Shown here in pieces: positions 1 through 64,000 of a stretch of DNA of 64,000 bases. The notes beneath the pieces were generated by a model. The model was not told the origin of the DNA and searched no databases. It saw only the letters and a list, made by a program, of their open reading frames with translations. Location of the stretch: the NCBI GenBank assembly GCA_016194635.1, contig JACQBC010000017.1:1-64000 (forward strand). The letters run 5' to 3'. Every line of letters begins with the position of its first letter. Positions within the stretch are counted from its first letter, which is position 1. This stretch comes from Gammaproteobacteria bacterium. Its GTDB lineage: Bacteria > Pseudomonadota > Gammaproteobacteria > UBA6429 > Thiohalophilaceae. The position numbers and the translations under genes were made by a program.

Positions 1-137
1 ATTGGCCGCCTAAATACCATACGGCTGATCGAAATGCTGTTGAAAACTAAATTACAACAAGGCAAAGTACATGGAACTCAATTTTAAACACAGACCTGTA
101 AAAATCCGCTTTGCTAAGTGGGTTTTTCTACAGCCTC
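1..137 (+). mobile_element. 3' end of an IS1182-like element, cut by the window edge
   Basis: Positions 1-137 closely parallel the last part of the better preserved element at 924-2432: both run through an AT-rich stretch with GGCAAAGTA and ATGGAACT and finish in a GGGTTTTCTACAGC-type inverted repeat followed at once by GTTAGG. The transposase part lies outside the window. The downstream GTTAGGC (138-144) reads as the restored end of an attC site. Confidence 0.75.
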
Positions 138-265
138 GTTAGGCCAATCGCTGTAGGGGATTACCGTGATTGATTTATTGTCCGCAAATCATACGGGTCG
201 AGAGCTAGATTTGATGCTCACTGGCAAGAAGCCATTAGCAATGTTCTATGCTTTCCTTAGCCTCG
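138..265. other. 127-bp stretch between two GTTAGG motifs
   Basis: GTTAGGC at 138 and GTTAGGT at 265 bound a segment with no convincing gene. It could be an ORF-less cassette or a worn insertion element, because CCTC precedes the second GTTAGG just as it does at element ends elsewhere in the window. I recognise nothing else in it. Confidence 0.3.
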
Positions 266-580
266 TTAGGTGCGCAGGCGATTCCGCCAGTACCCTGGGC
301 GTCGAAACTGATGAGCTATAGCGATTACAACAATTTCTTCAGAGAACTCCCGCACGACGAACTCGTAAGGGAAACGCTTAAGGAGGAGTCTTTTGACTCC
401 CCTGGCACCTGCCGCACCGGGCATGTTGGTGAGAGGAACGATTTCGTCTTCGAGAAGGTCGATAACGGCGTTAACCGCGTGGTCGAACTCTATGCCAAGC
501 CCGAGGCGCTCATGCTCGTACCAAGCTGCCGCTTCAATCGCCTCTTCGGCGGCTTGCTCAAGGATTCGTACCCGGCGCAC
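266..580 (-). CDS. RelE/ParE-superfamily toxin
   Basis: This 104-residue protein has the compact ParE fold pattern: an N-terminal helix pair rich in Ala and Glu (AAEEAIEAAAWYEHE, about residues 10-24), a central basic strand block (KRLLLKRFPYEFVV) and a late strand plus an RRPGYW tail. The family usually inhibits gyrase or cleaves mRNA; which applies here cannot be read from sequence. The start is GTG at 580, sharing one base with the TAG stop of the antitoxin, so the pair should be translationally coupled. It lies between attC-like sites, reading against the other cassettes, which is common for toxin-antitoxin cassettes carrying their own promoter. Confidence 0.85.
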   Translation of the reverse strand: MRRVRILEQAAEEAIEAAAWYEHERLGLGIEFDHAVNAVIDLLEDEIVPLTNMPGAAGARGVKRLLLKRFPYEFVVREFSEEIVVIAIAHQFRRPGYWRNRLRT

Positions 581-819
581 TATGGGCTATCGAGCCGTTC
601 CCGCATTCGTCGTCGGAATTCGTCTCGATCAATAAGCTTCGCCGTGGCAGCATCAATTTCATCCAGGCGGCGCAGAATTTCCTTATCCCATGCATCGGCG
701 GCATCTGCGTCGGCGGGCGCATCCAAGCTGGTAACCAATGCATGTGCCAGCTCGGCGCGCTCCGCCTCGGATAGCATCAGCGCCTCGGAACGAAGTTTGC
801 TCAATGCTTCTGTTCCCAT
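580..819 (-). CDS. Antitoxin of the addiction-module family, partner of the ParE toxin
   Basis: The 79-residue acidic protein begins MGTEALSKLRSEALMLSEAERAEL, the pattern of the short addiction-module antitoxins usually found upstream of ParE-type toxins. It would neutralise the toxin and probably repress the pair. I chose the ATG at 819 because GGAGG lies four bases upstream; the reading frame is open for 22 more codons to 885 but has no better signal. The gene ends one base into the toxin start. Confidence 0.8.
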   Translation of the reverse strand: MGTEALSKLRSEALMLSEAERAELAHALVTSLDAPADADAADAWDKEILRRLDEIDAATAKLIDRDEFRRRMRERLDSP

Positions 820-867
820 AGATCCTCCAGAAATGCGGTGTGCAACTATCATATTCTGGTTGCGCGC

Positions 868-923
868 ACCTAACAAGCCCATCAAACCGACGCCAAAAAG
901 CCGCGCGGCTTATGGGCGGCGTT
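868..923 (+). other. attC site, interrupted at its GTT by an IS
   Basis: ACCTAAC (868-874) opens the site, complementary arms AAGCCCAT and ATGGGC flank a GC-rich centre, and GTT (921-923) closes it. The GTT is repeated after the insertion, where GTTAGGT (2433-2439) is a perfect GTTRRRY core. Together these are a normal integron recombination site split by the element at 924-2432. Confidence 0.75.
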
Positions 924-2432
924 GAGGCTGTATAAAAACCTATAATTTTCGGTCAATTTTGCTAAAATACCGCAACTCCACCCCGAGTGCAGCGTGATGC
1001 CAAAATTCATACCGTACGATCCGAATCAAAGCAAAATGGTGGTTATTAATTACGCTGATCAGTTACAACCCGGCACCTTTGAGTTCGCCATCAACCACAT
1101 CATCGACACCCAACTGGATTTAACGGTATTCCATCCCCGTTATAAGAACGAAGACAACGGCCGACCGGCTATGATCCGGCGATTCTGTTAAAGATCATGC
1201 TGTTTGCGTACTCCAAAGGGATCACCTCCAGCGGCGAGATTGAATGGTGTTGCGAGACAAACGTGTTATTTAAAGCCCTCTCATGCGATACTGTGCCGCA
1301 TTTCACCACGTTGGCGAACTTTGTGAGTAGCCGGCCTGAAGAAATCGAAGCCGTGTTTGAGCAGATTTTATTGATCTGTGATCTAAAAGGTATTAGGGAA
1401 AGAACTCTTTGCGATTGACGGCTGCAAAATGCCCAGCAACGCTGCTAAAGAATGGTCGGGGACATTGAGCGAACTCGAACAAAAGCGCCTCACGCTACAA
1501 CGTCAAATTCAACACTATATAAAAGAACAACAGGAACTCGATAGCAACGTATCCCGTGACGATGAACGCCAGCAACGTATCCAGCAAACCATCGAGACCT
1601 TGAATACCGCATATGCGAAGGTGGATCAGTTTTTAAAAGTCGCCCGCCCACGGAACCGCCGACACCGGCTATGCCAACGAAGCCAACATGAAGTATCTGC
1701 ACGATACCGGTATCGATGGGTATATACCCGATAATCAATTCCGGTCACGCGATCCGAAATTCAAAGAGTACAAAACCACCCACAGCACGCGTCCCTCGTC
1801 AACGACAACGCAAACAAAGCCAGACCTACGGATACCTGCCAGTGACTTTCACTTTGATCCCGTGAATAAAACTTGCGTATGTCCGGCGGGGGAATCTTTG
1901 TCACTGCGCAGTGAGCGCGAGGACCTGCACGGTAACAGCAAAGTCTTTTTTGAAGGTCGATTACTAACCTGCCGTGCTTGCGAGCTCAAAGACCGCTGCA
2001 TGCGCGACCCCGACGCAGCCAACACACGCAAAGGCCATGGTCGTCAAGTCTGGTTCATCCTTAAAAAAGGCCAACGTGCCCCGAATTACACCGATTGGAT
2101 GAAACAGCGCATCGATTCCGAACACGGTAAACATATCTATAGTCACCGCATGTCGGTGGTCGAGCCGGTGTTTGCTAATATTGGCATGAATAAAGGCCTG
2201 CGCCGCTTTAGTTTGCGCGGCAAGAAGAAGGTCCAAGGACAGTAGCCATTGTATTGTTTGGTACATAACATCGAGAAGTTGAAGAATTACGGGCAATTGG
2301 CAGGCATAAATGCCCTGCAGCGAATTGAAATGTTGTTGAAAAATAAAATAGGACAGGGCAAAGTATATGGAACTTAATTTTAAAGACCGGTCAGTAGAAA
2401 TCTGCTTTCCTAAGTGGGTTTTCTACAGCTTC
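924..2432 (+). mobile_element. IS1182-like insertion sequence, inactive
   Basis: The 1.5-kb element begins GAGGCTGTATAAAAACC and ends GGGTTTTCTACAGCTTC, imperfect terminal inverted repeats of about 15 bases. GTT stands directly outside both ends (921-923 and 2433-2435), suggesting a three-base target duplication or site-specific entry at an attC core. The transposase frame is broken. A second copy ends at 137, and two short MITEs carry similar ends (11351 and 13026). Confidence 0.8.
994..2245 (+). pseudogene. IS1182-family transposase, frameshifted
   Basis: Four consecutive open segments (994-1191, 1197-1418, 1429-1734, 1688-2245) together give one transposase: an N-terminal domain beginning MMPKFIPYDPNQ, a middle coiled-coil segment (SELEQKRLTLQRQIQHYIKEQQELD), and a C-terminal part with the cysteine pattern CVCPAGE then CRACELKDRCMRD and the closing SEHGKHIYSHRMSVVEPVFANI block typical of IS1182 transposases. 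Stops and frame changes near 1191, 1418 and 1640-1690 break it, so it cannot yield full-length enzyme without frameshifting. Confidence 0.85.
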
Positions 2433-2452
2433 GTTAGGTGATCTATCACATC

Positions 2453-2929
2453 ATGGCCGATAACTTCGCTCACAATTCCATCTGGAGAACATCCGATGCC
2501 ATTTTCGGCATTACGTTTCTTCTTGGCCTCGCCCTCCACTTTGTTCCGTCGCTGAGTCTGACTTTCCCATTTCCCGTCTCGCTACGCGTCGTTGGTGGTG
2601 CAGCACTAGTTTTAGCAGGCGTTACAGCCGTCGTATTAGCGAAATATGGTTTAAAGAACGCGGGGCAACCTGCAGCGCCAGGAAAACCAACCATGCAAAT
2701 CGTTGAAGCTGGCATCTATCGTTTTTCGAGAAACCCGTTATATCTCGGTCTTGTTGTTGTGCTCGCTGGTCTAGGCCTGTTGATGAATATTGCTTGGTGG
2801 GCAATTCTTACTTTGCCCATGTTTTTTACGTTGCAACATTTTCTTATAGTTCCAGAAGAACAATATCTTTTGGGTCGCTTTGGTGAGCAGTATGCGGGGT
2901 ATATGTTGAGGGTGAGGCGTTGGTTGTGA
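2453..2929 (+). CDS. Isoprenylcysteine carboxylmethyltransferase-like membrane protein
   Basis: The protein of about 158 residues has four to five hydrophobic segments and the C-terminal signature of the ICMT/PEMT family: GIYRFSRNPLYLG, then a hydrophobic pair, then VPEEQYLLGRFGEQYAGYMLRVRRWL. Bacterial members are SAM-dependent methyltransferases of membrane lipids or small molecules; the substrate is unknown. I take the ATG at 2453 (MADNF); the frame is open from 2438, inside the attC remnant. It is the first cassette gene behind the IS-split attC and is followed by a new attC half-site at 2937. Confidence 0.8.
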   Translation: MADNFAHNSIWRTSDAIFGITFLLGLALHFVPSLSLTFPFPVSLRVVGGAALVLAGVTAVVLAKYGLKNAGQPAAPGKPTMQIVEAGIYRFSRNPLYLGLVVVLAGLGLLMNIAWWAILTLPMFFTLQHFLIVPEEQYLLGRFGEQYAGYMLRVRRWL

Positions 2930-2936
2930 AAATACC

Positions 2937-2988
2937 ACCCAACCTTGCGTTCGAGTGAGACGCGCCAAAAGCGGCACGCCGCTCAACT
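2937..2988 (+). other. attC site, 5' part (interrupted by an IS110-family remnant)
   Basis: ACCCAAC followed by CTTGCGTTCGAG and the core GACGCGCCAAAAGCGGC matches the attC-like sites at 17794 and 56632. The expected closing GTT is missing here but GTTAGAG appears at 3203-3209, after an IS110-type remnant, so the site was probably split by that element. Confidence 0.6.
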
Positions 2989-3090
2989 TTACTCCAAGGG
3001 CTTGACCAGCTTGGCCTGCCCGTTTTCATTCACGCCGTGGACAGCAAAAATGTGCTTGGCGAGATCAATTCCTATGACGATAATGCTCAT
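2989..3090 (-). pseudogene. IS110/IS1111-family transposase, N-terminal fragment
   Basis: Thirty-three codons read MSIIVIGIDLAKHIFAVHG then NENGQAKLVKPLE and a stop. The GIDLAK segment with the first catalytic Asp is the start of the DEDD domain of IS110-type transposases. The rest is gone. The fragment and its leader (to about 3202) sit inside a split attC. The IS1111-attC subgroup of this family is known for inserting in attC sites, so its presence here fits. Confidence 0.7.
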
Positions 3091-3212
3091 GACTTCCCCT
3101 TTCTGGTGGTGTTGATGAAATCTGGAAATTCCATCATGGCACGCTGGATGCCGTTCGCGACAACTTCGCCGCAGCCTCGGGACGGGGAAGTCCCTTTCAT
3201 TCGTTAGAGTGC

Positions 3213-3406
3213 ATGAAAATATTCATACAAATAACATTAATGGGCGTATATCTCATAACAGAGTGGGCTGTAATTGATAACATCAAGCCAATATATAACC
3301 CATGGTTTGGCGTTTTTATGTCAAGCACGTTAATTCTGGCTTACTATTTTCTATCAATTAAAAGATTATGGATTCCTCAAATTGTAATACTTATTAATAC
3401 AATAAT
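3213..3406 (+). pseudogene. Truncated cassette membrane protein
   Basis: The reading frame from 3213 gives two hydrophobic helices (MKIFIQITLMGVYLITEWAV and STLILAYYFLSI) in AT-rich DNA just after a GTTAGAG site. Near 3407 the sequence changes character and a different frame becomes protein-like, so the open frame running on to 3647 is a chimera and not one gene. Confidence 0.5.
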
Positions 3407-3643
3407 TTCCCCAAAGGCTTCGCCACCAAGCTTTTCTACATTGTCGATTCAAGCAAGGTCATCGTGGCAAACAGCATTGAGGGTGCGACAAAAGGAAATA
3501 CAACCGCCGAAGGCGAGCGCTACGATATTCCTGTACTACTACCTACACTCATGGAGTCTGAAGAGCGTCATGTTGACTTGGTTCCAACGGAAGTTGGTTT
3601 CACTGAAAAACTTTCATCCCAACTTCAACCAGCAGAAACATAA
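3407..3643 (+). pseudogene. 3' fragment of an unrecognised gene
   Basis: From 3407 to the TAA at 3641-3643 this frame reads like the end of a soluble protein (FATKLFYIVDSSKVIVANSI, later YDIPVLLPTLMESEERHVDL and SSQLQPAET), with no start of its own. It is fused out of frame to the membrane-protein remnant upstream. The function is unknown. Confidence 0.5.
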
Positions 3644-3696
3644 ATGACTAGCGAAGGGCATTAATGGCCCCTGTAAGTGGGAGGCGGAACGCCGTC

Positions 3697-5019
3697 CTAG
3701 GTTTGGTTCGTCGCGGTAATGCCGATCAAGCGCTGGCAAACTGTCGCGAGCGCGGTGTCGTCGCCGACATTGCCGGGGAAGATCACCACCGGCATGTCGG
3801 TGAAGCGCGCGTGATCCGGCGGGCAGCGCACCACGGATACGCCGGGCAGAATCTGGCCGAGTAAGCGCGCGGTGCGCAGCGCGAGACCGTGGCTCAATAC
3901 ATCATTCGATGTGATGCCGCCCTTGGCGATCAAGAAGCCGAGGGTCTTAGGTAGGCCACGCACCACGTCCATGAGGAATCCGGACACTTGCTCACCGAAG
4001 GCGAGGCGCGCCGCTTGATCGGGAAAACTGCGCTCGGCGCGGCTGGTGAAAATCACGGGCGTTCTTCCGGCATCATGCATTACCGCCGCACGCTTTAGGG
4101 CATCGGCCAGTAATACGGCATAGTCTTGCGGCAGGCGCTGCACATCCACTTCGATCGGCGCCACTTGCGGCAACTTGAGCAACTCCTGAAGCTGACTTGT
4201 GGTCTTGGGCACATGCGAGCCGACAATCACCGCACCGGGTTTTCCAGCGCGGATATATTTGGCCATCGCCGCGGCCGGCACCGGCTGCGGTGGCAAGCCG
4301 GCCAACGCGGTGAGTAGACTGGCGGCGCTGCGAAATAAAAAACGTTTTCCGTTTGCCGCAACCTTGAGCAGATCGGCGGCGAAGCGGTTGAGATCGTCCT
4401 GGGTTTCGCCATCCACCACTACGCAGGCGTTGCCGTTTAACTCAAGCAATGGTTTGTGGACACCGGCGCGTAAATCGGCGAGCAGAAAGCGTTTGACGGA
4501 AGCGGCCTTGATACGACCACGTGTCTTCTCTTCCACGTAATCCGGCAAGTAGCTATGCCGGTAACCGAACACCGAGTCGCGCGCGAATTCGGTTTCGTGT
4601 ACGGGAATTTCTTTTCCGCCGCTGCGCAGATAATGTACCGAGTCACGTGTGAAGCGTCCGCCTTCGAAAAATGCCGGCACCAGAAAGTGCGCGTCGAATG
4701 GCCCGAGTTCTTCGGTCATTACATCGGTCTCGACCGGGTAGTGACCGCGTAAAGTGGAATCCGAGCGGCTGACAAAAATCGGGTGGATGTCGGTACCCGT
4801 CAAGGCCTGCTTGAGATTGCGGCATACTTCGCGCGTCACTGCGCTGGCGCGCTCGGCTGACATGCCGCGTGTGTTGGTGAGTATAAAGAACAGCGGTGCC
4901 GAGTCTGCAAGCGCAACTTCGAGCGTAGCGACATCCCAACGCGTGAGCAGCAGACAACTGTGTACGGTCTGTGAACCGGTGGGGTCGTCGTCGAGGACGA
5001 TGATTTTTGTTGTGGGCAT
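3697..5019 (-). CDS. Four-carbon acid sugar kinase family protein (DUF1537/OtnK-like)
   Basis: The 440-residue protein has both halves of the family: the N-terminal DDDPTGSQT motif at about residues 9-17, and the C-terminal nucleotide-binding part with KGGITS (366-371) and FPGNVGDD (413-420). Known members phosphorylate threonate, erythronate and related four-carbon sugar acids, feeding an aldolase. It is downstream of the transketolase-like gene on the same strand, across a 192-bp gap with hairpins. Together with the IclR regulator and the class II aldolase it suggests a sugar-acid catabolic unit. The exact substrate cannot be told from sequence. Confidence 0.88.
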   Translation of the reverse strand: MPTTKIIVLDDDPTGSQTVHSCLLLTRWDVATLEVALADSAPLFFILTNTRGMSAERASAVTREVCRNLKQALTGTDIHPIFVSRSDSTLRGHYPVETDVMTEELGPFDAHFLVPAFFEGGRFTRDSVHYLRSGGKEIPVHETEFARDSVFGYRHSYLPDYVEEKTRGRIKAASVKRFLLADLRAGVHKPLLELNGNACVVVDGETQDDLNRFAADLLKVAANGKRFLFRSAASLLTALAGLPPQPVPAAAMAKYIRAGKPGAVIVGSHVPKTTSQLQELLKLPQVAPIEVDVQRLPQDYAVLLADALKRAAVMHDAGRTPVIFTSRAERSFPDQAARLAFGEQVSGFLMDVVRGLPKTLGFLIAKGGITSNDVLSHGLALRTARLLGQILPGVSVVRCPPDHARFTDMPVVIFPGNVGDDTALATVCQRLIGITATNQT

Positions 5020-5050
5020 GCTCCGCTAATTTATCGGTAGGTATTATTTT

Positions 5051-5155
5051 GTTGGGTTCGCCGCTAGGCGGCTTAACCCAACCTACATAAAACCGAAATG
5101 GGCGTCACTAAACGTCGCGCACCATTTATATCGATCGGCTGTGGTTTGGTGCGCG
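5051..5155. repeat. REP-like hairpins between the transketolase-like and kinase genes
   Basis: GTTGGGTT (5051) and AACCCAAC (ending 5082) enclose CGCC-GCTA-GGCG, a strong stem-loop. A second inverted pair is CGCGCACCA (5116-5124) with TGGTGCGCG (5147-5155). These look like extragenic palindromes and could also attenuate or terminate minus-strand transcription between the two genes. Confidence 0.55.
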
Positions 5156-5211
5156 GTGCGCACCCTACGACGTCGTGAAGGGCGACCTACAAAACATCGT
5201 AGAGATATTTG

Positions 5212-7494
5212 CTACGCCTTGAACAGCTGGGCTACGCGCACGCCGATCGCCTCGGCCGATATTCCGTTATAGTCCATGATCTCCTTCGGGCTGGCGGCGG
5301 TCTCGCCGCGCTTCCACGAGATGAGATCGCGGCGTGGAGAGCGGGCACGTAGCAACACTGGTTCGAGGGTCGCCGAGGCGCCGCCGCTCACGGCAATTAA
5401 TGCGTCGCCATCGAACAACTTGCTGAAACCGGCATCGCTCAGGAAACCGTTGTCCGGTTCGCTGCACGTGTCCCAGGCCACATCGAGTGGGCGATACAGG
5501 CGGCGCGGATTCACTACCGCGACGATACGCACGCGATAACCTTCACGCTCCAGTAGCTCCTTGGCCTCGTACACCGGGAGCAGCACCATGTCACCAGCCA
5601 CTGCGAACACCAGCGTGCCTTTCTTTCCGGCCGCGCTGCTCGACCGCACGCTCCCGTCGCGGTCTACCTCGTCCATCCCTGGACTCGTCTCGTAGAGAGT
5701 AACCGCGCCATCCGCAAGCGCACGCCGGCCCTGGTCCAGCGTCGTGCGCACCGGCAAGGGTGACTTGGAAGCGAAAATGGCAATGCCTTTGTTGTAGGTT
5801 CCGAGCGCCCAGTCGTAAGCCACCTGGATCATGTTCGCGTCCACCGGATAAAGCGGAAATACATTGCCGGTGCGCATGAGCGCGGCAAAATAGGCTTCCA
5901 CTTCTGGGCGCTGATGGGTCCAACCGTTGCGGCCTTGTTCGAGCGCGCCGGCGGTGAACATATTGATCACGCTCGGCGTCTTGCGACGCAATTCAGCCAT
6001 GGCCTGCGCCACGGTTTGCACAATCGGCAGGCCGTTGATGGCAAAACTTTCGTACGACAACCACAGCGAGCGGCTGCCGAACAGCGCGAGACCCGCGGCA
6101 AGACCGGCGCAGGCGTCTTCATTCAACGGCTCATACACCTGACCATTCGGCCCTTGATGATAAAGATCGTCGGTGTTGGGGTGGCGAATTTTGAGCGCGA
6201 CGTTGATGTTGGCCATGCCCGAGGCCTCGTTGCCGTCCGCATTGGTCACGACGAAGCGCGGATCGCGCTTGCCGACTTCGGCGGCGATGGCGCCGAAGGC
6301 GGTCGAGGGTACGCTCGATTCGCCGAGCGCAAATTCCTTTAACGGCAATTCGCCGAGTGGCGCGATCTTGAGTACTGACTCCGTTACCACGGTTTTCGCG
6401 GCCGGACCGCCACCGGCGCGCGCGAAATTGTTGCGCACGTTCTGCCACGCCGCCGTCGGCAACGCGCGGCGCTTGAGGCCTTCGATCACGTCGCTGTTGT
6501 CGAGTGTGTGTTGGGCATAAAGGTTATGCGACTTGGCACCGAGCGTGTGCACACCTGCGCCCTTGATCTGCTTGATAACGAAGGCCGTGAGTTTACCGCC
6601 AAGTGCCGAGCGCGCGGCACGATCGGTGGCCACGAGCACTGCTTGTGCAAAGACTAGGCGCCGCTCGTGCGAGAAACGGGTGCTGTCGACATACGCGCCT
6701 TGTTGATTCGCATCGTCGTATTCCTTCGCGTCGACCAAGATCACTTCTTCGAAGCCATGGCCTTTCCAGTACGCGATCATTTCCGCGTTGCTGAAGTTCG
6801 ACACCATGGAGTGATGTTCTTGGCTGTAGCCATTCCAGATCAACACCGGCAGAAAATTCGTGACCTTCGGATAAGCAATGTGGAAGTGCAGCATCGAATT
6901 GAGCACATAGGGTTCGCCCATGCCGCCGTCGCCGATGGTTACCGGGAACAAGGTACCCGGATGCAACAGCGCCCCGCTCATGGCGAAGTGCTGGCCCTGC
7001 CCGAGCGGCCCGGCCGGCGACAGAATGCCGGGGATGGCGCCGGAAAGATGGCCGAGCAATCCGTGCTTCTCGCGAAAGCGATCGCGCATCTGTTGCACGT
7101 TGTGGATGCCCATGGCTTCGAGCGAGGTGTCGAGGAACATGGCGCTGTAGTAACCGGGCGCGTGATGGCCGACTTCGGTGACGATATTGGTGTGGCCGAG
7201 CATCACCAGCGCCGCGTAGGCATCGGCGCTCGACGCAAAACCGCCCGGATGGCCGGAGGCCTTGGCGCCGGTGACCTGCAAGGTGAGATAGCGCAGCGCG
7301 TCGGCCATGAGCAGGGTCTGATAAACCGCGTTGGCATCGGTGGCATCGCGAATGGCCTTGTCGCCTTGGGCAATGGCGAGTTCAGCGGTGTGCGCGTCGA
7401 AGCCCGGCCAGGCCGGGCCGAAGTATTGGATCCCCTGGCAGAACGCGGGAATTTCCGATGGGTCGCGCGATGGCGCGGGTGCGGCGTAAGACAT
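5212..7494 (-). CDS. Transketolase-like thiamine-diphosphate enzyme, full length
   Basis: The 760-residue protein carries all three transketolase-type domains: SGHPGG (80-85) in the pyrophosphate-binding domain, the GDGGMGEP cofactor motif (188-195), a pyrimidine-binding middle domain with GPNGQVYEPLNE, and a C-terminal domain with VNPRRLYRPLD and RGETAASP. It is longer than ordinary transketolase (about 660) and differs from phosphoketolase. Close relatives are often labelled transketolase or xylulose-5-phosphate epimerase-like, so I leave the reaction open beyond ketol transfer on sugar phosphates. It is divergent from the IclR gene and upstream of the DUF1537 kinase. Confidence 0.8.
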   Translation of the reverse strand: MSYAAPAPSRDPSEIPAFCQGIQYFGPAWPGFDAHTAELAIAQGDKAIRDATDANAVYQTLLMADALRYLTLQVTGAKASGHPGGFASSADAYAALVMLGHTNIVTEVGHHAPGYYSAMFLDTSLEAMGIHNVQQMRDRFREKHGLLGHLSGAIPGILSPAGPLGQGQHFAMSGALLHPGTLFPVTIGDGGMGEPYVLNSMLHFHIAYPKVTNFLPVLIWNGYSQEHHSMVSNFSNAEMIAYWKGHGFEEVILVDAKEYDDANQQGAYVDSTRFSHERRLVFAQAVLVATDRAARSALGGKLTAFVIKQIKGAGVHTLGAKSHNLYAQHTLDNSDVIEGLKRRALPTAAWQNVRNNFARAGGGPAAKTVVTESVLKIAPLGELPLKEFALGESSVPSTAFGAIAAEVGKRDPRFVVTNADGNEASGMANINVALKIRHPNTDDLYHQGPNGQVYEPLNEDACAGLAAGLALFGSRSLWLSYESFAINGLPIVQTVAQAMAELRRKTPSVINMFTAGALEQGRNGWTHQRPEVEAYFAALMRTGNVFPLYPVDANMIQVAYDWALGTYNKGIAIFASKSPLPVRTTLDQGRRALADGAVTLYETSPGMDEVDRDGSVRSSSAAGKKGTLVFAVAGDMVLLPVYEAKELLEREGYRVRIVAVVNPRRLYRPLDVAWDTCSEPDNGFLSDAGFSKLFDGDALIAVSGGASATLEPVLLRARSPRRDLISWKRGETAASPKEIMDYNGISAEAIGVRVAQLFKA

Positions 7495-7592
7495 GATCAG
7501 TTCCTCGGCCGGCGGATACCGGCGTGCTTGTCATCAACCCTAGCGCGAGATACGATATTTCACAATACATAATCGTTTTCACAATGTGAGAT
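7495..7592. promoter_or_regulatory. Divergent promoter and candidate IclR operator
   Basis: The 98-bp gap between the transketolase-like gene (minus) and the IclR gene (plus) contains TTTCACAATA and TTTTCACAATGTGAGAT, the latter with a near-palindromic TCACAATGTGA. IclR regulators usually bind such short inverted repeats in their own divergent promoter. No operator has been tested; this is inferred from position and symmetry. Confidence 0.45.
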
Positions 7593-8378
7593 ATGAAGAA
7601 AATCGCCGCCTCGTCCATCCAGGTCATCGATCGCGTCGCCGCGTTGCTCGGGGCGATCGGCGAGCATCCTGACCCGGTCAGCCTCAAGGCGCTTGCCGCC
7701 GAAACCGGATTGCATCCCTCGACCGCGCATCGCATCCTCGACGCGCTGGTCACGCATGGTTTTGTCGAGCGCGCGGCCAGCAGCCAATACACGCTCGGTA
7801 AGACGCTGCTGCATTTCGCCAGCCGTGTGCATGGCAAAGTGGATTTACTGCGCGAGGCCAAACCGATCATGGAATGGCTGCGCTCCGAGGTCGGCGAGAC
7901 CGTCAACCTCACAGTGCGCGAAGGCGACGAAGTGGTCTACGTCGAACGCGTCCTGCCGAACCGCATGATGCGCGTCGAACAGCTGATCGGCAGCCGTGCG
8001 CCGCTGCACGTCACCGCCGTCGGTAAATTATTTTTGGCCGAAGGCGGCGCGCAGGCGTGTCGCGAGTACGCACGCCGCTCCGGCTTGAAGCGCTACACTG
8101 CCAACACCTTAACGCAAGTTACGAAACTCTGGGCCGATGCCCAGAAATCTAAACTGCGCGGTTATGCGCTGGACGATGAAGAAGCAGAACTCGGCGTCGG
8201 TTGCATCGGCGTCGCGGTGCACGACAACCACGGCGTCATGATCACTGGCCTTTCCATTTCAGCGCCGCGCGAACGCCGCCAGGACGCCTGGATCCCGTTG
8301 TTAAAAAAAGCCGGGGCCGAACTCTCCGCGCGCCTGGGATACGCACTCAAGACAAACCGCGCGGTAAGCTCGGGCTAA
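7593..8378 (+). CDS. IclR-family transcriptional regulator
   Basis: The 261-residue protein has an N-terminal winged helix (QVIDRVAALLGAI, then LKALAAETGLHPSTAHRILDAL at about 27-50) and the C-terminal effector domain of the family (TVNLTVREGDEVVYVERV, and later GCIGVAVHD). It should sense a metabolite, probably of the sugar-acid route, and control the divergent transketolase-like and kinase genes and perhaps the downstream aldolase. The start at the ATG at 7593 fits the normal family N-terminus. Confidence 0.9.
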   Translation: MKKIAASSIQVIDRVAALLGAIGEHPDPVSLKALAAETGLHPSTAHRILDALVTHGFVERAASSQYTLGKTLLHFASRVHGKVDLLREAKPIMEWLRSEVGETVNLTVREGDEVVYVERVLPNRMMRVEQLIGSRAPLHVTAVGKLFLAEGGAQACREYARRSGLKRYTANTLTQVTKLWADAQKSKLRGYALDDEEAELGVGCIGVAVHDNHGVMITGLSISAPRERRQDAWIPLLKKAGAELSARLGYALKTNRAVSSG

Positions 8379-8434
8379 CACGCGCCCAAAAACTTGCGGA
8401 AGATTCACTACATGCTGAACGTCTTTCCCAATAA

Positions 8435-8464
8435 CCCCCTCTCCCGCCGGGGCGGGAGAGGGGG
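8435..8464 (+). terminator. GC-rich palindrome after the IclR gene
   Basis: Two 14-base arms (CCCCCTCTCCCGCC and its complement) are separated by two bases, giving a very stable hairpin 56 bases beyond the regulator stop. There is no T-run behind it, so it may terminate weakly, block RNA decay or be a simple extragenic palindrome. Confidence 0.5.
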
Positions 8465-8534
8465 GTACGGCAAACACTGACGCCGCCGCGAATTAATCCG
8501 GTACGTATAACTTAATTTAAGAGAGGTCGTTCGC

Positions 8535-9713
8535 ATGCCCCTGATCAACATGCAAGACATGCTTACACACGCCTACGAGCATCAATATGCCGTGGGTGCC
8601 TTCGATCTGGTCAGCCTCGATTTTCTGGAGGCCATCGTGCAGGGCGCGGAGAACCGTAGCGCGCCAATCATATTGAGTCTCGCCGAATCGCATTTTGAGT
8701 ATTTCGATTTCGAGCTCGCGATGGCCGCGACCGTTGCCGCGGCGCGGCGTACGCGCGTTCCCGTTGCTATTCATCTGGATCATGGGTTGTCGCTCGATGC
8801 CGCAGTGCGTGCGATTCGGTTCGGCTGCAATGGCGTCATGGTCGATGTCTCGACGCGACCGTTCGCAGAGAACGTTGCCCACACGCGTGCGGTGGTGGAC
8901 ATGGCGCATGCCTGCGGTGTGCCGGTCGAGGGCGAGCTTGGTTATGTCGCCGGTGTGGAAGGCGAAGACGCGGAAAAACATCCGGGTGAAGTGATCTATA
9001 CCTCACCCGAGCAAGCGCGCGAGTACATCGACCGCACCGGCATGGATTTTCTGGCCGTGTCCATCGGCACGGTACATGGACGCATGCAAGGCGCACCGAA
9101 GCTCGACTTCGAACGGCTGCAACGCATTAACGAAATCGCAGGCATCCCGCTGGTGATCCACGGCGGCACCGGCTTGACCGACGATCAATATCGAAACCTG
9201 ATTACCCGCGGTGTCGCCAAGATCAATTACTACACCGCGCTCGCCGATGCCGCCGCGCAAAGCATTCGCACGCACGCAGAGCGCGATGCCCGCGCCGGTT
9301 ACACCGGCCTGCTGCGCGGCGTGCGCGATACGATCCGCGCGGAAGTGGAGCGCGTCATCGCACTGTGGGGTAGCGCCGGACGCGCCGACGCGGTTTTAAA
9401 AACGGCCGCACCTTGGCGCGAGGTCGAGCACTGTATTGTGTACAACACCACGAACCTGCAAGACGACGCGCTAGAGCGAATGATGGCACACGGGCGCGCG
9501 TCCTTAAGCGCCATTCCCGGCGTGCGACGCGTATTCACCGGCCGCGCCGTGCGCGACGATGCGCACTACCGCTACTGCTGGTTAGTGCGTTTCGCCAGTG
9601 CCGCGGTCGTCGGCAGTTACCGCAACCATCCCGATCACGTGCGCTTTGCCGATACAGAGTTTCGACCGCAGGCTGCGGATCGACTTAGCATCGACTTTGA
9701 GTCGGTTGAATAA
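8535..9713 (+). CDS. Class II ketose-bisphosphate aldolase fused to a Dabb domain
   Basis: Residues 1 to about 285 form a class II aldolase barrel: HLDHG (80-84, zinc and catalytic region), VEGELGYV, GTVHG (178-182) and HGGTG (209-213, zinc ligand and phosphate loop). After a linker, residues 297-385 have the pattern of a stress-responsive A/B-barrel (Dabb) domain, starting EHCIVYN and ending near YRNHPDHVRFADTEF. Ordinary members stop near 280-350 residues. The fusion, the kinase and the transketolase-like gene suggest cleavage of a sugar or sugar-acid phosphate to a triose phosphate. The RBS GAGAGG precedes the ATG. Confidence 0.87.
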   Translation: MPLINMQDMLTHAYEHQYAVGAFDLVSLDFLEAIVQGAENRSAPIILSLAESHFEYFDFELAMAATVAAARRTRVPVAIHLDHGLSLDAAVRAIRFGCNGVMVDVSTRPFAENVAHTRAVVDMAHACGVPVEGELGYVAGVEGEDAEKHPGEVIYTSPEQAREYIDRTGMDFLAVSIGTVHGRMQGAPKLDFERLQRINEIAGIPLVIHGGTGLTDDQYRNLITRGVAKINYYTALADAAAQSIRTHAERDARAGYTGLLRGVRDTIRAEVERVIALWGSAGRADAVLKTAAPWREVEHCIVYNTTNLQDDALERMMAHGRASLSAIPGVRRVFTGRAVRDDAHYRYCWLVRFASAAVVGSYRNHPDHVRFADTEFRPQAADRLSIDFESVE

Positions 9714-9809
9714 CGCGGCGGCGTCCGTTCTGGTGGCACGGCCGACCCCGCCACCGAATTATCTGTAATAGTGCAAACCCCACTGACAGCTACCGATTCT
9801 CCGGTTGTG

Positions 9810-10556
9810 ATCTATCAGGCGAAGTGCAAGCCTAATTTACGCCGTTGGATCGCCCCCCGTTGTCGGGAGCCCCTTGAGTGAAACTACGATAGCCGATTCA
9901 TTAGCGATTGAGCGTGTGTTTCGTTAGTCGGGTTCACGAACGGCAATAAATCCGGTAGTCAGTTGTGTTGGGGTTCGCTGCTCACCGCAAAACACAAGTT
10001 ACGCGCTAGCGTGATTAACCCCCGCTCAGCGCCTGCACGACAATGGCACACCGATGACCGGTGCCAGCAGGGTCTCCGTGCTGCAACACCTGGTGTGATA
10101 CCGTCGTTAAGCCGGCCTGGCGTGAGTGATGACAACCCGTACTCGGTAACTGCTCCTGCGTTGCTATCTCCGGCATCCCTGCCGTCGAGTGAATCATTAT
10201 TCCATACTGTGAAATATGCGCCGGTGTATCCCGGACACTTCAGCACCGTCGAAGATGCCCGTGATTATTTTGAGACATTCGTGCACCGGTATCACCACGA
10301 ACACCGTCACAGTGGTCTCCGGTTTGTGACCCCTGCTCAGCGGCATGAGGGCAAGGAGGCGGCGATCTTGGCACAGCGTCACCCCGTGTACGAACAAGCC
10401 AAACAACGCTTTCCGCAACGCTGGAATGGGCGCGCTACCCACTGGGATCGCATCGCCACCGTGCATTTGAATCCGGAAAAAGGTAAATCACACAACTCTG
10501 CCATGGCGGTGGCCGCTTAATGAGAACAGGCGACAACTACGCTGACAATTACCGGT
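9810..10556 (+). mobile_element. IS3-family remnant
   Basis: The segment contains the decayed end of an IS3 transposase and a right end that is repeated at 18383-18437 (ATGGCGGTGGCCGCTTAATG and about 30 further bases). The left limit is uncertain: transposase-like codons in other frames (AKCKPNLRRWIAPRCREP) can be read from about 9815. It appears to have entered an attC site, of which only the 3' part is left at 10557. Confidence 0.6.
9963..10520 (+). pseudogene. IS3-family transposase OrfB, C-terminal part
   Basis: The frame gives the end of an rve-type integrase domain: PSLSRPGVSDDNPYS, then SLFHTVKYAPVYPGHFST, FVHRYHHEHRHSGLRFVTP and the tail to a stop at 10518-10520. The catalytic Asp, Asp region upstream is missing or scrambled and there is no proper start, so this is a dead fragment. 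Confidence 0.75.
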
Positions 10557-10586
10557 GCGCCGCGCCGCTCAATACAACGTTAAAAC
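10557..10586 (+). other. attC site, 3' half
   Basis: TGCGCCGCGCCGCTCAATAC then AACGTTAAAAC resembles the right half of the intact site ending at 11350 (CCGCGCCGCTCAACAAAACGTT). The left half is missing because IS3 material abuts it. Confidence 0.55.
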
Positions 10587-10605
10587 CTACTGAAAAGAGG
10601 GAGCA

Positions 10606-11157
10606 ATGAACACACTAAGGCCGGTCTTCGCTCTTCATCGCGCCATGTTTTTTAAACTATATAGCGCGCTTTTTCTGCTATCGATTTTATCCGGATGTAT
10701 CATTCCACTCGGCGGGCCGGAGATCGAGCGCGATTGTACGGTGCCTATGACATTGGATGCATTAAACGAGGCTCGGTCTTTAGAACAACTAGCGTCGCTT
10801 ATCGGGCCTCCGCATGGTGCCGGATATCGCTACGACCCAGGAAACGAAGGATTTATGAATAGGTGGTTTAGCACTCCCGAAAAGTGGTTTCAGAGCATGA
10901 CTGTTAAACCTCCGACACTGCCGCACAATATGGAGCGAGGAACACAATTCATCATTTATAATTTTGCCGACCGCGGTAGTTTAGCCGGCGGAGTCATATA
11001 TGTTTTCCATACAGACCGCGGTGAAATACTTGGATACGGCATTAGTAACTATCTTCTAAGCAAGTACGGGTTTCAGCTGTCACGCATGGAAAAGCGAAAC
11101 GTTCCGAAAAACATCATGCGATTTAAGAAATGTCGTGGAATTCCCGTCGAGAATTGA
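10606..11157 (+). CDS. Cassette-encoded lipoprotein, unknown function
   Basis: The 183-residue protein has a hydrophobic N-terminus ending in the lipobox LLSILSGC (Cys near residue 31 from this start), so it should be lipid-anchored. The mature part has no domain I recognise; EQLASLIGPPHGAGYRYDPG weakly recalls SmpA/OmlA-like small lipoproteins. GAGGGAG precedes the ATG at 10606; an internal ATG at 10645 would give a more typical signal peptide. It lies between two attC sites and is therefore a cassette. Confidence 0.7.
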   Translation: MNTLRPVFALHRAMFFKLYSALFLLSILSGCIIPLGGPEIERDCTVPMTLDALNEARSLEQLASLIGPPHGAGYRYDPGNEGFMNRWFSTPEKWFQSMTVKPPTLPHNMERGTQFIIYNFADRGSLAGGVIYVFHTDRGEILGYGISNYLLSKYGFQLSRMEKRNVPKNIMRFKKCRGIPVEN

Positions 11158-11266
11158 CGACAACCGATGAAGCAAAATAGCTTCGTAACGCATGAAGCAA
11201 AAAGATGAGCAGGTGTTTGCATGTTTGTCCGTGTCGTCTACCGGTTTATACTTACTTTAAGCTCGA

Positions 11267-11350
11267 TTCTAACCTGTAGTTCGAGCGGACGCGGTGAGAA
11301 GGTGCATCGTTTTCTGTTATCGCGATGGCCGCGCCGCTCAACAAAACGTT
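11267..11350 (+). other. attC site, with a MITE inserted at its GTT
   Basis: TTCTAAC (11267-11273), the arm GTTCGAGCGGACGCGG, a loop, the arm CCGCGCCGCTCAAC and AACGTT (to 11350) form a full attC. The core is completed after the MITE by GTTAGGC (11459-11465). The 110 bases before it (11158-11266) hold only a possible 44-codon frame from 11221 that ends in the site. Confidence 0.75.
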
Positions 11351-11458
11351 GAGGCTGTAGAAAAACACCTAAATCATAAATTTCAAGTTAATAAATGTGA
11401 TCAAAAACAATGCCTTATAATTGCATAAAACCGCAAAATCATGTTTTCCTACAGCCTC
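11351..11458. mobile_element. 108-bp MITE with IS1182-like ends, copy 1
   Basis: It begins GAGGCTGTAGAAAAACACC and ends TGTTTTCCTACAGCCTC, with an AT-rich centre and no gene. GTT is present directly outside both ends. The ends match those of the IS1182-like element at 924, which could have mobilised it in trans. A close copy lies at 13026 and a fragment at 15203. Confidence 0.8.
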
Positions 11459-11469
11459 GTTAGGCTCGC

Positions 11470-12324
11470 GTGAGTATGCTTCGAACAATATCAAAGGTGT
11501 TGGCTTTCAGTAACCGAAAGTCGGAAACAGATAAGAGCCTTACGCAAGTTGCGGGCTTCACTTATGCCGCACCCAACACAAACGATCCGATGCAGAACGC
11601 CAAGTGTGGAGAAATTGTAAGGATAAAAGGGAGAAAGCCACCTTGGCTCATTGTAAATCATGAAATTACTTCAATAGCGATCCCGTCTCAATGGCCTGGA
11701 CGCCTCTGGCGTACAGAGATCGTCGATGTAGTCACGGACTCCGATGTGGTGGCCGCTAGATCAGTCAAACCGACTGCAAGTGCAGGTTACACGAGAGCGG
11801 TCGCTATACGGGTAATTGAGGAGCTACCGCTTGCATTACTGTTCGGACCACAAGGCGAGGCAATCTGTGCGGTAATAAGCCGAGCCGGAAATCTGGAACT
11901 TGATGACATACCTTCTCTTGCTAAGGCACGGTGCCCAGAAGCTAGTGAAGTTTATTCACGTGTGTGGAGAAAATGGCTAGGCGGCAATGATGAGTTACCT
12001 AACAACGCAGACGAGGACCTTTCTGGAACCCTGCTGTTTCCTGGTACTCGCGGTGGTTCGCCAATTAACCGCGGGTTTTCTGTTATTTACACACAAGTTG
12101 CGAAACGTGCCGAAGAACTCGTGGGATCTTCGGCGTTCGTGGTGGACCCCATCGATAGCGAAGGCGCATGTCTTGAACCCACATGGGCCGCTGCCTGTAA
12201 TGCATTGCTTGATGCGGCTATGGCATTTGGCGCACCCACGCTATTGAGTGGTAGTGATGCTTCTATCTTGGCTACTGCATGGCACAAAGTCATCGGCCAA
12301 ACACCAACAACATCGCGCGCCTAA
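11470..12324 (+). CDS. Cassette hypothetical protein, 284 residues
   Basis: I do not recognise this protein. It is soluble, with no signal peptide or membrane segment; RIKGRKPPWLIVNHEITSI near residue 50 and RAVAIRVIEELPLALLFGPQ near 100-120 look like beta strands of a mixed alpha/beta fold. It starts at GTG 11470 or ATG 11476 directly behind GTTAGGC and its stop (12322-12324) falls in the next attC, the normal layout of an integron cassette. Confidence 0.65.
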   Translation: MSMLRTISKVLAFSNRKSETDKSLTQVAGFTYAAPNTNDPMQNAKCGEIVRIKGRKPPWLIVNHEITSIAIPSQWPGRLWRTEIVDVVTDSDVVAARSVKPTASAGYTRAVAIRVIEELPLALLFGPQGEAICAVISRAGNLELDDIPSLAKARCPEASEVYSRVWRKWLGGNDELPNNADEDLSGTLLFPGTRGGSPINRGFSVIYTQVAKRAEELVGSSAFVVDPIDSEGACLEPTWAAACNALLDAAMAFGAPTLLSGSDASILATAWHKVIGQTPTTSRA

Positions 12325-12408
12325 CAACCGGTTCGTGCGGGCGCCGGGGACAGCGCACCATGTTTCTGTTATTTTTGTGGCCGGTGCCGCACACCCGGGA
12401 CGTTATGC
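12319..12408 (+). other. attC site, complete, 90 bp
   Basis: GCCTAAC (12319-12325) pairs with GTTATGC (12402-12408). Inner arms CCGGTTCGTGCGGGCGCCGG and CCGGTGCCGCACACCCGGG are complementary with bulges. This is the clearest canonical attC in the window. Confidence 0.85.
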
Positions 12409-12474
12409 ATACAAAAATAAACTACGTCCATATAGTAAGAAAGTACAAAACGTATTAATCGGGTTGTATTGTTT

Positions 12475-12630
12475 ATGCGTATTAGAATTTGGGTCATTCT
12501 TATCATACTTGTTAGTCCTATTTTTGCAAAATTTACCGGAATGTTGGTTCCATCAGTAAATGGTCTGGAGCAAAGCCTTGCTGGTGTCCAACACGTCGCT
12601 CCAGACGACGCCAAAAAACGACGCGTCTGA
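12475..12630 (+). CDS. Small exported or membrane protein, 51 residues
   Basis: MRIRIWVILIILVSPIFAKF is a good signal peptide or membrane anchor, followed by a short hydrophilic tail ending DDAKKRRV. The stop lies inside the following attC (12586-12645), as often seen in cassettes. No family is recognised. It is the only plausible gene in this cassette. Confidence 0.45.
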   Translation: MRIRIWVILIILVSPIFAKFTGMLVPSVNGLEQSLAGVQHVAPDDAKKRRV

Positions 12631-12645
12631 GTTCTAACGTTAAAC
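12586..12645 (+). other. attC site, 60 bp
   Basis: GTCCAAC (12586-12592) and GTTAAAC (12639-12645) close the site; CTCCAGACG and CGTCTGAG form the inner stem around a loop of A residues. Good fit to a short attC. Confidence 0.7.
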
Positions 12646-12655
12646 GAGGCATCAC

Positions 12656-12943
12656 GTGGCTCTTGTGTTACTTGGAAAGACTGAATGTCCGCTGTGCGGA
12701 GCTGTTCTGGAGACTGGTGATGAACTTGTCGCGACGTCTGGAGCCGGAGTTAGTGAGGGAGGTCCTCTTGCACCGTACCAAGATGCAGCAATGCATAAGA
12801 AGTGCTTTCTGAACTGGCCGCTTCGGAAAATATTTATTCAAACGTTTAACGAGTATTATGATCAGCACTTTCGAGGTATGCGTTTCATGCGCGAGGACGG
12901 ATCAATTAAAGAACGAGAGCCGAGATCGGGAAAAACCGTCTAA
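12656..12943 (+). CDS. Cassette protein with zinc-ribbon start
   Basis: The 95-residue protein begins MALVLLGKTECPLCGAVLETGDELV, a CPxCG zinc knuckle; the second half of the metal site may be HKKC at about residue 48. The rest (KIFIQTFNEYYDQHFRGMRF) is a helical tail. No function is known. The start is GTG at 12656 shortly behind the previous attC, and the stop overlaps the next one. Confidence 0.6.
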   Translation: MALVLLGKTECPLCGAVLETGDELVATSGAGVSEGGPLAPYQDAAMHKKCFLNWPLRKIFIQTFNEYYDQHFRGMRFMREDGSIKEREPRSGKTV

Positions 12944-13025
12944 CTTCGCGTTCGAGGCCGGCGCGGTGAAGCGGCGCGCCGTCCGGCTGGTCACCTGCGG
13001 CGACCAGCCGATTGACTCAAACGTT
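12938..13025 (+). other. attC site, with a MITE at its GTT
   Basis: GTCTAAC (12938-12944), TTCGCGTTCGAGGCCGG, a GC-rich middle with several nested hairpins, then GACTCAAACGTT (to 13025). After the MITE the core continues as CTTAGGC, so the second GTT has changed to CTT. Confidence 0.65.
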
Positions 13026-13134
13026 GAGGCTGTAGAAAAACCCCTAAATCATAAATTTCAAGTTAATAAATGTGATAAAAAAACAATGACTTTTACTTGC
13101 ATAAAACCGCGAAATCAAGTTTTCCTACAGCTTC
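13026..13134. mobile_element. 109-bp MITE with IS1182-like ends, copy 2
   Basis: It is nearly identical to the MITE at 11351: GAGGCTGTAGAAAAACCCC at the left, the shared centre CTAAATCATAAATTTCAAG, and GTTTTCCTACAGCTTC at the right. It again lies exactly at the GTT of an attC. Confidence 0.8.
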
Positions 13135-13155
13135 CTTAGGCAACACGAGACCCAC

Positions 13156-13656
13156 ATGAGCCATCGGTCACCTGTCGAGAAGCTCGATGCCTCGCTAAGC
13201 GAATCGGATGCCGATTCCATGATTTGGAACGATGGAGGAGAGAGCAAACTTGCCGAAGATATCCTCTCGCTCTTCTCCGAGAATAACTGGCTCTTGTTCG
13301 GAACAATGTGGAGGCACAGAAATACCAGTTGGCGCACTTGCCTAGCTTCAATCTTACAGCCACAGCAGGACGAGAGTGCCGTGCGAATGCTGCTGGTTCT
13401 CGCTGGCGACCAAGGGCTTGGCATAGCCTTCGAGGCACTTTCCAAGATTGCGTTCTACTGTGGAGTTAACGACGGATCGCTAGGGCCATTTGTTGACACA
13501 CGCATCCGTGTGCCTACTTTCCTGGTTGCTGCAGTGAATGCGCCTGAATTGAAAGGGAACATTGCGAAAGTCATTGCCGAGTGTGCGCCAGCAATTCAGA
13601 AGCGATTTGAACTGCTACTCACAGTGCTCAGTTCTGGCGGAGCGAGTGTTGCCTAA
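13156..13656 (+). CDS. Cassette hypothetical protein, 166 residues
   Basis: I do not recognise this helical soluble protein. SLFSENNWLLFGTMWRHRN and RMLLVLAGDQGLGIAFEALSK are notable stretches. It starts 15 bases behind a CTTAGGC core and ends inside the next attC-like site, so it is a cassette gene. Confidence 0.6.
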   Translation: MSHRSPVEKLDASLSESDADSMIWNDGGESKLAEDILSLFSENNWLLFGTMWRHRNTSWRTCLASILQPQQDESAVRMLLVLAGDQGLGIAFEALSKIAFYCGVNDGSLGPFVDTRIRVPTFLVAAVNAPELKGNIAKVIAECAPAIQKRFELLLTVLSSGGASVA

Positions 13657-13691
13657 CCCTTCCATGGACGTCCTCATGTCAAACGTTAGAT
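13651..13691 (+). other. Short attC-like site
   Basis: GCCTAAC (13651-13657) and GTTAGAT (13685-13691) are 41 bp apart end to end with only a weak inner stem. The position between two cassette genes supports it; the short length argues for degeneration. Confidence 0.5.
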
Positions 13692-13728
13692 TCCTAAATC
13701 CACACGACTTCGACCTAAGAAACGAATC

Positions 13729-14037
13729 GTGGCGGAAGGTGTTGAGATGGCACGAGTATCGAGCGCGTCGGGGTTCTCACTCCTTATTCTCATGGTTCAA
13801 AAGCACGACAAATACGGAAAGGTATGGGTACTTTGTGGAGCACTTCGCCACCTAGCGGGTGCGACACTAACGTACTATGAAGACACCAACTCCATTGTAG
13901 ATGATCTGAAGTCTTCCCCGGAGGGGGACAGAGTAACTGCCGTTCATGTTCAAGCGCCTGGATTTGAAAGCTACATTGCCCATCGCGCAGATCGGATAGT
14001 CAGCCAGGCACAATATCAGCGTGAGGCCATTGAGTAG
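13729..14037 (+). CDS. Cassette hypothetical protein, about 102 residues
   Basis: The frame from GTG 13729 (or ATG 13747) runs to TAG at 14035-14037, just before the next attC-like site. DKYGKVWVLCGALRHLAGATLTYYED and DRVTAVHVQAPGFESYIAHRADRIV look protein-like. An overlapping frame (13562-13855) is a weaker alternative. No family is recognised. Confidence 0.4.
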   Translation: MAEGVEMARVSSASGFSLLILMVQKHDKYGKVWVLCGALRHLAGATLTYYEDTNSIVDDLKSSPEGDRVTAVHVQAPGFESYIAHRADRIVSQAQYQREAIE

Positions 14038-14059
14038 ATTGCGAAGAACGTGAAAGACC

Positions 14060-14095
14060 ACCCAACCACACGCCTGGTTGAAGCCGGCGTTAGTT
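14060..14095 (+). other. Short attC-like site
   Basis: ACCCAAC (14060-14066) and GTTAGTT (14089-14095) are separated by ACGCCTGGTTGAAGCCGGC, which forms a short stem. It may be a shrunken attC. Confidence 0.4.
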
Positions 14096-14101
14096 TTTAT
14101 A

Positions 14102-14323
14102 ATGCATGATCAGAGGCAAGTTAAACCATTAATTGTTGCATTTTCTTTCATTTTTCTTGCGCCTCAATTTCCATATCGACTACCAATTGTGATTGTTGCT
14201 GCTGTAATTACGGCAAAAATTGCATTTTTACCCTTTAATTATTTTCTTGCACTTGAACTCGAAAAAATTAACTCTCGCAGACTAGAAAGCTGTACGACGA
14301 GGCATTTAAACGGGGTGCTGTGA
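14102..14323 (+). CDS. Cassette membrane protein, 3' end replaced by IS3 sequence
   Basis: From ATG 14102 there are two hydrophobic helices (PLIVAFSFIFLAPQFPY and IVIVAAVITAKIAFLPFNYFLAL). From about 14276 the DNA is IS3 orfA in another frame, so the last 15 codons are foreign and the original C-terminus is lost. Function unknown. Confidence 0.4.
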   Translation: MHDQRQVKPLIVAFSFIFLAPQFPYRLPIVIVAAVITAKIAFLPFNYFLALELEKINSRRLESCTTRHLNGVL

Positions 14324-14490
14324 GCTTGGTGACGGAGCAGAACTACAAACTTAGCGAGGCGGGTCGGCGACTGGGTATTAACCCGAATCTGATCAGCCGA
14401 TGGAAACTAGAGCTTGCACAAGCATCGACAGGAAGAGGGCTCACGCCGGATGAGCGAACTAGGCTACTAAGAAAAATCATCATATGGTAA
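14281..14490 (+). pseudogene. IS3-family OrfA fragment
   Basis: The frame TRKLYDEAFKRGAVSL, LSEAGRRLGINPNLISRWKLE and LTPDERTRLLRKI is the helix-turn-helix and leucine-zipper region of an IS3 OrfA. It has no start of its own and no OrfB behind it; the next gene begins inside its last codons. Confidence 0.75.
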
Positions 14491-15193
14491 TGAAGCTCGA
14501 AAAGATCGTCCCGTTTGGTCGCTCACTGGACGAATACAAGAATATGTTTGCGCTCATGGATGGCGATCTGAGCAAGAATATTATTGGTGTCGGTGATGGT
14601 CCGGCGAGTTTTAATGCCGAGATGTTTGCCTTAGGAAAGCCCGTTGTTTCGATTGACCCGCTGTACATTTTTCGGCCGAGGAGATCGAAAGACAATTCTA
14701 TTCGGTGGTCGATAACATCATTTCACAGGTTAAGACCACGCCTAATGATTGGGTCTGGTCCAGTCACAGATCTCCAGAACACTTGAAGGAAAACAGGGTG
14801 AACGTGCTGCGCCGCTTCGTGGCGGATTTTGAGAAAGGAAAGGCCGCAGGGCGCTATATTGTTGGCGAATTGCCGACCCTGGACTTTGAAGATGGAAAGT
14901 TCCAGCTTGCGCTTTGTTCACACTTCTTGTTTTTGTACTCGGATCATTTGACGTACGATTTTCATCGGGCGTCAGTTCTAGAAATGCTCCGCGTAGCCTC
15001 GGAAGTTCGCATTTTTCCGTTGCTAACGCTCCTGCTAAAAATGTCTCCCTACGTGCAACCACTTATCGAGGAACTCAGGTCGGAAGGTTTTGTTGCGCGC
15101 GTAGAGAAGGTGGGTTATGAGTTGCAAAGGGGCGGAAATGAAATGCTGCGAATTCAAAATGTATCGTATGCTAAGGATATTGTTAATGTCTAA
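14484..15193 (+). pseudogene. SAM-dependent methyltransferase-like gene with one frameshift
   Basis: The first frame (from ATG 14484) gives MVMKLEKIVPFGRSLDEYKNMF, then IIGVGDGPASFNAEM, a class I methyltransferase glycine-loop region. The second frame (to 15193) continues with NVLRRFVADFEKG, LALCSHFLFLYSDHL and an EMLRVAS-EVRIFPLL block. The join is near 14672, where one missing T after TACATTTTT breaks the frame; adding it restores a single protein of about 235 residues. This may be a true pseudogene or a sequencing error. SAM-dependent activity is inferred from motifs. Confidence 0.6.
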
Positions 15194-15202
15194 ATTTTTA
15201 CT

Positions 15203-15262
15203 AAAACACCTAAATCATAAATTTCAAGTTGATAAATGTGATCAAAAACAATGGCTTATACT
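15203..15262. mobile_element. MITE fragment, copy 3
   Basis: ACACCTAAATCATAAATTTC and the following bases match the central part of the MITEs at 11351 and 13026, but the left terminus is worn and the right half is replaced by a palindromic-repeat end at 15259. Confidence 0.65.
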
Positions 15263-15292
15263 AATGAGTCACATGGAAAGGAGACCCTCCAA
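15259..15292. repeat. Palindromic repeat, left end only
   Basis: TACTAATGAGTCACATGG then AAAGGAGACCCTCCAA is the left terminus of the repeat family found whole at 38385. Only this half is present, abutting an unrelated gene remnant. Confidence 0.7.
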
Positions 15293-15293
15293 A

Positions 15294-15522
15294 ACTTTCC
15301 TATCGCGACGGACCGGCCAGAACAATCGTTGTTCATTGTGTTGAGTCCGATTTTCCAGCGAAGGTCCAAGAAACCTTGGAAGGTGTTTTACCAATAACAA
15401 CCCAATGGGTGCTTCTAAACCGCCATGGCCCGTTACAGGCAAAGGAATTTAGTGAACATGAGATTCCGAATTTTTGTGGCCGATATTCCACTCGCGGGTG
15501 CCTTGCCAGAACGGCTGAATAA
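15294..15522 (+). pseudogene. 3' remnant of an unrecognised cassette gene
   Basis: One frame reads TIVVHCVESDFPAKVQETLE, LPITTQWVLLNRHGPLQA and IPNFCGRYSTRGCLARTAE before TAA at 15520-15522. It has no start; its front was lost when the palindromic repeat and MITE junction formed. It is followed by an attC-like site. Confidence 0.45.
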
Positions 15523-15558
15523 AATGGGGGCAGGGAGGTTGAACTCTTTTCAAAAAAC

Positions 15559-15625
15559 GGCTAACAACGGGTTCCAGGCGACGTCGGCGCTAACGCGCCG
15601 CCGCGCCAGAACCCGAGTGTGGCGG
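15559..15625 (+). other. attC-like site, 3' core lost
   Basis: GGCTAAC (15559-15565) and the arms ACGGGTTCC... and ...AGAACCCGAGT with a central CGGCG-CGCCG hairpin look like an attC, but no GTTRRRY core closes it. Confidence 0.45.
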
Positions 15626-15657
15626 CACAGCACCAATTACCCGAGCAGGAGACCAGC

Positions 15658-16902
15658 ATGCATCGAATAGCACGAACAACATTCCAGCCGAACACTTTGA
15701 GAAAAGTAATCGTGATTGTGGGCCTTGCCAATATATGTCTCGCCAGTGTCCAATCCTGCGCCGCAAACGATACGAACGGGCAAGCGGCATGTGCAACCGT
15801 TCTGAGGCCGCTGGTGATTCAGGTCGAGTTTCCCGATATATCGCGAAATATCAGTTCCAAGGCTGTCAAAGAAAAATATCTCGATGAACTGGACGAGTAC
15901 ATCAGGGATGTGTCGCACAACAGGGTATGCATCGAGGGGAAAGTCACTGAGAAATGGTACAAGCTACCGAAGCCCATCTCCGACTACTGGGTGCCGTGGC
16001 AGAATCAGCGGGCGAACAAGTCCAATCTTCGAAATCTTGTCAGTGACTCACTCGATGCCGTTGACCAGGATATCGACGTGTCGACATACGACTTCGTCAT
16101 TGTCGCGCTGGCCGCGACCTTCGATGAATGGGGCAACAACGGCGTTGCGGCTTATCCGGGGATGCTCGGCTGGAAGTCCGATGAGATATTGTTTACTCGT
16201 AGTGGACGCAAGGTCAATCGTGGAATTGTGGTGTACGCTTCAACTGTGCACCTTGGCCACGTATTTCATGATGTGGCGCATGTGCTCGGTGGGGTCAAAG
16301 ACGGAAAACGTGTCCTGCCTTGCCTGTACGACCAGGACTTGCAAGGAAAATCGACGCTGCGGACTGGCTCCGGTGTCTTCCAGGCGTTTACCGACTCGCA
16401 AATTCACATGGGTGGCTGGGACACCATGTCGTGCAACAATTGCTTGCAAAGACCGGCACCCCCTGGTATATCGTCGTGGACCAAGTTGCGGCTGGGCTGG
16501 CTGGAACCTGCAAAAATTCGTGTGGTGAATCCGGGCGAAAAGGTTGAAGTCACGTTGGGGCCACTCGAGGATGCCTCATCGCAGTTCATGGTGATCAAGA
16601 TTCCGGTGACTGATACCACGTACTACCTCATCGAGAATCGGCAGTACATTGGGCATGATAAGTACTTGCCGGAAACAGGTGTGCTTATTATGTTTGCCGA
16701 CGACACGATCGGGGAGAGCCGCCATGGCCAAGGTATGGTGAAGCTCATTAACGCCAACCCTGGTGTGCCCCGTCTGGAAAGCGCGGCATTCGATATCGAC
16801 AAGAATGCTTCTTTCACCGATGACCAGAATGGTGTTCGGGTCAAACTGTTAAAGAAGAGCGGAAAGTCTTATGACATTCTTGTGGAATACACACCACGTT
16901 AA
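15658..16902 (+). CDS. Secreted M6-like metalloprotease-domain protein
   Basis: From ATG 15658 (GAGCAGGAGACC upstream) the 414-residue protein has a signal peptide (KVIVIVGLANICLASVQSCAA). The body shows the layout of immune-inhibitor-A-like M6 peptidases: a long N-terminal part with YDFVIVALAATFDEWGNNG, a HDVAHVLGG segment in place of the usual HExxH, the MGGWDTMS block and a C-terminal beta domain with YYLIENRQ and GVLI. The zinc motif has Asp where family members have Glu, so catalysis is uncertain. It is a cassette gene ending inside an attC-like site. Confidence 0.65.
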   Translation: MHRIARTTFQPNTLRKVIVIVGLANICLASVQSCAANDTNGQAACATVLRPLVIQVEFPDISRNISSKAVKEKYLDELDEYIRDVSHNRVCIEGKVTEKWYKLPKPISDYWVPWQNQRANKSNLRNLVSDSLDAVDQDIDVSTYDFVIVALAATFDEWGNNGVAAYPGMLGWKSDEILFTRSGRKVNRGIVVYASTVHLGHVFHDVAHVLGGVKDGKRVLPCLYDQDLQGKSTLRTGSGVFQAFTDSQIHMGGWDTMSCNNCLQRPAPPGISSWTKLRLGWLEPAKIRVVNPGEKVEVTLGPLEDASSQFMVIKIPVTDTTYYLIENRQYIGHDKYLPETGVLIMFADDTIGESRHGQGMVKLINANPGVPRLESAAFDIDKNASFTDDQNGVRVKLLKKSGKSYDILVEYTPR

Positions 16903-16947
16903 CCAGATCGCCTCGCATTCTGACGGCAAGTTAAGGCACCGTTAGGC
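16897..16947 (+). other. attC-like site, 51 bp
   Basis: GTTAACC near 16898 and GTTAGGC (16941-16947) bound the site, with CGCCT and AGGC-type pairing inside. It separates the protease and the following membrane-protein cassette. Confidence 0.55.
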
Positions 16948-16966
16948 GAAGAAGTACAAGGGAACC

Positions 16967-17548
16967 ATGCCTTACAAAGAGATTTTAAGCGCTGTTGCTA
17001 TCGTGCTCACTTTAGCGGCGTTTGTGCCCTATATCCGCACGATCATTAGCGGCACAACCAAGCCCCATGTTTTTTCTTGGGTCATTTGGGGTGCAACAAC
17101 CTTCGTAGTTTTTCTTGCGCAGCTTGAAGGCAAAGGTGGTGTGGGCACCTGGCCCATCGGGGTTTCAGGAAGCATTACGATAGTAGTTGCATTCTTGGCT
17201 TACGTGAAGCGTGCTGATATTACAATCACGAAAACAGATTGGTTATTTTTTATTTTGGCAATGTCTTCTTTACCGCTTTGGTACCTTACGTCTGACCCAT
17301 TGTGGGCCGTTGTCGTTCTTACAACCGTGGATGTTCTCGGGTTTGGGCCAACGCTCAGGAAGGCGTATAGTTCCCCACATTCCGAATCTTTGCTGTTCTT
17401 TTCCCTGTTCGCTGCCCGCAATCTCCTTGTCATTATGGCGCTTGAGAATTACTCAGTTACCACAATATTGTTTCCCGCCGTCATCGCGGCAGCGTGTATG
17501 CTGCTAATGGCAATGTTAACGTATCGTAGGCGAGCAATAGCAACGTGA
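16967..17548 (+). CDS. Cassette polytopic membrane protein
   Basis: The 193-residue protein has about six or seven hydrophobic helices. Two similar halves each start with a helix ending in a Pro-Tyr or Pro-Thr-Leu turn (AAFVPYIRTIISGTTKPH and VDVLGFGPTLRKAYSSPHSES), recalling the repeated PQ-loop/SWEET arrangement, which I infer only from this pattern. The substrate is unknown. It begins 19 bases behind GTTAGGC. Confidence 0.65.
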   Translation: MPYKEILSAVAIVLTLAAFVPYIRTIISGTTKPHVFSWVIWGATTFVVFLAQLEGKGGVGTWPIGVSGSITIVVAFLAYVKRADITITKTDWLFFILAMSSLPLWYLTSDPLWAVVVLTTVDVLGFGPTLRKAYSSPHSESLLFFSLFAARNLLVIMALENYSVTTILFPAVIAAACMLLMAMLTYRRRAIAT

Positions 17549-17569
17549 GAGCGCATTCTGAAAGAACTC

Positions 17570-17758
17570 TTGCCCTCGGAGCAACAGATTCAGCTAAATC
17601 ATGGGTTCGCGATTGTTTCTGTTTTGATGCACTTGCTGGGCACCTACGAAGGCAAACCAATTGACTTCAGTATTCGGTATACCCGCATCTGGGCAGCCTC
17701 TGCGAGCGGAACAATGCAAATTGTCGCGGGCCACGCTAGTGCCATCTCACCGAGCTAA
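17570..17758 (+). CDS. Possible short cassette protein fragment
   Basis: From TTG 17570 to TAA/TAG near 17758 the frame reads LNHGFAIVSVLMHLLGTYEG and ASASGTMQIVAGHASAISPS. There is no clear start or RBS and the frame is open only after the preceding stop, so this could be the tail of a lost gene. It precedes an attC. Confidence 0.3.
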   Translation: MPSEQQIQLNHGFAIVSVLMHLLGTYEGKPIDFSIRYTRIWAASASGTMQIVAGHASAISPS

Positions 17759-17793
17759 TGCGAGTTCAAGTATCTTCGGTGAAACCAAATGCC

Positions 17794-17853
17794 CGACAAC
17801 GCGTTCAACCCGGACGCGCCAAAAGTGGCGCACCGGTTAATGCAAGGTTAGAG
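17794..17853 (+). other. attC site, 60 bp
   Basis: CGACAAC (17794-17800), arm GCGTTCAACCCGGACGCG, loop CCAAAAG, arm TGGCGCACCGGTTAATGC and GTTAGAG (17847-17853). The GACGCGCCAAAAG core is shared with the sites at 2937 and 56632, suggesting one host-typical attC type. Confidence 0.75.
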
Positions 17854-17895
17854 AAAACAATAATCTCAAGATTAACAGTTTGGTAGTGAAAAATT

Positions 17896-18483
17896 ATGAT
17901 CCTGAAACATAGTAAGTCCCCCTTGTCGTTTTTGTTGATGTTGATGACGGTAGGTGCGCCGGCTTCATCGCAAGAGTTTGCTTTCGATCCTCCGGAAAAT
18001 TTAGCTCAGGGAGGACGGTATAAAGTTACTGATGATGTCTCAGCTGTTGTTACCACATATGAATTCGGGAATTTTCTCTACCTTTACAAGACGGGACAGC
18101 GGTTATGGAAATCTCCTCCCGTGCAAGGATTTTGTATGAGCCCGATAATTGTGCGCAAAGATATCGACGGTAACGGTGCGACTGATTTTTGGATGTCGTC
18201 GACGCAATGTCGCTACGAGTGTAATGAGTTCAGCGTTTTTCTGAGCCTCAATAACACTAGTAAAAACTACTTGATTCACTATAAAAGTTACGGTGGAGGG
18301 AATGATGGCCGACTCCCGGTGCTTGAAACTAATGAATCTTTACCTGTGAACATTTGGCTTCAAATAAAATCACTGCTTGTCTGCCATGGCGGTGGCCGCT
18401 TAATGAGAACAGCTGACAACTATGTTGACAATTACCGGAATGAACATACTGCGAGAATGTGGATCTCGACTTCGACTCTGTAG
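17896..18483 (+). CDS. Secreted cassette protein, C-terminus overwritten by IS3 end
   Basis: The protein starts with a signal peptide (SPLSFLLMLMTVGAPASSQ). The mature part has VRKDIDGNGATDFWMSSTQCRYECNEF, a calcium-loop-like DxDxNG stretch and a cysteine pair. From 18383 the DNA is an IS3 right end, so the last approximately 33 codons are not original. Function unknown. Confidence 0.55.
   Translation: MILKHSKSPLSFLLMLMTVGAPASSQEFAFDPPENLAQGGRYKVTDDVSAVVTTYEFGNFLYLYKTGQRLWKSPPVQGFCMSPIIVRKDIDGNGATDFWMSSTQCRYECNEFSVFLSLNNTSKNYLIHYKSYGGGNDGRLPVLETNESLPVNIWLQIKSLLVCHGGGRLMRTADNYVDNYRNEHTARMWISTSTL
18383..18437 (+). mobile_element. IS3 right-end fragment
   Basis: ATGGCGGTGGCCGCTTAATG followed by AGAACAGCTGACAACTATG matches 10503-10556, the last codons and right end of the IS3 remnant, with few differences. 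The 160 bases behind it, up to 18648, hold no gene I recognise and mark the end of the cassette array. Confidence 0.7.
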
Positions 18484-18648
18484 TGGACAAGCCTTCAGCA
18501 AGGATCTCTCCTGCGGTCTGGCCGGGTTTCAGATCGAAACTATGACCGATAACCCCGTAGTTGTCTCGAACAAGATCGTTACCTATAATTTGACGGGGCG
18601 GTTTACACTAATGACTCGTCAATTCAACGACATGGCCATAGCCCAAGG

Positions 18649-19659
18649 ATGACTAACCGACTCATTAAAAATTATATGAACCCACAAGAAATAACATCCC
18701 CCAGTTCAACGCCAGCAAATTATTTATCCGGGCGCGTAGCGTTGATTACCGGCGGAAATCATGGCGTTGGTTTAAATATTGCCCGTAGTTATCTTCAAGC
18801 CGGTGCAAATCTAATGATTTGTTCACGTAATGCAGCATCGCTTGAGAAGGCGGCGCGAGGGTTGGCAAGTTATGGTGGAGCAGGGCAAATTGTTGAATAT
18901 TTTCAGGCCGATATCTCCAGGCAGGGAGAGACTGTGAAGTTGATGGCGGCTACCATCGAACGCTTTAGCCGGCTTGATATTCTGGTGAATAATGCCGGTA
19001 TCTACGGCCCAATCGGCTTATTCGAAAGCCAGGACTGGGAGCATTGGGTCGAAGCAATCAATATCAATCTGTTGGGCTCGGTACTCATGGCACGCGCCGT
19101 GTTGCCCCATTTCAAAGCCAATCGCTACGGAAAAATTATTCAATTGGCGGGTGCGGGAGCAACCTTTGCCGAACCTAGATTTAGTGCGTACGCGGTTTCC
19201 AAAGTCGGTGTTGTGCGCTTTATGCATATCCTGGCGGAAGAATGCCGCGGTTACCACATCGATATTAATTCAATATTGCCGGGTCGTTTGGACACGCACA
19301 TGCTTGATGAATTAATCGAGGCAGGTCCGGAACGCCTGGGTCAAGAAAACTATGAGCGTGCATTGCGTCGGAAAAAAAAGGGTGGCGATAACTTTGATCA
19401 CGCACAGGAATTATCAGTTTTTCTCGGCTCAGCCCAGAGTGATGGTATTACCGGCAAGATTATTAGTGCGTTGTGGGACCCATGGAAAACATTCCCAAGC
19501 TATGCCGATATTATGGCGAGCAGCGATGTATATACGTTAGGAAGGATTGTCCCGCGTGAACGGTTGTTGCAATTATTTAAGTTGTCCTTGCAGAAACACG
19601 GGGTACTGAAAGCAGTGCATCATGCAATTCTGTATCTGTTGCGATGCTATAAAAAATAA
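18649..19659 (+). CDS. SDR-family protein with an altered catalytic serine site
   Basis: The 336-residue protein has the Rossmann start ALITGGNHGVGLNIA (about 32-46), the NNAGIYG motif and YAVSK as the catalytic Tyr/Lys pair. At the usual catalytic serine position the sequence is IIQLAGAGATF, without Ser, so reductase activity is in doubt. A C-terminal extension of about 60 residues (ADIMASSDVYTLGRIVPRERLLQLFKL) is unlike FabG. It opens the biosynthetic cluster. The start may be ATG 18649 or 18676; neither has a strong RBS. Confidence 0.75.
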   Translation: MTNRLIKNYMNPQEITSPSSTPANYLSGRVALITGGNHGVGLNIARSYLQAGANLMICSRNAASLEKAARGLASYGGAGQIVEYFQADISRQGETVKLMAATIERFSRLDILVNNAGIYGPIGLFESQDWEHWVEAININLLGSVLMARAVLPHFKANRYGKIIQLAGAGATFAEPRFSAYAVSKVGVVRFMHILAEECRGYHIDINSILPGRLDTHMLDELIEAGPERLGQENYERALRRKKKGGDNFDHAQELSVFLGSAQSDGITGKIISALWDPWKTFPSYADIMASSDVYTLGRIVPRERLLQLFKLSLQKHGVLKAVHHAILYLLRCYKK

Positions 19660-19732
19660 ATATGAACAGACGGTAATGAAAATGCTGAATGAAGGTTACC
19701 AGGTTTCTTCCATCTAAAATGAGAAAACACCC

Positions 19733-20200
19733 ATGCGTTATATTCTTCTCGACAGAATCACGGCCCTCAATCCGTCTGGATCCGCCTTCGGCATCAAGTG
19801 TGTATCGCTTGCCGACGATATTTTTGTCGATCATTTTCCAGGGCATCCGATCATGCCGGGGGCCTTGATACTCGAAGCGATGGCGCAACTCGGCGGGGTG
19901 TTGGTCGAGGCATCGATGCGCGAGCGCGGCCGACATGATTTACACGCGCTGTTGGTGACCGCCGATAAGGCTAAATTCCGGCATCGGGTTCGACCTGGCG
20001 ATCGGCTTGAGCTGGAGGCACAGGTGATTTCCGTGCACGAAGACGGCGGACAAGTGAAAGGCTTGGCCCGTGTCGATGGTCAACTGGTGGCGGAGGCGGA
20101 GTTGGCCTTTGCCTTTGCCCAGGTAACCAATCCGAAAGTATTGGCGCGTCGTCGCGAGGTATTAAACGTCTGGCTAACGGGCTCTGCCGAAGACGCATGA
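19733..20200 (+). CDS. FabZ-like 3-hydroxyacyl-ACP dehydratase
   Basis: This 155-residue hot-dog-fold protein has the family signature DHFPGHPIMPGALILEAMAQ at 33-52, with His34 and Glu48 at the catalytic positions. It should dehydrate 3-hydroxyacyl-ACP in the elongation cycle of the cluster. The stop overlaps the start of the first ketosynthase by four bases, so the two are translationally coupled. Dehydrated chains could stay unsaturated if no enoyl reductase acts; the only candidate reductase nearby is the nitroreductase. Confidence 0.9.
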   Translation: MRYILLDRITALNPSGSAFGIKCVSLADDIFVDHFPGHPIMPGALILEAMAQLGGVLVEASMRERGRHDLHALLVTADKAKFRHRVRPGDRLELEAQVISVHEDGGQVKGLARVDGQLVAEAELAFAFAQVTNPKVLARRREVLNVWLTGSAEDA

Positions 20201-21408
20201 GCGCACGACCGGTATTTGTGCACGGTGTTGGCGCGGTGACGGCGCTCGGCTTGAGTTGGCGTGAGTCGATTGCACCGCTTGCGGCAGGCGCGAGTGCCAT
20301 CGTGCCGGTGACTGAATTTGATGTTGCGCATTTTCCTTGTACGGTCGCCGCACCGATCCGTGATTTTAAACATCAAGGTGATCGGCGGATTGCCTTGGCC
20401 TGCGCGGCCAGCGAAGAGGCCTGGACGGCAGCGGCCATAGCATTCGATGACTCCCAACAAAAAAAAATCGGCATCTTTATGGGTGCCGAATCGGGGCGTG
20501 CACCGTTTGCCACCGTGCATGCGTTGACGCGTGCCGCCGGTGGCAAGGCCGCTTTCGATCATGCCAAATTCGGCAAACAGGCCCGTGTGCTTGCCGAACA
20601 CTGTGATGCATCGCAGACCTCACCGGCCGCGGTGACCTCACTGTTGGCAAAACGTTATGGCGCAACCGGGCCTGCCGTTACCATTTCACTGGCGTGTTCG
20701 TCGGGCGCGTCCGCTGTTGCCGAAGCAGCTCGGTCAATCCGACTTGGCATCTGCGACGTAGCCCTTTGTGGCGGTGTCGGTGCGGATGTTGATCCCTTGA
20801 TGTTGGCGGGTTTTGGGCGGATTGGTGCCTTGAGTGGGCGCGGCATTTCGTGTCCGTTTGATGCGCGGCGCGATGGTTTTGTGGTTGGGGAAGGCGCGGC
20901 AATGATCGTGCTTTCTGCTGACCGTGGCACGGCCGTCGTGGAGTTGGCCGGTGAGGGTCGTTCGCTGGACGCGTACAACCTGACCGCGCCTGATCCGGAC
21001 GGCGATGGCGCAACACGGGCAATGCGGGCCGCGTTGGTCGCGGCGAAGATCGATGCGGTCGATTATGTGCAAGCCCACGGCACCTCGACACCGTTGAACG
21101 ATGCGGTCGAAGCCATGGCCCTGCGCCGCGTATTCGGTACTCATCTATATAAGTCACACGTCAGCTCGGTCAAAGGCGCGTTGGGTCATTGGATTGCCGG
21201 TGCCGGTGCGCTGGGATTGTTGTGTGCGCATGAGGCGCTCATGACCGGTACGCTCTTTCCTACCGCGAATCTTACCAACCCCGATCGCGACTGTGATTTG
21301 CCACACGTGCTTGGTGGCGCAATTAAGAAGACGGTTAACACGGCGCTTGTTAATGCCTTCGCCTTCGGTGGCGCAAATTGCAGCCTTGTGTTACGGCGCT
21401 GTGCATGA
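20197..21408 (+). CDS. Beta-ketoacyl-ACP synthase (FabF-like), triad intact
   Basis: The 403-residue thiolase-fold protein has Cys167 in ISLACSSGASAV, His294 in QAHGTSTPLND and His331 in VKGALGHWIAGAG, the full Cys-His-His set of condensing enzymes. It should extend an ACP-bound chain with malonyl-ACP. It is the first of four ketosynthase-type genes in a row and is followed by a triad-less partner, the arrangement of KS/CLF pairs in type II polyketide systems. A palindromic repeat starts five bases after the stop. Confidence 0.9.
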   Translation: MSARPVFVHGVGAVTALGLSWRESIAPLAAGASAIVPVTEFDVAHFPCTVAAPIRDFKHQGDRRIALACAASEEAWTAAAIAFDDSQQKKIGIFMGAESGRAPFATVHALTRAAGGKAAFDHAKFGKQARVLAEHCDASQTSPAAVTSLLAKRYGATGPAVTISLACSSGASAVAEAARSIRLGICDVALCGGVGADVDPLMLAGFGRIGALSGRGISCPFDARRDGFVVGEGAAMIVLSADRGTAVVELAGEGRSLDAYNLTAPDPDGDGATRAMRAALVAAKIDAVDYVQAHGTSTPLNDAVEAMALRRVFGTHLYKSHVSSVKGALGHWIAGAGALGLLCAHEALMTGTLFPTANLTNPDRDCDLPHVLGGAIKKTVNTALVNAFAFGGANCSLVLRRCA

Positions 21409-21412
21409 TGCA

Positions 21413-21547
21413 TACTAACGAGGCACATGGAAAGGATACCCTCCAAACCAAGACACGCCGTCAATACATCCATGTAGGCTCGACAGCAGCATCCCTGCTG
21501 CTGACGGTCTTGGTTGGAGGGTATCCTTTCCATGTGCCCCAGTAATC
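21413..21547. repeat. Palindromic repeat, supplies the next start codon
   Basis: The left end TACTAACGAGGCACATGG and the right end CCATGTGCCCCAGTAATCA are complementary, as are the next stretches AAAGGATACCCTCC and GGAGGGTATCCTTT. The centre holds CGACAGCAGCATCCCTGC. Unlike other copies, the right end reads ATGTGCCCC and not ATGTGACTC, so the ATG opens a reading frame. Confidence 0.85.
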
Positions 21548-22617
21548 AGTATCAAAAAGTGTATGTGCAAGGCGCAGCGGCGATTAGCGCGTTTGGTATG
21601 GACTGGCGTGGACTGGGTGCTGCGATCACAGCAAACAAGATTACCTTGTCGCCCGCTCGTCAGCTGGCGGACTCGCATGGATCGGTGTTTGGCTCCGAAG
21701 TTGCCGCTATTCCAGCGGCCATCGATGTCGATGCACGCGCCTGCAAGTTGATGTCATACCCGGCGCGCCTCAATGCGGTTGCGCTGCGCCAAGTGTTGTA
21801 CGACACGGGATGGGAAAGTGCTCGCGACGAGATCGCGTTTTATCTTGGCGTCGGTGCCTCGGGTGGTTCGGTGGCGGAGTTGACCGAGATGTTGCGCGCC
21901 AGCATTGTGGATCAGACCTTTACGCTGGATCGTTTCGGCACTGCAGGTCTTGCCGCATGTAATCCGCTGTTTGCGTTTCAGTTAATGAACAATTTCACCC
22001 TCTGTCACGGCGCAATCGTGCATGGCATTGGTGGTCCGAACAGCGCGTTTTATTCGCGGGGCAATGGGACGGTGGCCGCTTTGTCGGAGGCAATGCACGT
22101 GGTGGCGAGCGGCGAGTGCGGGCGGGCCTTGGCCGGTGGCGCGGATTCGGCGTTGCACCCGGTGACCTGGGCGCAGTTATGTCGTGATGGTTATGTTGAT
22201 CAGGGATTCATTCCTGGCGAAGGGGCGGGATTGTTGGCCTTGTCGCGAGAATCGACCCATGCGCTTGCCGAACTGAGTCGATGTGAATTTCACTCTGCGA
22301 TCACGTTGCGTGCGGGAGCGGCGCGGTTATTATCGGATATTTTTCAAGATTTCAAACCAAACGTAGATGATCGGGTATTGTTCTCCGCTTGGGGCGAGCC
22401 ATCGCGTGAAATGTTATTGCATGCCTGCAACGAGTCGGGCGTTAGCACGGTTATTGATATCGCCGCTTGCCTGGGCGACGCCCTTGCGGCGGCACCGGCG
22501 CTGGCATGGGTGGCTGCTTTAGATTTAGTGGTGACTGGAAATGCGTCGCGTGCCTTGGTGTTGAACGCCGGTATCGACGGTGGTCTTGGCTGCGTCGTGT
22601 TACGGCGCGTCGTATGA
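21532..22617 (+). CDS. Ketosynthase-like protein without the catalytic triad (partner 1)
   Basis: The protein of about 361 residues keeps ketosynthase fold landmarks (LGVGASGGSVAEL, LAGGADSALHPVT, FIPGEGAGLLALS) but has GGPNSAF (167-173) where the Cys should be, and neither HGT nor the second His motif survives. It is short by about 50 residues. I read it as a chain-length-factor-like partner of the preceding KS. The ATG at 21532 lies inside the repeat with GGAGG eleven bases before it; TTG 21514 is possible. The stop overlaps the next start as ATGA. Confidence 0.8.
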   Translation: MCPSNQYQKVYVQGAAAISAFGMDWRGLGAAITANKITLSPARQLADSHGSVFGSEVAAIPAAIDVDARACKLMSYPARLNAVALRQVLYDTGWESARDEIAFYLGVGASGGSVAELTEMLRASIVDQTFTLDRFGTAGLAACNPLFAFQLMNNFTLCHGAIVHGIGGPNSAFYSRGNGTVAALSEAMHVVASGECGRALAGGADSALHPVTWAQLCRDGYVDQGFIPGEGAGLLALSRESTHALAELSRCEFHSAITLRAGAARLLSDIFQDFKPNVDDRVLFSAWGEPSREMLLHACNESGVSTVIDIAACLGDALAAAPALAWVAALDLVVTGNASRALVLNAGIDGGLGCVVLRRVV

Positions 22618-23900
22618 CCACGGCGGTGATTTCCGGTGTCGGGGTGGTATCCGCGTTTGGCGTGGGTGCGGCCAATTTGTTTGACGGCCTGGCCAATGCA
22701 CGAAGCGCGGTTCGACTTATACGTTCATTTGATGTCAGCCATTTTCCAACGCGGGTGGCCGGTGAGGTGGATGTCGCGGCGATTGAGCGTCATTGGATCA
22801 TGCAGCATGTAGGCACCATCAATGCCGACACGACAGTGCTGGATGAATTCGAGTCCATCGGTGCCTGGCGTGATCGCAAAATCGTGTTTGGTTTGCTCGC
22901 CGCGATGGAGGCCTGGCGCACTGCCCACTGTGGCATTGCCGAACAAGAAGCGGGACTGGTAATGGCGTTAGGATTGGAGCAGGCCTTCCTCGAAGACTTC
23001 GCGCCATTTTTTAACGACAAAGGAATCGATTGGCAAGCCGAGCAAGCCGTGCGCAGCACGGGCTTTCGCTATCGATCCGATGTGGATTTAACTGCGCAAC
23101 TGCTGAGTCGCCTGCTCGACTTGACGGGGCCAACAATTGTTAATGCATCGGCCTGCGCAGCCGGTGGCCTGGCCATCGCGCAGGCGGCGTCGTTGATCGA
23201 ACGCGACGCTGCTTCGATCGTATTGTGCGGCGGTGCTGATTCGATGGTGAATCCACTGGGCATCGGCGGCATGACCCGCTTGGGCGCACCCTCACCGCGT
23301 TGCGAACTCGATGCCTGTCGGCCATTTGACCGTCGGCGTGATGGACTGGTGATTGGCGAAGGCGCGGCGATGTTTGTCGTTGAAGCCGAGCAACGTGCGT
23401 TAAATCGCGGGGTAAAACCATTAGCAAGAATTCTCGGTTACGGCAGCAGCCAAGATGCCTATCGCGTGACCGCGCCACGGCCCGACGGTGCTGCCGCACG
23501 TAAAGCAATGCAATCTGCGCTCAAGCGTGCACGGTTAGATTGCAGTGCGGTTGGTTACATCAATGCCCATGGTACCGGCACACTATTGAATGACGCTGCG
23601 GAGGCACGCGTCATACGCGATCTGTTTGGTGCCCATGCCGATCGGCTGCCGGTGAGTTCCATCAAAGGGGCTATCGGACATTTGATGGCGGCATCCGGTG
23701 CGATTGAATTGGCGGCATGTTTGCTGCCCTTGCAACGAAATATATTACCTGGCACCGCCCACCATCAACAAAAAGATCCGCACTGCGCAATTAATGTGAT
23801 CGGTGAGCAGCCGCGTGAAGAGAAGGTCGATGTCATCCTCAGCAACTCGTTCGGTTTCGGCGGGCAAAACGTGAGTGTGATCCTCGGGCGTTATCCATGA
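22614..23900 (+). CDS. Beta-ketoacyl-ACP synthase (FabF-like), second intact copy
   Basis: From ATG 22614 the 428-residue protein has Cys181 (VNASACAAGGLAI), His319 (INAHGTGTLLND) and His356 (IKGAIGHLMAASG), so it should be an active condensing enzyme. It differs clearly from the first KS, suggesting another chain length or starter rather than a recent copy. It overlaps both neighbours by four bases, part of a tightly coupled run from fabZ to the nitroreductase broken only by the palindromic repeat. Confidence 0.9.
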   Translation: MTTAVISGVGVVSAFGVGAANLFDGLANARSAVRLIRSFDVSHFPTRVAGEVDVAAIERHWIMQHVGTINADTTVLDEFESIGAWRDRKIVFGLLAAMEAWRTAHCGIAEQEAGLVMALGLEQAFLEDFAPFFNDKGIDWQAEQAVRSTGFRYRSDVDLTAQLLSRLLDLTGPTIVNASACAAGGLAIAQAASLIERDAASIVLCGGADSMVNPLGIGGMTRLGAPSPRCELDACRPFDRRRDGLVIGEGAAMFVVEAEQRALNRGVKPLARILGYGSSQDAYRVTAPRPDGAAARKAMQSALKRARLDCSAVGYINAHGTGTLLNDAAEARVIRDLFGAHADRLPVSSIKGAIGHLMAASGAIELAACLLPLQRNILPGTAHHQQKDPHCAINVIGEQPREEKVDVILSNSFGFGGQNVSVILGRYP

Positions 23901-25075
23901 GGCCAGCACCTCAGGTGGCGATTAAGGGTTGGGCGTGGCGTACGCCCTTCGGTGCATCGATTGAACACGTCACGCGCCAATTGCTGGCCGGAGAACGCGC
24001 CGTGCGCAGCAACACACGGTTTGATGCCGCGAGTTACTTGTGCAGCGTCGCCTCGAGCATCGTGGAGGAACCCACACTTACCCGACAGCACCGCTTCTTA
24101 CGCCGGATGGGATTATTTGCCTTGGAAGTCGCACGCGAAGCGCTTCACTATTCTGGTATACCGGCGAGTGACAGGGTGGGTCTTTTTTTTGGTTACGGTG
24201 GCTTGCGTGCCCATTGGGACGACATGATGCCTGCCTTCGAGCATCAGCAATCCGATGGTGATGGCGCGTGGAAACGTGGCTTGAATCTATTGCATCCCTA
24301 CTGGATGTTGCAGCACCTGTCGAACAATGCCCATGCCTTAGCGGCAGAAGAATTGCGTGTACGGGGTGAGGGCGCGACCTTTGGTGGTGCCAATGCCGGT
24401 GCCCAAGCCTTAGCCGCCGCCATTCGTGCGCTGGAAGCCGGTGCGATTGATACTGCCGTGGTGGTGGGTTATGACTCGTTTATCGAACCGGAAACACTGG
24501 TTGATCTTGCCGCCAGGGGCATGTTGACGTTGCAGACGGAAGCTAACGTGGCAGCACCTTATGCGCAAACGGCGCAGGGTTTTGTGCCGGGTGAAGCGGC
24601 CGCCGCGTTAGTATTGCAACGCATAGGCAGTGGCGATGGGCGTGAGCTGGCGTATGTGCAAGCGGCCGATGGCGCGGACGGGGAAGCCGCTGCGCCAAGT
24701 CTCAATACGATCATGAATTTATTGGCGAACCTGGCGCAAGGCGCTACCCTCATCGATGGTGCCGGTTGGGCGCAACCCGCACAGGATAACGCGGAACGAA
24801 GTGCGTTAGCCAAATTTACAGGAGAAGAGGCGATGTTGTGTTGTACCATGAGTGCCATGGGACAACTCGGCGCAGCAGCGCCCCTGGTGCAGGCGATTGC
24901 GCTTGCTGAACAATTGCGTTTGCAAATGCTTGCGCCCATTGCGGGTTTACAGCAGGCGGCAGATGGCCCATTGCGACCATTAACATCGGCAACCCCAATT
25001 AACACACGTTCTGCACTGGCGATCTCGATGGGAACGCCAGGCTTGGCCGGTGCAATCAGGATCGACATGTCATGA
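23897..25075 (+). CDS. Ketosynthase-like protein without the catalytic triad (partner 2)
   Basis: The 392-residue protein follows the KS fold (VGLFFGYGGLRAHWDD, TAVVVGYDSFIEPETL, QGFVPGEAAAALVL) but has GGANAGAQAL (about 163-172) at the nucleophile and IDGAGWAQPAQD where HGTGT should stand; the second His is also absent. Like the gene at 21532 it is probably a non-catalytic subunit setting chain length. The cluster thus encodes two KS plus partner pairs in the order active, inactive, active, inactive. Confidence 0.8.
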   Translation: MRPAPQVAIKGWAWRTPFGASIEHVTRQLLAGERAVRSNTRFDAASYLCSVASSIVEEPTLTRQHRFLRRMGLFALEVAREALHYSGIPASDRVGLFFGYGGLRAHWDDMMPAFEHQQSDGDGAWKRGLNLLHPYWMLQHLSNNAHALAAEELRVRGEGATFGGANAGAQALAAAIRALEAGAIDTAVVVGYDSFIEPETLVDLAARGMLTLQTEANVAAPYAQTAQGFVPGEAAAALVLQRIGSGDGRELAYVQAADGADGEAAAPSLNTIMNLLANLAQGATLIDGAGWAQPAQDNAERSALAKFTGEEAMLCCTMSAMGQLGAAAPLVQAIALAEQLRLQMLAPIAGLQQAADGPLRPLTSATPINTRSALAISMGTPGLAGAIRIDMS

Positions 25076-25830
25076 ATACCGAAGTCAGTTCAACAATGCA
25101 AACCGCTTTAGTCACCGGTGGTTCGCGTGGCATAGGTGCTGCGATTGCCGTCGAACTGGCGGCGCGTGGGTTTAGGGTGGTCATCAATTACCGTAACAAT
25201 ACCGAAGCAGCCCAGACAGTGGCAAACACCATTGAACAAGCTGGTGGCCAAGCGTTATTGATCAAGGCCGATGTCTCCAAGCCGGACGATGTCAATACCA
25301 TGTTCGCTCAGCTCGACCGCGACGTGGGACACTTGGATGTCCTGGTCTGTAATGCCGGAGTAACTCGCGACACCTTGCTGGGCGCGAGCGAGCCTGACGA
25401 TTTCGATACGGTATTTGCGACGAATATTCATGGGGTCGTAAATTGTTGTCGTCAGGCGGCGAAACGTATGGCGAGTGCACGGTGCGGGGTGATCATTACT
25501 ATTTCTTCAGTCGCCGCGCAGCGGCCCGGTCGTGGGCAAAGCAATTATGCCGCGTCCAAAGGCGCGATCGAGGCCTTTACCAAGGCGTTAGCGGTTGAGT
25601 TAGCACCACGTGGCATTCGTGTTAATGCGGTAGCGCCCGGCGTGATCCTCACCGAGATGTCTGCCGACGTACGTGCAATGGCAGCGGAAGAAGTAACCAA
25701 GAAAATTTTGCTGAAACGCCCTGGCAACGCGCAGGAAGTTGCCAAGGTGGTCGGTTTTTTATGCAGTGACGAGGCGAGTTATGTGACGGCACAGGTGTGG
25801 AACGTGGACGGAGGATTTAAAGTTGAATGA
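25072..25830 (+). CDS. 3-ketoacyl-ACP reductase (FabG-like)
   Basis: The 252-residue SDR has TGGSRGIG near residue 15, CNAGVTRD, ISSVAAQRPG with the catalytic Ser, YAASKGAIEAF with Tyr and Lys, and the APGVILTEM and VWNVDGGF endings of FabG. It should reduce the beta-keto group with NADPH. It overlaps the preceding KS-like gene by four bases and the nitroreductase by eight. Confidence 0.9.
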   Translation: MNTEVSSTMQTALVTGGSRGIGAAIAVELAARGFRVVINYRNNTEAAQTVANTIEQAGGQALLIKADVSKPDDVNTMFAQLDRDVGHLDVLVCNAGVTRDTLLGASEPDDFDTVFATNIHGVVNCCRQAAKRMASARCGVIITISSVAAQRPGRGQSNYAASKGAIEAFTKALAVELAPRGIRVNAVAPGVILTEMSADVRAMAAEEVTKKILLKRPGNAQEVAKVVGFLCSDEASYVTAQVWNVDGGFKVE

Positions 25831-26470
25831 AGAATCGAGTTTAACTTGGTTGTTATCGCGGCGCAGTATTCGATCTTTTAAGGATCAAGCGATTCCGCGT
25901 GAGACACTGAACAATTTGATCGTGGCGGCGACCAGCGCACCGTCCAACACCAACCGACAGCCTTGGCGCTTTGCGGTGGTGAGTTCCCGCGAGATGCGCG
26001 CCAAGCTTGTCGACGCGGTGCGCACCCGGGCGAATCATATCAAGGAAATTATCCATCGCGGCCATCATGCCGAAGACTTTGGCAATTACGGTGATTTTTT
26101 CTATGAACCCTTACTCACGGCAGCGACGATCATCATTCCGCAGTACCGCAATTACCCTGATCTGATCGCCAACTTTCTTGCCTCCGGTGGTGTTGATCCC
26201 AAACAATTTCATACGGCCAGTGCGATGCAAGCCGAGTTGTGTTCGACCAGCGCGGCAGCGATGGTATTGTTGTTGCAGGCGCACGCCTCGGGCTTGGGTG
26301 CGTGTTGGATGGCAGGACCTATGGTGGCGCGGGACGATATCTGCGGTCTGTTGAACATTAGCCCACCTTGGAACATGGTTGGCGCGATTGCACTGGGCTA
26401 TCCCGCTGATCCGCCCCCGGCACAAAAGCCACGTAAGCCGGTCGATCACGTGGTGCAATGGTTTGATTAA
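25823..26470 (+). CDS. Nitroreductase-family flavoenzyme, TTG start
   Basis: The 215-residue protein starts with the family signature LSRRSIRSFKDQAIP and SAPSNTNRQPWRF, binding FMN, and ends with WNMVGAIALGYPAD. Members reduce or oxidise many substrates; in an acyl pathway it could act on an enoyl or similar intermediate, which is an inference. The start is TTG at 25823, supported by GGAGG nine bases upstream and by the absence of an in-frame ATG before the signature. It is the last gene of the first cluster block. Confidence 0.8.
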   Translation: MNEESSLTWLLSRRSIRSFKDQAIPRETLNNLIVAATSAPSNTNRQPWRFAVVSSREMRAKLVDAVRTRANHIKEIIHRGHHAEDFGNYGDFFYEPLLTAATIIIPQYRNYPDLIANFLASGGVDPKQFHTASAMQAELCSTSAAAMVLLLQAHASGLGACWMAGPMVARDDICGLLNISPPWNMVGAIALGYPADPPPAQKPRKPVDHVVQWFD

Positions 26471-26594
26471 GCTGAATGGAAAGGATACCCTTCAACCAAG
26501 GCATGCCGTCAATACATCCGTGTAGGCGCAACAGCCGCATCCCTGCTGCTGACGGTCTTGGTTGGAGGGTATCCTTTCCATGTGACTCAGTAAT
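26471..26594. repeat. Palindromic repeat between the nitroreductase and hsdR
   Basis: It carries the inner arms GGAAAGGATACCCTTCAACC and TTGGAGGGTATCCTTTCC, the centre CAACAGCCGCATCCCTGCTG and the right terminus CATGTGACTCAGTAATA. The left terminus is trimmed (GCTGAATGG). It marks the left edge of the restriction-modification island. Confidence 0.85.
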
Positions 26595-26655
26595 AAAAGC
26601 GGTTTCATATGAATAATTGCAATAAAATAGGTCGAATCATTTTTAAGGCAGTTGC

Positions 26656-29600
26656 ATGACAACAGAAAGTCAGATCGAACAAAGTTTGATCACCAAGCTA
26701 ACCGATCTCAAATACACCTACCGTGATGACATTCGCGACAAAGACGCGCTTGAGCAAAATTTCCGTGAAAAATTCCAAGCACTCAACAAAGTCAACTTGA
26801 CGGATGCAGAGTTTGCCCGCCTGCGTGATGAGATTATCAACGCAGATGTCTATACTGCTGCAAAAACCCTACGCGAACGCAACACCTTTCAACGAGAAGA
26901 CGGCACCCCATTTCAATACACACTGGTCAACATCAAGGATTGGTGCAAAAACGAATTTGAAGTGATCAATCAACTTCGGATCAATACTGACAACAGTCAT
27001 CACCGTTTCGATGTTATTCTACTCATCAACGGTATGCCCGTGGTGCAAATAGAACTTAAAACATTAGAAGTCAGCCCGCGCCGCGCCATGCAGCAAATCG
27101 TCGATTACAAAAATGATCCGGGTAACGGTTATACGAACACCTTACTTTGCTTTATGCAACTTTTTGTCGTGAGTAACGAGACCAACACCTACTACTTTAC
27201 CAATAACCAAAACCAGCACTTTGCTTTTAATGCCGACGAACGCTTTTTGCCGGTTTATCAATTCGCCGGAGAAGACAATAAAAAAATAACCCACCTGTAT
27301 AACTTTGCCGACAAATTTTTAGCCAAGTGTACACTAAGCGAAATGATCAGCCGCTACATGGTATTGGTCGCCAGCGAGCAAAAGCTCCTGATGATGCGGC
27401 CCTATCAAATCTATGCGGTCAAGGCGATTGTCGATTGCATCCACCAGAACCGCGGCAATGGATATATCTGGCACACCACCGGCAGTGGTAAAACGCTCAC
27501 CTCATTTAAGGCATCCACGCTGCTAAAAGACAACCCGGATATTGAAAAATGCCTGTTTGTCGTCGACCGCAAAGACCTTGACTGGCATACATGCGAGGAA
27601 TTCAACAAGTTTCAAGCAGGCTGCGTTGAAGAAAACACCAACACCGAAACCCTGGTGCGGCGCATGCTGTCGGATGATTATGCCGACAAGGTAATCGTAA
27701 CGACAATCCAAAAACTGGGGTTGGCGCTTGATGAAAACAGCATACGCAACAAATTCAACAAACAAAAAGGCAAGCAAACCTACAAGGAACGACTGGAACC
27801 ACTGCGTAACAAACGCATCGTGTTTATTTTCGATGAATGTCACCGCTCACAATTCGGTGAGAACCACCAAGCCATAAAAGAATTTTTTCCAAAGGCCCAA
27901 CTGTTTGGTTTTACCGGCACACCGATCTTCGAAGAAAACGCGACATACAAGCAGATCGACGGCACAGTAGGCTCCTTCAAAACCACGGAAGATATATTCC
28001 AGAAACAACTGCACGCCTACACCATCACCCACGCCATTGATGATCGCAACGTGCTGCGCTTTCACATCGATTATTTCGGCAAAGACATCAAGGGCAAGGA
28101 AAAACCAAAAAAAGGCGAAATACCACCGCCAGAAGCGGTGATAAAAGAGATACTGCAAAAGCACGATGCCGCGACCAACTCACGCCGCTTTAACGCCATC
28201 TTAGCCACCGCCTCGATCAATAACGCGATTGAATACTACGACTTGTTCAAACAGATTCAGGCTCAGCGCCAGGCAGAAGACGACAGCCATGAACCGCTGA
28301 ACATCGCCTGCGTCTTTTCACCACCGGCACAGGCGCTTGCCAAAGAGGAGGACAATCAAAATGCCACCAATGTGGCGGACATTAAACAGCTTCAGGAAGG
28401 CCTGCCACAGGAAAAGGCCGATAACGAGCAAGAACCCGAAAAGAAAAAAGCCGCACTAAAAGCCATCATTGCCGATTACAACACAAAGTACGGCACCAAC
28501 CACAGCATTAATGAATACGATCTCTACTATCAGGATGTGCAACAGCGGATCAAAGATCAGAAATATTCCAACCAGGATTACCCGCGCAAAAACAAGATCG
28601 ACGTGATTATCGTGGTGGATATGTTGCTTACCGGTTTTGACTCCAAATACCTCAACACCCTGTACGTGGATAAAAACCTAAAATACCACGGCTTGATCCA
28701 GGCTTTCTCGCGCACCAACCGCATCCTGAACGACACCAAGCCCTATGGCAATATATTGGATTTTCGTTTTCAGGAAGACGCGGTGAACGACGCCATTGCC
28801 CTGTTTTCCGGTGAAGACACCACACGCGCCAAAGAAATCTGGCTGGTGGACCCCGCGCCCGTCGTTATCGGTAAACTCGAAGCGGCCATTGGCAAACTAG
28901 AAAACTTTATGAAGGCTCAAGATTTACCCTGTGCACCCGAAGAAGTCGCCAACCTTAAAGGTGATAACGCCCGTGGCGAATTTATCAACTTATTTAAAGA
29001 CGTGCAGCGCCTAAAAACACAGCTCGATCAATACACCGACTTGAACATCGAGCACAAAACCAGTATTGAACAACTGCTACCCGAAGACCAACTGCGCGCC
29101 TTCCGTGGTGTCTATCTGGATACCGCCCAGCGCCTAAAAGCCCAGCAAGACAAAGACGATGATGCCAGCCCCGAAGTGCAGCAACTGGATTTTGAATTTG
29201 TACTGTTTGCCTCAGCAGTCATCGATTACGACTACATCATGGGCCTCATCGCCAAATACACCCAAAGCAAACCCAGTAAACAGAAGATGACCCGCGAACA
29301 GCTGATTAACCTGCTCAGCTCCAGCGCCAACCTGATGGAAGAGCGCGACGATATCGCCGCCTACATCAATGCACTGAAGGCGGGCGAAAGCTTAAACGAA
29401 AAAGAAATTCGCGACGGCTATGACGCGTTCAAAGCTGTAAAAGCAGCCCGCCAATTGGCAGAAACCGCAGAAAAACACGGATTGGCAACCGAAGCCCTGC
29501 AAGCCTTTGTCGATGGTATTATGAGCCGCATGATTTTCGACGGAGAACAATTGAGTGATCTATTAGCCCCGCTAGAGCTGGGTTGGAAAGTCCGTACCCA

Positions 29601-29691
29601 AAAAGAACTGGCCCTAATGGAAGACCTGGTGCCGCTGTTAAAAAAATTAGCCCAGGGGCGCGAGATATCGGGGTTGGCGGCGTATGAGTAA
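26656..29691 (+). CDS. hsdR: Type I restriction enzyme, R (HsdR) subunit
   Basis: The 1011-residue protein has the N-terminal nuclease site (RFDVILLINGMPVVQIELK, Asp119 with Glu133 and Lys135), Walker A TTGSGKT (274-280), DECHRSQ (393-399) and later SF2 helicase motifs including SRTNR. It would translocate and cut unmodified DNA in complex with HsdM and HsdS. The DNA is AT-richer than the flanking cluster, as expected for an acquired island. Its stop overlaps the broken hsdS by eight bases. Confidence 0.93.
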   Translation: MTTESQIEQSLITKLTDLKYTYRDDIRDKDALEQNFREKFQALNKVNLTDAEFARLRDEIINADVYTAAKTLRERNTFQREDGTPFQYTLVNIKDWCKNEFEVINQLRINTDNSHHRFDVILLINGMPVVQIELKTLEVSPRRAMQQIVDYKNDPGNGYTNTLLCFMQLFVVSNETNTYYFTNNQNQHFAFNADERFLPVYQFAGEDNKKITHLYNFADKFLAKCTLSEMISRYMVLVASEQKLLMMRPYQIYAVKAIVDCIHQNRGNGYIWHTTGSGKTLTSFKASTLLKDNPDIEKCLFVVDRKDLDWHTCEEFNKFQAGCVEENTNTETLVRRMLSDDYADKVIVTTIQKLGLALDENSIRNKFNKQKGKQTYKERLEPLRNKRIVFIFDECHRSQFGENHQAIKEFFPKAQLFGFTGTPIFEENATYKQIDGTVGSFKTTEDIFQKQLHAYTITHAIDDRNVLRFHIDYFGKDIKGKEKPKKGEIPPPEAVIKEILQKHDAATNSRRFNAILATASINNAIEYYDLFKQIQAQRQAEDDSHEPLNIACVFSPPAQALAKEEDNQNATNVADIKQLQEGLPQEKADNEQEPEKKKAALKAIIADYNTKYGTNHSINEYDLYYQDVQQRIKDQKYSNQDYPRKNKIDVIIVVDMLLTGFDSKYLNTLYVDKNLKYHGLIQAFSRTNRILNDTKPYGNILDFRFQEDAVNDAIALFSGEDTTRAKEIWLVDPAPVVIGKLEAAIGKLENFMKAQDLPCAPEEVANLKGDNARGEFINLFKDVQRLKTQLDQYTDLNIEHKTSIEQLLPEDQLRAFRGVYLDTAQRLKAQQDKDDDASPEVQQLDFEFVLFASAVIDYDYIMGLIAKYTQSKPSKQKMTREQLINLLSSSANLMEERDDIAAYINALKAGESLNEKEIRDGYDAFKAVKAARQLAETAEKHGLATEALQAFVDGIMSRMIFDGEQLSDLLAPLELGWKVRTQKELALMEDLVPLLKKLAQGREISGLAAYE

Positions 29692-30201
29692 GCAAGCAAC
29701 CAATACCAATGGTCCTAAGCTGCGCTTTCCTGAGTTTCGGGATGCAGGGAAGTGGGATGCGGGTACTCTCGTACAGATTGCAAAATTTCGCCGTGGTAGT
29801 TTCCCTCAACCTTATGGCTTACCTGAGTGGTACGATGATGATAACGGGATGCCTTTTGTACAAAAAATAAAATCAGCAAACTTGGTGCGGAACAAAGTGT
29901 TTTTATTGCAAAAGGTACCTTAATTGTTACCTTGCAAGGATCGATTGGAAGAGTAGCGATCACACAATATGACGCTTATATTGATAGGACGTTGCTAATT
30001 TTTGAGGAATTCTTCAAACCAACAGAAAAACTATTTTTTGCTTATGTAATTCAGAATCTCTTTGATATCGAAAAAGAAAAGGCACCAGGCGGAATAATTA
30101 AGACTATTACAAAAGAAGCGCTTAGTGATTTTGAAGTTAAATTACCCGGTTTCCTGGAACAACAAAAAATCGCTGACTGCCTTTCTTCCATCGAGCATTA
30201 A
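29684..30201 (+). pseudogene. hsdS: Type I specificity subunit (HsdS), broken and truncated
   Basis: The first frame (29684-29923) gives an HsdS N-terminus, PKLRFPEFRDAGKWDAGTL and RGSFPQPYGLPEWYDDD. Around 29870 the frame changes and HsdS continues in another one as FIAKGTLIVTLQGSIGRVAI and LPGFLEQQKIADCLSSIEH, ending at 30201. Some residues appear lost at the join. The second target-recognition domain is absent; the protein stops in the central conserved region. Without HsdS neither restriction nor methylation should be targeted, unless an HsdS is supplied from elsewhere. Confidence 0.85.
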
Positions 30202-30219
30202 AGACATGCCTCCAGCAAA

Positions 30220-30381
30220 CAATTCTCTACACTGTGTGTAGAGAATTGCGCTGCCCCCACCTTCGCCTAAAAAATATCTATGCCGAAGACAAGTTTGGTG
30301 AAAACTCAACCTTCGATGATTTCTCGGCAGTTCCTTCAGTTGTAAAGTATTACTTTACAACTGCTAAGGAATCCTTAGCAG
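30220..30381. promoter_or_regulatory. Three stem-loops between hsdS and dinD
   Basis: CAATTCTCTACAC and its complement surround TGT at 30220-30248. Two further near-perfect palindromes follow at 30338-30362 (AGTTGTAAAGTA, 12-base arms) and 30361-30381 (CTGCTAAGGA, 10-base arms), overlapping by two bases. The first may end the hsdRS message; the pair lies about 60 bases before dinD and could be operators or RNA hairpins. Confidence 0.5.
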
Positions 30382-30441
30382 TTCAAGTATCAGTGAAAAA
30401 TCAAAAACGTAACAACGTGAAAAAGCAACGGAGGCTACCCC

Positions 30442-31302
30442 ATGGATAAACAACTACAAACCCTGCAACAAAACCTTGAAGCCGCCGTACAGCGCGCCGA
30501 TGCCGAAGGCATCGAGTTCTGGTTCGCCCGCGACCTGCAAGCGCCCTTGGGTTATGCCCGCTGGGAGAATTTTCAAACGGCCATCAATCGCGCCATGGAA
30601 TCCTGCGAAGCCACAGGCCATGCGGCTTCGGATCATTTTCGTGGCGTCACGAAAATGATCGAGCTGGGCAAGGGTGGCCAGCGTGAAATTGATGATTTTA
30701 TGCTCACCCGCTATGCCTGTTACTTGATTGCCCAGAATGGCGATCCGCGCAAACCCGAAATTGCCTTTGCCCAAAGCTACTTTGCCGTGCAAACCCGCAA
30801 GCAGGAGGTGATTGAAGACCGCATGCGGCTTCAGGCGCGGATGGAGGCCCGCGACCGGTTGAAAGAGTCTGAAAAAACGCTGTCGCAAAATATCTTCGAG
30901 CGTGGGGTTGATGATGACGGTTTTGGCCGTATTCGCTCACAAGGCGATAAGGCTTTATTTGGCGGCCACACAACGCAAGCGATGAAAGATAAATACGGCA
31001 TTGTTAAAAGCCGCCCACTGGCAGACTTTTTGCCGACGCTGACGATTGCCGCCAAAAACCTCGCCACCGAGATGACCAACCACAATGTCGAGCAAGCTAA
31101 TTTGCAGGGCGAGCACACTATCGCCGATGAGCACGTACAAAATAACGAGAGTGTGCGCGATATGCTGGGGCAGCGCGGTATTAAACCGGAAAGGCTGGCT
31201 GCAGAAGAGGATTTGAAAAAGCTGGAACGACGGGTGAAATCTGAGGAAAAGAAGTTGGCAAAGAATACGAAAACCTTGCCGCCAAGCGATGAGGGCAAAT
31301 AA
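30442..31302 (+). CDS. dinD: DinD-like DNA-damage-inducible protein
   Basis: The 286-residue protein has the DinD/BRO-N-type start (GIEFWFARDLQAPLGYARWENFQTAINRAM), DFMLTRYACYLIAQNGDPRKPEIAFAQ and a C-terminal half with KALFGGHTTQAMKDKYGI and a charged coiled coil (LKKLERRVKSEEKKL). E. coli DinD antagonises RecA filaments. Members often travel in type I restriction-modification loci, as here between hsdS and the PrrC-like gene. GGAGG lies ten bases upstream of the ATG. Confidence 0.85.
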   Translation: MDKQLQTLQQNLEAAVQRADAEGIEFWFARDLQAPLGYARWENFQTAINRAMESCEATGHAASDHFRGVTKMIELGKGGQREIDDFMLTRYACYLIAQNGDPRKPEIAFAQSYFAVQTRKQEVIEDRMRLQARMEARDRLKESEKTLSQNIFERGVDDDGFGRIRSQGDKALFGGHTTQAMKDKYGIVKSRPLADFLPTLTIAAKNLATEMTNHNVEQANLQGEHTIADEHVQNNESVRDMLGQRGIKPERLAAEEDLKKLERRVKSEEKKLAKNTKTLPPSDEGK

Positions 31303-31306
31303 AAAC

Positions 31307-32449
31307 ATGAGCACAACGACCTTGGCCAATTTGGATGAAGTGGCGGTTCATTTGCGCACGACACTGGAAAATGGCCTGCCGCAAAAGAATAAACCAAACA
31401 AAGAAATAAAGTTTGTACTGCTGTACGCCTATAACGGCACCGGAAAAACACGCCTGTCGATGGCTTTTAAAGATATTGGAAAAAACGGCGATGAGCGCGA
31501 TACGCTGTACTTCAATGCCTTCACCGAAGACCTGTTCACCTGGGATAACGACTTGGATAACGATGCCCAGAGAGTACTGAAGCTTAACAAGAACTCCCGG
31601 TTCTTTGATGGTCTTCAACAGTTGGCGATGGAAGATCGTATTCGCCCGCTCCTGCACCGCTATGCGGATTTCGATTTTTTGATTGATTACAACGACTGGA
31701 CTGTCAATTTTTTACGTGAGTTGCAAGATGGCGACAGCACCCAAACCGTTGATCACATTAAAGTGTCTCGCGGTGAAGAGAATATTTTTGTTTGGTGTTT
31801 CTTTCTCGCCGTTGCCCAGCTCGCTATTGATGAGCAAGAGGCCTATAGCTGGGTAAAGTACATCTACATTGATGACCCGATTTCTTCACTGGATGACAAT
31901 AATGCCATTGCGGTGGCCAGCCATTTAGCACAGCTGCTGAGTAATAAAGACAATAAAATAAAAGTCGTGTTATCGTCGCATCATACTTTGTTTTTTAACG
32001 TGATGTGGAATGAGTTAAGCCGAGCCAAGAAAGCACAGCCCTATTTTCTCAGCAGAATTGAAGCCTCTGGCAATTATACGTTGCGTCATACCGGCGCGAC
32101 ACCGTTCTTTCACCATGTGGCCTTGTTAAAAGATCTACGCGAAGCGGCAGACACAGGTAATTTATACACCTACCATTTCAATATGTTGCGCAGCATTCTT
32201 GAAAAAGCCGCCTCCTTCCATGGCTTTAACCATTTCTCTGCCTGCCTTCACCAAGATGTGGATGATGCCGATGGTGTCGTGTATGGCAGAATGATTAATA
32301 TATTCAGCCATGGTAATTATTCGCTTTTTGAGCCGATAGAGATGCTGGAAGAGAATAAGCGTTATTTTAGAAAAATACTGAATGAGTTTATGAATAATTA
32401 CCGATTTAATCCCGAACTATTCCCAGCACAAATTGCAGAGCAAAACTAA
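31307..32449 (+). CDS. PrrC/RloC-like ATPase with a candidate anticodon-nuclease domain
   Basis: The 380-residue protein has an ABC-type ATPase part: Walker A YNGTGKT (42-48), signature SRGEE (154-158), Walker B YIYIDDPISSLDDNN (185-199) and an H-loop SSHHT. The C-terminal part has Arg295-x3-Glu299 and RMINIFSH (Arg328 to His335), a HEPN-like RxxxxxxH motif. PrrC, a tRNA anticodon nuclease of about 396 residues held silent by a type I restriction enzyme, has the same size, layout and locus. Nuclease activity is inferred. ATG 31307 lies four bases after the dinD stop. Confidence 0.65.
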   Translation: MSTTTLANLDEVAVHLRTTLENGLPQKNKPNKEIKFVLLYAYNGTGKTRLSMAFKDIGKNGDERDTLYFNAFTEDLFTWDNDLDNDAQRVLKLNKNSRFFDGLQQLAMEDRIRPLLHRYADFDFLIDYNDWTVNFLRELQDGDSTQTVDHIKVSRGEENIFVWCFFLAVAQLAIDEQEAYSWVKYIYIDDPISSLDDNNAIAVASHLAQLLSNKDNKIKVVLSSHHTLFFNVMWNELSRAKKAQPYFLSRIEASGNYTLRHTGATPFFHHVALLKDLREAADTGNLYTYHFNMLRSILEKAASFHGFNHFSACLHQDVDDADGVVYGRMINIFSHGNYSLFEPIEMLEENKRYFRKILNEFMNNYRFNPELFPAQIAEQN

Positions 32450-32451
32450 TC

Positions 32452-34092
32452 ATGACTGAGAAAGATTATAAACAACTGGGCGCTACCCTGTGGGGCATTG
32501 CCGACCAACTACGCGGCGCGATGAACGCGGACGACTTCCGCGATTACATGCTATCGTTTCTGTTTTTACGTTATTTATCGGACAACTATGAAACCGCCGC
32601 CAAGAAAGAATTGGGGCCGGACTATCCGAAACTGGAAGCCGACGACAAGCGTACACCATTATCGATTTGGTACGAGGCGAATACGGAGGATAAAGTAGAG
32701 TTTGAAAAACAAATGCGTCGTAAGGTGCATTATGTGGTTGAACCGCCGTACTTATGGAGCAGCATTGCTGAATTAGCGAGAAAACAAGACAAAGAGTTGC
32801 TGCATACCTTGGAGAGCGGTTTTAAGTACATTGAAAACCATTCGTTTGAAACGGCTTTCCAAGGCCTGTTCTCGGAAATCAATTTGAACTCTGAAAAGCT
32901 CGGTAAAAAATACGACGATCGCAATGCCAAGCTGTGCACCATTATTACCAAAATCGCCGAGGGCATTGCCGAGTTTTCTACCAACAGCGATATTTTAGGG
33001 GATGCCTATGAGTACTTGATCGGCGAGTTTGCCGCAGGATCGGGCAAAAAAGCGGGCGAGTTTTATACCCCGCAACAGATCTCCAGTATTCTTTCCCAAA
33101 TCGTCACGCTCGACAGCCAGGAACCCGCAACAGGTAAAAAGAAAAAGCTCGACAAAGTGCTGGATTTTGCCTGCGGCTCCGGCTCATTGCTGCTGAATGT
33201 TCGTAAACAACTGGGTGCCCATGGTATTGGCAAAATTTACGGCCAGGAAAAAAACATCACCACCTACAACCTGGCGCGCATGAATATGTTGCTGCACGGC
33301 GTAAAGGATTCGGAGTTCGAAATTCACCACGGCGATTCATTGTTGAATGATTGGGATATTCTGAACGAAATGAACCCTGCGAAGAAGCTAGAGTTTGATG
33401 CCGTAGTTGCCAATCCACCCTTCAGTTATCGCTGGGAACCGACCGAAACACTAAGCGAAGATTTTCGTTTTAAGAGCTATGGGCTTGCACCCAAATCGGC
33501 GGCGGATTTCGCATTTTTATTACACGGATTTCACTTTCTGGGTAAAGAAGGCACGATGGCGATCATTTTACCGCATGGTGTCCTGTTCCGTGGCGGTGCC
33601 GAAGAGCGTATTCGAACCAAGCTGTTAAAAGATGGTAATATCGATACCGTCATTGGCTTACCTGCTAACCTGTTCTTTTCAACGGGCATCCCCGTTTGTA
33701 TTCTGGTTTTGAAGAAGTGCAAAAAACCAGATGACGTACTGTTCATCAACGCCAGTGAGCACTTTGAGAAAGGCAAGCGCCAAAATCGTTTGCTACCTGA
33801 GCACATCGCCAAGATTGTCACCACCTACCAGTACCGCAAAGAAGATGAACGCTACGCACGGCGCGTGTCGATGGATGAGATAGCAACCAATGACTATAAT
33901 CTGAATATATCACGATACATCAGCACCGCCAAAGCAGAGGAAATAATCGACTTACAGTTGGTCAATAATAAGTTGGTTGATTTGGAAAATAAAATTGTTG
34001 CGGCGACCAACAAACACAATGAATTTCTCAATGAACTTGGGCTACCACCCTTGCCGCTTGCAAATCAGAAAGCAGAGACTCGCAAAGATTAA
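32452..34092 (+). CDS. hsdM: Type I DNA adenine methyltransferase (HsdM)
   Basis: The 546-residue protein has the HsdM N-terminal helical region (LGATLWGIADQLRGAMNADDF), a GEFYTPQQISSIL segment, the SAM motif FACGSG (239-244) and the catalytic NPPF (321-324). It would methylate N6 of adenine in the site chosen by HsdS. It starts two bases after the PrrC-like gene. The gene order hsdR, hsdS, dinD, prrC-like, hsdM differs from the usual hsdM-hsdS-hsdR order. Confidence 0.93.
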   Translation: MTEKDYKQLGATLWGIADQLRGAMNADDFRDYMLSFLFLRYLSDNYETAAKKELGPDYPKLEADDKRTPLSIWYEANTEDKVEFEKQMRRKVHYVVEPPYLWSSIAELARKQDKELLHTLESGFKYIENHSFETAFQGLFSEINLNSEKLGKKYDDRNAKLCTIITKIAEGIAEFSTNSDILGDAYEYLIGEFAAGSGKKAGEFYTPQQISSILSQIVTLDSQEPATGKKKKLDKVLDFACGSGSLLLNVRKQLGAHGIGKIYGQEKNITTYNLARMNMLLHGVKDSEFEIHHGDSLLNDWDILNEMNPAKKLEFDAVVANPPFSYRWEPTETLSEDFRFKSYGLAPKSAADFAFLLHGFHFLGKEGTMAIILPHGVLFRGGAEERIRTKLLKDGNIDTVIGLPANLFFSTGIPVCILVLKKCKKPDDVLFINASEHFEKGKRQNRLLPEHIAKIVTTYQYRKEDERYARRVSMDEIATNDYNLNISRYISTAKAEEIIDLQLVNNKLVDLENKIVAATNKHNEFLNELGLPPLPLANQKAETRKD

Positions 34093-34137
34093 AGCAAGTA
34101 AAGAAATTTTTTTAATATAATTTAAGGAGTAAACACC

Positions 34138-34539
34138 ATGAATAGTGCCGTTGTCGAAACCAGCCTTGAGGACAGTGTGCGCCGCATTATTGCAGAGTCA
34201 CTGGCGATTGATGTCGCCAGGGTTGTGCCCAACGCCAGTTTGATGGAAAACTTGGGTGCCGAGTCGCTGGACTTTCTGGATATCGTCTTTAAACTTGAAC
34301 GGGCGTATAACATTCAAATTACCCGTGGCGAACTTGAACACGCCGCACGTGGTGACATGTCAGACGATGAATTTGCACCCAGCGGCATCATCTCCGCCGC
34401 CGGACTGATGCGTTTGCGGGAACTGATGCCCGAGGTAGCAGAACGTATTCAGCCTGGTTTGCGGCCAGCGCAAATACTGGGTTTGTTCACGGTACGCACC
34501 CTGGTGCATTTGGTGGCCCGTAAACAGCAACCTGCGTAA
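34138..34539 (+). CDS. Acyl carrier protein, long form
   Basis: The 133-residue protein contains an ACP helix bundle with Ser43 in NLGAESLDFLDIVFKLE, the site for the phosphopantetheine arm. Normal ACPs have about 80 residues; here a segment of about 45 residues (ARGDMSDDEFAPSGIISAAG) lies between helix II and the end. It is the only carrier in the window, so it should serve the cluster's ketosynthases, dehydratase and reductases. AAGGAG precedes the ATG. The restriction island separates it from the rest of the condensing genes. Confidence 0.88.
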   Translation: MNSAVVETSLEDSVRRIIAESLAIDVARVVPNASLMENLGAESLDFLDIVFKLERAYNIQITRGELEHAARGDMSDDEFAPSGIISAAGLMRLRELMPEVAERIQPGLRPAQILGLFTVRTLVHLVARKQQPA

Positions 34540-34585
34540 TATTTTCCCTGTGTTTGCGAGTAGGATTAACTTCCTAACTCAAACT

Positions 34586-34619
34586 TACTAACAAGGCATA
34601 TGGATGTGACTCAGTAATA
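34586..34619. repeat. Palindromic repeat reduced to its two ends
   Basis: TTACTAACAAGGCATATGG is joined directly to ATGTGACTCAGTAATAA: the left and right termini of the repeat family with the approximately 90-base middle removed. It lies just before the next coding block. Confidence 0.6.
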
Positions 34620-34633
34620 AGACGACAACCACC

Positions 34634-35770
34634 ATGAAAAACAGTGATCAAAATTCAACACAACTCCCTGCCCACGGCCGTGGTTGGATCGGCGGACCAG
34701 CCTTCGATCTGTTTTTTTTCTTTGGCAGCGGTGTCATCGCGCTCGCCGCAGGCTTGCTTGCATTGCAGTTCCCTGTGGTACTCGTGCCCTTGTGGTTGCT
34801 TTGGTTGTGGCTGGTGGAAGGGCCACATTTGATTGCGACCTGGCAGCGCACCTATATCGATCGGCAAAGCTGGCAGCAGCGATCCGGCTTGTTGCTGTGG
34901 AGTTTATTGTGGATGCTGCCAGGGCCGGTTCTATTATTCGCCTCGTGGATATTGGGGCGTCCTGAACCTTTTCTATTGTTTCTTGGTGTGGCCGTGGTAT
35001 GGTCATTTCATCACGGCATACGTCAGTACCATGGCTTGTTAGCCATTTATCAGCGCTTGAACGGCGCGGCGCGCAGTGCGAGTCGCATTGACAGTGTTTT
35101 TTTACACAGCATGATGTGGGTTTCATTTGTACTCTTTATGTTTCTTCATCCGGAAAACCGGCGTTTGCTGGGCCTGCCACTGACGATGGATATGTTTAGC
35201 AAGCTGATGGTTGCGTTACTGTCGGGGGCGCTGGTTGTTGGTGTAGTCGCATGGTTATGGGTCTTTGCGCAACGTTGTCAGCAAGGCGTTGGTCTGCGCC
35301 CCAGTTTCTTTGTGCTGGTGGCAGTGGGCGTCGCCTTGTTCGGTTTTTTTGTGATCGGTGTGCGCGAACCTATCCTGCCGTATCTGACCAGCACCGAGCA
35401 AATCTTCATGGCTGCGACCGTGATCGGTGGCACGGTACATGGCTTGCAATACCTGGGCATTAGCTTTGCCACGAGTGCGCGGCGGGCAGCGGCCGACACG
35501 GACTCAACCTCGCTCTCGGCACGCCTGGGGAAATCACCACTGCTGACTTACGGCATCATGGTGGCACTGTCCTTACTCTATCTTGGCTTAAATTTATTAC
35601 GTGGTGCGTCGCCCGTGGCATCGCCGGTTGTGCCGGGATCAAATACAGCCCAGGTATTTTTGGCGCTGTATTGGGGTTTGTTTTTCCATCACTATTGGAT
35701 CGATCAAAAAATTTGGCGGCCTTCGGCGGACAGCCGTTTGCGCGCTGAACTTGGCTTGAGTCCAGCATGA
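34634..35770 (+). CDS. Polytopic membrane protein with histidine clusters
   Basis: The 378-residue protein has nine or ten hydrophobic helices. Conserved-looking His-rich stretches lie at helix ends: SFHHGIRQYHG (about 133-143), GTVHGLQYLGI and FFHHYWIDQKIW near the C-terminus, which could bind a metal as in membrane oxygenases or hydroxylases. I do not recognise the family with certainty. Its place between the ACP and an aminotransferase, overlapping the latter by four bases, suggests work on a membrane-bound acyl intermediate. Confidence 0.6.
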   Translation: MKNSDQNSTQLPAHGRGWIGGPAFDLFFFFGSGVIALAAGLLALQFPVVLVPLWLLWLWLVEGPHLIATWQRTYIDRQSWQQRSGLLLWSLLWMLPGPVLLFASWILGRPEPFLLFLGVAVVWSFHHGIRQYHGLLAIYQRLNGAARSASRIDSVFLHSMMWVSFVLFMFLHPENRRLLGLPLTMDMFSKLMVALLSGALVVGVVAWLWVFAQRCQQGVGLRPSFFVLVAVGVALFGFFVIGVREPILPYLTSTEQIFMAATVIGGTVHGLQYLGISFATSARRAAADTDSTSLSARLGKSPLLTYGIMVALSLLYLGLNLLRGASPVASPVVPGSNTAQVFLALYWGLFFHHYWIDQKIWRPSADSRLRAELGLSPA

Positions 35771-37140
35771 CGGACAGCGAACATCCGATCACGGCCAGCT
35801 ATGCAAAGTACGTCAATCCCAGCTTCGTTAAATTGCTCGGCGTGTTGGGTTATGGCCGGGTGTTTAGCAAAGCACAGGATGTCTGGATCTGGGACAGCAC
35901 GGGCCGCCGTTATCTCGATTGCTTATCCGGTTTCGGCTCGGTCAATATCGGCCACAATCATCCCAAGCTGATTGCGCGTTTGCATCAACTGTTAGACGAG
36001 CAGCCTTACCATCTTTGTCATGTTGGCCCAGCTGCGGGGGCAGCGGCGCTCGGCGAAGCCTTGGCAAGACGTTTAGCGCCGCCGTTAGAGATCAGTTTGT
36101 TTGGCAGTTCAGGGGCGGAGGCCGTCGAGGCCGGATTGAAACTGGCGAGAGCCGCGACGCGGCGCACCGACATCGTCGCTTGCGAAGGCGCGTTTCATGG
36201 CATGAGTTTGGGCACGCTGTCCGTGGTGGGCAACAAACGCTTGTCCTTGCCGTTTGAACCTTTGTTGCCTGGGGTGCACCGCGTCCCGTTTGGCGATCTC
36301 ACTGCATTAGAACAGGTGTTACAGAAACATCGGCCCGCCGCTTTTTTGCTGGAGCCGCTGCAAGCAGAGGGCGGCATTGTCTTACCACCGCCTGACTATT
36401 TGCGCCAAGCACAACAATGTTGCACGGCGCATGGCACGTTACTGATCCTCGATGAGATTCAAACCGGCCTGGGTCGCACCGGCACACTGTTCGCGCATCA
36501 GGCAGAAGGCTTTGTGCCCGATGTACTCTGTCTGGCGAAGTCACTCTCCGGCGGCATCGCACCGGTGTCGGTCGCGGTGACCTCGCGCCACCTGTTCGAC
36601 AAGGCCTACGGAAAAATCGATCGTTTCGATTTACATAGTTCGACCTTTCAGGGGAATGCATTTTCCTGCGCCGCGGCAGTGCAGTCCTTGGACATCATCG
36701 ATGCAGAAAATCTGGCGGCGCGCAGTCACGCACGTGGCGCGCAATTGCTGGCAGGGTTGCAGCAACGTTTGCACGGGCATCCGTTGGTTAAGGATATCCG
36801 TGGTCGTGGTCTGCTGGTCGGTATTGAATTCGGCCCGACCGGCAGCGGTTGGCTGAACCGTCTTGCGCCAGGCATGGTGGAAAAATTAACGGAAGCCATG
36901 TTTGGGCAATGGGTGGCTGTCCGAATGCTGGAGGCGGGAATACTCTGTCAGCCGACATCGTCGCGTTGGGACGTGTTACGTCTGCAACCGCCGCTGACGA
37001 TCAGCGAAAATGAAATTGAATTTGTGATCGAGACCTTGGTTAAGGTGCTGGACGAGTACCAGGGTGTGGCACCGATTGTCGGCGACATCACGCGACGCGT
37101 TGGGTCGCAGTGGCGTAAGCATTGGCGGTTTCAATCATGA
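35767..37140 (+). CDS. Class III aminotransferase, first copy
   Basis: The 457-residue PLP enzyme has FGSSGAEAVEAGLKLARAAT, DEIQTGLGRTG from residue 229 and the Schiff-base Lys258 in CLAKSLSGG. Class III members transfer amino groups to aldehydes or ketones away from a carboxylate. Here it may aminate an acyl ketone or aldehyde made by the neighbouring transketolase halves. A late segment of about 50 residues (FGPTGSGWLNRLAPGMVEKLTEAM) exceeds ordinary ornithine-type enzymes. The end overlaps the transketolase reading frame. Confidence 0.88.
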   Translation: MTDSEHPITASYAKYVNPSFVKLLGVLGYGRVFSKAQDVWIWDSTGRRYLDCLSGFGSVNIGHNHPKLIARLHQLLDEQPYHLCHVGPAAGAAALGEALARRLAPPLEISLFGSSGAEAVEAGLKLARAATRRTDIVACEGAFHGMSLGTLSVVGNKRLSLPFEPLLPGVHRVPFGDLTALEQVLQKHRPAAFLLEPLQAEGGIVLPPPDYLRQAQQCCTAHGTLLILDEIQTGLGRTGTLFAHQAEGFVPDVLCLAKSLSGGIAPVSVAVTSRHLFDKAYGKIDRFDLHSSTFQGNAFSCAAAVQSLDIIDAENLAARSHARGAQLLAGLQQRLHGHPLVKDIRGRGLLVGIEFGPTGSGWLNRLAPGMVEKLTEAMFGQWVAVRMLEAGILCQPTSSRWDVLRLQPPLTISENEIEFVIETLVKVLDEYQGVAPIVGDITRRVGSQWRKHWRFQS

Positions 37141-37177
37141 TGCTACAGGTAAACCAATTAAAAATAAATCTCCGCGG

Positions 37178-38062
37178 GTGATCTCCTTGCCTCGTTCTCC
37201 GCTTAGCAATGAAGAATGCCAGCAGCTGCAAGCGGCGGCACTGCGCGTGCGTGAATCGATCCTCCGGATTATGTATGACTCTGGTTCCGGCCACGTCGGC
37301 AGTGCACTGAGTCAAACCGATATTCTGGTCGCGTTATACCGCGGTGCGCTGCGTGTTGATCCGAAGCGTCCTGACTGGCCACAGCGCGATCGTTTCGTCT
37401 TGTCAAAAGGCCATGGCGGTCTTGGGCTGGCGGCGGTGCTGGCGGATTGCGGTTTCATCAACCCGGAGGATCTGTCGACGTTCGGTAAGACCGGTAGTGC
37501 GTTAGGCATGCACATGCATCATCGTAAGCTGCCCGCGATTGAAGCGGCCACCGGTTCTCTGGGCCATGGCTTGGGCATCGCCGTCGGCATGGCCTTGGGT
37601 GTACGCCTCAAGACGTGGCCGTCGCGCACGATTTGTTTATTATCGGACGGTGAGTGTTACGAGGGATCAACCTGGGAGGCGGCGCTGGCGGCCGGTGCGC
37701 AGCGCTTGCATCGTCTGCTCGCCGTGGTGGATCGCAATCGCTTAACCATGGATGGTTTTACCGAACAAGAAGTGCCGTTGGAGCCGTTAGCGGATAAATG
37801 GGCATCGTTTGGCTGGCGTGTCATTAACTGCGATGGTCACGATTTTAGGCAGCTATGTTCCAATATAGAAATTGCACTCGCTGAGCCGGATGCTGCTGAT
37901 GCGGAAGCACAACGTCCTACCGTTATTTTGGCGCAAACGATCAAAGGCAAGGGCGTCGACTTTATGGAGAACGAAGCAAAATGGCATTACGGTGCGCTCG
38001 ATTCGGTGATGTATGCCAGAGCGCTGGCCTCGGTTCGTGACCAGCATAAAGCGCTGTCATGA
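37178..38062 (+). CDS. Transketolase-like subunit, N-terminal (cofactor pyrophosphate) half
   Basis: The protein has the first transketolase domain only: YDSGSGHVGSALSQTDILVALY, LSKGHGGLGLAAVLADCGF, GSLGHGLGIAVGMALG and LLSDGECYEGSTWEAAL, the motif that binds Mg and thiamine diphosphate. The partner is encoded from 39061. The start is uncertain: I use GTG 37178, giving 294 residues as usual for such subunits; the frame is open back to 37064 within the aminotransferase gene. Split transketolases act on C2 or C3 donor units; the substrate is unknown. Confidence 0.82.
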   Translation: MISLPRSPLSNEECQQLQAAALRVRESILRIMYDSGSGHVGSALSQTDILVALYRGALRVDPKRPDWPQRDRFVLSKGHGGLGLAAVLADCGFINPEDLSTFGKTGSALGMHMHHRKLPAIEAATGSLGHGLGIAVGMALGVRLKTWPSRTICLLSDGECYEGSTWEAALAAGAQRLHRLLAVVDRNRLTMDGFTEQEVPLEPLADKWASFGWRVINCDGHDFRQLCSNIEIALAEPDAADAEAQRPTVILAQTIKGKGVDFMENEAKWHYGALDSVMYARALASVRDQHKALS

Positions 38063-38103
38063 AAAAAGTGCAAAGTTTTACCTGGGCGGTTGAGGTCGTC
38101 AAC
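38028..38103. repeat. 76-bp direct repeat, left copy
   Basis: It spans the end of the N-half transketolase gene and the first 15 codons of the C-half gene (MKKVQSFTWAVEVVN). By eye 66 of 76 bases match 39030-39105. It abuts foreign DNA at 38104, so this copy of the C-half start is a dead stub. Confidence 0.85.
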
Positions 38104-38390
38104 TCTCCATCGGAGCTTAGCGCTGGGCACCGAAGTGAAGCTCAAGAAATTGCACGAGCATACACGCACTGAGTTGGCATCAGAGTTACCGAACGAATAT
38201 GCCGAATTTCTAAGGGCCATGGATGGTCTGGAATTTAATGGCATGTCGATACACGCGAGCGAATTGGCTATGTCAAAAGATACCAATCAGGCCAAGATGT
38301 TTGGATTTGTAGAAACAAATTTAATCCACCGTGACGAGGCTGTGATGAGGAACTATCTAGTATTTGGAGGGGATGGTCTGGATATACTAA
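38104..38390 (+). pseudogene. SUKH/SMI1-KNR4-like immunity protein fragment
   Basis: The frame reads LKKLHEHTRTELASELPNEY, FLRAMDGLEFNGMSIHASEL and NLIHRDEAVMRNYLVFGGDG, the pattern of SMI1/KNR4 (SUKH) immunity proteins, which protect against polymorphic toxins. The natural start was lost at the repeat junction and the end is overwritten by the palindromic repeat at 38385. Confidence 0.65.
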
Positions 38391-38518
38391 TGAGTCACAT
38401 GGACAGGAGACCCTCCCATCAAGACCGTCCGCCGCAGGGATGCGGCTGTCGAGTCTACAGGGAGGGATTGACAGCGTGTCTTGGTGGGAGGGTCTCCTTT
38501 CCATGTGACTCAGTAATA
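38385..38518. repeat. Palindromic repeat inside the immunity-gene insert
   Basis: A complete copy: TACTAATGAGTCACATGG at the left, CCATGTGACTCAGTAATA at the right, inner arms AGGAGACCCTCCCA and TGGGAGGGTCTCCT, and a centre with GCAGGGATGCGGCTGTCGAG. It interrupts the SUKH-like gene. Confidence 0.85.
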
Positions 38519-38588
38519 TATGTTTTTGACATAGTTTGACGAAATGGTTGGGCTGGTCATGAGAAAACACCTGCTCAGATAAACGATC

Positions 38589-38864
38589 ATGAAAAAAATT
38601 CTACTGACACTCGAAGCAATTAAGTTAACGAACGATCGGCTAGCGATTACACCTGATTTTCATCTATTGAAGTCCGTGAAGGCGCAATTAAACTACATTC
38701 TGGAATCATTCAAACAAAATACAAAACCGACCGATGCCGAGAAAGATAGAATAACCCTGGGCATTCTTGCGGTACGTGACTTTGAAGTTAGCGATTCTGA
38801 GTATGCTGATATCCTTGAAAAGGTTTCGTATCTTTATAAGCATCCCGAGGTTGATGAAATTTGA
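38589..38864 (+). CDS. Tsi6-like immunity protein
   Basis: The 91-residue helical protein has the pattern ILLTLEAIKLTNDRL, SVKAQLNYILESF and ITLGILAVRDFEVSDSEYAD, which resembles Tsi6-type immunity proteins that bind a type VI secretion toxin. No toxin gene is present, so it would be an orphan. Assignment rests on the motif LGxxAVRxFE and on length. The 196 bases after it hold no recognisable gene up to the right direct repeat. Confidence 0.55.
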   Translation: MKKILLTLEAIKLTNDRLAITPDFHLLKSVKAQLNYILESFKQNTKPTDAEKDRITLGILAVRDFEVSDSEYADILEKVSYLYKHPEVDEI

Positions 38865-39029
38865 CAAAGAATGGCGTGACTTTCGCCTAAGTCAATAATT
38901 GACAACAAATGTCTACTGAACGTAAGTGTGTGAGAATGGGGTTTTCGAGCATCTCGATACCGAGTATGAGTATCGTGCACATCATCACCACAAGCACCAA
39001 ATTCAATGCATGCACGGTATTAACATTGA

Positions 39030-39105
39030 CCTCGGTTCGTGACCAGCATAAGCTGCTGACATGAAAAAAGTACAAGGCTTTACCTGGACAGTTGAGGACG
39101 TCAAC
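39030..39105. repeat. 76-bp direct repeat, right copy
   Basis: It repeats the end of the N-half gene (CCTCGGTTCGTGACCAGCAT) without its reading frame and then the true start of the C-half gene. See 38028-38103. Confidence 0.85.
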
Positions 39106-40074
39106 CTCATCAGTGCCTCTGAAACCTGGGGCGATGCCTTGGTGGAGGCAGGTCGTCGTGATCCCGCCATCGTCGCGTTGACGGCCGACCTCGGTAATTC
39201 AACCAAGATCCAACGCTTCAAGGAAGTTTTTCCTGCACGTTTTTTTAACGTCGGCATCGCCGAACAAAATTTAATGGCAGTTGCAGCAGGGCTCGCAGCG
39301 ACCGATCACATTCCCGTTGTCTGCACCTATGCGACGTTTGCAAGCCTGCGTGCCGCCGAATTTGTCCGCACTGACATTGGCTACGGCCAACGTAATGTAA
39401 AAATCATCGGCACACTCGCCGGTGTTGCGTATGGCCAGGGAGGGCCCACGCATCATGCGTTCGAGGATATCGCCTTGATGCGCAGCATACCGGGCATGGT
39501 GGTACTGGCCCCCGCCGATGGTGACGAGTTGACGGATGCCTTGCTCGCGGCGCTGGCCTATGAAGGCCCGGTGTATCTGCGCACCGGTCGTGGCACGGAG
39601 TTGCCCATCATGAAAGAGAGTAAGGAAGCGTTCGCGATTGGCAAGGCGCGAACCGTGCACGATGGCCGTGATGTCACGGTGTTTGCCATTGGTCTGTGTG
39701 TACAAGAGGCGCTGCGTGCCGCTGTGCGTGTCGCCTCGCAGGGGATTCGTGTCAAAGTGGTGAACATGGCCGCGGTCAAACCGCTGGATGTGGCGGCAAT
39801 ACAAGCGGCGATCACCGCAACGCAGCGCATTATTACGGTGGAAGACCACAGCATTGTGGGTGGATTGGGTTCTGCGGTCGCCGAAGTCATTGCCGAGTCT
39901 GGCAAGGCCTGCGCGTTTAAACGCCTGGGTCACCAGGATTGTTTTCTGCCAATGGGCGTGCCGGAAGACTTGATGCATATCGGCGGCTTTGATGAAGACG
40001 CGGTTCACGCCGCGATCCTCGGCCTTATGCAAACAAGCAGTGATGATGCCGTCGAGTGGGAGGACGGCAAATGA
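39061..40074 (+). CDS. Transketolase-like subunit, C-terminal half
   Basis: The 337-residue protein has the pyrimidine-binding and C-terminal domains: TADLGNSTKIQRF, FFNVGIAEQNLM with the catalytic Glu68, YATFASLRAAEFVRTDI, GPTHHAFEDIALMR and VEDHSIVGGLGSAVAE. It completes the enzyme whose first half ends at 38062. The approximately 1-kb insert between them has separated what was once a four-base-overlap pair, judging from the ATGA of the left repeat. The GPTHHAFEDIA block is typical of both transketolase C subunits and DXP synthase. Confidence 0.88.
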   Translation: MKKVQGFTWTVEDVNLISASETWGDALVEAGRRDPAIVALTADLGNSTKIQRFKEVFPARFFNVGIAEQNLMAVAAGLAATDHIPVVCTYATFASLRAAEFVRTDIGYGQRNVKIIGTLAGVAYGQGGPTHHAFEDIALMRSIPGMVVLAPADGDELTDALLAALAYEGPVYLRTGRGTELPIMKESKEAFAIGKARTVHDGRDVTVFAIGLCVQEALRAAVRVASQGIRVKVVNMAAVKPLDVAAIQAAITATQRIITVEDHSIVGGLGSAVAEVIAESGKACAFKRLGHQDCFLPMGVPEDLMHIGGFDEDAVHAAILGLMQTSSDDAVEWEDGK

Positions 40075-40883
40075 CTAACCCAGTCACGATGACGATGGCA
40101 AGTGCGGCGCTGCACGAACAACTGCGCGCACGGGTGTTTTTGCGTGCCGTGCTGCCTTTACTTGAAACCGTGTCCGCCGATCAACACCGCAACCCGAACA
40201 AACGCACGCGCCAGCGTTTGCCACAAACCGTACAGATTGGTAGCAATGCTGCATCTGTGGCGGCGCGCTTGATGTTTGTCGATGATAGTGTGCAGGTGGC
40301 ACAAGGGAGTGGCCCTGCCACTTTGCAGTTCAACTTCAGCGATCTCGGTCGATTGAATAATTTTTTTTCTGGCAAGGCAATCCTGCCACGGTTAACAGGC
40401 GGGCTGCGTCACCCGCTGTTGCTGATCAAGGTATTGCGCCTGCTGTCGGCATTAAAACTGTTGCAACCGAACAGCACACCCATGGATGCGCGGGAACGCG
40501 TATTGCGAGTCAAGTTGTTGCTGTATTTGGTGTCGCGTGGGCTTGCTGAGTTGCACCATGGCGGCCATGCGGCAATGCGGGAGCTGGTCGCACAAAGCCC
40601 GGATCGTGTCTATCAATGGACGGTGCAGCGCGAGGGCATCGGTGCATGGTTGCGCATGCAACACGGCAAGGTAAAGACAGGTCATGGCATGTATACCGCA
40701 CGCGCACCCTTCGTGCAGTTTGTGTTTCCCGATGTTGAGGCGGCATTCACGGTCTTGACGGCCAGCGAAGGTCAGATCAACAAGGTGCGCGACGGTCTGG
40801 TCGTGACCTTGGGTAGTCCGGAATATACCCGCAAGATCAGCCTGCTCATGCAGCAGCTGGATGAACTGCTCTTGGAAGGTTAA
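40071..40883 (+). CDS. Unrecognised soluble protein, perhaps SCP2-like lipid binding
   Basis: From ATG 40071 (ATGA overlap with the transketolase stop) the 270-residue protein shows no catalytic motif I know. LQFNFSDLGRLNNFFSGKAIL and VRDGLVVTLGSPEYTRKISLL have a faint likeness to sterol-carrier (SCP2) domains, a guess only. It contains many hydrophobic helices without a membrane segment, so it may hold a lipid intermediate. It is coupled to the transketolase upstream and followed at once by the hydroxylase gene. Confidence 0.5.
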   Translation: MTNPVTMTMASAALHEQLRARVFLRAVLPLLETVSADQHRNPNKRTRQRLPQTVQIGSNAASVAARLMFVDDSVQVAQGSGPATLQFNFSDLGRLNNFFSGKAILPRLTGGLRHPLLLIKVLRLLSALKLLQPNSTPMDARERVLRVKLLLYLVSRGLAELHHGGHAAMRELVAQSPDRVYQWTVQREGIGAWLRMQHGKVKTGHGMYTARAPFVQFVFPDVEAAFTVLTASEGQINKVRDGLVVTLGSPEYTRKISLLMQQLDELLLEG

Positions 40884-40886
40884 CGA

Positions 40887-42056
40887 ATGAAGGCCATGGA
40901 AACCACCGCGTATTACGCCTTCGGTGTGCCGCTGTATTTGCTCCTCACCTGGGTGGAGGCGCGGCGTGCAAAGGCACGCGGCATGCCGACGGTGAGCTTG
41001 CCGGAAAGTGTAGGCAATGTATCCACGGGGGTGGGGACGATTGTGCTTGGCTTGTTTCTCGGCCCCGCCTTGATCTTGCTATACGACTGGGGCTATCGGC
41101 ATTTAGCCCTGGTGCAGTGGCTGGATAACGCCTGGCAGCCGTGGCTGCTGGCCTTGATCTTGGCGGACTTCGGCCATTATTGTCATCATCGGTTTGATCA
41201 CCGCGTGGCGTTGTGCTGGTCGGTGCACGGCGTGCATCATCAGCCCGAACAGATGAACTACACCGTGGCGATGCGGCATGCGTGGTTTTCGGATTTATAT
41301 TCTTTTCCATTTTATATCGGGCTGCCATTACTGGGTGTGCCCACCACCCAGTTTTTTATTGCGACGACAATTCTATCGGTACATGCCTTGATCACCCACT
41401 CCGAGCAGTTTCGTTTTCCGGGCTTCGGCATCTTCGTCACGCCGCAGTCGCACGTGTTGCACCACGCCAAGAATCCGCGTTACCTGGATCGAAACTTCGG
41501 CGCGATGTTTTGTCTCTGGGATCGGCTGTTTCGCACCCAAGTGACCTTCGATCCTGCTGATCCTCCAAAGTACGGTGCGAAGAATGGGTACGAAACCCAT
41601 GACGGCGTGAAATCTCAGTTTGTCTTGCTGCGCAATCTGTTACGCTTGGTGAAACAAGCTAAGACCTTGCAGGAACGAATGAAAATAGTCTTTGGCCGAC
41701 CGGGCTGGTCACCTGCTGGAGTGGCGATGCCGCGTGTTGTGTCACCGCCCTCGACCCAGCAAATTCCACAACGAACCAAAATATATGTGCTTGCTCAATT
41801 TTCGCTGACCTTGCTGTTCGCCTTATTTATTTTTATTCCACGCGACGAGTATTCCTGGGAATGGAAACTGGTGTCGGCCCTGTTGATCCTGGCCGCGTTG
41901 TCGAGCTTGGGTGGATTATTGGACGGTCGACGACATGCCTGGGCGATTGAAGCAGGGCGGTGTGTGATCACCTTGGTTGTCCTGCTCGGGTTTTATTTGA
42001 CATACTCGCATGGCAGCGTGTTGGTCGCCTTTAGTGTCCTGCGTGACGTGGCTTAA
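40887..42056 (+). CDS. Sterol-desaturase/fatty-acid-hydroxylase family membrane enzyme
   Basis: The 389-residue protein has several membrane helices and the di-iron histidine boxes of the family: HYCHHRFDH (97-105), HGVHHQPEQMNY (114-125) and HVLHHAKNPRYLDRNFG. Members hydroxylate or desaturate lipids such as sphingoid bases, sterols and carotenoids with O2. A C-terminal extension of three hydrophobic helices (about 290-389) goes beyond the usual catalytic domain. The context suggests hydroxylation of the cluster's lipid product or intermediate. Confidence 0.88.
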   Translation: MKAMETTAYYAFGVPLYLLLTWVEARRAKARGMPTVSLPESVGNVSTGVGTIVLGLFLGPALILLYDWGYRHLALVQWLDNAWQPWLLALILADFGHYCHHRFDHRVALCWSVHGVHHQPEQMNYTVAMRHAWFSDLYSFPFYIGLPLLGVPTTQFFIATTILSVHALITHSEQFRFPGFGIFVTPQSHVLHHAKNPRYLDRNFGAMFCLWDRLFRTQVTFDPADPPKYGAKNGYETHDGVKSQFVLLRNLLRLVKQAKTLQERMKIVFGRPGWSPAGVAMPRVVSPPSTQQIPQRTKIYVLAQFSLTLLFALFIFIPRDEYSWEWKLVSALLILAALSSLGGLLDGRRHAWAIEAGRCVITLVVLLGFYLTYSHGSVLVAFSVLRDVA

Positions 42057-42066
42057 CCCAACGCGC

Positions 42067-42192
42067 TTACTTGAGACTGCGGCGTGCATCTTTCAGCAGC
42101 AGTAAGAGTTGTTGTTCGCGGAGGGGGGAGGCAATGAAACCAAAGCGTGTGTAAAACCGAGTGGCCTCTTCGTCGATGGGGTGGGTCAGCAT
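42067..42192 (-). pseudogene. GNAT (TacT-like) toxin, C-terminal remnant
   Basis: Forty-one codons (DEEATRFYTRFGFIASPLRE then LLLLLKDARRSL) match the end of TacT-type acetyltransferase toxins, including the YxRFGF signature. The acetyl-CoA binding part is deleted, so the toxin is dead. It follows the antitoxin gene directly. Confidence 0.7.
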
Positions 42193-42503
42193 TTCTGATC
42201 CGGGATCTCGTGCCAAGACGTGGGCCGCGCAAACAGATCGCGCAGACCATCGCTATCTTGGGTAGGGTGCTCCAGCAGATCCATCAGGGCCTGATATTGG
42301 CTGCCCGACACCAGGAATAGGCGTTGGTCGAGCAGCGTTTGTTCGGCGGCCTGATAGGCGCTGTCGAGAATGAAGTCGGTCAGGGATTTGTGCGCCACGT
42401 CGGCGGCACGCCGCAGTACCGCCTCCTGTTGCGGCGTGGTACGCAGCCCTAATCGGGCGGAGCGGGGGGTAGCAGGCTTTGAGTTAGCCATTGGATGCCT
42501 CAT
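42186..42503 (-). CDS. DUF1778 (TacA-like) antitoxin
   Basis: The 105-residue protein has the ribbon-helix-helix start RSARLGLRTTPQQEAVLRRA, KSLTDFILDSAYQAAEQTLL and the C-terminal toxin-wrapping tail (QALMDLLEHPTQDSDGLRDLF). Such antitoxins repress their promoter and neutralise GNAT toxins. Its toxin is truncated; the last codons overlap the toxin remnant. ATG at 42503 or 42491. It may survive as an orphan DNA-binding protein. Confidence 0.8.
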   Translation of the reverse strand: MRHPMANSKPATPRSARLGLRTTPQQEAVLRRAADVAHKSLTDFILDSAYQAAEQTLLDQRLFLVSGSQYQALMDLLEHPTQDSDGLRDLFARPTSWHEIPDQKC

Positions 42504-42551
42504 ATTGTTTGCCGTACGACTGTCATGTTAGTACAAACGACAAACAACAAA

Positions 42552-42571
42552 CACTATCCACGTGGATAGTG
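42552..42571. promoter_or_regulatory. 20-bp perfect palindrome, candidate antitoxin operator
   Basis: CACTATCCACGTGGATAGTG is a perfect palindrome 48 bases upstream of the TacA-like gene and 107 bases upstream of the divergent radical SAM gene. Ribbon-helix-helix antitoxins bind such sites. If so, the orphan antitoxin could also affect the cluster gene. Confidence 0.55.
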
Positions 42572-42678
42572 ATGCCGATGAACGTTATAAACGGGTTGTG
42601 CAGGGTATCGACGCAAGATATACATCGCAGCTGACTGCTTTGTTTAGTGAACGCCATTATTTTGGAGTAGTTTTTTAG

Positions 42679-43725
42679 ATGACGAATGTAGCAAAACCAC
42701 CGGGCCTGCCTTTTTTTCAACAGGCAGCGCGTGACGTTCGGTTTCTGACGGGGCTGTTGCGCAAGAGGCCCTTCAATGTGTTAATCCAAGTCACTAACCG
42801 CTGCAATATGCGCTGTTCCTTTTGCGATTTTTGGTCGAATGGCGTGTCACCAAAATTGGAATTGAACGTCGCCGATTACCAGCGAATCGCCGCCGAGATG
42901 GCCACACTCGGCAGTTTTCTGGTGTCAGTGGAAGGGGGCGAACCGCTGCTGCGCCCGGACATCGTCGAGATTGTCCGTGCGTTTAGTGCGCGTCACGTGC
43001 CGGTGCTCTATACCAACGGCTGGTATGTGAATGAGAAAAAGGCGCGAGGGTTGTTTGAGGCGGGTATTGCGCAAGTCGGTGTCTCGATTGATTTCCCGGA
43101 TGCGCAGCGGCATGACACAAAACGGGGTTTAAAAGGCGGTTATGACCGTGCGTGGAAAGCCATTGACACTTTGCTCGCGCACGCGCCGCATGGCAGTGCA
43201 CAGGTGCATGTCATGACGGTATTGATGAAGGAAAATCAGCAGGACTTCGAGGCATTGTTAAAACTGAGCGCGGCACGGGGCGTGGGTCATTGTGTCACCT
43301 TGTTGTCTACCGATGGCTTCCGGCGCGGCAAAAGTAGCGATGACCAGATGCCTGATGCCGCACTCACACCGCGATTGCTCGATTTGTGGCAACGCTATCC
43401 CCACTTTCGGGCCTTCCGCCATTATTTAGAACACATGGATACGTTCATCACACGTGGCACCATGCCCACCTGCCACGCCGGAGAGCAATCGTTCAATATC
43501 GACCATGTTGGCAATGTCGCGCCCTGCATCGAACGCATCGACGCCATCGTCGGCAATGTGCGCGAGGCATCGCTGATCGATATCCTGGCTAATTTAAAAG
43601 GGTTAGCCTCCGTGGCAGCGTGTCAGGATTGCTGGACCTTATGCCGGGGCTTTTCCCAGGCACTCGGCCAGGGCGCGTCGGTGAAATCGTTGATCGATCT
43701 CAGCCGCCGCATGCGTTCATCATAA
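42679..43725 (+). CDS. Radical SAM enzyme with SPASM-like C-terminus
   Basis: The 348-residue protein has the radical SAM cluster motif RCNMRCSFCDFW (Cys42, Cys46, Cys49), VSVEGGEPLLRPD and the YTNGWYV strand. The C-terminal part has Cys residues in TCHAGEQSF, NVAPCIER and CQDCWTLC, which suggests one or two extra iron-sulphur clusters. The layout resembles HpnH-like and SPASM enzymes; the substrate is unknown. It starts a new transcription block behind the decayed toxin-antitoxin module; the RBS is weak (GGAG ten bases upstream). Confidence 0.85.
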   Translation: MTNVAKPPGLPFFQQAARDVRFLTGLLRKRPFNVLIQVTNRCNMRCSFCDFWSNGVSPKLELNVADYQRIAAEMATLGSFLVSVEGGEPLLRPDIVEIVRAFSARHVPVLYTNGWYVNEKKARGLFEAGIAQVGVSIDFPDAQRHDTKRGLKGGYDRAWKAIDTLLAHAPHGSAQVHVMTVLMKENQQDFEALLKLSAARGVGHCVTLLSTDGFRRGKSSDDQMPDAALTPRLLDLWQRYPHFRAFRHYLEHMDTFITRGTMPTCHAGEQSFNIDHVGNVAPCIERIDAIVGNVREASLIDILANLKGLASVAACQDCWTLCRGFSQALGQGASVKSLIDLSRRMRSS

Positions 43726-43743
43726 TGAAGATTATTGTTATAG

Positions 43744-43874
43744 TACTGAGTCACATGGAAAGGCTACCCTCCAACCAAGGCCGTCAGCAGCAGGGATGCG
43801 GCTGTCGGGCCTACAGGGATGTATTGACGGCGCGTCTTGGGTCGAGGGTATCTTTGTCATTCGCCTCATTAATA
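43744..43874. repeat. Palindromic repeat after the first radical SAM gene
   Basis: TACTGAGTCACATGGAAAGG at the left, the centre CAGCAGGGATGCGGCTGTCG, and a worn right end (GGGTATCTTTGTCATTCGCC, TCATTAATA). The orientation of the centre is the same as at 38385. Confidence 0.8.
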
Positions 43875-43890
43875 CATAAAGAGGTGGTTC

Positions 43891-44658
43891 GTGAATTTAA
43901 CTGAGGCTGTTGCCCCGCCGTTACGTCTATTCGGTAAACGTTGCCTGGTCACGGGTGGCTCACGCAAACTCGGTCGTGAGTTGTGCGTGGCCTTTGCCAA
44001 GGCCGGTGCCAAGGTGGCGTTCACGTATCACAAACAAGATGCGGATGCGGAAGTGACTCGACAACTGCTGCAACAGGCCGGTGCCGAGGTATTGGTCTTC
44101 AAGGGTTCAGTCACCGATGCGGACCATGCACGTGCGACGGTCAATGACATTGTCAAGGCCTGGGGCGGCCTGGATGTACTCGTCAACAATGCCGGTGTCA
44201 TGCAGATCCTGCCCGTGGCATTATTGGAGGAAGCCGATTGGGATAAGGTGATCGATACCAACCTGAAAGGCGCGTACATTTTTTCACGTGAAGTACTGCG
44301 CCCCATGTTACGCGCCAAGAAGGGCCACATTCTGAATATTGGTTCGATTGCCGGTGAGCGGATTGTCGAAGCGCCGATTCACTATGCAGCGGCCAAGGCG
44401 GGCTTGCAAGGCTTGACGCGAGCCTTGGCAAGGGAAGTCGGGCGCTTTGGGATCGCGGTCAACGATTTGTCCGCCGGTCTGCTTGCCGCCGGACTGGGAC
44501 AGCAAGCGCTGCAACACCACCGCGATGAATACATTAAAAATTGTCCGCTGGGACGATTAGGCACATTGGAAGAACTGGCCGCATTTGCCACCTGGCTGGT
44601 GTCGGATGAAAACAGCTTCATGAGCGGTGCGCGGCTGGCCTTTGACGGCGGTCTGTGA
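43891..44658 (+). CDS. SDR-family reductase (FabG-like), GTG start
   Basis: The 255-residue protein has VTGGSRKLGRELC, NNAGVMQ, NIGSIAGERI with the catalytic Ser, and YAAAKAGLQGL. It ends with GARLAFDGGL as FabG-type SDRs do. A GTG start at 43891 follows GAGGTGG by three to four bases. It is closely similar in style to the SDR at 49441. It may reduce a keto group introduced by the pathway. Its TGA overlaps the aminotransferase start. Confidence 0.85.
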   Translation: MNLTEAVAPPLRLFGKRCLVTGGSRKLGRELCVAFAKAGAKVAFTYHKQDADAEVTRQLLQQAGAEVLVFKGSVTDADHARATVNDIVKAWGGLDVLVNNAGVMQILPVALLEEADWDKVIDTNLKGAYIFSREVLRPMLRAKKGHILNIGSIAGERIVEAPIHYAAAKAGLQGLTRALAREVGRFGIAVNDLSAGLLAAGLGQQALQHHRDEYIKNCPLGRLGTLEELAAFATWLVSDENSFMSGARLAFDGGL

Positions 44659-45956
44659 TGGAGGCCTTTCTGCAACAAGGTTACGACGATTTCCGTACGT
44701 TCATTAATCCGTGGGTGGCGGCGCGTGCCGAATTCAGTGGCGAACCCTTTCACATGGTGTCGACACGCAATGGTTGCTTGGTTGACGCCGATGATCGCGT
44801 GTACCGTGATTTTCTGGCAGGGTGGGGTACACAACTGTTTGGTCATCGTCCTGCGGCGATTGAACAGGCCCTGCGCGCCTACTTGGATGGAACGACACCG
44901 TCGTTTTACACCTCGGGGGTGAGTCCCTATGCAGGACAACTGGGAAAACGCCTGCATGACAGAACCGGTTACGATGCCGCGTATTTTGCGAGCGGTGGCG
45001 CGGAAGCGGTAGAGGCCGCGATGAAACTGGCACGTGCCGCCATCGGCCGACCACGCATTGCCTATGTCGAAGGGGCCTACCACGGTTGCACCTACGGCAG
45101 CGTGGCGATGATGCACCACGGTCCGTATCGCGACAGCTTTGGGCCGCACTTGCCGCAAGTTGATGTGCTGCCGTTTAACGATCTGGCCGCGTTGGACACG
45201 GTATTGGCCGATCCACACTTGGCAGCAATCGTAGTCGAGCCGATACAAGTCGAGTCCGGTGTGCGTATGCATTCGGAACATTATTTACAACGCCTGTGCA
45301 AGGGCACCGCCACGCAAGGTCCCTTGTTGATTGCAGATGAGATCCAAACCGGATTGGGACGCACAGGTCAGTTTCTACGTAGCGAGACCTGGCCGCGCCA
45401 ACCGGACGTGATCACCCTGGCCAAGGCCTTGGGCGGTGGTTTGATACCGTTGTCAGCGATGCTCACGCGCCGCGATATTTTTGATCGGGCGTATGGCAAT
45501 TTTGCGCTGGCGGAAGCGCACGCGTCCACGTTCAGCGGCAATGCACTTGCCTGTGTGGCGGGGTTGGCAACACTGGAGCAGTTGAATGATACCGTTGTTG
45601 CCTCGGTGCGGAACAAAGGTGAGCTGTTTCGCGAGCGATTGCAGCAAGCGGTAGGATCGTCACCGCTGGTATCCGCCATTCACGGCAGCGGCCTATTGTG
45701 GGGCATTGAGTTACAGGCCCCGGATCACCCGTATTTTTCTTTCGATTATCTTGGCCTGCCAGAGTTAAGCGGACAACCTGCCATTGGGCTAATGGTCATG
45801 CATCAACTTTACAAGGCAGGTTACCTCACCCAAGTGTGTGGACATGCCTGGCACGTACTGCGCTTGCAGCCACCACTGACCACCAGTGATGCTGAATTGG
45901 CGGCGTTTGCACAGGCCTTGGCGCACGCATTGGATACCTTATGGAAATTGCAATGA
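44658..45956 (+). CDS. Class III aminotransferase, second copy
   Basis: The 432-residue PLP enzyme has FASGGAEAVEAAMKLARAA, DEIQTGLGRTGQF from residue 227 and Lys256 in ITLAKALGGG. It is clearly diverged from the copy at 35767, so two different amination steps, or two subunits, are likely. GGAGG lies only within the gene start, and translation is probably coupled to the SDR upstream (TGATG). Confidence 0.88.
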   Translation: MEAFLQQGYDDFRTFINPWVAARAEFSGEPFHMVSTRNGCLVDADDRVYRDFLAGWGTQLFGHRPAAIEQALRAYLDGTTPSFYTSGVSPYAGQLGKRLHDRTGYDAAYFASGGAEAVEAAMKLARAAIGRPRIAYVEGAYHGCTYGSVAMMHHGPYRDSFGPHLPQVDVLPFNDLAALDTVLADPHLAAIVVEPIQVESGVRMHSEHYLQRLCKGTATQGPLLIADEIQTGLGRTGQFLRSETWPRQPDVITLAKALGGGLIPLSAMLTRRDIFDRAYGNFALAEAHASTFSGNALACVAGLATLEQLNDTVVASVRNKGELFRERLQQAVGSSPLVSAIHGSGLLWGIELQAPDHPYFSFDYLGLPELSGQPAIGLMVMHQLYKAGYLTQVCGHAWHVLRLQPPLTTSDAELAAFAQALAHALDTLWKLQ

Positions 45957-46041
45957 CGACAAACAACACCTTCAGTAAATTCCATAACCGGTTGCAATGC
46001 GCCACATCGTTCATGGTGATTATTTATTTGCGAGGCCGGAC

Positions 46042-46743
46042 ATGACACAAGTGCTCATCATCGGTGGCAGCGGCGCTCTGGGTACCGCGTTGCTAAAAGA
46101 AATCCGTAAGGCAGGCGTAGCGGTTGCGTTTACCTATTGCCAAAATACAGAACGCGCCACGGCATTGAGTCGCGAGTATGATAGCCCGTCTTATGGCGTG
46201 GACCTGCGGAACGTGGACGCTGTTGATGGCTTGTTTGATACCCTAGCACAAGCGGGACAACTGCCAAACGTTGTCATCCATTGTGCTGGTGTGGCACCTG
46301 CGACGCTGCTGGACGACATCACCGCAACAATGTGGGATGAGTTACATGCGATCCATGGGCGAACCGCGTTACTGTGTGCGCAGCAAATGGCGCGGCGTAA
46401 CTTGCGTGGTGCATTGATTTTGGTTGCGGCCTTGGACGGCGTGTACCCGGTGCCGGCACCGGCGCATTATGCTGCGAGTCAAGCCGCCCTGTGGGGATTA
46501 ACCCAGGCCTTGGCCAAGGAATTGGGGCCGCGTGGTATTTTGGTAAATCTGGCGGTGGTCGGTGTGCTCGATGGCGGCATCGCTCACGCATTGGTACCCA
46601 AATTACGTGAGGCCTATCGGCGTCATGCCGCGCTTGCTCGCACCGGAACCTGTGAAGAGGCGGCGCGTGGTTTGCGCTGGCTGGCCTTGGAAAATACCTA
46701 TCTGAACGGTGCGCAGTTTCCCTTGACCGGAGGTTTGGGTTGA
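46042..46743 (+). CDS. SDR-fold protein with Gln in place of the catalytic Lys
   Basis: From ATG 46042 the 233-residue protein has the cofactor loop IIGGSGALGTALL and CAGVAP, but the active site reads HYAASQAALWG, with YxxxQ and not YxxxK, and VAALDG instead of a Ser-bearing strand. A normal SDR reaction is therefore unlikely; it could bind NAD(P) structurally or form a heteromer with another SDR of the cluster. GAGG precedes the start by seven bases. Confidence 0.75.
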   Translation: MTQVLIIGGSGALGTALLKEIRKAGVAVAFTYCQNTERATALSREYDSPSYGVDLRNVDAVDGLFDTLAQAGQLPNVVIHCAGVAPATLLDDITATMWDELHAIHGRTALLCAQQMARRNLRGALILVAALDGVYPVPAPAHYAASQAALWGLTQALAKELGPRGILVNLAVVGVLDGGIAHALVPKLREAYRRHAALARTGTCEEAARGLRWLALENTYLNGAQFPLTGGLG

Positions 46744-47288
46744 AGCGTTTGATGGGTGTGGTCCTGCTGGTATTATTGATTTGCCATGCGCTGCTGAAGG
46801 CGCAAGTCGGCATGTTGGCGGAAATGTTATGGACCTCGCACGTGACATCGGGTTTGTTAGCCGTTGGATTGATCTTCGATCTGCCGGTATTGATGGCCAT
46901 CGGATTTTTATTTCATCTCGCGGTCGCCACACCCGCTTATATATTGTTGCTGCTTGGTCACGGCGACACCAACTGGACGTCGTTTTTGTTGCATGGTTTG
47001 ACACCCCTTGCCGGTTGGATAGCCTGGCGTAAACTACCGTTGCCCACCCCAACGTGGTGGCAGGCATGGCTGGTCTGTTTTCTATTAGTGATCCTCTGTC
47101 GGGTGTTTACACTCGAGCAACTGAATATCAACCTTGCCTTTAAGTCGTGGGAGTCAGCGCCTTTTTTAGGGAACTGGTTTAACTACACCGCCGTGTTACT
47201 ATTGATTTTACCGCAGATGGCGGTGGTCCAATGGTTGTTTAATCGGTTCACCTTATCCGCAGGTCGCGAAAGGATGGGTTTGCACTAG
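46740..47288 (+). CDS. Small polytopic membrane protein, TTG start
   Basis: The 182-residue protein has five or six hydrophobic helices (MGVVLLVLLICHALL, HVTSGLLAVGLIFDLPVLMAIGFLFHLAVATPAYILL, AWLVCFLLVIL, YTAVLLLILPQMAVVQ). I do not recognise the family. TTG at 46740 overlaps the stop of the SDR and has GGAGG five bases upstream, so coupled translation fits. It may hold an enzyme complex at the membrane or handle the lipid product. Confidence 0.6.
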   Translation: MKRLMGVVLLVLLICHALLKAQVGMLAEMLWTSHVTSGLLAVGLIFDLPVLMAIGFLFHLAVATPAYILLLLGHGDTNWTSFLLHGLTPLAGWIAWRKLPLPTPTWWQAWLVCFLLVILCRVFTLEQLNINLAFKSWESAPFLGNWFNYTAVLLLILPQMAVVQWLFNRFTLSAGRERMGLH

Positions 47289-47293
47289 TACCC

Positions 47294-47565
47294 CGACAAA
47301 TTAATTTTTCACTTAACGAAGGGGAGGCGGCGTTGCCTGTCGAGACCATCGGCGGCACGAGCCCATGGAAGGGCGAAGGTACGAATCCAGGGAGGGATTC
47401 GGTAGACTGCGTCGGGAACGAGCAGTCGAGAACAATGCAGGAGCAATTGTCGAGGGATGCCGCCGTCGAGCCTACAGGGACGTATTCACGGCGTGTCTCG
47501 ACAGGCAACGCTGCTTCCCCTTCCACCACGATCCCGCGCCGGAGAGTGAAAATATTAATTTGTCG
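47294..47565. repeat. 272-bp nested palindromic element
   Basis: The outer ends CGACAAATTAAT and ATTAATTTGTCG are perfect inverted repeats. Inside lie GAAGGGGAGGCGGCGTTGCC and GGCAACGCTGCTTCCCCTTC, and TGTCGAGA with TCTCGACA. A core GGGATGCCGCCGTCGAGCC resembles the centre of the shorter palindromic repeats. It fills the gap before the Tes-like gene and has no coding region. Confidence 0.75.
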
Positions 47566-47632
47566 CAGCACTGATTTTCACCGCGAATGTTAACCAACAC
47601 GTTTTAGTTATTTTACTTTTAAGGAGATTTTT

Positions 47633-49441
47633 ATGGAATGTACCAGCTGCAACACCTCCCCGCTGCGCCAGGATCGGCCCCACACCTTTTTCATGCATGA
47701 AATGGCTGTGTGTGCTGCCTGCTCCTCCACCGTCGAATCGCGGGTCGTGTTACGGGACGGTGGTGTCGTGCGATTAATCCATTGCGCGCAGTGCGGGCCG
47801 TCAGAGCAGCCCGTTGCTGACGATGCAGATGCCTATGTAAAAGCCTTCCTCGCACGCGCCGAGCTCGTCCCAGGCAAGGGCGGCGATCACTATTTTAAAC
47901 AGACGACATCCACCTGTCCCAGCTGTCTGGCACTCCTCCCGGCACAGGTAATCATTCGCGATGACAAAGTATTTTTTCTCAAGGATTGTGAAAAATGTGG
48001 TCCGTCCGAAGCGCTGGTGTCCGAAAACGCGCAGTATTACGTGGATGCCTACTCCTATGCCCGTGCCGGTACTGAACCGATAAAGTTCGCGACCGAGGCC
48101 AAGGCGGGTTGTCCGACCGACTGTGGCACCTGCGGCGACCATGAACAACACACCTGTCTGCCTATCATCGAAATCACCGACTATTGCAATCTGGAGTGCC
48201 CGATCTGTATCGTCAACAACCAGAATGCAAACCATCTTTCCAATGAAGCCTTTGCCAAGATGATCGACCGCTTGGTCGAAAACGAAGGTCAGTGCGAATC
48301 GATCGCCTTGTCCGGTGGCGAGCCGACCAGTCATCCGCGCATTCTTGAATTGATCGACATCGCTACCCGTGAGGAGATTGGCCGCATCGTGGTGATCACC
48401 AACGGTTTGCGTCTTGGTAAAGATCGGAAATTCGCCGAGCAACTCAAGGCCAAAGGCGCGTATGTCGCCTTGCAGTTCGACGGTTTCACCGCCGACACGC
48501 ATGAACGAATTCGTGGCCGCGATCTGTGCGAGGAAAAATCCGCTGCCTTACGAATGTTAAAGGAATTGGCTATTCCGACGCAGCTCATTTTCGTCGCGGC
48601 GCGTGGCATCAATGAACATCAAATCGGGCAAATCGTTGACATGTTTTTGTCCGAAGATCATTTCCTGTCTTTGAATTTTCAACCAGCGGCCTTTACCGGT
48701 TATGGCGGCGGCCAATTTGCGCACGACCCGATGGATAGGATCACCATTCCTGGCGTGATCAAGGCCATCGAGGAGCAAACCCAGGGCCGTCTCAAGATCA
48801 GCGATTTTGCACCACTGCCTTGCTCGCACCCGCAATGCGTTTCATTAACTTATTTGTTACGACTCAATGATGGCAGCCATTTGCCGTTTGGACGTTTTGT
48901 CGATTTCAAAAAACACGGGGCCTTGCTACGCTCATCGGCAACGCTCGGTGCCTCGCCTGAGATACATGAGGTCATGCAGGATGTGATTCACGATGTGTTT
49001 GCCCATCAAGATGAGATCCCCCGTGCCGCTGAGATCCTTGCGGCGTTACGGCGGACGATTGATGTGATGTTCCCGGATCGCCCGGTCTCCCCGAAAGAGG
49101 CGATTAAACTGGGTGAACTGCAAGCGAAGTCGATTTTTTTGCATCACTACATGGATCGTCACGATTTTGATCTGGAACGTCTGCGGAAATGTTGTCACCA
49201 CTATCCGCAAGTTGATGGCCGCATTATGCCGGCCTGCGGTTTCAATATGTTTCATCGCGGCGCAGCCAAAGGCCCCGACACACCGCTCGCGGATTGGGGA
49301 AAGAAACCCTGGACTACCGATGTGCCCGTGGCCGTGGTCCAATTCTCGCGCACCGATACTCGACAAGCCTTAACCGGCATAGCCGCTGACGAAAGCCTGG
49401 CCCGGCCACCCCATTTGCTGGGCATGACGGGGAAAGACTGA
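47633..49441 (+). CDS. Tes-like radical SAM enzyme, first copy
   Basis: The 602-residue protein resembles archaeal tetraether lipid synthase and its relatives. Two N-terminal zinc-ribbon or rubredoxin-like knuckles (CAAC...CAQCG and CPSC...CEKCG, to about 122) precede CPTDCGTCGDHEQHTC (160-175), the radical SAM motif DYCNLECPIC (Cys185, Cys189, Cys192) and LSGGEPTSHP. Later CSHPQCVSLTYLL and CCHHYPQVDG...CGF may bind further clusters. Tes joins the methyl ends of two lipid chains by radical chemistry. The same kind of reaction is inferred here. AAGGAG precedes the ATG. Confidence 0.82.
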   Translation: MECTSCNTSPLRQDRPHTFFMHEMAVCAACSSTVESRVVLRDGGVVRLIHCAQCGPSEQPVADDADAYVKAFLARAELVPGKGGDHYFKQTTSTCPSCLALLPAQVIIRDDKVFFLKDCEKCGPSEALVSENAQYYVDAYSYARAGTEPIKFATEAKAGCPTDCGTCGDHEQHTCLPIIEITDYCNLECPICIVNNQNANHLSNEAFAKMIDRLVENEGQCESIALSGGEPTSHPRILELIDIATREEIGRIVVITNGLRLGKDRKFAEQLKAKGAYVALQFDGFTADTHERIRGRDLCEEKSAALRMLKELAIPTQLIFVAARGINEHQIGQIVDMFLSEDHFLSLNFQPAAFTGYGGGQFAHDPMDRITIPGVIKAIEEQTQGRLKISDFAPLPCSHPQCVSLTYLLRLNDGSHLPFGRFVDFKKHGALLRSSATLGASPEIHEVMQDVIHDVFAHQDEIPRAAEILAALRRTIDVMFPDRPVSPKEAIKLGELQAKSIFLHHYMDRHDFDLERLRKCCHHYPQVDGRIMPACGFNMFHRGAAKGPDTPLADWGKKPWTTDVPVAVVQFSRTDTRQALTGIAADESLARPPHLLGMTGKD

Positions 49442-50181
49442 TGGGTTTGCTCGACGGACGTACCGCCTTGGTGACCGGTGGCTCGCGTGGACTGGGCCGC
49501 GCCATTTGCATGGTCTTGGCACGCGAAGGTGCGAATGTCGCCTTCAACTATGCACGCTCGACGGTCGAGGCCGCTGAACTATTGGAAGCGCTCCAGCAAT
49601 TTGGTGTCAAGGCCTGGGCCTTTCAGGTCTCGGTGCTCGACAAAAAAGGCTTGAATACCATGGTGCGCGAGATCGAACAAGCCGCCGGTTCGATCGACAT
49701 CCTGATCAACAATGCCGGCATTGGCCAAGTGGTGCCGCTGGCCTTGATGGAAGAAGAAGACTGGGATCGCATGATGAACATCAACGTCAAAGGCGCATTC
49801 CTGACAACCCAGGCAGTCATGCGTGGCATGATCCATCAGAAGCGCGGCCGGATCTTGAATATCAGTTCGCTGGCAGGCGTGAAGATGATGCAAGCACCGG
49901 TACACTACAGCACCGCCAAAGCCGCGTTGAAGGGATTTACCGAGGCCCTGGCCAAGGAGATCGGTCGTTATGGCATTACCGTCAATTGCCTGGCCCCTGG
50001 TGTATTGGATGAAGGTGTCAGTGGCAACCTGCCGCCGGTGAAACTAGACGAATACATTCGCAATTGCGCGATGGGGCGCTTGGGCAGAGTCGAAGAAATT
50101 GCTGAAGCGACGGCGCTGTTTGTCTCCGACAGAAACAGTTATATGAACGGTGCCACGGTTGTTATCGACGGTGCGGTCTAG
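49441..50181 (+). CDS. 3-ketoacyl-ACP reductase (FabG-like)
   Basis: The 246-residue SDR has VTGGSRGLGRAIC, NNAGIGQ, ISSLAGVKMM with Ser, YSTAKAALKGF with Tyr and Lys, and GATVVIDGA near the end. The full catalytic set suggests an active reductase. It starts on the last base of the Tes-like gene and ends 37 bases before the second one, so it lies within the radical SAM operon. Confidence 0.88.
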   Translation: MGLLDGRTALVTGGSRGLGRAICMVLAREGANVAFNYARSTVEAAELLEALQQFGVKAWAFQVSVLDKKGLNTMVREIEQAAGSIDILINNAGIGQVVPLALMEEEDWDRMMNINVKGAFLTTQAVMRGMIHQKRGRILNISSLAGVKMMQAPVHYSTAKAALKGFTEALAKEIGRYGITVNCLAPGVLDEGVSGNLPPVKLDEYIRNCAMGRLGRVEEIAEATALFVSDRNSYMNGATVVIDGAV

Positions 50182-50218
50182 TTTCTTTCCTTATATAAAA
50201 TCTGCCGAGATAAAATCA

Positions 50219-51688
50219 ATGAGCGATAGTTTGGTCAACGCGACGACGAGTTTATGTGCCACCTGCAAGCGCAGTGTCGACGCCGAGTTGTGGCGTACCC
50301 AGGACACGATTGTCATGCGCAAGCACTGCCCGGAACACGGCCAGCAAGAAGTGTTGATCTCATCGAATGCAGATTGGTATAACAAGATGATGCAGCAGCC
50401 ACCGGTGCTCACTGCGCCTGTCGCCACGCGAGCAGTCGCGCAAGGTTGCCCGTTTGATTGCGGCCCGTGTACCAAGCACGAGCAACAAGTCCTGTTGCCA
50501 ATCGTGCCCATCACCTCGGCCTGCAACCTCGACTGTCCCATTTGTTATACGCATAATCGCAACAGCAATGCCTTCCACATGTCCGAGGCGGAGTTGCGTG
50601 CCATTCTCGGACATATCCGCAAGGCCGATCCGCAGCAACGCATCATCAACCTGACCGGTGGCGAGCCCACGCAACATCCGGACTTTGTGCGTTTGGTCGA
50701 ACTCTGCCATGAAGAGGGCATCCATCGCATTACCGTCTCCACCCACGGCCTGCGATTTCTAAAAGACGAATGGTTACTGGAAAAACTGGCTAAGATCCAG
50801 GCGCGCATTGTCTTGTCGTTTGATTCGTTTAAACCGGGGGCGAACATCGAGATGCTGGGCGGCAATTTCTACGAAGGAAAAATGCGGGTGCTGGCCATGT
50901 TGGAGAAGCACGGCGTCGATACCACCTTGTTGCCGGTGCTTGCCCGTGGCAGCAATGATGACGAGGTGGGCCACTTCGTCCAACTTGGGTTAGAAAAAGA
51001 GTTTATTCGCAGTGTAGAGTTGCACACAATGACCTTCACCGGCCAAGGCGGTTCGCAGTTTAAACGCAGCGGTCGCTACACGACCTATGATGTGCTCGCC
51101 GATCTTGAAACCCAGACCCAGGGCGCACTGCGCATTACTGATTTCGTCTCCTCCCCGTCTGCCCATGCGATGTGTTATCTGGTCACATATTTACTGCGGC
51201 TGGATAGCGGGCGCTGGCTTCCGTTCCCCCGTTTCATGGACCCTGCCGATCTGCGCAGCCTGTTAACCGGCTCACTGTACCTGGAGCCCTCACCGGCCGT
51301 CGAACAAAAGCTGCAAGACGTGATCAATCGAATCTGGACGGGCGAGATCACTTGTCCGGATGCGGACGAAGTACTATCAACGCTGAAGGGTTTACTGTCG
51401 CGAATGTTTTCGCCTGACCTGACTGCCGCCCAGCGGATGCGCGTTGGCGAGTTGAGTTCAAAAGCGGTCTATGTCCATTCACACATGGATGAAGAGACCT
51501 TTGATACTGATCGTGTGCGTCAGTGTTGCGTCGGCATTCGCGAACCGGATGGCAGCAATATACCCTCATGTTCCTATAATGTGATTTACCGTAACCGCGA
51601 TACGCGGTTTAATTCTACCCCCGCAGAGCCGCCAGCATCGCTCGGCAAGGGACGTATCTGGCCGATCCATGCTGTTATAGGGAAATAA
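50219..51688 (+). CDS. Tes-like radical SAM enzyme, second copy
   Basis: From ATG 50219 the 489-residue protein has one N-terminal knuckle (CATC...HCPEHG, 13-41), GCPFDCGPCTKHEQ (76-89), the radical SAM motif ACNLDCPICYTHN (Cys102, Cys106, Cys109) and LTGGEPTQHP. The C-terminal part keeps MTFTGQGGSQFKRSGRYT and CCVGIREPDG. It lacks the doubled knuckle of the first copy and has SAHAMCYL where that has CSHPQCVSL, so one cluster site differs. The two may work in sequence or as a pair on lipid chains. Confidence 0.82.
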   Translation: MSDSLVNATTSLCATCKRSVDAELWRTQDTIVMRKHCPEHGQQEVLISSNADWYNKMMQQPPVLTAPVATRAVAQGCPFDCGPCTKHEQQVLLPIVPITSACNLDCPICYTHNRNSNAFHMSEAELRAILGHIRKADPQQRIINLTGGEPTQHPDFVRLVELCHEEGIHRITVSTHGLRFLKDEWLLEKLAKIQARIVLSFDSFKPGANIEMLGGNFYEGKMRVLAMLEKHGVDTTLLPVLARGSNDDEVGHFVQLGLEKEFIRSVELHTMTFTGQGGSQFKRSGRYTTYDVLADLETQTQGALRITDFVSSPSAHAMCYLVTYLLRLDSGRWLPFPRFMDPADLRSLLTGSLYLEPSPAVEQKLQDVINRIWTGEITCPDADEVLSTLKGLLSRMFSPDLTAAQRMRVGELSSKAVYVHSHMDEETFDTDRVRQCCVGIREPDGSNIPSCSYNVIYRNRDTRFNSTPAEPPASLGKGRIWPIHAVIGK

Positions 51689-51755
51689 ACTGACTGAGAT
51701 TGCAATGGACGCGACGGCAAACTCAAATGAGCAATCAGTAAGTTGGAGTTAATAT

Positions 51756-52835
51756 ATGGAATGGATCTTACTCTTGGCCGTATTTTTCCTGGCGTTTAGT
51801 AACGGCGCAAACGATAATTTCAAGGGATTTGCCACCGTCTGGGGTTCAAATGTTCTGAATTACCGGCAGGCGCTGACGTTGGCAACCTTGGCAACAGTGG
51901 CGGGTTGTATCGCCGCACTGTTTCTGGCCAATGAACTCGTGCAACATTTTTCAGGAAAAGGTCTGGTAGAGGAGGCGGTGCTGGGTTCACCCCTTTTTCT
52001 GCTGAGCGTCGCTTGCAGTGCAGCGCTGACAATTTTTCTCGCCACGCGACTGAGCTTTCCGGTTTCCACTACGCATGCACTGATTGGTGGCTTGATCGGT
52101 GCTGGGCTAGCGCAAAGCGATAGTGGTGTGCATTTCGATAAATTAATTCAAACCTTCTTCGCCCCGCTATTCATTAGCCCTCTGTTGGCAGCTGTGTTGG
52201 GTGCTTTGGTGTATTCGCTATTCCGCATGCGTAGCCCCACGGTCGATTGTGTCTGTGTCAGCCAGTCAGAGTCACTTGTTGCAAAGGATGCAAACGCAAT
52301 AGCAATGCAGAGTTCATCGTCACCGGTGTTAGTGATAGGGGAAAGTAAGGATTGTGACTCCATGCCTGTGATAGTTGGTTTCTCTATCTCTCCTAGGTTG
52401 GATAAACTTCACATTTTTTCAGCGATGGCCATCTGTTTTGCGCGTGGTCTCAACGACACACCAAAAATTGCGGCGATTCTGATTACTTCCAGCATGATCA
52501 ATACACGGCTCTCGTTATCATTAATTACGCTAGCAGTTGCACTAGGTGGATTGGGATTTTCAAAACGTGTTGCTGAACGCATGAGTTATCGAGTGACGCG
52601 CATGGATCATGGTCAGGGGTTGGCCGCTAATTTTATTACCGCGCTAGTGGTGCTCTATGCCAGTACATTGGGCGTACCGGTTTCTACCACCCACGTTTCG
52701 ATTGGTTCCATTGCGGGTGTCGGTATGCGTGCTAGCACACTGGGTTGGGCGAGTTTGTCGCAAATCATATTGGCTTGGTTGGCAACATTGCCTGTTGCTG
52801 CCGCATTCGCTTGGATAATTAGCAAGCTGGCTTAA
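51756..52835 (+). CDS. PiT-family phosphate (or anion) transporter
   Basis: The 359-residue membrane protein has the duplicated PiT signature: FSNGANDNFKGFATVWGS near residue 14 and FARGLNDTPKIAAIL in the second half, plus FPVSTTHALIGGL and VPVSTTHVSIGSI. PiT proteins import phosphate with H+ or Na+. The central loop with Cys-Val-Cys is short. It follows the second Tes-like gene by 67 bases; whether it serves the pathway or is a bystander is open. Confidence 0.9.
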   Translation: MEWILLLAVFFLAFSNGANDNFKGFATVWGSNVLNYRQALTLATLATVAGCIAALFLANELVQHFSGKGLVEEAVLGSPLFLLSVACSAALTIFLATRLSFPVSTTHALIGGLIGAGLAQSDSGVHFDKLIQTFFAPLFISPLLAAVLGALVYSLFRMRSPTVDCVCVSQSESLVAKDANAIAMQSSSSPVLVIGESKDCDSMPVIVGFSISPRLDKLHIFSAMAICFARGLNDTPKIAAILITSSMINTRLSLSLITLAVALGGLGFSKRVAERMSYRVTRMDHGQGLAANFITALVVLYASTLGVPVSTTHVSIGSIAGVGMRASTLGWASLSQIILAWLATLPVAAAFAWIISKLA

Positions 52836-53641
52836 TAACGCCTTGTTGATGTACGCAGCATGTTCGATACCAATGTTTCGCTAGGTAATAGTGGAATCAC
52901 CTTGCGCGTGATTACGGTTGCGGCGGCACCATCTTCGAGTTCCAAACAGAGCGCTGCTATATGATTGGCGGATGGACGCCACTGCCAAAACCACCAACGT
53001 GACGACAAGTCGTCAAACGCGGTCTCAAACTCGATACGAATCTGCTGGTCAACATCCAGATTAAAGCTAAATTGATCCAAGGGAATCGTTAAACCCATTC
53101 CGCGTGCCTTGATATAGCTCTCTTTTAGTGTCCACAGTTCAAAGAAGCGCTGCGACAGCAAGGCGGCGGGCAATCGATGTAAGGCCGCGATTTCTCGCGG
53201 CGAAAAATAACTATTCGCGATCTGCATTGGCGCTGAACGTGTCAGGTTCTCGGTGTCGACCCCCAGGGCCCGGTCGCGCGTGATACTCAATATGATCAAA
53301 CCGTCAGAATGAGAAATGTTGAACGAGATTAGTTTTGAAATAACATTGTCATTCGCAATTGTCGGCCGTCCATACGCGTTCTGTTCAAATCGCCAGTCTT
53401 GCGGGGAAATGGCTTCGTAGCGAGAGAGTACATCGCGTACCAAGGCGCGCGTCACGAGAAAACGATGACGATCGTTGGGAAAGTAGAAACGTGCTTCCTG
53501 CTCTAATTCTTGCGCTGTTAAAAGGCGACGGTATGAAGCAACCAGATTTTCGTCGTAGGTTTCATCGACATAGACAAGCCACACATCAACTTGCTCGCGT
53601 GAAAGCGCCAGAAACTGCTTGTTATCTATTGGTAGTTCCAT
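52832..53641 (-). CDS. Sfp-type 4'-phosphopantetheinyl transferase
   Basis: The 269-residue protein has FNISHSDGL (107-115), the Mg-binding GVDTE (127-131) and FELWTLKESYIKARGMGL (167-184), the full motif set of the Sfp/Gsp group. It should activate the cluster's acyl carrier protein on Ser43. It is on the opposite strand and overlaps the end of the transporter gene by four bases, marking the right border of the cluster. Confidence 0.93.
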   Translation of the reverse strand: MELPIDNKQFLALSREQVDVWLVYVDETYDENLVASYRRLLTAQELEQEARFYFPNDRHRFLVTRALVRDVLSRYEAISPQDWRFEQNAYGRPTIANDNVISKLISFNISHSDGLIILSITRDRALGVDTENLTRSAPMQIANSYFSPREIAALHRLPAALLSQRFFELWTLKESYIKARGMGLTIPLDQFSFNLDVDQQIRIEFETAFDDLSSRWWFWQWRPSANHIAALCLELEDGAAATVITRKVIPLLPSETLVSNMLRTSTRRY

Positions 53642-53801
53642 GGAAATTCAGATCGTATAGAGAAGGCGCTCTAGCTTGTCGCTACCAGGTTAATAATAAC
53701 CAGCGTTGTTAACTTAAAATTGACCAGGTGCTTTAGTCGTGTAGCGTACTACACCGCCGTGGGTAAGTCGACCCGTAAGGGGATAATTGTCTCCTCTATA
53801 G

Positions 53802-54587
53802 TCAATTTTGATGGATGCGAAACCCTTGCCCACGTACCTTGATCCCGTCCTTCAATGTCAGCGTGGGAATATTGTACTCACCGGCATTCTGCCTGCGGTA
53901 CGGTATTGGCTTTTCCAAAAATAAATTTTCCAGCTTGATTCGAAGCTGTGCGGTAATTTCGGTGAAACGCTTCTTATCTATGTCCATTGTTTTGTAAGCG
54001 ACAAAGGACGGCAGCACATCAAATCCGGGGTAGAACAGTACGCCGTGATTGATCGGGAATAAAATATCGTCGATCAGACCATTGATGCCGCGTTCGGAAT
54101 AATGCTCGACCCATCCTCCCGTCGTTACGATCAACAAGGCGCGCTTGCCTTGGAGGGTACCTTCGCCATAGCGGTCGCCCCATCTTTTCTCGGAATGTTC
54201 GCCAACACCGTAGCCGAAGCCGTAGGCATAGACGCGGTCGATCCATCCCTTCAGAATCGCCGGCATTGAAAACCACCAGAGAGGAAACTGAAAGATCAGG
54301 GCATCCGCCCATAATAGCTTCCTCTGTTCGGCCATGACATCTTCAGTCAGTCTTCTCGTTTCGTACGCCTCCTTGGAACTGCGAACGACATTTAACGGTT
54401 CGTTACGTCCATCCAACAAAAAGTCATCGGCATCGACCTGTGATTTCCATCGCATGGCATAGAGATCGGACACCTCGACGCGGTGCCCGAGCTTTTCCAA
54501 CACCTCGATGCTGAAGTCTTTCAGCGAACCATTCAACGACGTGGGTTCTGGATGCGCGTAAACGATCAAGACGTTCATGGCTTGCAT
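53802..54587 (-). CDS. Flavodoxin-fold NAD(P)H quinone oxidoreductase
   Basis: The 261-residue protein starts MNVLIVYAHPEPTSLNGSLK, then FQFPLWWFSMPAILKGWIDRVYAYGFGYG and LIVTTGGWVEHYSERGINGLIDDILFPI, the FMN-binding layout of KefF/MdaB/NQO1-like enzymes, which reduce quinones by two electrons. ATG 54587 or 54578. It is divergent from an HxlR regulator, a pairing known for electrophile response. Confidence 0.88.
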   Translation of the reverse strand: MQAMNVLIVYAHPEPTSLNGSLKDFSIEVLEKLGHRVEVSDLYAMRWKSQVDADDFLLDGRNEPLNVVRSSKEAYETRRLTEDVMAEQRKLLWADALIFQFPLWWFSMPAILKGWIDRVYAYGFGYGVGEHSEKRWGDRYGEGTLQGKRALLIVTTGGWVEHYSERGINGLIDDILFPINHGVLFYPGFDVLPSFVAYKTMDIDKKRFTEITAQLRIKLENLFLEKPIPYRRQNAGEYNIPTLTLKDGIKVRGQGFRIHQN

Positions 54588-54663
54588 ATTTCATTACCTT
54601 CTCTTAAGTTTCTTGACATCAATAAGCGATGCATGAATATATAACCATATCGGCGCACATCAT

Positions 54664-54690
54664 AAGTACAGATATTTTTGTCTGGTACTT
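54664..54690. promoter_or_regulatory. Candidate HxlR operator
   Basis: AAGTACAGA and TCTGGTACTT, separated by eight bases, form an inverted repeat with one bulged base between the divergent oxidoreductase and regulator genes. HxlR-family proteins such as YodB bind similar GTAC-type dyads. TAAAGTATAGTG follows and could hold a -10 element. Confidence 0.5.
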
Positions 54691-54722
54691 ACATAAAGTA
54701 TAGTGATGAGGAGGGATTCAGG

Positions 54723-55157
54723 ATGAAGTCTTACAAGACGAAGAAGATCGGAGATAAGCGCTACCGTTGCTTTTTTGAACTGACGCTCTCGGTGATCGGT
54801 GGCAAATGGAAACCCATTATTCTCTATAAACTTGCGCGTGAGGGAACCCTGCGCTTTAGCGATCTCAGGCGCCAAATTCGCGAAGTAACCGAGCGGATGC
54901 TGAGCAGGCAGCTACGTGAGCTTGAGCATGACGGCCTCATTCACCGCGAGGTCTACAAACAAGTGCCACCAAAGGTCGAGTACTCCCTTACCAAACTCGG
55001 TAGCGCCCTGATCCCGATACTTTTGAGCCTGCGCCAATGGGGGGTCGCCTATGAAGAGTATCTAGGGGGTGATAGCCTTTTCCTCGGAGAAGAATACGAG
55101 CCGCGTGACCACCCTAGATCAGGAGGGTTGTCGAATGAGGAAGTTGATGCGAATTAA
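54723..55157 (+). CDS. HxlR-family transcriptional regulator
   Basis: From ATG 54723 (GGAGGG upstream) the 144-residue protein has the family core ELTLSVIGGKWKPIILYKL, FSDLRRQIREVTERMLSRQL and DGLIHREVYKQVPPKVEYSLT with the wing. It probably represses the divergent quinone oxidoreductase until an electrophile or quinone is sensed. A cysteine at CFFEL may be the redox sensor, as in related regulators; that is an inference. Confidence 0.88.
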   Translation: MKSYKTKKIGDKRYRCFFELTLSVIGGKWKPIILYKLAREGTLRFSDLRRQIREVTERMLSRQLRELEHDGLIHREVYKQVPPKVEYSLTKLGSALIPILLSLRQWGVAYEEYLGGDSLFLGEEYEPRDHPRSGGLSNEEVDAN

Positions 55158-55597
55158 AATCCTGGAAAAGACACGATGACCTGTTGCGGCTCAACCGCGG
55201 TAAACCTATCTATAGTCACCGCATGTCCATTGGTTTTCGCGAAGTGGGATGCGCCGCTACTCGGTGGCGTGTCTTTCAATTACGAGTTGTGTAAATGGCG
55301 TCCTCTGGGCCTATGACTATGACGCTGAAGGTATCAAGATCTCAGGCAAGACTCAGACCTACATCAGGGACAAGGTGATTGAGTTCCACTCAGGATAGCC
55401 ACCCCTTGGGGCGCAATGACACCGACTCCAACAAGAAAACTCCATATCTGATTTGCGGTGCGGGCGTGCTGGGCAACGATGGCAGGCCGTCGGCGGTGGA
55501 TCACAAAAATGGCTTGTTGCGCGTGACTCGTGATCAGGATAAAGTGCATCTGTTACCAGACCTTCGCATCCTGGCAACAGGGAGATCCATGTCATGC
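55158..55597. other. 440-bp gene-poor stretch with fragments
   Basis: TCTATAGTCACCGCATGTC (about 55209) matches the transposase end of the IS1182-like element (about 2135-2153), so a small scrap is present. A frame near 55300-55398 (YDYDAEGIKISGKTQTYIRD, then stop) looks like the tail of a lost gene. Nothing else is convincing. Confidence 0.45.
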
Positions 55598-55604
55598 GTT
55601 AGGC
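55550..55604 (+). other. Possible attC end before an isolated cassette
   Basis: CTGTTACCAG and CTGGCAACAG form an inverted pair, and ATGCGTTAGGC (to 55604) is a good attC core. No clear left consensus (RYYYAAC) is seen, so it may be a degenerate site. Confidence 0.4.
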
Positions 55605-55635
55605 ATTATCACTTATAGAAGGAGTCCACTGCGCT

Positions 55636-56637
55636 ATGATTACACTCGCACCCCGGTGTTTTACGTCATGCCAACGTCAGGCTAAAATTGGCAGATCTTC
55701 GCTCGTAATCGACAAAACAGTCACACTGCAAATCAACGGTTCTAGCCAGCAAATCCGAATGTGTGCCGAACGCGACGGGTTACCACCCATCTTAATCGTA
55801 CAGGCCGGACCGGGCTTTCCTTTGTTGCACGAAGTGGCAAAGTTTCAGCAGCGTTTGAATCTGGAAAAAGATTTTCAGGTGCATTACTGGGATCAGCGTG
55901 GTTGTGGTATCGCGTCGCGGCAAGACGCAAACAACGTCTCTTTGCAACAACAGGTCGATGATCTACGCGCTGTCCTGCAGTGGTTAAGAAATGAAACCGG
56001 GCAAACGAGCGTTGTGTTTGGTGTTTCTTTGGGCGCAACGCTTGCCTTGCAAGCGGCAGAGCATGAACACGATACCGTAAAAGCGCTAATCGCGATATCC
56101 CCCGATGCACATACCGCCAGCAGTGATGCCTCCGTCTCCTCATTCCTCAGAACACAGAGTGCCCTTTCAAAAAATCGTCGTTTGAGCGCAAAGCTGATGA
56201 AGCTCGGTGAGCCGCCCTACACAGATTCTGCGACGTTCCAACTGCGCGCCAGCTTATTGACCGACTTGGGTGGTATCGAACGTGACAAGAAATTCAGTGT
56301 CTTGTTACGAGAAACATTGTTTAGCCTGATTCGTACTTATGGTTTCATGGGCGCGGCCAAGGCCATGCGCAACATGAATCTGATCCAGCGTAAGCTGTTA
56401 CCGCAGTTGGTATCCTTAGACTTATTTATTAATCCACCACGTTTGGCGGTTCCTGTTCATTACGTATTTGGGGAACAAGACCCTCTGGTCTCTGCCGAAA
56501 TTGTTAAGCAATTGCCGGTAGCCATTACAGCCCCAGAGAGCACGGTGATGCTAGTGCCCGATGCATGTCATATGGTACATTTCGACCAACCAGAAAAGGT
56601 ACGTTCTATTACGGTGAGGGCCAGCAATAATGTTTAA
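55636..56637 (+). CDS. Alpha/beta-hydrolase-fold protein in an isolated cassette
   Basis: The 333-residue protein has QAGPGFPLLHE, HYWDQRGCGIASR, the nucleophile elbow VVFGVSLGATLAL (GxSxG), Asp in FGEQDPLV and His in DACHMVHFDQPEK, so the triad is complete. The RGxG and GPG motifs resemble the proline-iminopeptidase group, but specificity is unknown. A GTTAGGC core lies 32 bases upstream and an attC follows, which suggests a single captured cassette. Start ATG 55636 with GGAG upstream; ATG 55702 is an alternative closer to the fold. Confidence 0.8.
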   Translation: MITLAPRCFTSCQRQAKIGRSSLVIDKTVTLQINGSSQQIRMCAERDGLPPILIVQAGPGFPLLHEVAKFQQRLNLEKDFQVHYWDQRGCGIASRQDANNVSLQQQVDDLRAVLQWLRNETGQTSVVFGVSLGATLALQAAEHEHDTVKALIAISPDAHTASSDASVSSFLRTQSALSKNRRLSAKLMKLGEPPYTDSATFQLRASLLTDLGGIERDKKFSVLLRETLFSLIRTYGFMGAAKAMRNMNLIQRKLLPQLVSLDLFINPPRLAVPVHYVFGEQDPLVSAEIVKQLPVAITAPESTVMLVPDACHMVHFDQPEKVRSITVRASNNV

Positions 56638-56694
56638 TCCTGCATTTGAAAGGGACGCGCCAAAAGCGCGTGTCCCTCAATTTGAACGTTATTA
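56632..56694 (+). other. attC-like site behind the hydrolase
   Basis: GTTTAATCC at the left, a perfect arm pair AGGGACGCGC and GCGCGTGTCCCT around CAAAA, then AATTTGAACGTTATTA. The GACGCGCCAAAAG core is shared with attC sites of the main array at 2937 and 17794. A palindromic repeat is inserted at the end, at 56692. The hairpin could also act as a terminator. Confidence 0.6.
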
Positions 56695-56822
56695 CTGAGT
56701 CACATGAAGGATACCCCCCCCACCAAGACGCGCCCGTCAATACCTTCCTGTAGACTCGACAGCAGCATCCCTGCGGCTGACGGTCTTGGTGGGGGGTATC
56801 CTTTCCATAGGCCGCATTAGTA
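56692..56822. repeat. Palindromic repeat at the attC end
   Basis: TTACTGAGTCACATGAAGG at the left and CCTTTCCATAGGCCGCATTA at the right, inner arms GGATACCCCCCCCACC and GGTGGGGGGTATCC, and the centre GACAGCAGCATCCCTGCGGC. It abuts the GTT of the attC. Confidence 0.8.
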
Positions 56823-56954
56823 AGAGATAACATGCACCGCAACTCAAGCATTAGAGAGCAGATAAAAGAATTTCAGGTAGTGTTGTTGCTTTAGGCAGTG
56901 CGGCCCTGGCCATTCAATATTTGGCTGTCGCAATCAGTGCAGAGGTTTAAAACT

Positions 56955-57965
56955 ATGAATACAATACCTGTAATTCTCGTCGTGATTTTTATCGCCGCTG
57001 TTGGTGGTTGTGCGCTGCAGGAATACCGCTGTCCTACTGGAGATACTTTGGCGAACGTGAAATATTTAGGTGGCTACAAAGGGGCCGAAAATAATCTGTC
57101 AGTTTCGGATGTCACACAGGATGTCTTCTGCGCAGAGCAATTTAGAAACAGCCTTAAGGGAGTAAAGGGATACATCACTATCATGGGAGGTTCAAAATTT
57201 TCTGCGCCTGAAACGAATCTCAATTGCACGGGGGAGATAAAGCAGTGCGATGAACAAAACAGAATCAAACAGAGAAATGACGTCGTGTACAAAAATGTGC
57301 AAAAATTTGCAAAAGAATGGACAGAACACTACGGCGAGGTATACCCCATTATGACCGGAGCAGGCCCTGGTATTATGGAGGCCGGGAGTCGTGGGGCGAT
57401 GGAGGCGATAGGCTTGGCAAAGAACAATAACAATCTCCACAGCATTGGTTACACGACCTATTACGCCCTCTTTAACAAAGATAATCCACGTTGTGGTAAG
57501 GGTCCACGTTGCGCTGATCCTTCGCTTGTTTTGCAGAAATACAATGGTGAAATTATTACTGATGGGCTTATATTTTCCAGCGTTGCGGTACGTGAGTCCA
57601 TGATGATCAAGCATTCGGCAGCGATTTTAATTGCGCCAGGCGGGACTGGAACCGAGTGGGAAATTTCACAAATTCTTGAAACCATAAAAAGTCAACAACT
57701 CAACCCAATACCTGTGTATGTCATTGGTAAAAAAACTGATCACTGGAAAACTTATGAAGATCGATTGACGGATATGGAACGGCGCGGTGTTCTATCGCCT
57801 GGCGACATTAGGTTTGACCAATCTGAGTGCAATGGATTCTCAAATTTATCTGCTGTTCAACACCAGGAATGCGCTAAAGCTAATTTTGAGTTTATCGAAA
57901 ATCCTGGTAATGTCATTGAAAAATTGCGTGTGTATTTCAAGCTTCCTAGAAGAAAGGAGCCTTAA
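56955..57965 (+). CDS. LOG-family (lysine-decarboxylase-like) lipoprotein
   Basis: From ATG 56955 the 336-residue protein begins with a lipoprotein signal (PVILVVIFIAAVGGC) and then has the LOG nucleotide-binding fold: YPIMTGAGPGIMEAGSRGA and PGGTGTEWE (228-236), close to the PGGxGTxxE signature of enzymes that release ribose phosphate from nucleotides. Ordinary LOG proteins are cytoplasmic and about 200 residues. Here there is a lipid anchor, an N-terminal cysteine-containing part and about 100 extra residues, so the substrate would be periplasmic. I find no RBS stronger than AGAGG. Confidence 0.75.
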   Translation: MNTIPVILVVIFIAAVGGCALQEYRCPTGDTLANVKYLGGYKGAENNLSVSDVTQDVFCAEQFRNSLKGVKGYITIMGGSKFSAPETNLNCTGEIKQCDEQNRIKQRNDVVYKNVQKFAKEWTEHYGEVYPIMTGAGPGIMEAGSRGAMEAIGLAKNNNNLHSIGYTTYYALFNKDNPRCGKGPRCADPSLVLQKYNGEIITDGLIFSSVAVRESMMIKHSAAILIAPGGTGTEWEISQILETIKSQQLNPIPVYVIGKKTDHWKTYEDRLTDMERRGVLSPGDIRFDQSECNGFSNLSAVQHQECAKANFEFIENPGNVIEKLRVYFKLPRRKEP

Positions 57966-58212
57966 ACGTAGTGATCACGGCAACACAGGGCCATCACTTG
58001 CCACAGACGCATTTGCTTTGAATCGCGGGATGTATATCAGTGCGGACCACGGAATCGTCGAAACTCACTTACCGTCAAACGCAGGAGTATTTACGGCAGA
58101 GGTAACCACTCAACCACCTGTTCAGAAAATTGTTCGATTCTTAGCACAGACTGGAAAATTCTCGCCGTGGCTACCCGCGAGGAGTCAGGCTGTAATGAAT
58201 TCACTCTCCTAG
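57966..58212 (+). pseudogene. 3' fragment of an unrecognised gene
   Basis: The frame SDHGNTGPSLATDAFALNRG, ADHGIVETHLPSNAGVFTAE and FLAQTGKFSPWLPARSQAVM is protein-like up to the TAG at 58210-58212 but has no start; the frame overlaps the LOG gene end. It may be the tail of a gene removed when the LOG gene arrived. Confidence 0.35.
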
Positions 58213-58308
58213 TGTCTATATAATCAAGAAAAGATAAAATTACCAACGCGATGGAATATTATTGTGCTATTGCCTCTCTTTAATCATTAGAAGGACCAAA
58301 GAGATCTC

Positions 58309-58803
58309 ATGGGTGAGCGGGATCATGCGCAGTTCACGCAATGGGTACGCGAATATGGCGAGTTCTTGTATCGTGTCGCTTGGGCCATGACGGGCAAACG
58401 CGCAACGGCCCAGGATTTGGTGCAGGACACTTTCGTGCGTGCCTGGCGTGCGCGCCACCAGCTGCGTCACGACGGTGCTGTGCAAGGTTGGTTATATAGG
58501 ATCTTGCACCGCGAGGCCATCCGTAATTGGCACGCCCGTGAATGGGCAGAGGATTGGAATAATGACGAGTGCGAACACGTACCGGATCGAGCATCCGACG
58601 ATGCGGCACAGCTCGATCTGATTGAGGCGTTGCAGGCTTTAACCCCACATCACCGTGAGATTTTGGTGTTGTTTTACCTTGGAGATTTGAGTTACCTAGA
58701 GATGGCGCAAGCCCTGGATCTGCCGCCAGGCACGGTTATGAGTCGGCTCAATCGCGCGCGCTATGCACTGCGTCAACAGCTCGGCGAGGAGTACATGAAA
58801 TGA
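58309..58803 (+). CDS. ECF-type sigma factor
   Basis: The 164-residue protein has region 2 (YGEFLYRVAWAMTGKRATAQDLVQDTFVRAWRAR) and region 4 (LQALTPHHREILVLFYLGDLSYLEMAQALDLPPGTVMSRLNRARYALRQQL). It directs RNA polymerase to stress-type promoters. It overlaps the next gene by four bases, the usual sigma/anti-sigma arrangement. The conserved RxxLxxIxxxxxxDxxR block between regions is present as WLYRILHREAIRNW. Confidence 0.93.
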   Translation: MGERDHAQFTQWVREYGEFLYRVAWAMTGKRATAQDLVQDTFVRAWRARHQLRHDGAVQGWLYRILHREAIRNWHAREWAEDWNNDECEHVPDRASDDAAQLDLIEALQALTPHHREILVLFYLGDLSYLEMAQALDLPPGTVMSRLNRARYALRQQLGEEYMK

Positions 58804-59366
58804 CGACAAATGATCCGAACGACGATGAATTGGATGCCCATGTGCGGCGCTTATTGCGTGGTTTACCCGTGCCCGTGGAATTTGCCGTGTCCCCGCCACG
58901 CCGACGCTTCCTGCACGTTGGCCTTGCGTGGGTGGCAGGGGTAACCGGTCTTAGTGTAGGCGGTGGGTGGGTGGTGTGGCGAGAATTTTCGACGCCGCGG
59001 ATTGTGCGTGCGGCCTTCGCCCATGCACGTCAGGAGGCCGACGTGCGTGGGGTCCACGTGCGTGATTTCGCCGCGGCGCAAACGGCCTTCGGTCTAAATG
59101 ACGCCGCTGTGCTCCCCGGTACATTGCAGCTTTGCAAGGACTGTACGGTCGGGGGTCAGCGAGCCTGGCATATGAACGTGTATTTGGACGACGGGGGCTA
59201 TGTTCATCTCTTTGCCTTCCGTCGTATACCCCCCGAGATTGAAACCGACGGCCAAACGCTCGACGGTTACTGGCAGTTCTTTACCAGCCGCAGTGGTTTT
59301 ACTGTACTGGCGCTCGCACAGCATCGGCGCGCGCTGGTTGCGATGATCCAGCGGCTATCCGCGTGA
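58800..59366 (+). CDS. Putative anti-sigma factor with one membrane helix
   Basis: The 188-residue protein has a cytoplasmic N-terminus of about 37 residues (DDELDAHVRRLLRGLPVPVEF), a single membrane helix (VGLAWVAGVTGLSVGGGWVVW) and a periplasmic domain with LQLCKDCTVGGQRAWHMNVYLDDGGYVHLFAF. No zinc HxxxCxxC motif is present. The role is assigned from the overlap with the sigma factor and the topology. The 260 bases after it hold a promoter region but no gene. Confidence 0.75.
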   Translation: MTTNDPNDDELDAHVRRLLRGLPVPVEFAVSPPRRRFLHVGLAWVAGVTGLSVGGGWVVWREFSTPRIVRAAFAHARQEADVRGVHVRDFAAAQTAFGLNDAAVLPGTLQLCKDCTVGGQRAWHMNVYLDDGGYVHLFAFRRIPPEIETDGQTLDGYWQFFTSRSGFTVLALAQHRRALVAMIQRLSA

Positions 59367-59627
59367 AATAATTATCCTCGTAAGTGTTGTAGAAATCATA
59401 ATTCTTCCGCGAGTCAGTTTTGAGGGTGATTACCGTGATAAAAAAGATGTTTTTCACGATTGTAATCCGCGATCATGCTCTAAAGCTCGAAGCTAACGAA
59501 ATCTTCATGCAATGAATTGCTTAATTCTCGTTTAGTCAAACTGAATAAAAATTCAGGAGAATCACGCCAGGGTGGTCGCTATACTACGCACCTAGTGCCA
59601 CCACTGACCGAACAAGGATATTAATTT

Positions 59628-60269
59628 ATGAAATTAAATTTCACTCAAACGCTATACGCCGTTGTAGTCGCTTTCATTAGCGTGTCAACCGTGGCGGCTG
59701 ATTCCACCACGTTTAATTTCGACACTGATACTGCCGGTACGCTTGCGCCGGGTTGGCTACAGGGCGCGACGGGCGGCGGAACCGCGAAGTGGGCGGTCGA
59801 ACCTGATACGTCGGTACCGAGCCGGAAAAATGTATTAAAGCAAAGTGGTAATGGCACATTTCTTTGGTGCGTGCGAACCAATGAAAAACTTGAGAACGGG
59901 TTCGTTGAAGTTAAATTTAAACCGCTTAGCGGCGACGAAGATCGCGCCGGGGGCGTGGTCTGGCGGTTTAAAGATGCTAATAATTACTATGTCGCACGTG
60001 CCAATGCGCTAGAAGACAACGTTACGATCTACCACACTCTCCACGGTCACCGGGTGGCATTTTCCAGTAGCACTGTTCGCGTCGCTGCCAATCAATGGCA
60101 TAGCTTACGTGTTGATTTCAATGGCAATCGGTTTACCGTAACCTATGACGGTAAAAAAGTGATCGAGGCGAGCGACGCGAGTATTACGGGTGCTGGTACC
60201 GTCGGCATGTGGACCAAGGCAGATAGCGTAACCGCATTCGATAATTTTACCTTCGGAGCCGGTCACTGA
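59628..60269 (+). CDS. Secreted beta-sandwich (concanavalin-like) protein
   Basis: The 213-residue protein has a signal peptide (LYAVVVAFISVSTVAA) and one jelly-roll domain: STTFNFDTDTAGTLAPGW, GGVVWRFKDANNYYVARANALED, NQWHSLRVDFNGNRFTVTYDGK and VGMWTKADSVTAFDNF. This pattern is that of LamG/DUF1080-like carbohydrate-binding or hydrolase domains, but no catalytic residues can be named. AAGGA lies nine bases before the ATG. It may be a target of the sigma factor upstream; that is only positional. Confidence 0.75.
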   Translation: MKLNFTQTLYAVVVAFISVSTVAADSTTFNFDTDTAGTLAPGWLQGATGGGTAKWAVEPDTSVPSRKNVLKQSGNGTFLWCVRTNEKLENGFVEVKFKPLSGDEDRAGGVVWRFKDANNYYVARANALEDNVTIYHTLHGHRVAFSSSTVRVAANQWHSLRVDFNGNRFTVTYDGKKVIEASDASITGAGTVGMWTKADSVTAFDNFTFGAGH

Positions 60270-60348
60270 CGGATGCAGGTAAGACGCTGACAACGGTTGC
60301 ACAATGGCACCCTGAGCCGCTTTCACATACAATCGCTGGAAATAATGG

Positions 60349-61359
60349 ATGAAAAAACGCCTCGTTTTGATACTTGTTGTGCTCAGTGTGATCGCGTTGT
60401 ATTGGTCGCTGCGGCCGGCAGCGGATTTTGTCGTGATATATGTGAGTCACGATCGGATATTTTCCGAACCAGTGCTGCGTGATTTTAACACGGATACCGG
60501 TATTCAAGTCCGCGCCATTTATGATACCGAAGAAACAAAAGGGACAGGAGTGATGAATCGTTTAATTGCCGAACGCGATCATCCACAAGCAGACGTGTAT
60601 TGGGCCAATGAACCACTACGCACTGTAGTGTTAAAAAAAAAGGGGATATCTGCGCCATACCGTTCTCCCAATGCCGTGGACATTCCCGATTCATTTAAAG
60701 ACCCACACGGTTACTGGACCGGATTTGCGGCGCGTGCGCGTGTCCTTTTGATGCGTAATGATCTGAAACCGATGCCCATGTCGATCGCTGCCTATAGCGA
60801 TGCGCGTCTGCAAAACACAACCGTAATTGCCAATCCGCTGTTCGGCACGACCACCACCCACGCGGCGGCATTGTTCGTGCTTTGGGGTCCCGACCGTTTT
60901 CGTAACTTCATGGCGCAAGTTAAAACCAATGGCGTTAAGATAGCGTCGAGCAATGGCGAGAGTGCCGATTTAATTATCAGCGGCGAATTCGCCTTTGGCC
61001 TGGTTGATAGCGACGATGCTGTTACCGCCACCGAAAAAAATACAGCTCTGACAATCGTCTACCCCGACCAAGGCGAGAACGAGATTGGTTGCTTGGTGAT
61101 CCCCAACGCAGTGGCGCTCATAAAAAACGCGCCGCATGAACAAAACGCCAAGAAGCTCATCGACTATCTGCTCAACAAGGATACCGAACGAAAATTGGCA
61201 TTCTCCGGATCGGCGCAGATGCCGCTGCGTAGCGGGATCTCAACACCGCCTCACGTGCCGCAAATAAATAAATTAAAAACTATGCGGGTGGACTATGAAC
61301 AGATGGCGTCCGCTATCGAAAAAATTCAACTCTTGCTGAAAGACTGGGTAGAGCATTAG
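60349..61359 (+). CDS. ABC transporter substrate-binding protein (iron(III)-type)
   Basis: The 336-residue protein has a signal or anchor (LVLILVVLSVIALYWSL) and the FbpA/FutA-type fold: VVIYVSHDRIFSEPVLRDFN, DVYWANEPLRTVVL, LIISGEFAFGLVDSDDAV and FSGSAQMPLRSG. The family binds ferric iron or related anions. The usual paired Tyr of FbpA is not obvious, so iron as ligand is uncertain. It is the first gene of a three-gene transporter operon. Confidence 0.85.
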   Translation: MKKRLVLILVVLSVIALYWSLRPAADFVVIYVSHDRIFSEPVLRDFNTDTGIQVRAIYDTEETKGTGVMNRLIAERDHPQADVYWANEPLRTVVLKKKGISAPYRSPNAVDIPDSFKDPHGYWTGFAARARVLLMRNDLKPMPMSIAAYSDARLQNTTVIANPLFGTTTTHAAALFVLWGPDRFRNFMAQVKTNGVKIASSNGESADLIISGEFAFGLVDSDDAVTATEKNTALTIVYPDQGENEIGCLVIPNAVALIKNAPHEQNAKKLIDYLLNKDTERKLAFSGSAQMPLRSGISTPPHVPQINKLKTMRVDYEQMASAIEKIQLLLKDWVEH

Positions 61360-61366
61360 TTGTACC

Positions 61367-62977
61367 GTGATATCTAACCCGCGCCGCACGTTAGACCGTA
61401 GCGAAAAGACAGTACTCTGGTTGGCCACAGGGCTGCTAATTGTCGTTGGTTTGCTACCGGTCCTGGCAATGATCGGAAAAAGTTTTTTAGTAAACGGCAA
61501 ATTTAGTTTGGATTTATACCGGGATTTCTTATCGCCTGCGCCGTATCGCAAACTGTTGCTATTTAATAGTGTCACGCTCGCGGCTTGCACTGCAACCGCC
61601 AGTACATTGTTCGGTGTACCTCTGGGTCTACTGCTAGGGAAAACAACTATACCCTTACGCGGACTACTCGCCACCATCCTAACTACCCCGCTACTTATTC
61701 CCCCGTATATTCTGGCGACCGCGTGGCACAAGATTCTAGGCTCTCACGGGTTGTTGGCGCTGTGGCTTGGACCAGAATCTGGAGTGTTGACCGCAACGTG
61801 GCTATTTGGGTTACCCGGTTGCGTGTTCGTATTATCGTCCGCGTTTGCACCGATCGTAATGCTGTTCACGATTGTCCAGATTCGCATGATCGATCCACGG
61901 CTGGAAGAAGCGGGGCGACTCTGCACACGTTGGCCAGCCACACTGCGCGCGATCACGCTTCCGTTGATGTTATCGAGATTATCCTTACCGATCATTCTAG
62001 TTTTCGTGCTTGCGCTTGGTGAAATGACCGTCCCGTCTTTATTACGCTATCCCGTGTTGCCGGTTGAAAGTTTTATGCAGTTCGCCGCGTTCTACAACTT
62101 CGGTGCTGCTACCGCGAGCGCGATGCCGTTGTTGTTTATATGTGCAATTATTCTTTACCTCGATGGGCTGATGGTAAACGACACCGATAGACCAATCCGA
62201 CTTCGCAACAATAGCGTGCTAATGATTGACTTGCAGGTATGGGGTGTCGCCGCGTTCATCGTGGTGGCAGGCATCGTGGTGCTGAGTGTTGTGGCACCTT
62301 TTTTCGCTTTGCTGGCGGACGTTGATTCACCGCGTCTTTATATTGATGCCTTTGTCAGTGCACGCGACAGTATCGTCCGCAGTCTCGCTTACGCAACGGC
62401 CGGAGCAACAGTATTAACGCTGGTTGGATTCCTGTGCAGTTATATCGTGCACTTACGGCTGAGCCCTTGGTCGCGGGGCCTGGATTTCATTCTCCTGTTT
62501 TTATTTTCATTGCCCAGTGGGGTGATTGCGATCGGACTCATCACCATTTGGAACACCGGCGCGACGCAATGGATCTACTCGACCCCGGTGATTGTACTAT
62601 TTTCGTATCTTGCCCAATACAGCGCATTACCGAGCCGCTTATCCCAATCGGCCTTGTCTAACTTGCCGCCGAATTTGATCGACGCGGCCAAGCTCGCGGG
62701 CGTTTCTTGGTTTTCGCGTACGTGGTATATCCTGTTGCCATTAGTCAAAGACGCTCTGTTATTGAGCTGGGCTGCGTCGTTTATATTTTGTCTACGCGAT
62801 GTTGGACTTACACTCACGCTGCACCCACCCGGTGCCGATACGTTGCCCGTCTGGATATTTACCTTCATGCCAAACGCACCACCACGATTAATTTCCGCCT
62901 TGTGCGTCATTGCGGTTGTCATCACGCTCGTTCCATTGGGTTTGTTTTACCGATCATTGCGGCGGATTCAGGCATGA
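61367..62977 (+). CDS. ABC transporter permease, fused double domain (FbpB-like)
   Basis: The 536-residue protein has about 12 membrane helices in two repeats, each with an inner-membrane EAA-type loop (LEEAGRLCTRWPATLRAITLPL and IDAAKLAGVSWFSRTWYILLPL). This fused form is typical of iron(III) transporters such as FbpB. GTG at 61367 starts eight bases after the binding-protein stop. The C-terminus overlaps the ATPase gene by four bases. Confidence 0.9.
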   Translation: MISNPRRTLDRSEKTVLWLATGLLIVVGLLPVLAMIGKSFLVNGKFSLDLYRDFLSPAPYRKLLLFNSVTLAACTATASTLFGVPLGLLLGKTTIPLRGLLATILTTPLLIPPYILATAWHKILGSHGLLALWLGPESGVLTATWLFGLPGCVFVLSSAFAPIVMLFTIVQIRMIDPRLEEAGRLCTRWPATLRAITLPLMLSRLSLPIILVFVLALGEMTVPSLLRYPVLPVESFMQFAAFYNFGAATASAMPLLFICAIILYLDGLMVNDTDRPIRLRNNSVLMIDLQVWGVAAFIVVAGIVVLSVVAPFFALLADVDSPRLYIDAFVSARDSIVRSLAYATAGATVLTLVGFLCSYIVHLRLSPWSRGLDFILLFLFSLPSGVIAIGLITIWNTGATQWIYSTPVIVLFSYLAQYSALPSRLSQSALSNLPPNLIDAAKLAGVSWFSRTWYILLPLVKDALLLSWAASFIFCLRDVGLTLTLHPPGADTLPVWIFTFMPNAPPRLISALCVIAVVITLVPLGLFYRSLRRIQA

Positions 62978-63636
62978 GTCGCATTTGTCTCGAAACAGTA
63001 CACTATACGCATGGTACGCGCGACATTCTTCGCGGCATTTCGCTCGAGATTCCCCATGCCTCGCGCGTCACGATTGTCGGTCCGTCTGGTAGTGGCAAGA
63101 CCACACTCTTACGTATCATCGCCGGTTTGGAACGACCGTGGCACGGGCGTGTGTTTATCGGCCAGCGGCTGGTTTGCGCCGACGGACTAAATTTGGTCGA
63201 CCCTTCGCGGCGCGGCATCGCGATGGTATTCCAAGACCTGGCTTTGTGGCCACACTTCACGGTACGAGAGAATATCGAATTCGGCTTACGGCGACGCGGT
63301 TTAACCAGATTGCAGCGAGCGGTGCGAATCGATGACATTTTGCAGCGTATGCAACTCGAGCGTTACGCGAGTGTCTTCCCGACCCTACTCTCGGGCGGCG
63401 AACAACAGCGCGTCGCCATTGCGCGCGCACTGGTCCTGCACCCGGCGGTATTGCTGATGGACGAACCGTTTTCTAACGTCGACAAAGTACTGCGCGAACA
63501 CCTTATCCGTCAGATCACTGAGTTTCAGAGGGAATATGATTTCACGTTAGCGATGGTTACGCATGACGACAGCGACGCGGTGCGTTTTGAAGCACGTGTC
63601 ATTGGCTTAGCCGATGGTGTTATGATCCCGGCTTAG
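62974..63636 (+). CDS. ABC transporter ATPase
   Basis: From ATG 62974 the 220-residue protein has Walker [10 protein letters not shown], the Q-loop [10 protein letters not shown], the signature [16 protein letters not shown] and Walker [13 protein letters not shown], then an H-loop MVTHDDSDA. It drives the fused permease. It lacks the C-terminal regulatory domain of FbpC (about 350 residues), so it is a short form. Confidence 0.92.
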
Positions 63637-63748
63637 ACGGCTGTCGGGGTTATGGCGGGTTGAAGTACTCAGTAGAGACAATTTAATTACTCGTGGAAGA
63701 CATGTTGCTTACCTTTCCTAAAACAGTTGCTAACTGCGCGACACAACG

Positions 63749-64000
63749 ATGAAACATTTTCCGATCGGTCGTTTCCTGTGGTGTGCGCTGGGTATCGCGG
63801 TTGGCATCGCCTTGGCACTTTTCTTGGTGGCGCCTCCGGCGTCACCGTTGCTCTTGGCCTCTCTGGGGGGATCGGCGGTGTTTTTATTCGGACTGACACG
63901 TGCGCCCGCCGCACAACCGCGCGCTCTGTTTGGCGGTCACCTGGGTGGCGCCTTGATCGGTATCGCCTGTTACCAGCTTTGCGGTGATTCGCTCTGGGTT
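63749..64000 (+). CDS. HPP-family membrane protein, cut by the window edge
   Basis: From ATG 63749 there are 84 codons with two or three hydrophobic helices (FLWCALGIAVGIALALFLVAPPASPLLLASLGG) and APAAQPRALFGGHLGGALIGI, which matches the HPP family (the name comes from its HPP motif, seen variably). Members are linked to nitrite and other anion transport in plastids and bacteria. The C-terminus is outside the window. Confidence 0.7.
   Translation, partial: MKHFPIGRFLWCALGIAVGIALALFLVAPPASPLLLASLGGSAVFLFGLTRAPAAQPRALFGGHLGGALIGIACYQLCGDSLWV

Follow-up and report, generated by a model that had tools for sequence, protein, structure and literature searches.

Genes of the Tes1–FabG3–Tes2 locus

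The window, i.e., the whole stretch of 64,000 nucleotides that was analysed, contains three adjacent open reading frames that were verified at the following coordinates. They encode two Tes-like radical SAM proteins, named here Tes1 and Tes2, and a FabG-like reductase located between them:

47633–49441 (+): Tes1, Tes-like radical SAM protein of 602 aa
49441–50181 (+): FabG3, FabG-like SDR reductase, directly 3′ of Tes1
50219–51688 (+): Tes2, Tes-like radical SAM protein, 489 aa from its likely ATG

The ATG of FabG3 overlaps the TGA of Tes1 (ACTGATGGGT). The listed frame of Tes2 begins at a GTG (50150), and an alternative ATG at 50219 reads MSDSLV..TTSLC. Since the Massilia orthologs of Tes2 open with MSDELV..TTSLC, the ATG is the likelier start.

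In Tes1, the domain order is two tandem rubredoxin-like domains, the [4Fe4S]N site, the radical SAM core and the C-terminal cluster domain, with the following features (Mj, M. jannaschii Tes numbering):

47684–47872 (+): extra N-terminal rubredoxin/zinc-ribbon-like domain (C27 C30 C51 C54), tandem duplicate of the next one
47888–48079 (+): second rubredoxin-like domain (C95 C98 C119 C122), matching Mj C9 C12 C33 H36
48110–48142 (+): [4Fe4S]N ligands C160 C164 C167 H170
48185–48208 (+): radical SAM CX3CX2C motif C185 C189 C192
48821–48838 (+): CSHPQC, where C397 is an extra Cys and C402, a presumed cluster ligand, corresponds to Mj C338
49142–49240 (+): His504 (Met439 position), C520/C521, Tyr524 (Mj Tyr459) and C535 (Mj C470)

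The corresponding sites of Tes2 are rubredoxin-like C13 C16 C37 H40, [4Fe4S]N C77 C81 C84 H87 and RS C102 C106 C109, and also C319, H420, C436/C437 and C451.

Family assignment, fold and kinship

In archaea, Tes is the enzyme that joins lipid tails. The best PDB match of both proteins was 7tol, the M. jannaschii GDGT-MAS/Tes, with E values of 1.5e-63 for Tes1 and 2.3e-57 for Tes2. The top NCBIfam matches were TrsS and Tes (279.1 and 270.8 bits for Tes1; 236.4 and 236.3 bits for Tes2), all well under the equivalog cut-offs of 490 bits for TrsS (NF045646) and 450 bits for Tes (NF045702), and membership of either family was rejected for both proteins. AlphaFold models (pLDDT 82.9 for Tes1 and 87.2 for Tes2) had the 7tom crystal structure as their top match in VIA-align, with Z 47.9 and 443 aligned residues for Tes1, and Z 47.2 and 438 aligned residues for Tes2, at 2.8 Å in each case. 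The runner-up fold was MoaA, with Z 19–20. Going by these models, Tes1 and Tes2 are bacterial paralogs within the Tes (GDGT-MAS) fold family. Plasmid and viral sequence collections contained nothing beyond distant Tes or radical SAM homologs.

Compared to each other, Tes1 and Tes2 share 36% identity across 461 aa (E 4e-94), far beyond chance. This, together with the common 7tol match, bears out a preliminary description of the DNA as coding for two diverged Tes-like enzymes. In the tree, the Tes1 sequences form a single clade (support 100/99) and the Tes2-type sequences all fall in another (100/99). Judged from their sequences, Tes1 and Tes2 are old, diverged paralogs, and their split was shown to predate the spread of the cluster described below across Massilia, Polyangiaceae and further bacteria.

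Extra rubredoxin domain of Tes1

It was correctly noted in the preliminary description that Tes1 has two N-terminal knuckles and Tes2 a single one. Residues 19–80 and 87–149 of Tes1 are a tandem duplicate, with a local score of 108 against a mean of 22 and a maximum of 43 in 500 shuffles, and the Tes1 model displays the same strand pattern plus helix twice. The two deepest Tes1 members lack the extra domain; this second knuckle was acquired inside the Tes1 lineage. Probably, it would serve as an additional electron-entry or structural module. At the Mj His36 position, 21 of the 23 Tes1 sequences, including that of the window, have Cys.

Metal ligands and the CSHPQC/SAHAMC site

The ligand identities were taken from PMC9433317, with the cysteines of the C-terminal cluster (cluster-C) assigned by conservation. 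In the family alignment, all 23 Tes1 and all 17 Tes2 sequences retain the ligands of the rubredoxin iron (Mj C9, C12, C33), of [4Fe4S]N (C73, C77, C80 and the cluster-N His, H83), of the RS cluster (C98, C102, C105) and of the C-terminal cluster (C338, C455, C470).

The alignment confirmed that a C-terminal site reads CSHPQCVSL in Tes1 and SAHAMCYL in Tes2, a difference which had been taken to mean the loss by Tes2 of a cluster ligand kept by Tes1, which would entail another electron donor or a missing cluster. An alignment check on the differing cysteine had been set beforehand as the one that could overturn this claim, and it did so. The first Cys of CSHPQC (C397) aligns with Ser333 of M. 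jannaschii Tes, which nevertheless binds all three [4Fe4S] clusters (PMC9433317), so this position holds no ligand in that enzyme. It is an invariant Cys in Tes1 (23/23) and Ser in the Tes2 of the window; it drifts among the 17 Tes2 (seven S, six L, two A, one V, one C), and Cys is found there in 7/10 Tes2b. The TrsS-like relatives, which have lost Mj C338 and have a Cys a few residues upstream, could be read in favour of a ligand at this place. Even so, with every Tes ligand, Mj C338 included, kept in 17/17 Tes2, ligand loss is most improbable. The direction of change was rather the reverse of that described, as the Cys is fixed in Tes1 and variable in Tes2, and the second knuckle was gained in Tes1.

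The same data may be interpreted differently, with Cys397 (or His504) binding the C-terminal cluster in addition to, or in place of, a usual ligand. Tes1 and not Tes2 would then have the unusual cluster and hold the radical differently from archaeal Tes. Both residues are invariant in Tes1 (23/23), a His replaces Met439 also in all Tes2 and Tes2b, and the upstream Cys of the TrsS-like proteins points in the same direction. On the other hand, a His common to Tes2 cannot alone account for the difference between Tes1 and Tes2. Altogether, this interpretation is rather doubtful.

Active-site differences between Tes1 and Tes2

Concerning the contacts with 5′-deoxyadenosine, R210/Q268/S271 are changed to L/H/T in Tes2; R210 and Q268 are kept in Tes1, while L and H occupy these positions in all Tes2. 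Met439 and Tyr459 are invariant among 1000 archaeal Tes (PMC9433317). In the bacterial proteins, Met439, the labile ligand, is kept in none, its position being His in all Tes1, Tes2 and Tes2b, while Tyr459 is kept in Tes1 only (23/23), with I, M or V in Tes2. As the M439A variant of Tes retained activity (PMC9433317), the change of Met439 to His is no bar to coupling.

By its retained residues (R210, Q268, Tyr459), Tes1 is the closer of the pair to Tes at the active site and the likelier coupling enzyme. Since the adenosine contacts are changed and Tyr459 is gone, Tes2 probably has another site or another substrate as its target, or makes a second bond. A different reaction for Tes2 had already been proposed. 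The proposal stays plausible in view of the 5′-deoxyadenosine-binding residues, the Tyr459 position and the separate conserved clades, but its original ground, ligand loss, does not stand.

It could also be considered that the Tes-like enzymes couple no chains, and instead introduce double bonds, rings, methyl groups or thiol groups into the chain that the cluster supplies. One radical SAM fold serves many reactions, MJ0619 itself was formerly placed in a methylase class (PMC9433317), and the altered adenosine pocket and missing Tyr459 of Tes2 would fit such a role. However, Tes1 and Tes2 have the complete set of auxiliary sites of Tes. Among these is the C-terminal cluster, the presumed site of the substrate radical, whereas the TrsS-like relatives lack some of its cysteines. 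A non-coupling role is possible, though on the unlikely side.

Gene cluster in the window

The Tes pair sits in a fatty-acid/polyketide cluster of about 35 kb, with two KS/CLF pairs, DH, KR, ACP, a nitroreductase, two PigE-like aminotransferases and a SPASM radical SAM enzyme. The residues of the ketosynthases were assigned by inspection:

19733–20200 (+): FabZ-like dehydratase
20197–21408 (+): KS1 ketosynthase, C-H-H residues complete
21514–22617 (+): KS2, chain-length-factor-like, without active-site Cys
22614–23900 (+): KS3 ketosynthase, C-H-H complete; probable start 22614 (22467 in the ORF list)
23897–25075 (+): KS4, chain-length-factor-like, without active-site Cys
25072–25830 (+): FabG1 ketoreductase
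25823–26470 (+): nitroreductase-family flavoprotein
34138–34539 (+): acyl carrier protein
34634–35770 (+): membrane protein with no family assigned, conserved in the cluster
35767–37140 (+): AT1, class III aminotransferase, like the aminotransferase domain of PigE (419 bits, under the cut-off)
42679–43725 (+): rSAM0, radical SAM/SPASM protein
43891–44658 (+): FabG2 (SDR), which follows Tes2-type genes in other genomes
44655–45956 (+): AT2, PigE-like class III aminotransferase
45997–46743 (+): SDR3, SDR-family protein of the cluster
46740–47288 (+): small membrane protein, conserved in the cluster
52832–53641 (−): 4′-phosphopantetheinyl transferase

The 4′-phosphopantetheinyl transferase could load the ACP; no homologs of it were seen within 10 kb at related loci. 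A split transketolase and a fatty-acid hydroxylase (37–42 kb) were left out of the core, and no homologs of the transketolase genes were found in related clusters.

The cluster is conserved in Massilia, Polyangiaceae (myxobacteria) and further bacteria, where it mostly contains two or three Tes paralogs. Among 190 relatives of the host, not one has it. The assembly of the host yielded no 16S gene. The order of the core genes was read by means of an in-house gene caller and BLAST, not from curated annotation. A Tes2-type gene (at least 46% identity to the Tes2 of the window) occurs in 22 of the 25 genomes bearing Tes1, often on the same contig. FabG3 accompanies Tes1, Tes2-type genes elsewhere often adjoin FabG2, and FabG2 and FabG3 are sister groups (SH-aLRT 88). 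A Tes–FabG pair has the look of a unit duplicated long ago. A FabG-like gene does lie between both Tes genes, as had been pointed out, but this position is in part due to chance in the gene arrangement: FabG3 belongs with Tes1, and Tes2-type genes elsewhere with FabG2. No paper describing the cluster was found in a literature search, from which subscription journals were mostly out of reach.

Proposed function

Bacterial homologs of Tes are known, none of them with a confirmed function (PMC8941075, PMC11868695). It seems reasonable to propose, with a probability of about one half, that the enzymes of this locus form C–C bonds by a Tes-type radical reaction, on an acyl or polyene chain that the cluster itself makes. 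The KS/CLF pairs, KR, DH and ACP would build the long chain, and the PigE-like aminotransferases would add amino groups to it. Each Tes would activate a C–H of this chain with a 5′-deoxyadenosyl radical, and the carbon radical, by analogy with Tes, would be parked on the C-terminal [4Fe4S] cluster before the C–C bond is formed, either tail to tail or within one chain. The partner SDR may reduce a nearby carbonyl. More speculatively, and with rather low confidence, a widespread bacterial pathway may be envisaged in which the duplicated Tes–SDR units form at least two radical C–C bonds on acyl or polyene chains bearing amino groups, the products being amino lipids that are two-headed (bola-type) or multiply cyclised.

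Another interpretation, due to Zeng et al. 2022 for bacterial Tes homologs (PMC8941075), is that they work on phospholipid tails as synthases of membrane-spanning lipids (brGDGT or diabolic-acid type). Lipid binding by the Tes fold agrees with it, but the KS/CLF pairs, ACP and aminotransferases that the cluster has of its own would be needless for an ordinary coupling of phospholipid tails. Moreover, Massilia and Polyangium are not known as brGDGT producers. Nor is there a sign of ordinary tetraether lipid synthesis, since the conserved core showed no recognisable genes for glycerol ethers or head groups. Membrane-spanning-lipid synthesis is an unlikely role for this pair.

If the amino-lipid pathway suggested above were real, bacteria would use Tes-type sp3 coupling in specialised metabolism, and its use would not be limited to making membrane lipids. 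As two or three Tes are encoded in a compact, conserved cluster of culturable Massilia and Polyangium strains, with the presumed chain supply adjoining, the function of bacterial Tes becomes directly testable. The naturally occurring changes at Met439, at Tyr459 and in the adenosine pocket are material for studying sp3 C–C bond formation by Tes.

Comparison with known systems

Tes1 and Tes2 have the whole fold in common with Tes/GDGT-MAS (MJ0619; PDB 7tol, 7tom), and keep the rubredoxin-like domain, [4Fe4S]N with its His ligand, the radical SAM core and the C-terminal cluster domain. Both differ from it by the His at the Met439 position and by their setting in a bacterial type II FAS/PKS cluster; in addition, Tes1 has one more rubredoxin domain and a rubredoxin site made up of Cys only, while Tes2 has altered 5′-deoxyadenosine contacts and lacks Tyr459. 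With TrsS, a radical SAM (seleno)protein, they share an identical domain order and the highest NCBIfam score, but the TrsS-like relatives from the class of the host (L036–L041) are without Mj C338 and C470 and group in a clade of their own.

AT1 and AT2 resemble the class III aminotransferase domain of PigE, the prodigiosin-pathway aminotransferase (NF053554), with 419 and 308 bits, respectively, below the 850-bit cut-off. Unlike PigE, they lack a fused reductase domain, and no prodigiosin pathway was recognised around them. Finally, as in highly reducing (polyene-type) type II PKS, two KS/CLF pairs, KR, DH and ACP occur together here, a gene set recognised by Pfam and NCBIfam matches, to which this cluster adds two or three Tes-like enzymes, the SPASM radical SAM protein and the two PigE-like aminotransferases.

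Identity and fold of the two proteins

The two Tes-like proteins and the FabG-like gene of the preliminary description were found as open reading frames in their claimed places, and a second FabG-like gene is relevant here:
43891-44658 (+), FabG2, FabG-like SDR gene
47633-49441 (+), Tes1, Tes-like radical SAM protein, 602 aa
49441-50181 (+), FabG3, FabG-like SDR gene
50219-51688 (+), Tes2, Tes-like radical SAM protein, 489 aa

Tes1 and Tes2 were both assigned an HMPTM/Tes N-terminal zinc-ribbon domain and a radical SAM domain, and the closest PDB relative of each is the M. jannaschii lipid-coupling enzyme Tes (GDGT-MAS). The predicted structures (pLDDT 82.9 for Tes1, 87.2 for Tes2) matched Tes structure 7tom with Z 47.9 over 443 residues and Z 47.2 over 438 residues, respectively, both at 2.8 Å. 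The next-best fold was in both cases MoaA (Z 19-20). The aligned range of the Tes1 model leaves out its first domain.

The two N-terminal knuckles claimed for Tes1 are a tandem repeat, seen both on aligning residues 19-80 with 87-149 (score 108; shuffled maximum 43) and in the predicted structure, where four strands and a helix occur twice over. The second rubredoxin-like domain was probably gained within Tes1, since it is absent from L030 and L031, the deepest two members of that group.

Related loci and gene context

Relatives of Tes1, at 52-82% identity, turned up at 26 loci in a protein scan; these lie in Massilia, Polyangium, Sorangium, other myxobacterial and 'Deltaproteobacteria' bins, and Betaproteobacterium GR16-43. 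Tes2 found a match in 25/25 of those genomes searched, in some cases only Tes1 itself; by our own count from the search table, at the 46%-identity mark, 22 of the 25 contain a Tes2-type gene. The common gene set comprises FabZ, ketosynthase-type KS1-KS4 (active-site Cys present in KS1 and KS3, absent from KS2 and KS4), FabG1, a nitroreductase, ACP, aminotransferases AT1 and AT2, radical SAM/SPASM rSAM0, FabG2, SDR3, two membrane proteins, Tes1, FabG3 and Tes2. In many related clusters (L012, L024, L034, L081, L096, L101 and others) there is a third Tes paralog, Tes2b, which shares about 43-49% identity with Tes2; its residue at the Tyr459 position is mostly Asn, and the next gene is usually FabG2.

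In the window, a type I restriction-modification set at 26656-34092 (HsdR, S-like, HsdM and a PrrC-like anticodon nuclease) breaks up the cluster, separating the nitroreductase gene from the ACP gene, which are adjacent in Massilia. Copies of a repeat of about 100-140 bp are scattered between cluster genes (21446-21546, 26461-26598, 38383-38521, 43738-43877, 56722-56822); the two ends of the repeat match one another in reverse, as in a small mobile element, and one copy as query gave 51 matches genome-wide, at least 40 over most of its length. The segment 37064-42056 encodes the N and C subunits of a split transketolase, one small unassigned protein and a protein resembling alkylglycerol monooxygenase/fatty-acid hydroxylase. 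A direct repeat of 79 nt (86%; 38025-38103 and 39027-39105) covers the transketolase N gene end and C gene start, with an insert of about 0.9 kb between copies. The related clusters mapped for comparison yielded no homologs of the transketolase.

Metal-cluster ligands

According to PMC9433317, M. jannaschii Tes binds rubredoxin iron through C9, C12, C33 and H36 and [4Fe4S]N through C73, C77, C80 and one histidine (taken here as His83), its other sites being the CX3CX2C motif of the radical SAM cluster and a C-terminal cluster in which Met439 is a labile ligand. The cysteines of this C-terminal cluster were assigned by conservation as C338, C455 or C456, and C470. In an alignment of 23 Tes1 and 17 Tes2 sequences, the cysteines at C338, C455 and C470, and all those that bind the N-terminal and radical SAM clusters, were kept in every row, while the C456 position is Pro in two of the 17 Tes2. 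The alignment gave no sign of the ligand loss proposed for Tes2. The differing residue, the first Cys of CSHPQC, can be ruled out as a lost Tes ligand, because it corresponds to Ser333 in M. jannaschii and, although Cys in 23/23 Tes1, it drifts in Tes2 (S/L/A/V/C) and is Cys in 7/10 Tes2b. In Tes1 it may be an additional ligand that is specific to this group.

Origin

Neither Tes1 nor Tes2 was found in 190 genomes related to the host, six of which have TrsS-like homologs. The tree, in which several other rows were flagged for long branches, places the proteins of the window and of Massilia next to a Sorangium bin, within a mainly myxobacterial set of sequences. The simplest interpretation is horizontal acquisition. 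The TrsS-like proteins from other members of the host class (L036-L041) are missing two of the cysteines that belong to the C-terminal cluster of Tes, and one of them, L036, contains an in-frame TGA that may encode selenocysteine.

In most mapped regions the gene after Tes1 is FabG3, and the one after Tes2-type genes is FabG2. This order, together with the sister grouping of FabG2 and FabG3 in a quick tree of cluster SDRs only (SH-aLRT 88, moderate), fits a duplicated Tes-SDR pair as the source of both units.

Comparison with archaeal Tes

Tes1 and Tes2 would probably act in a Tes-like manner on a chain supplied by the cluster; we infer the substrate, product and step order of the pathway. The positions of R210, Q268 and S271, the 5'-deoxyadenosine contacts in Tes, hold R, Q and A/S in Tes1 and L, H and T in 17/17 Tes2, and Tes1 is probably the nearer of the two to Tes in mode of action. 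All Tes1, Tes2 and Tes2b have His at the Met439 position. At that of Tyr459, all Tes1 have Tyr, Tes2 proteins have I, M or V, and Tes2b proteins have N (once V). These changes are compatible with coupling, since PMC9433317 describes the Tes variants Y459F, Y459L and M439A as still functional. We class the pair as Tes-like and not as Tes, because, unlike Tes, both proteins have His for Met439, only Tes1 keeps Tyr459, and both fall below the NCBIfam cut-off for Tes.
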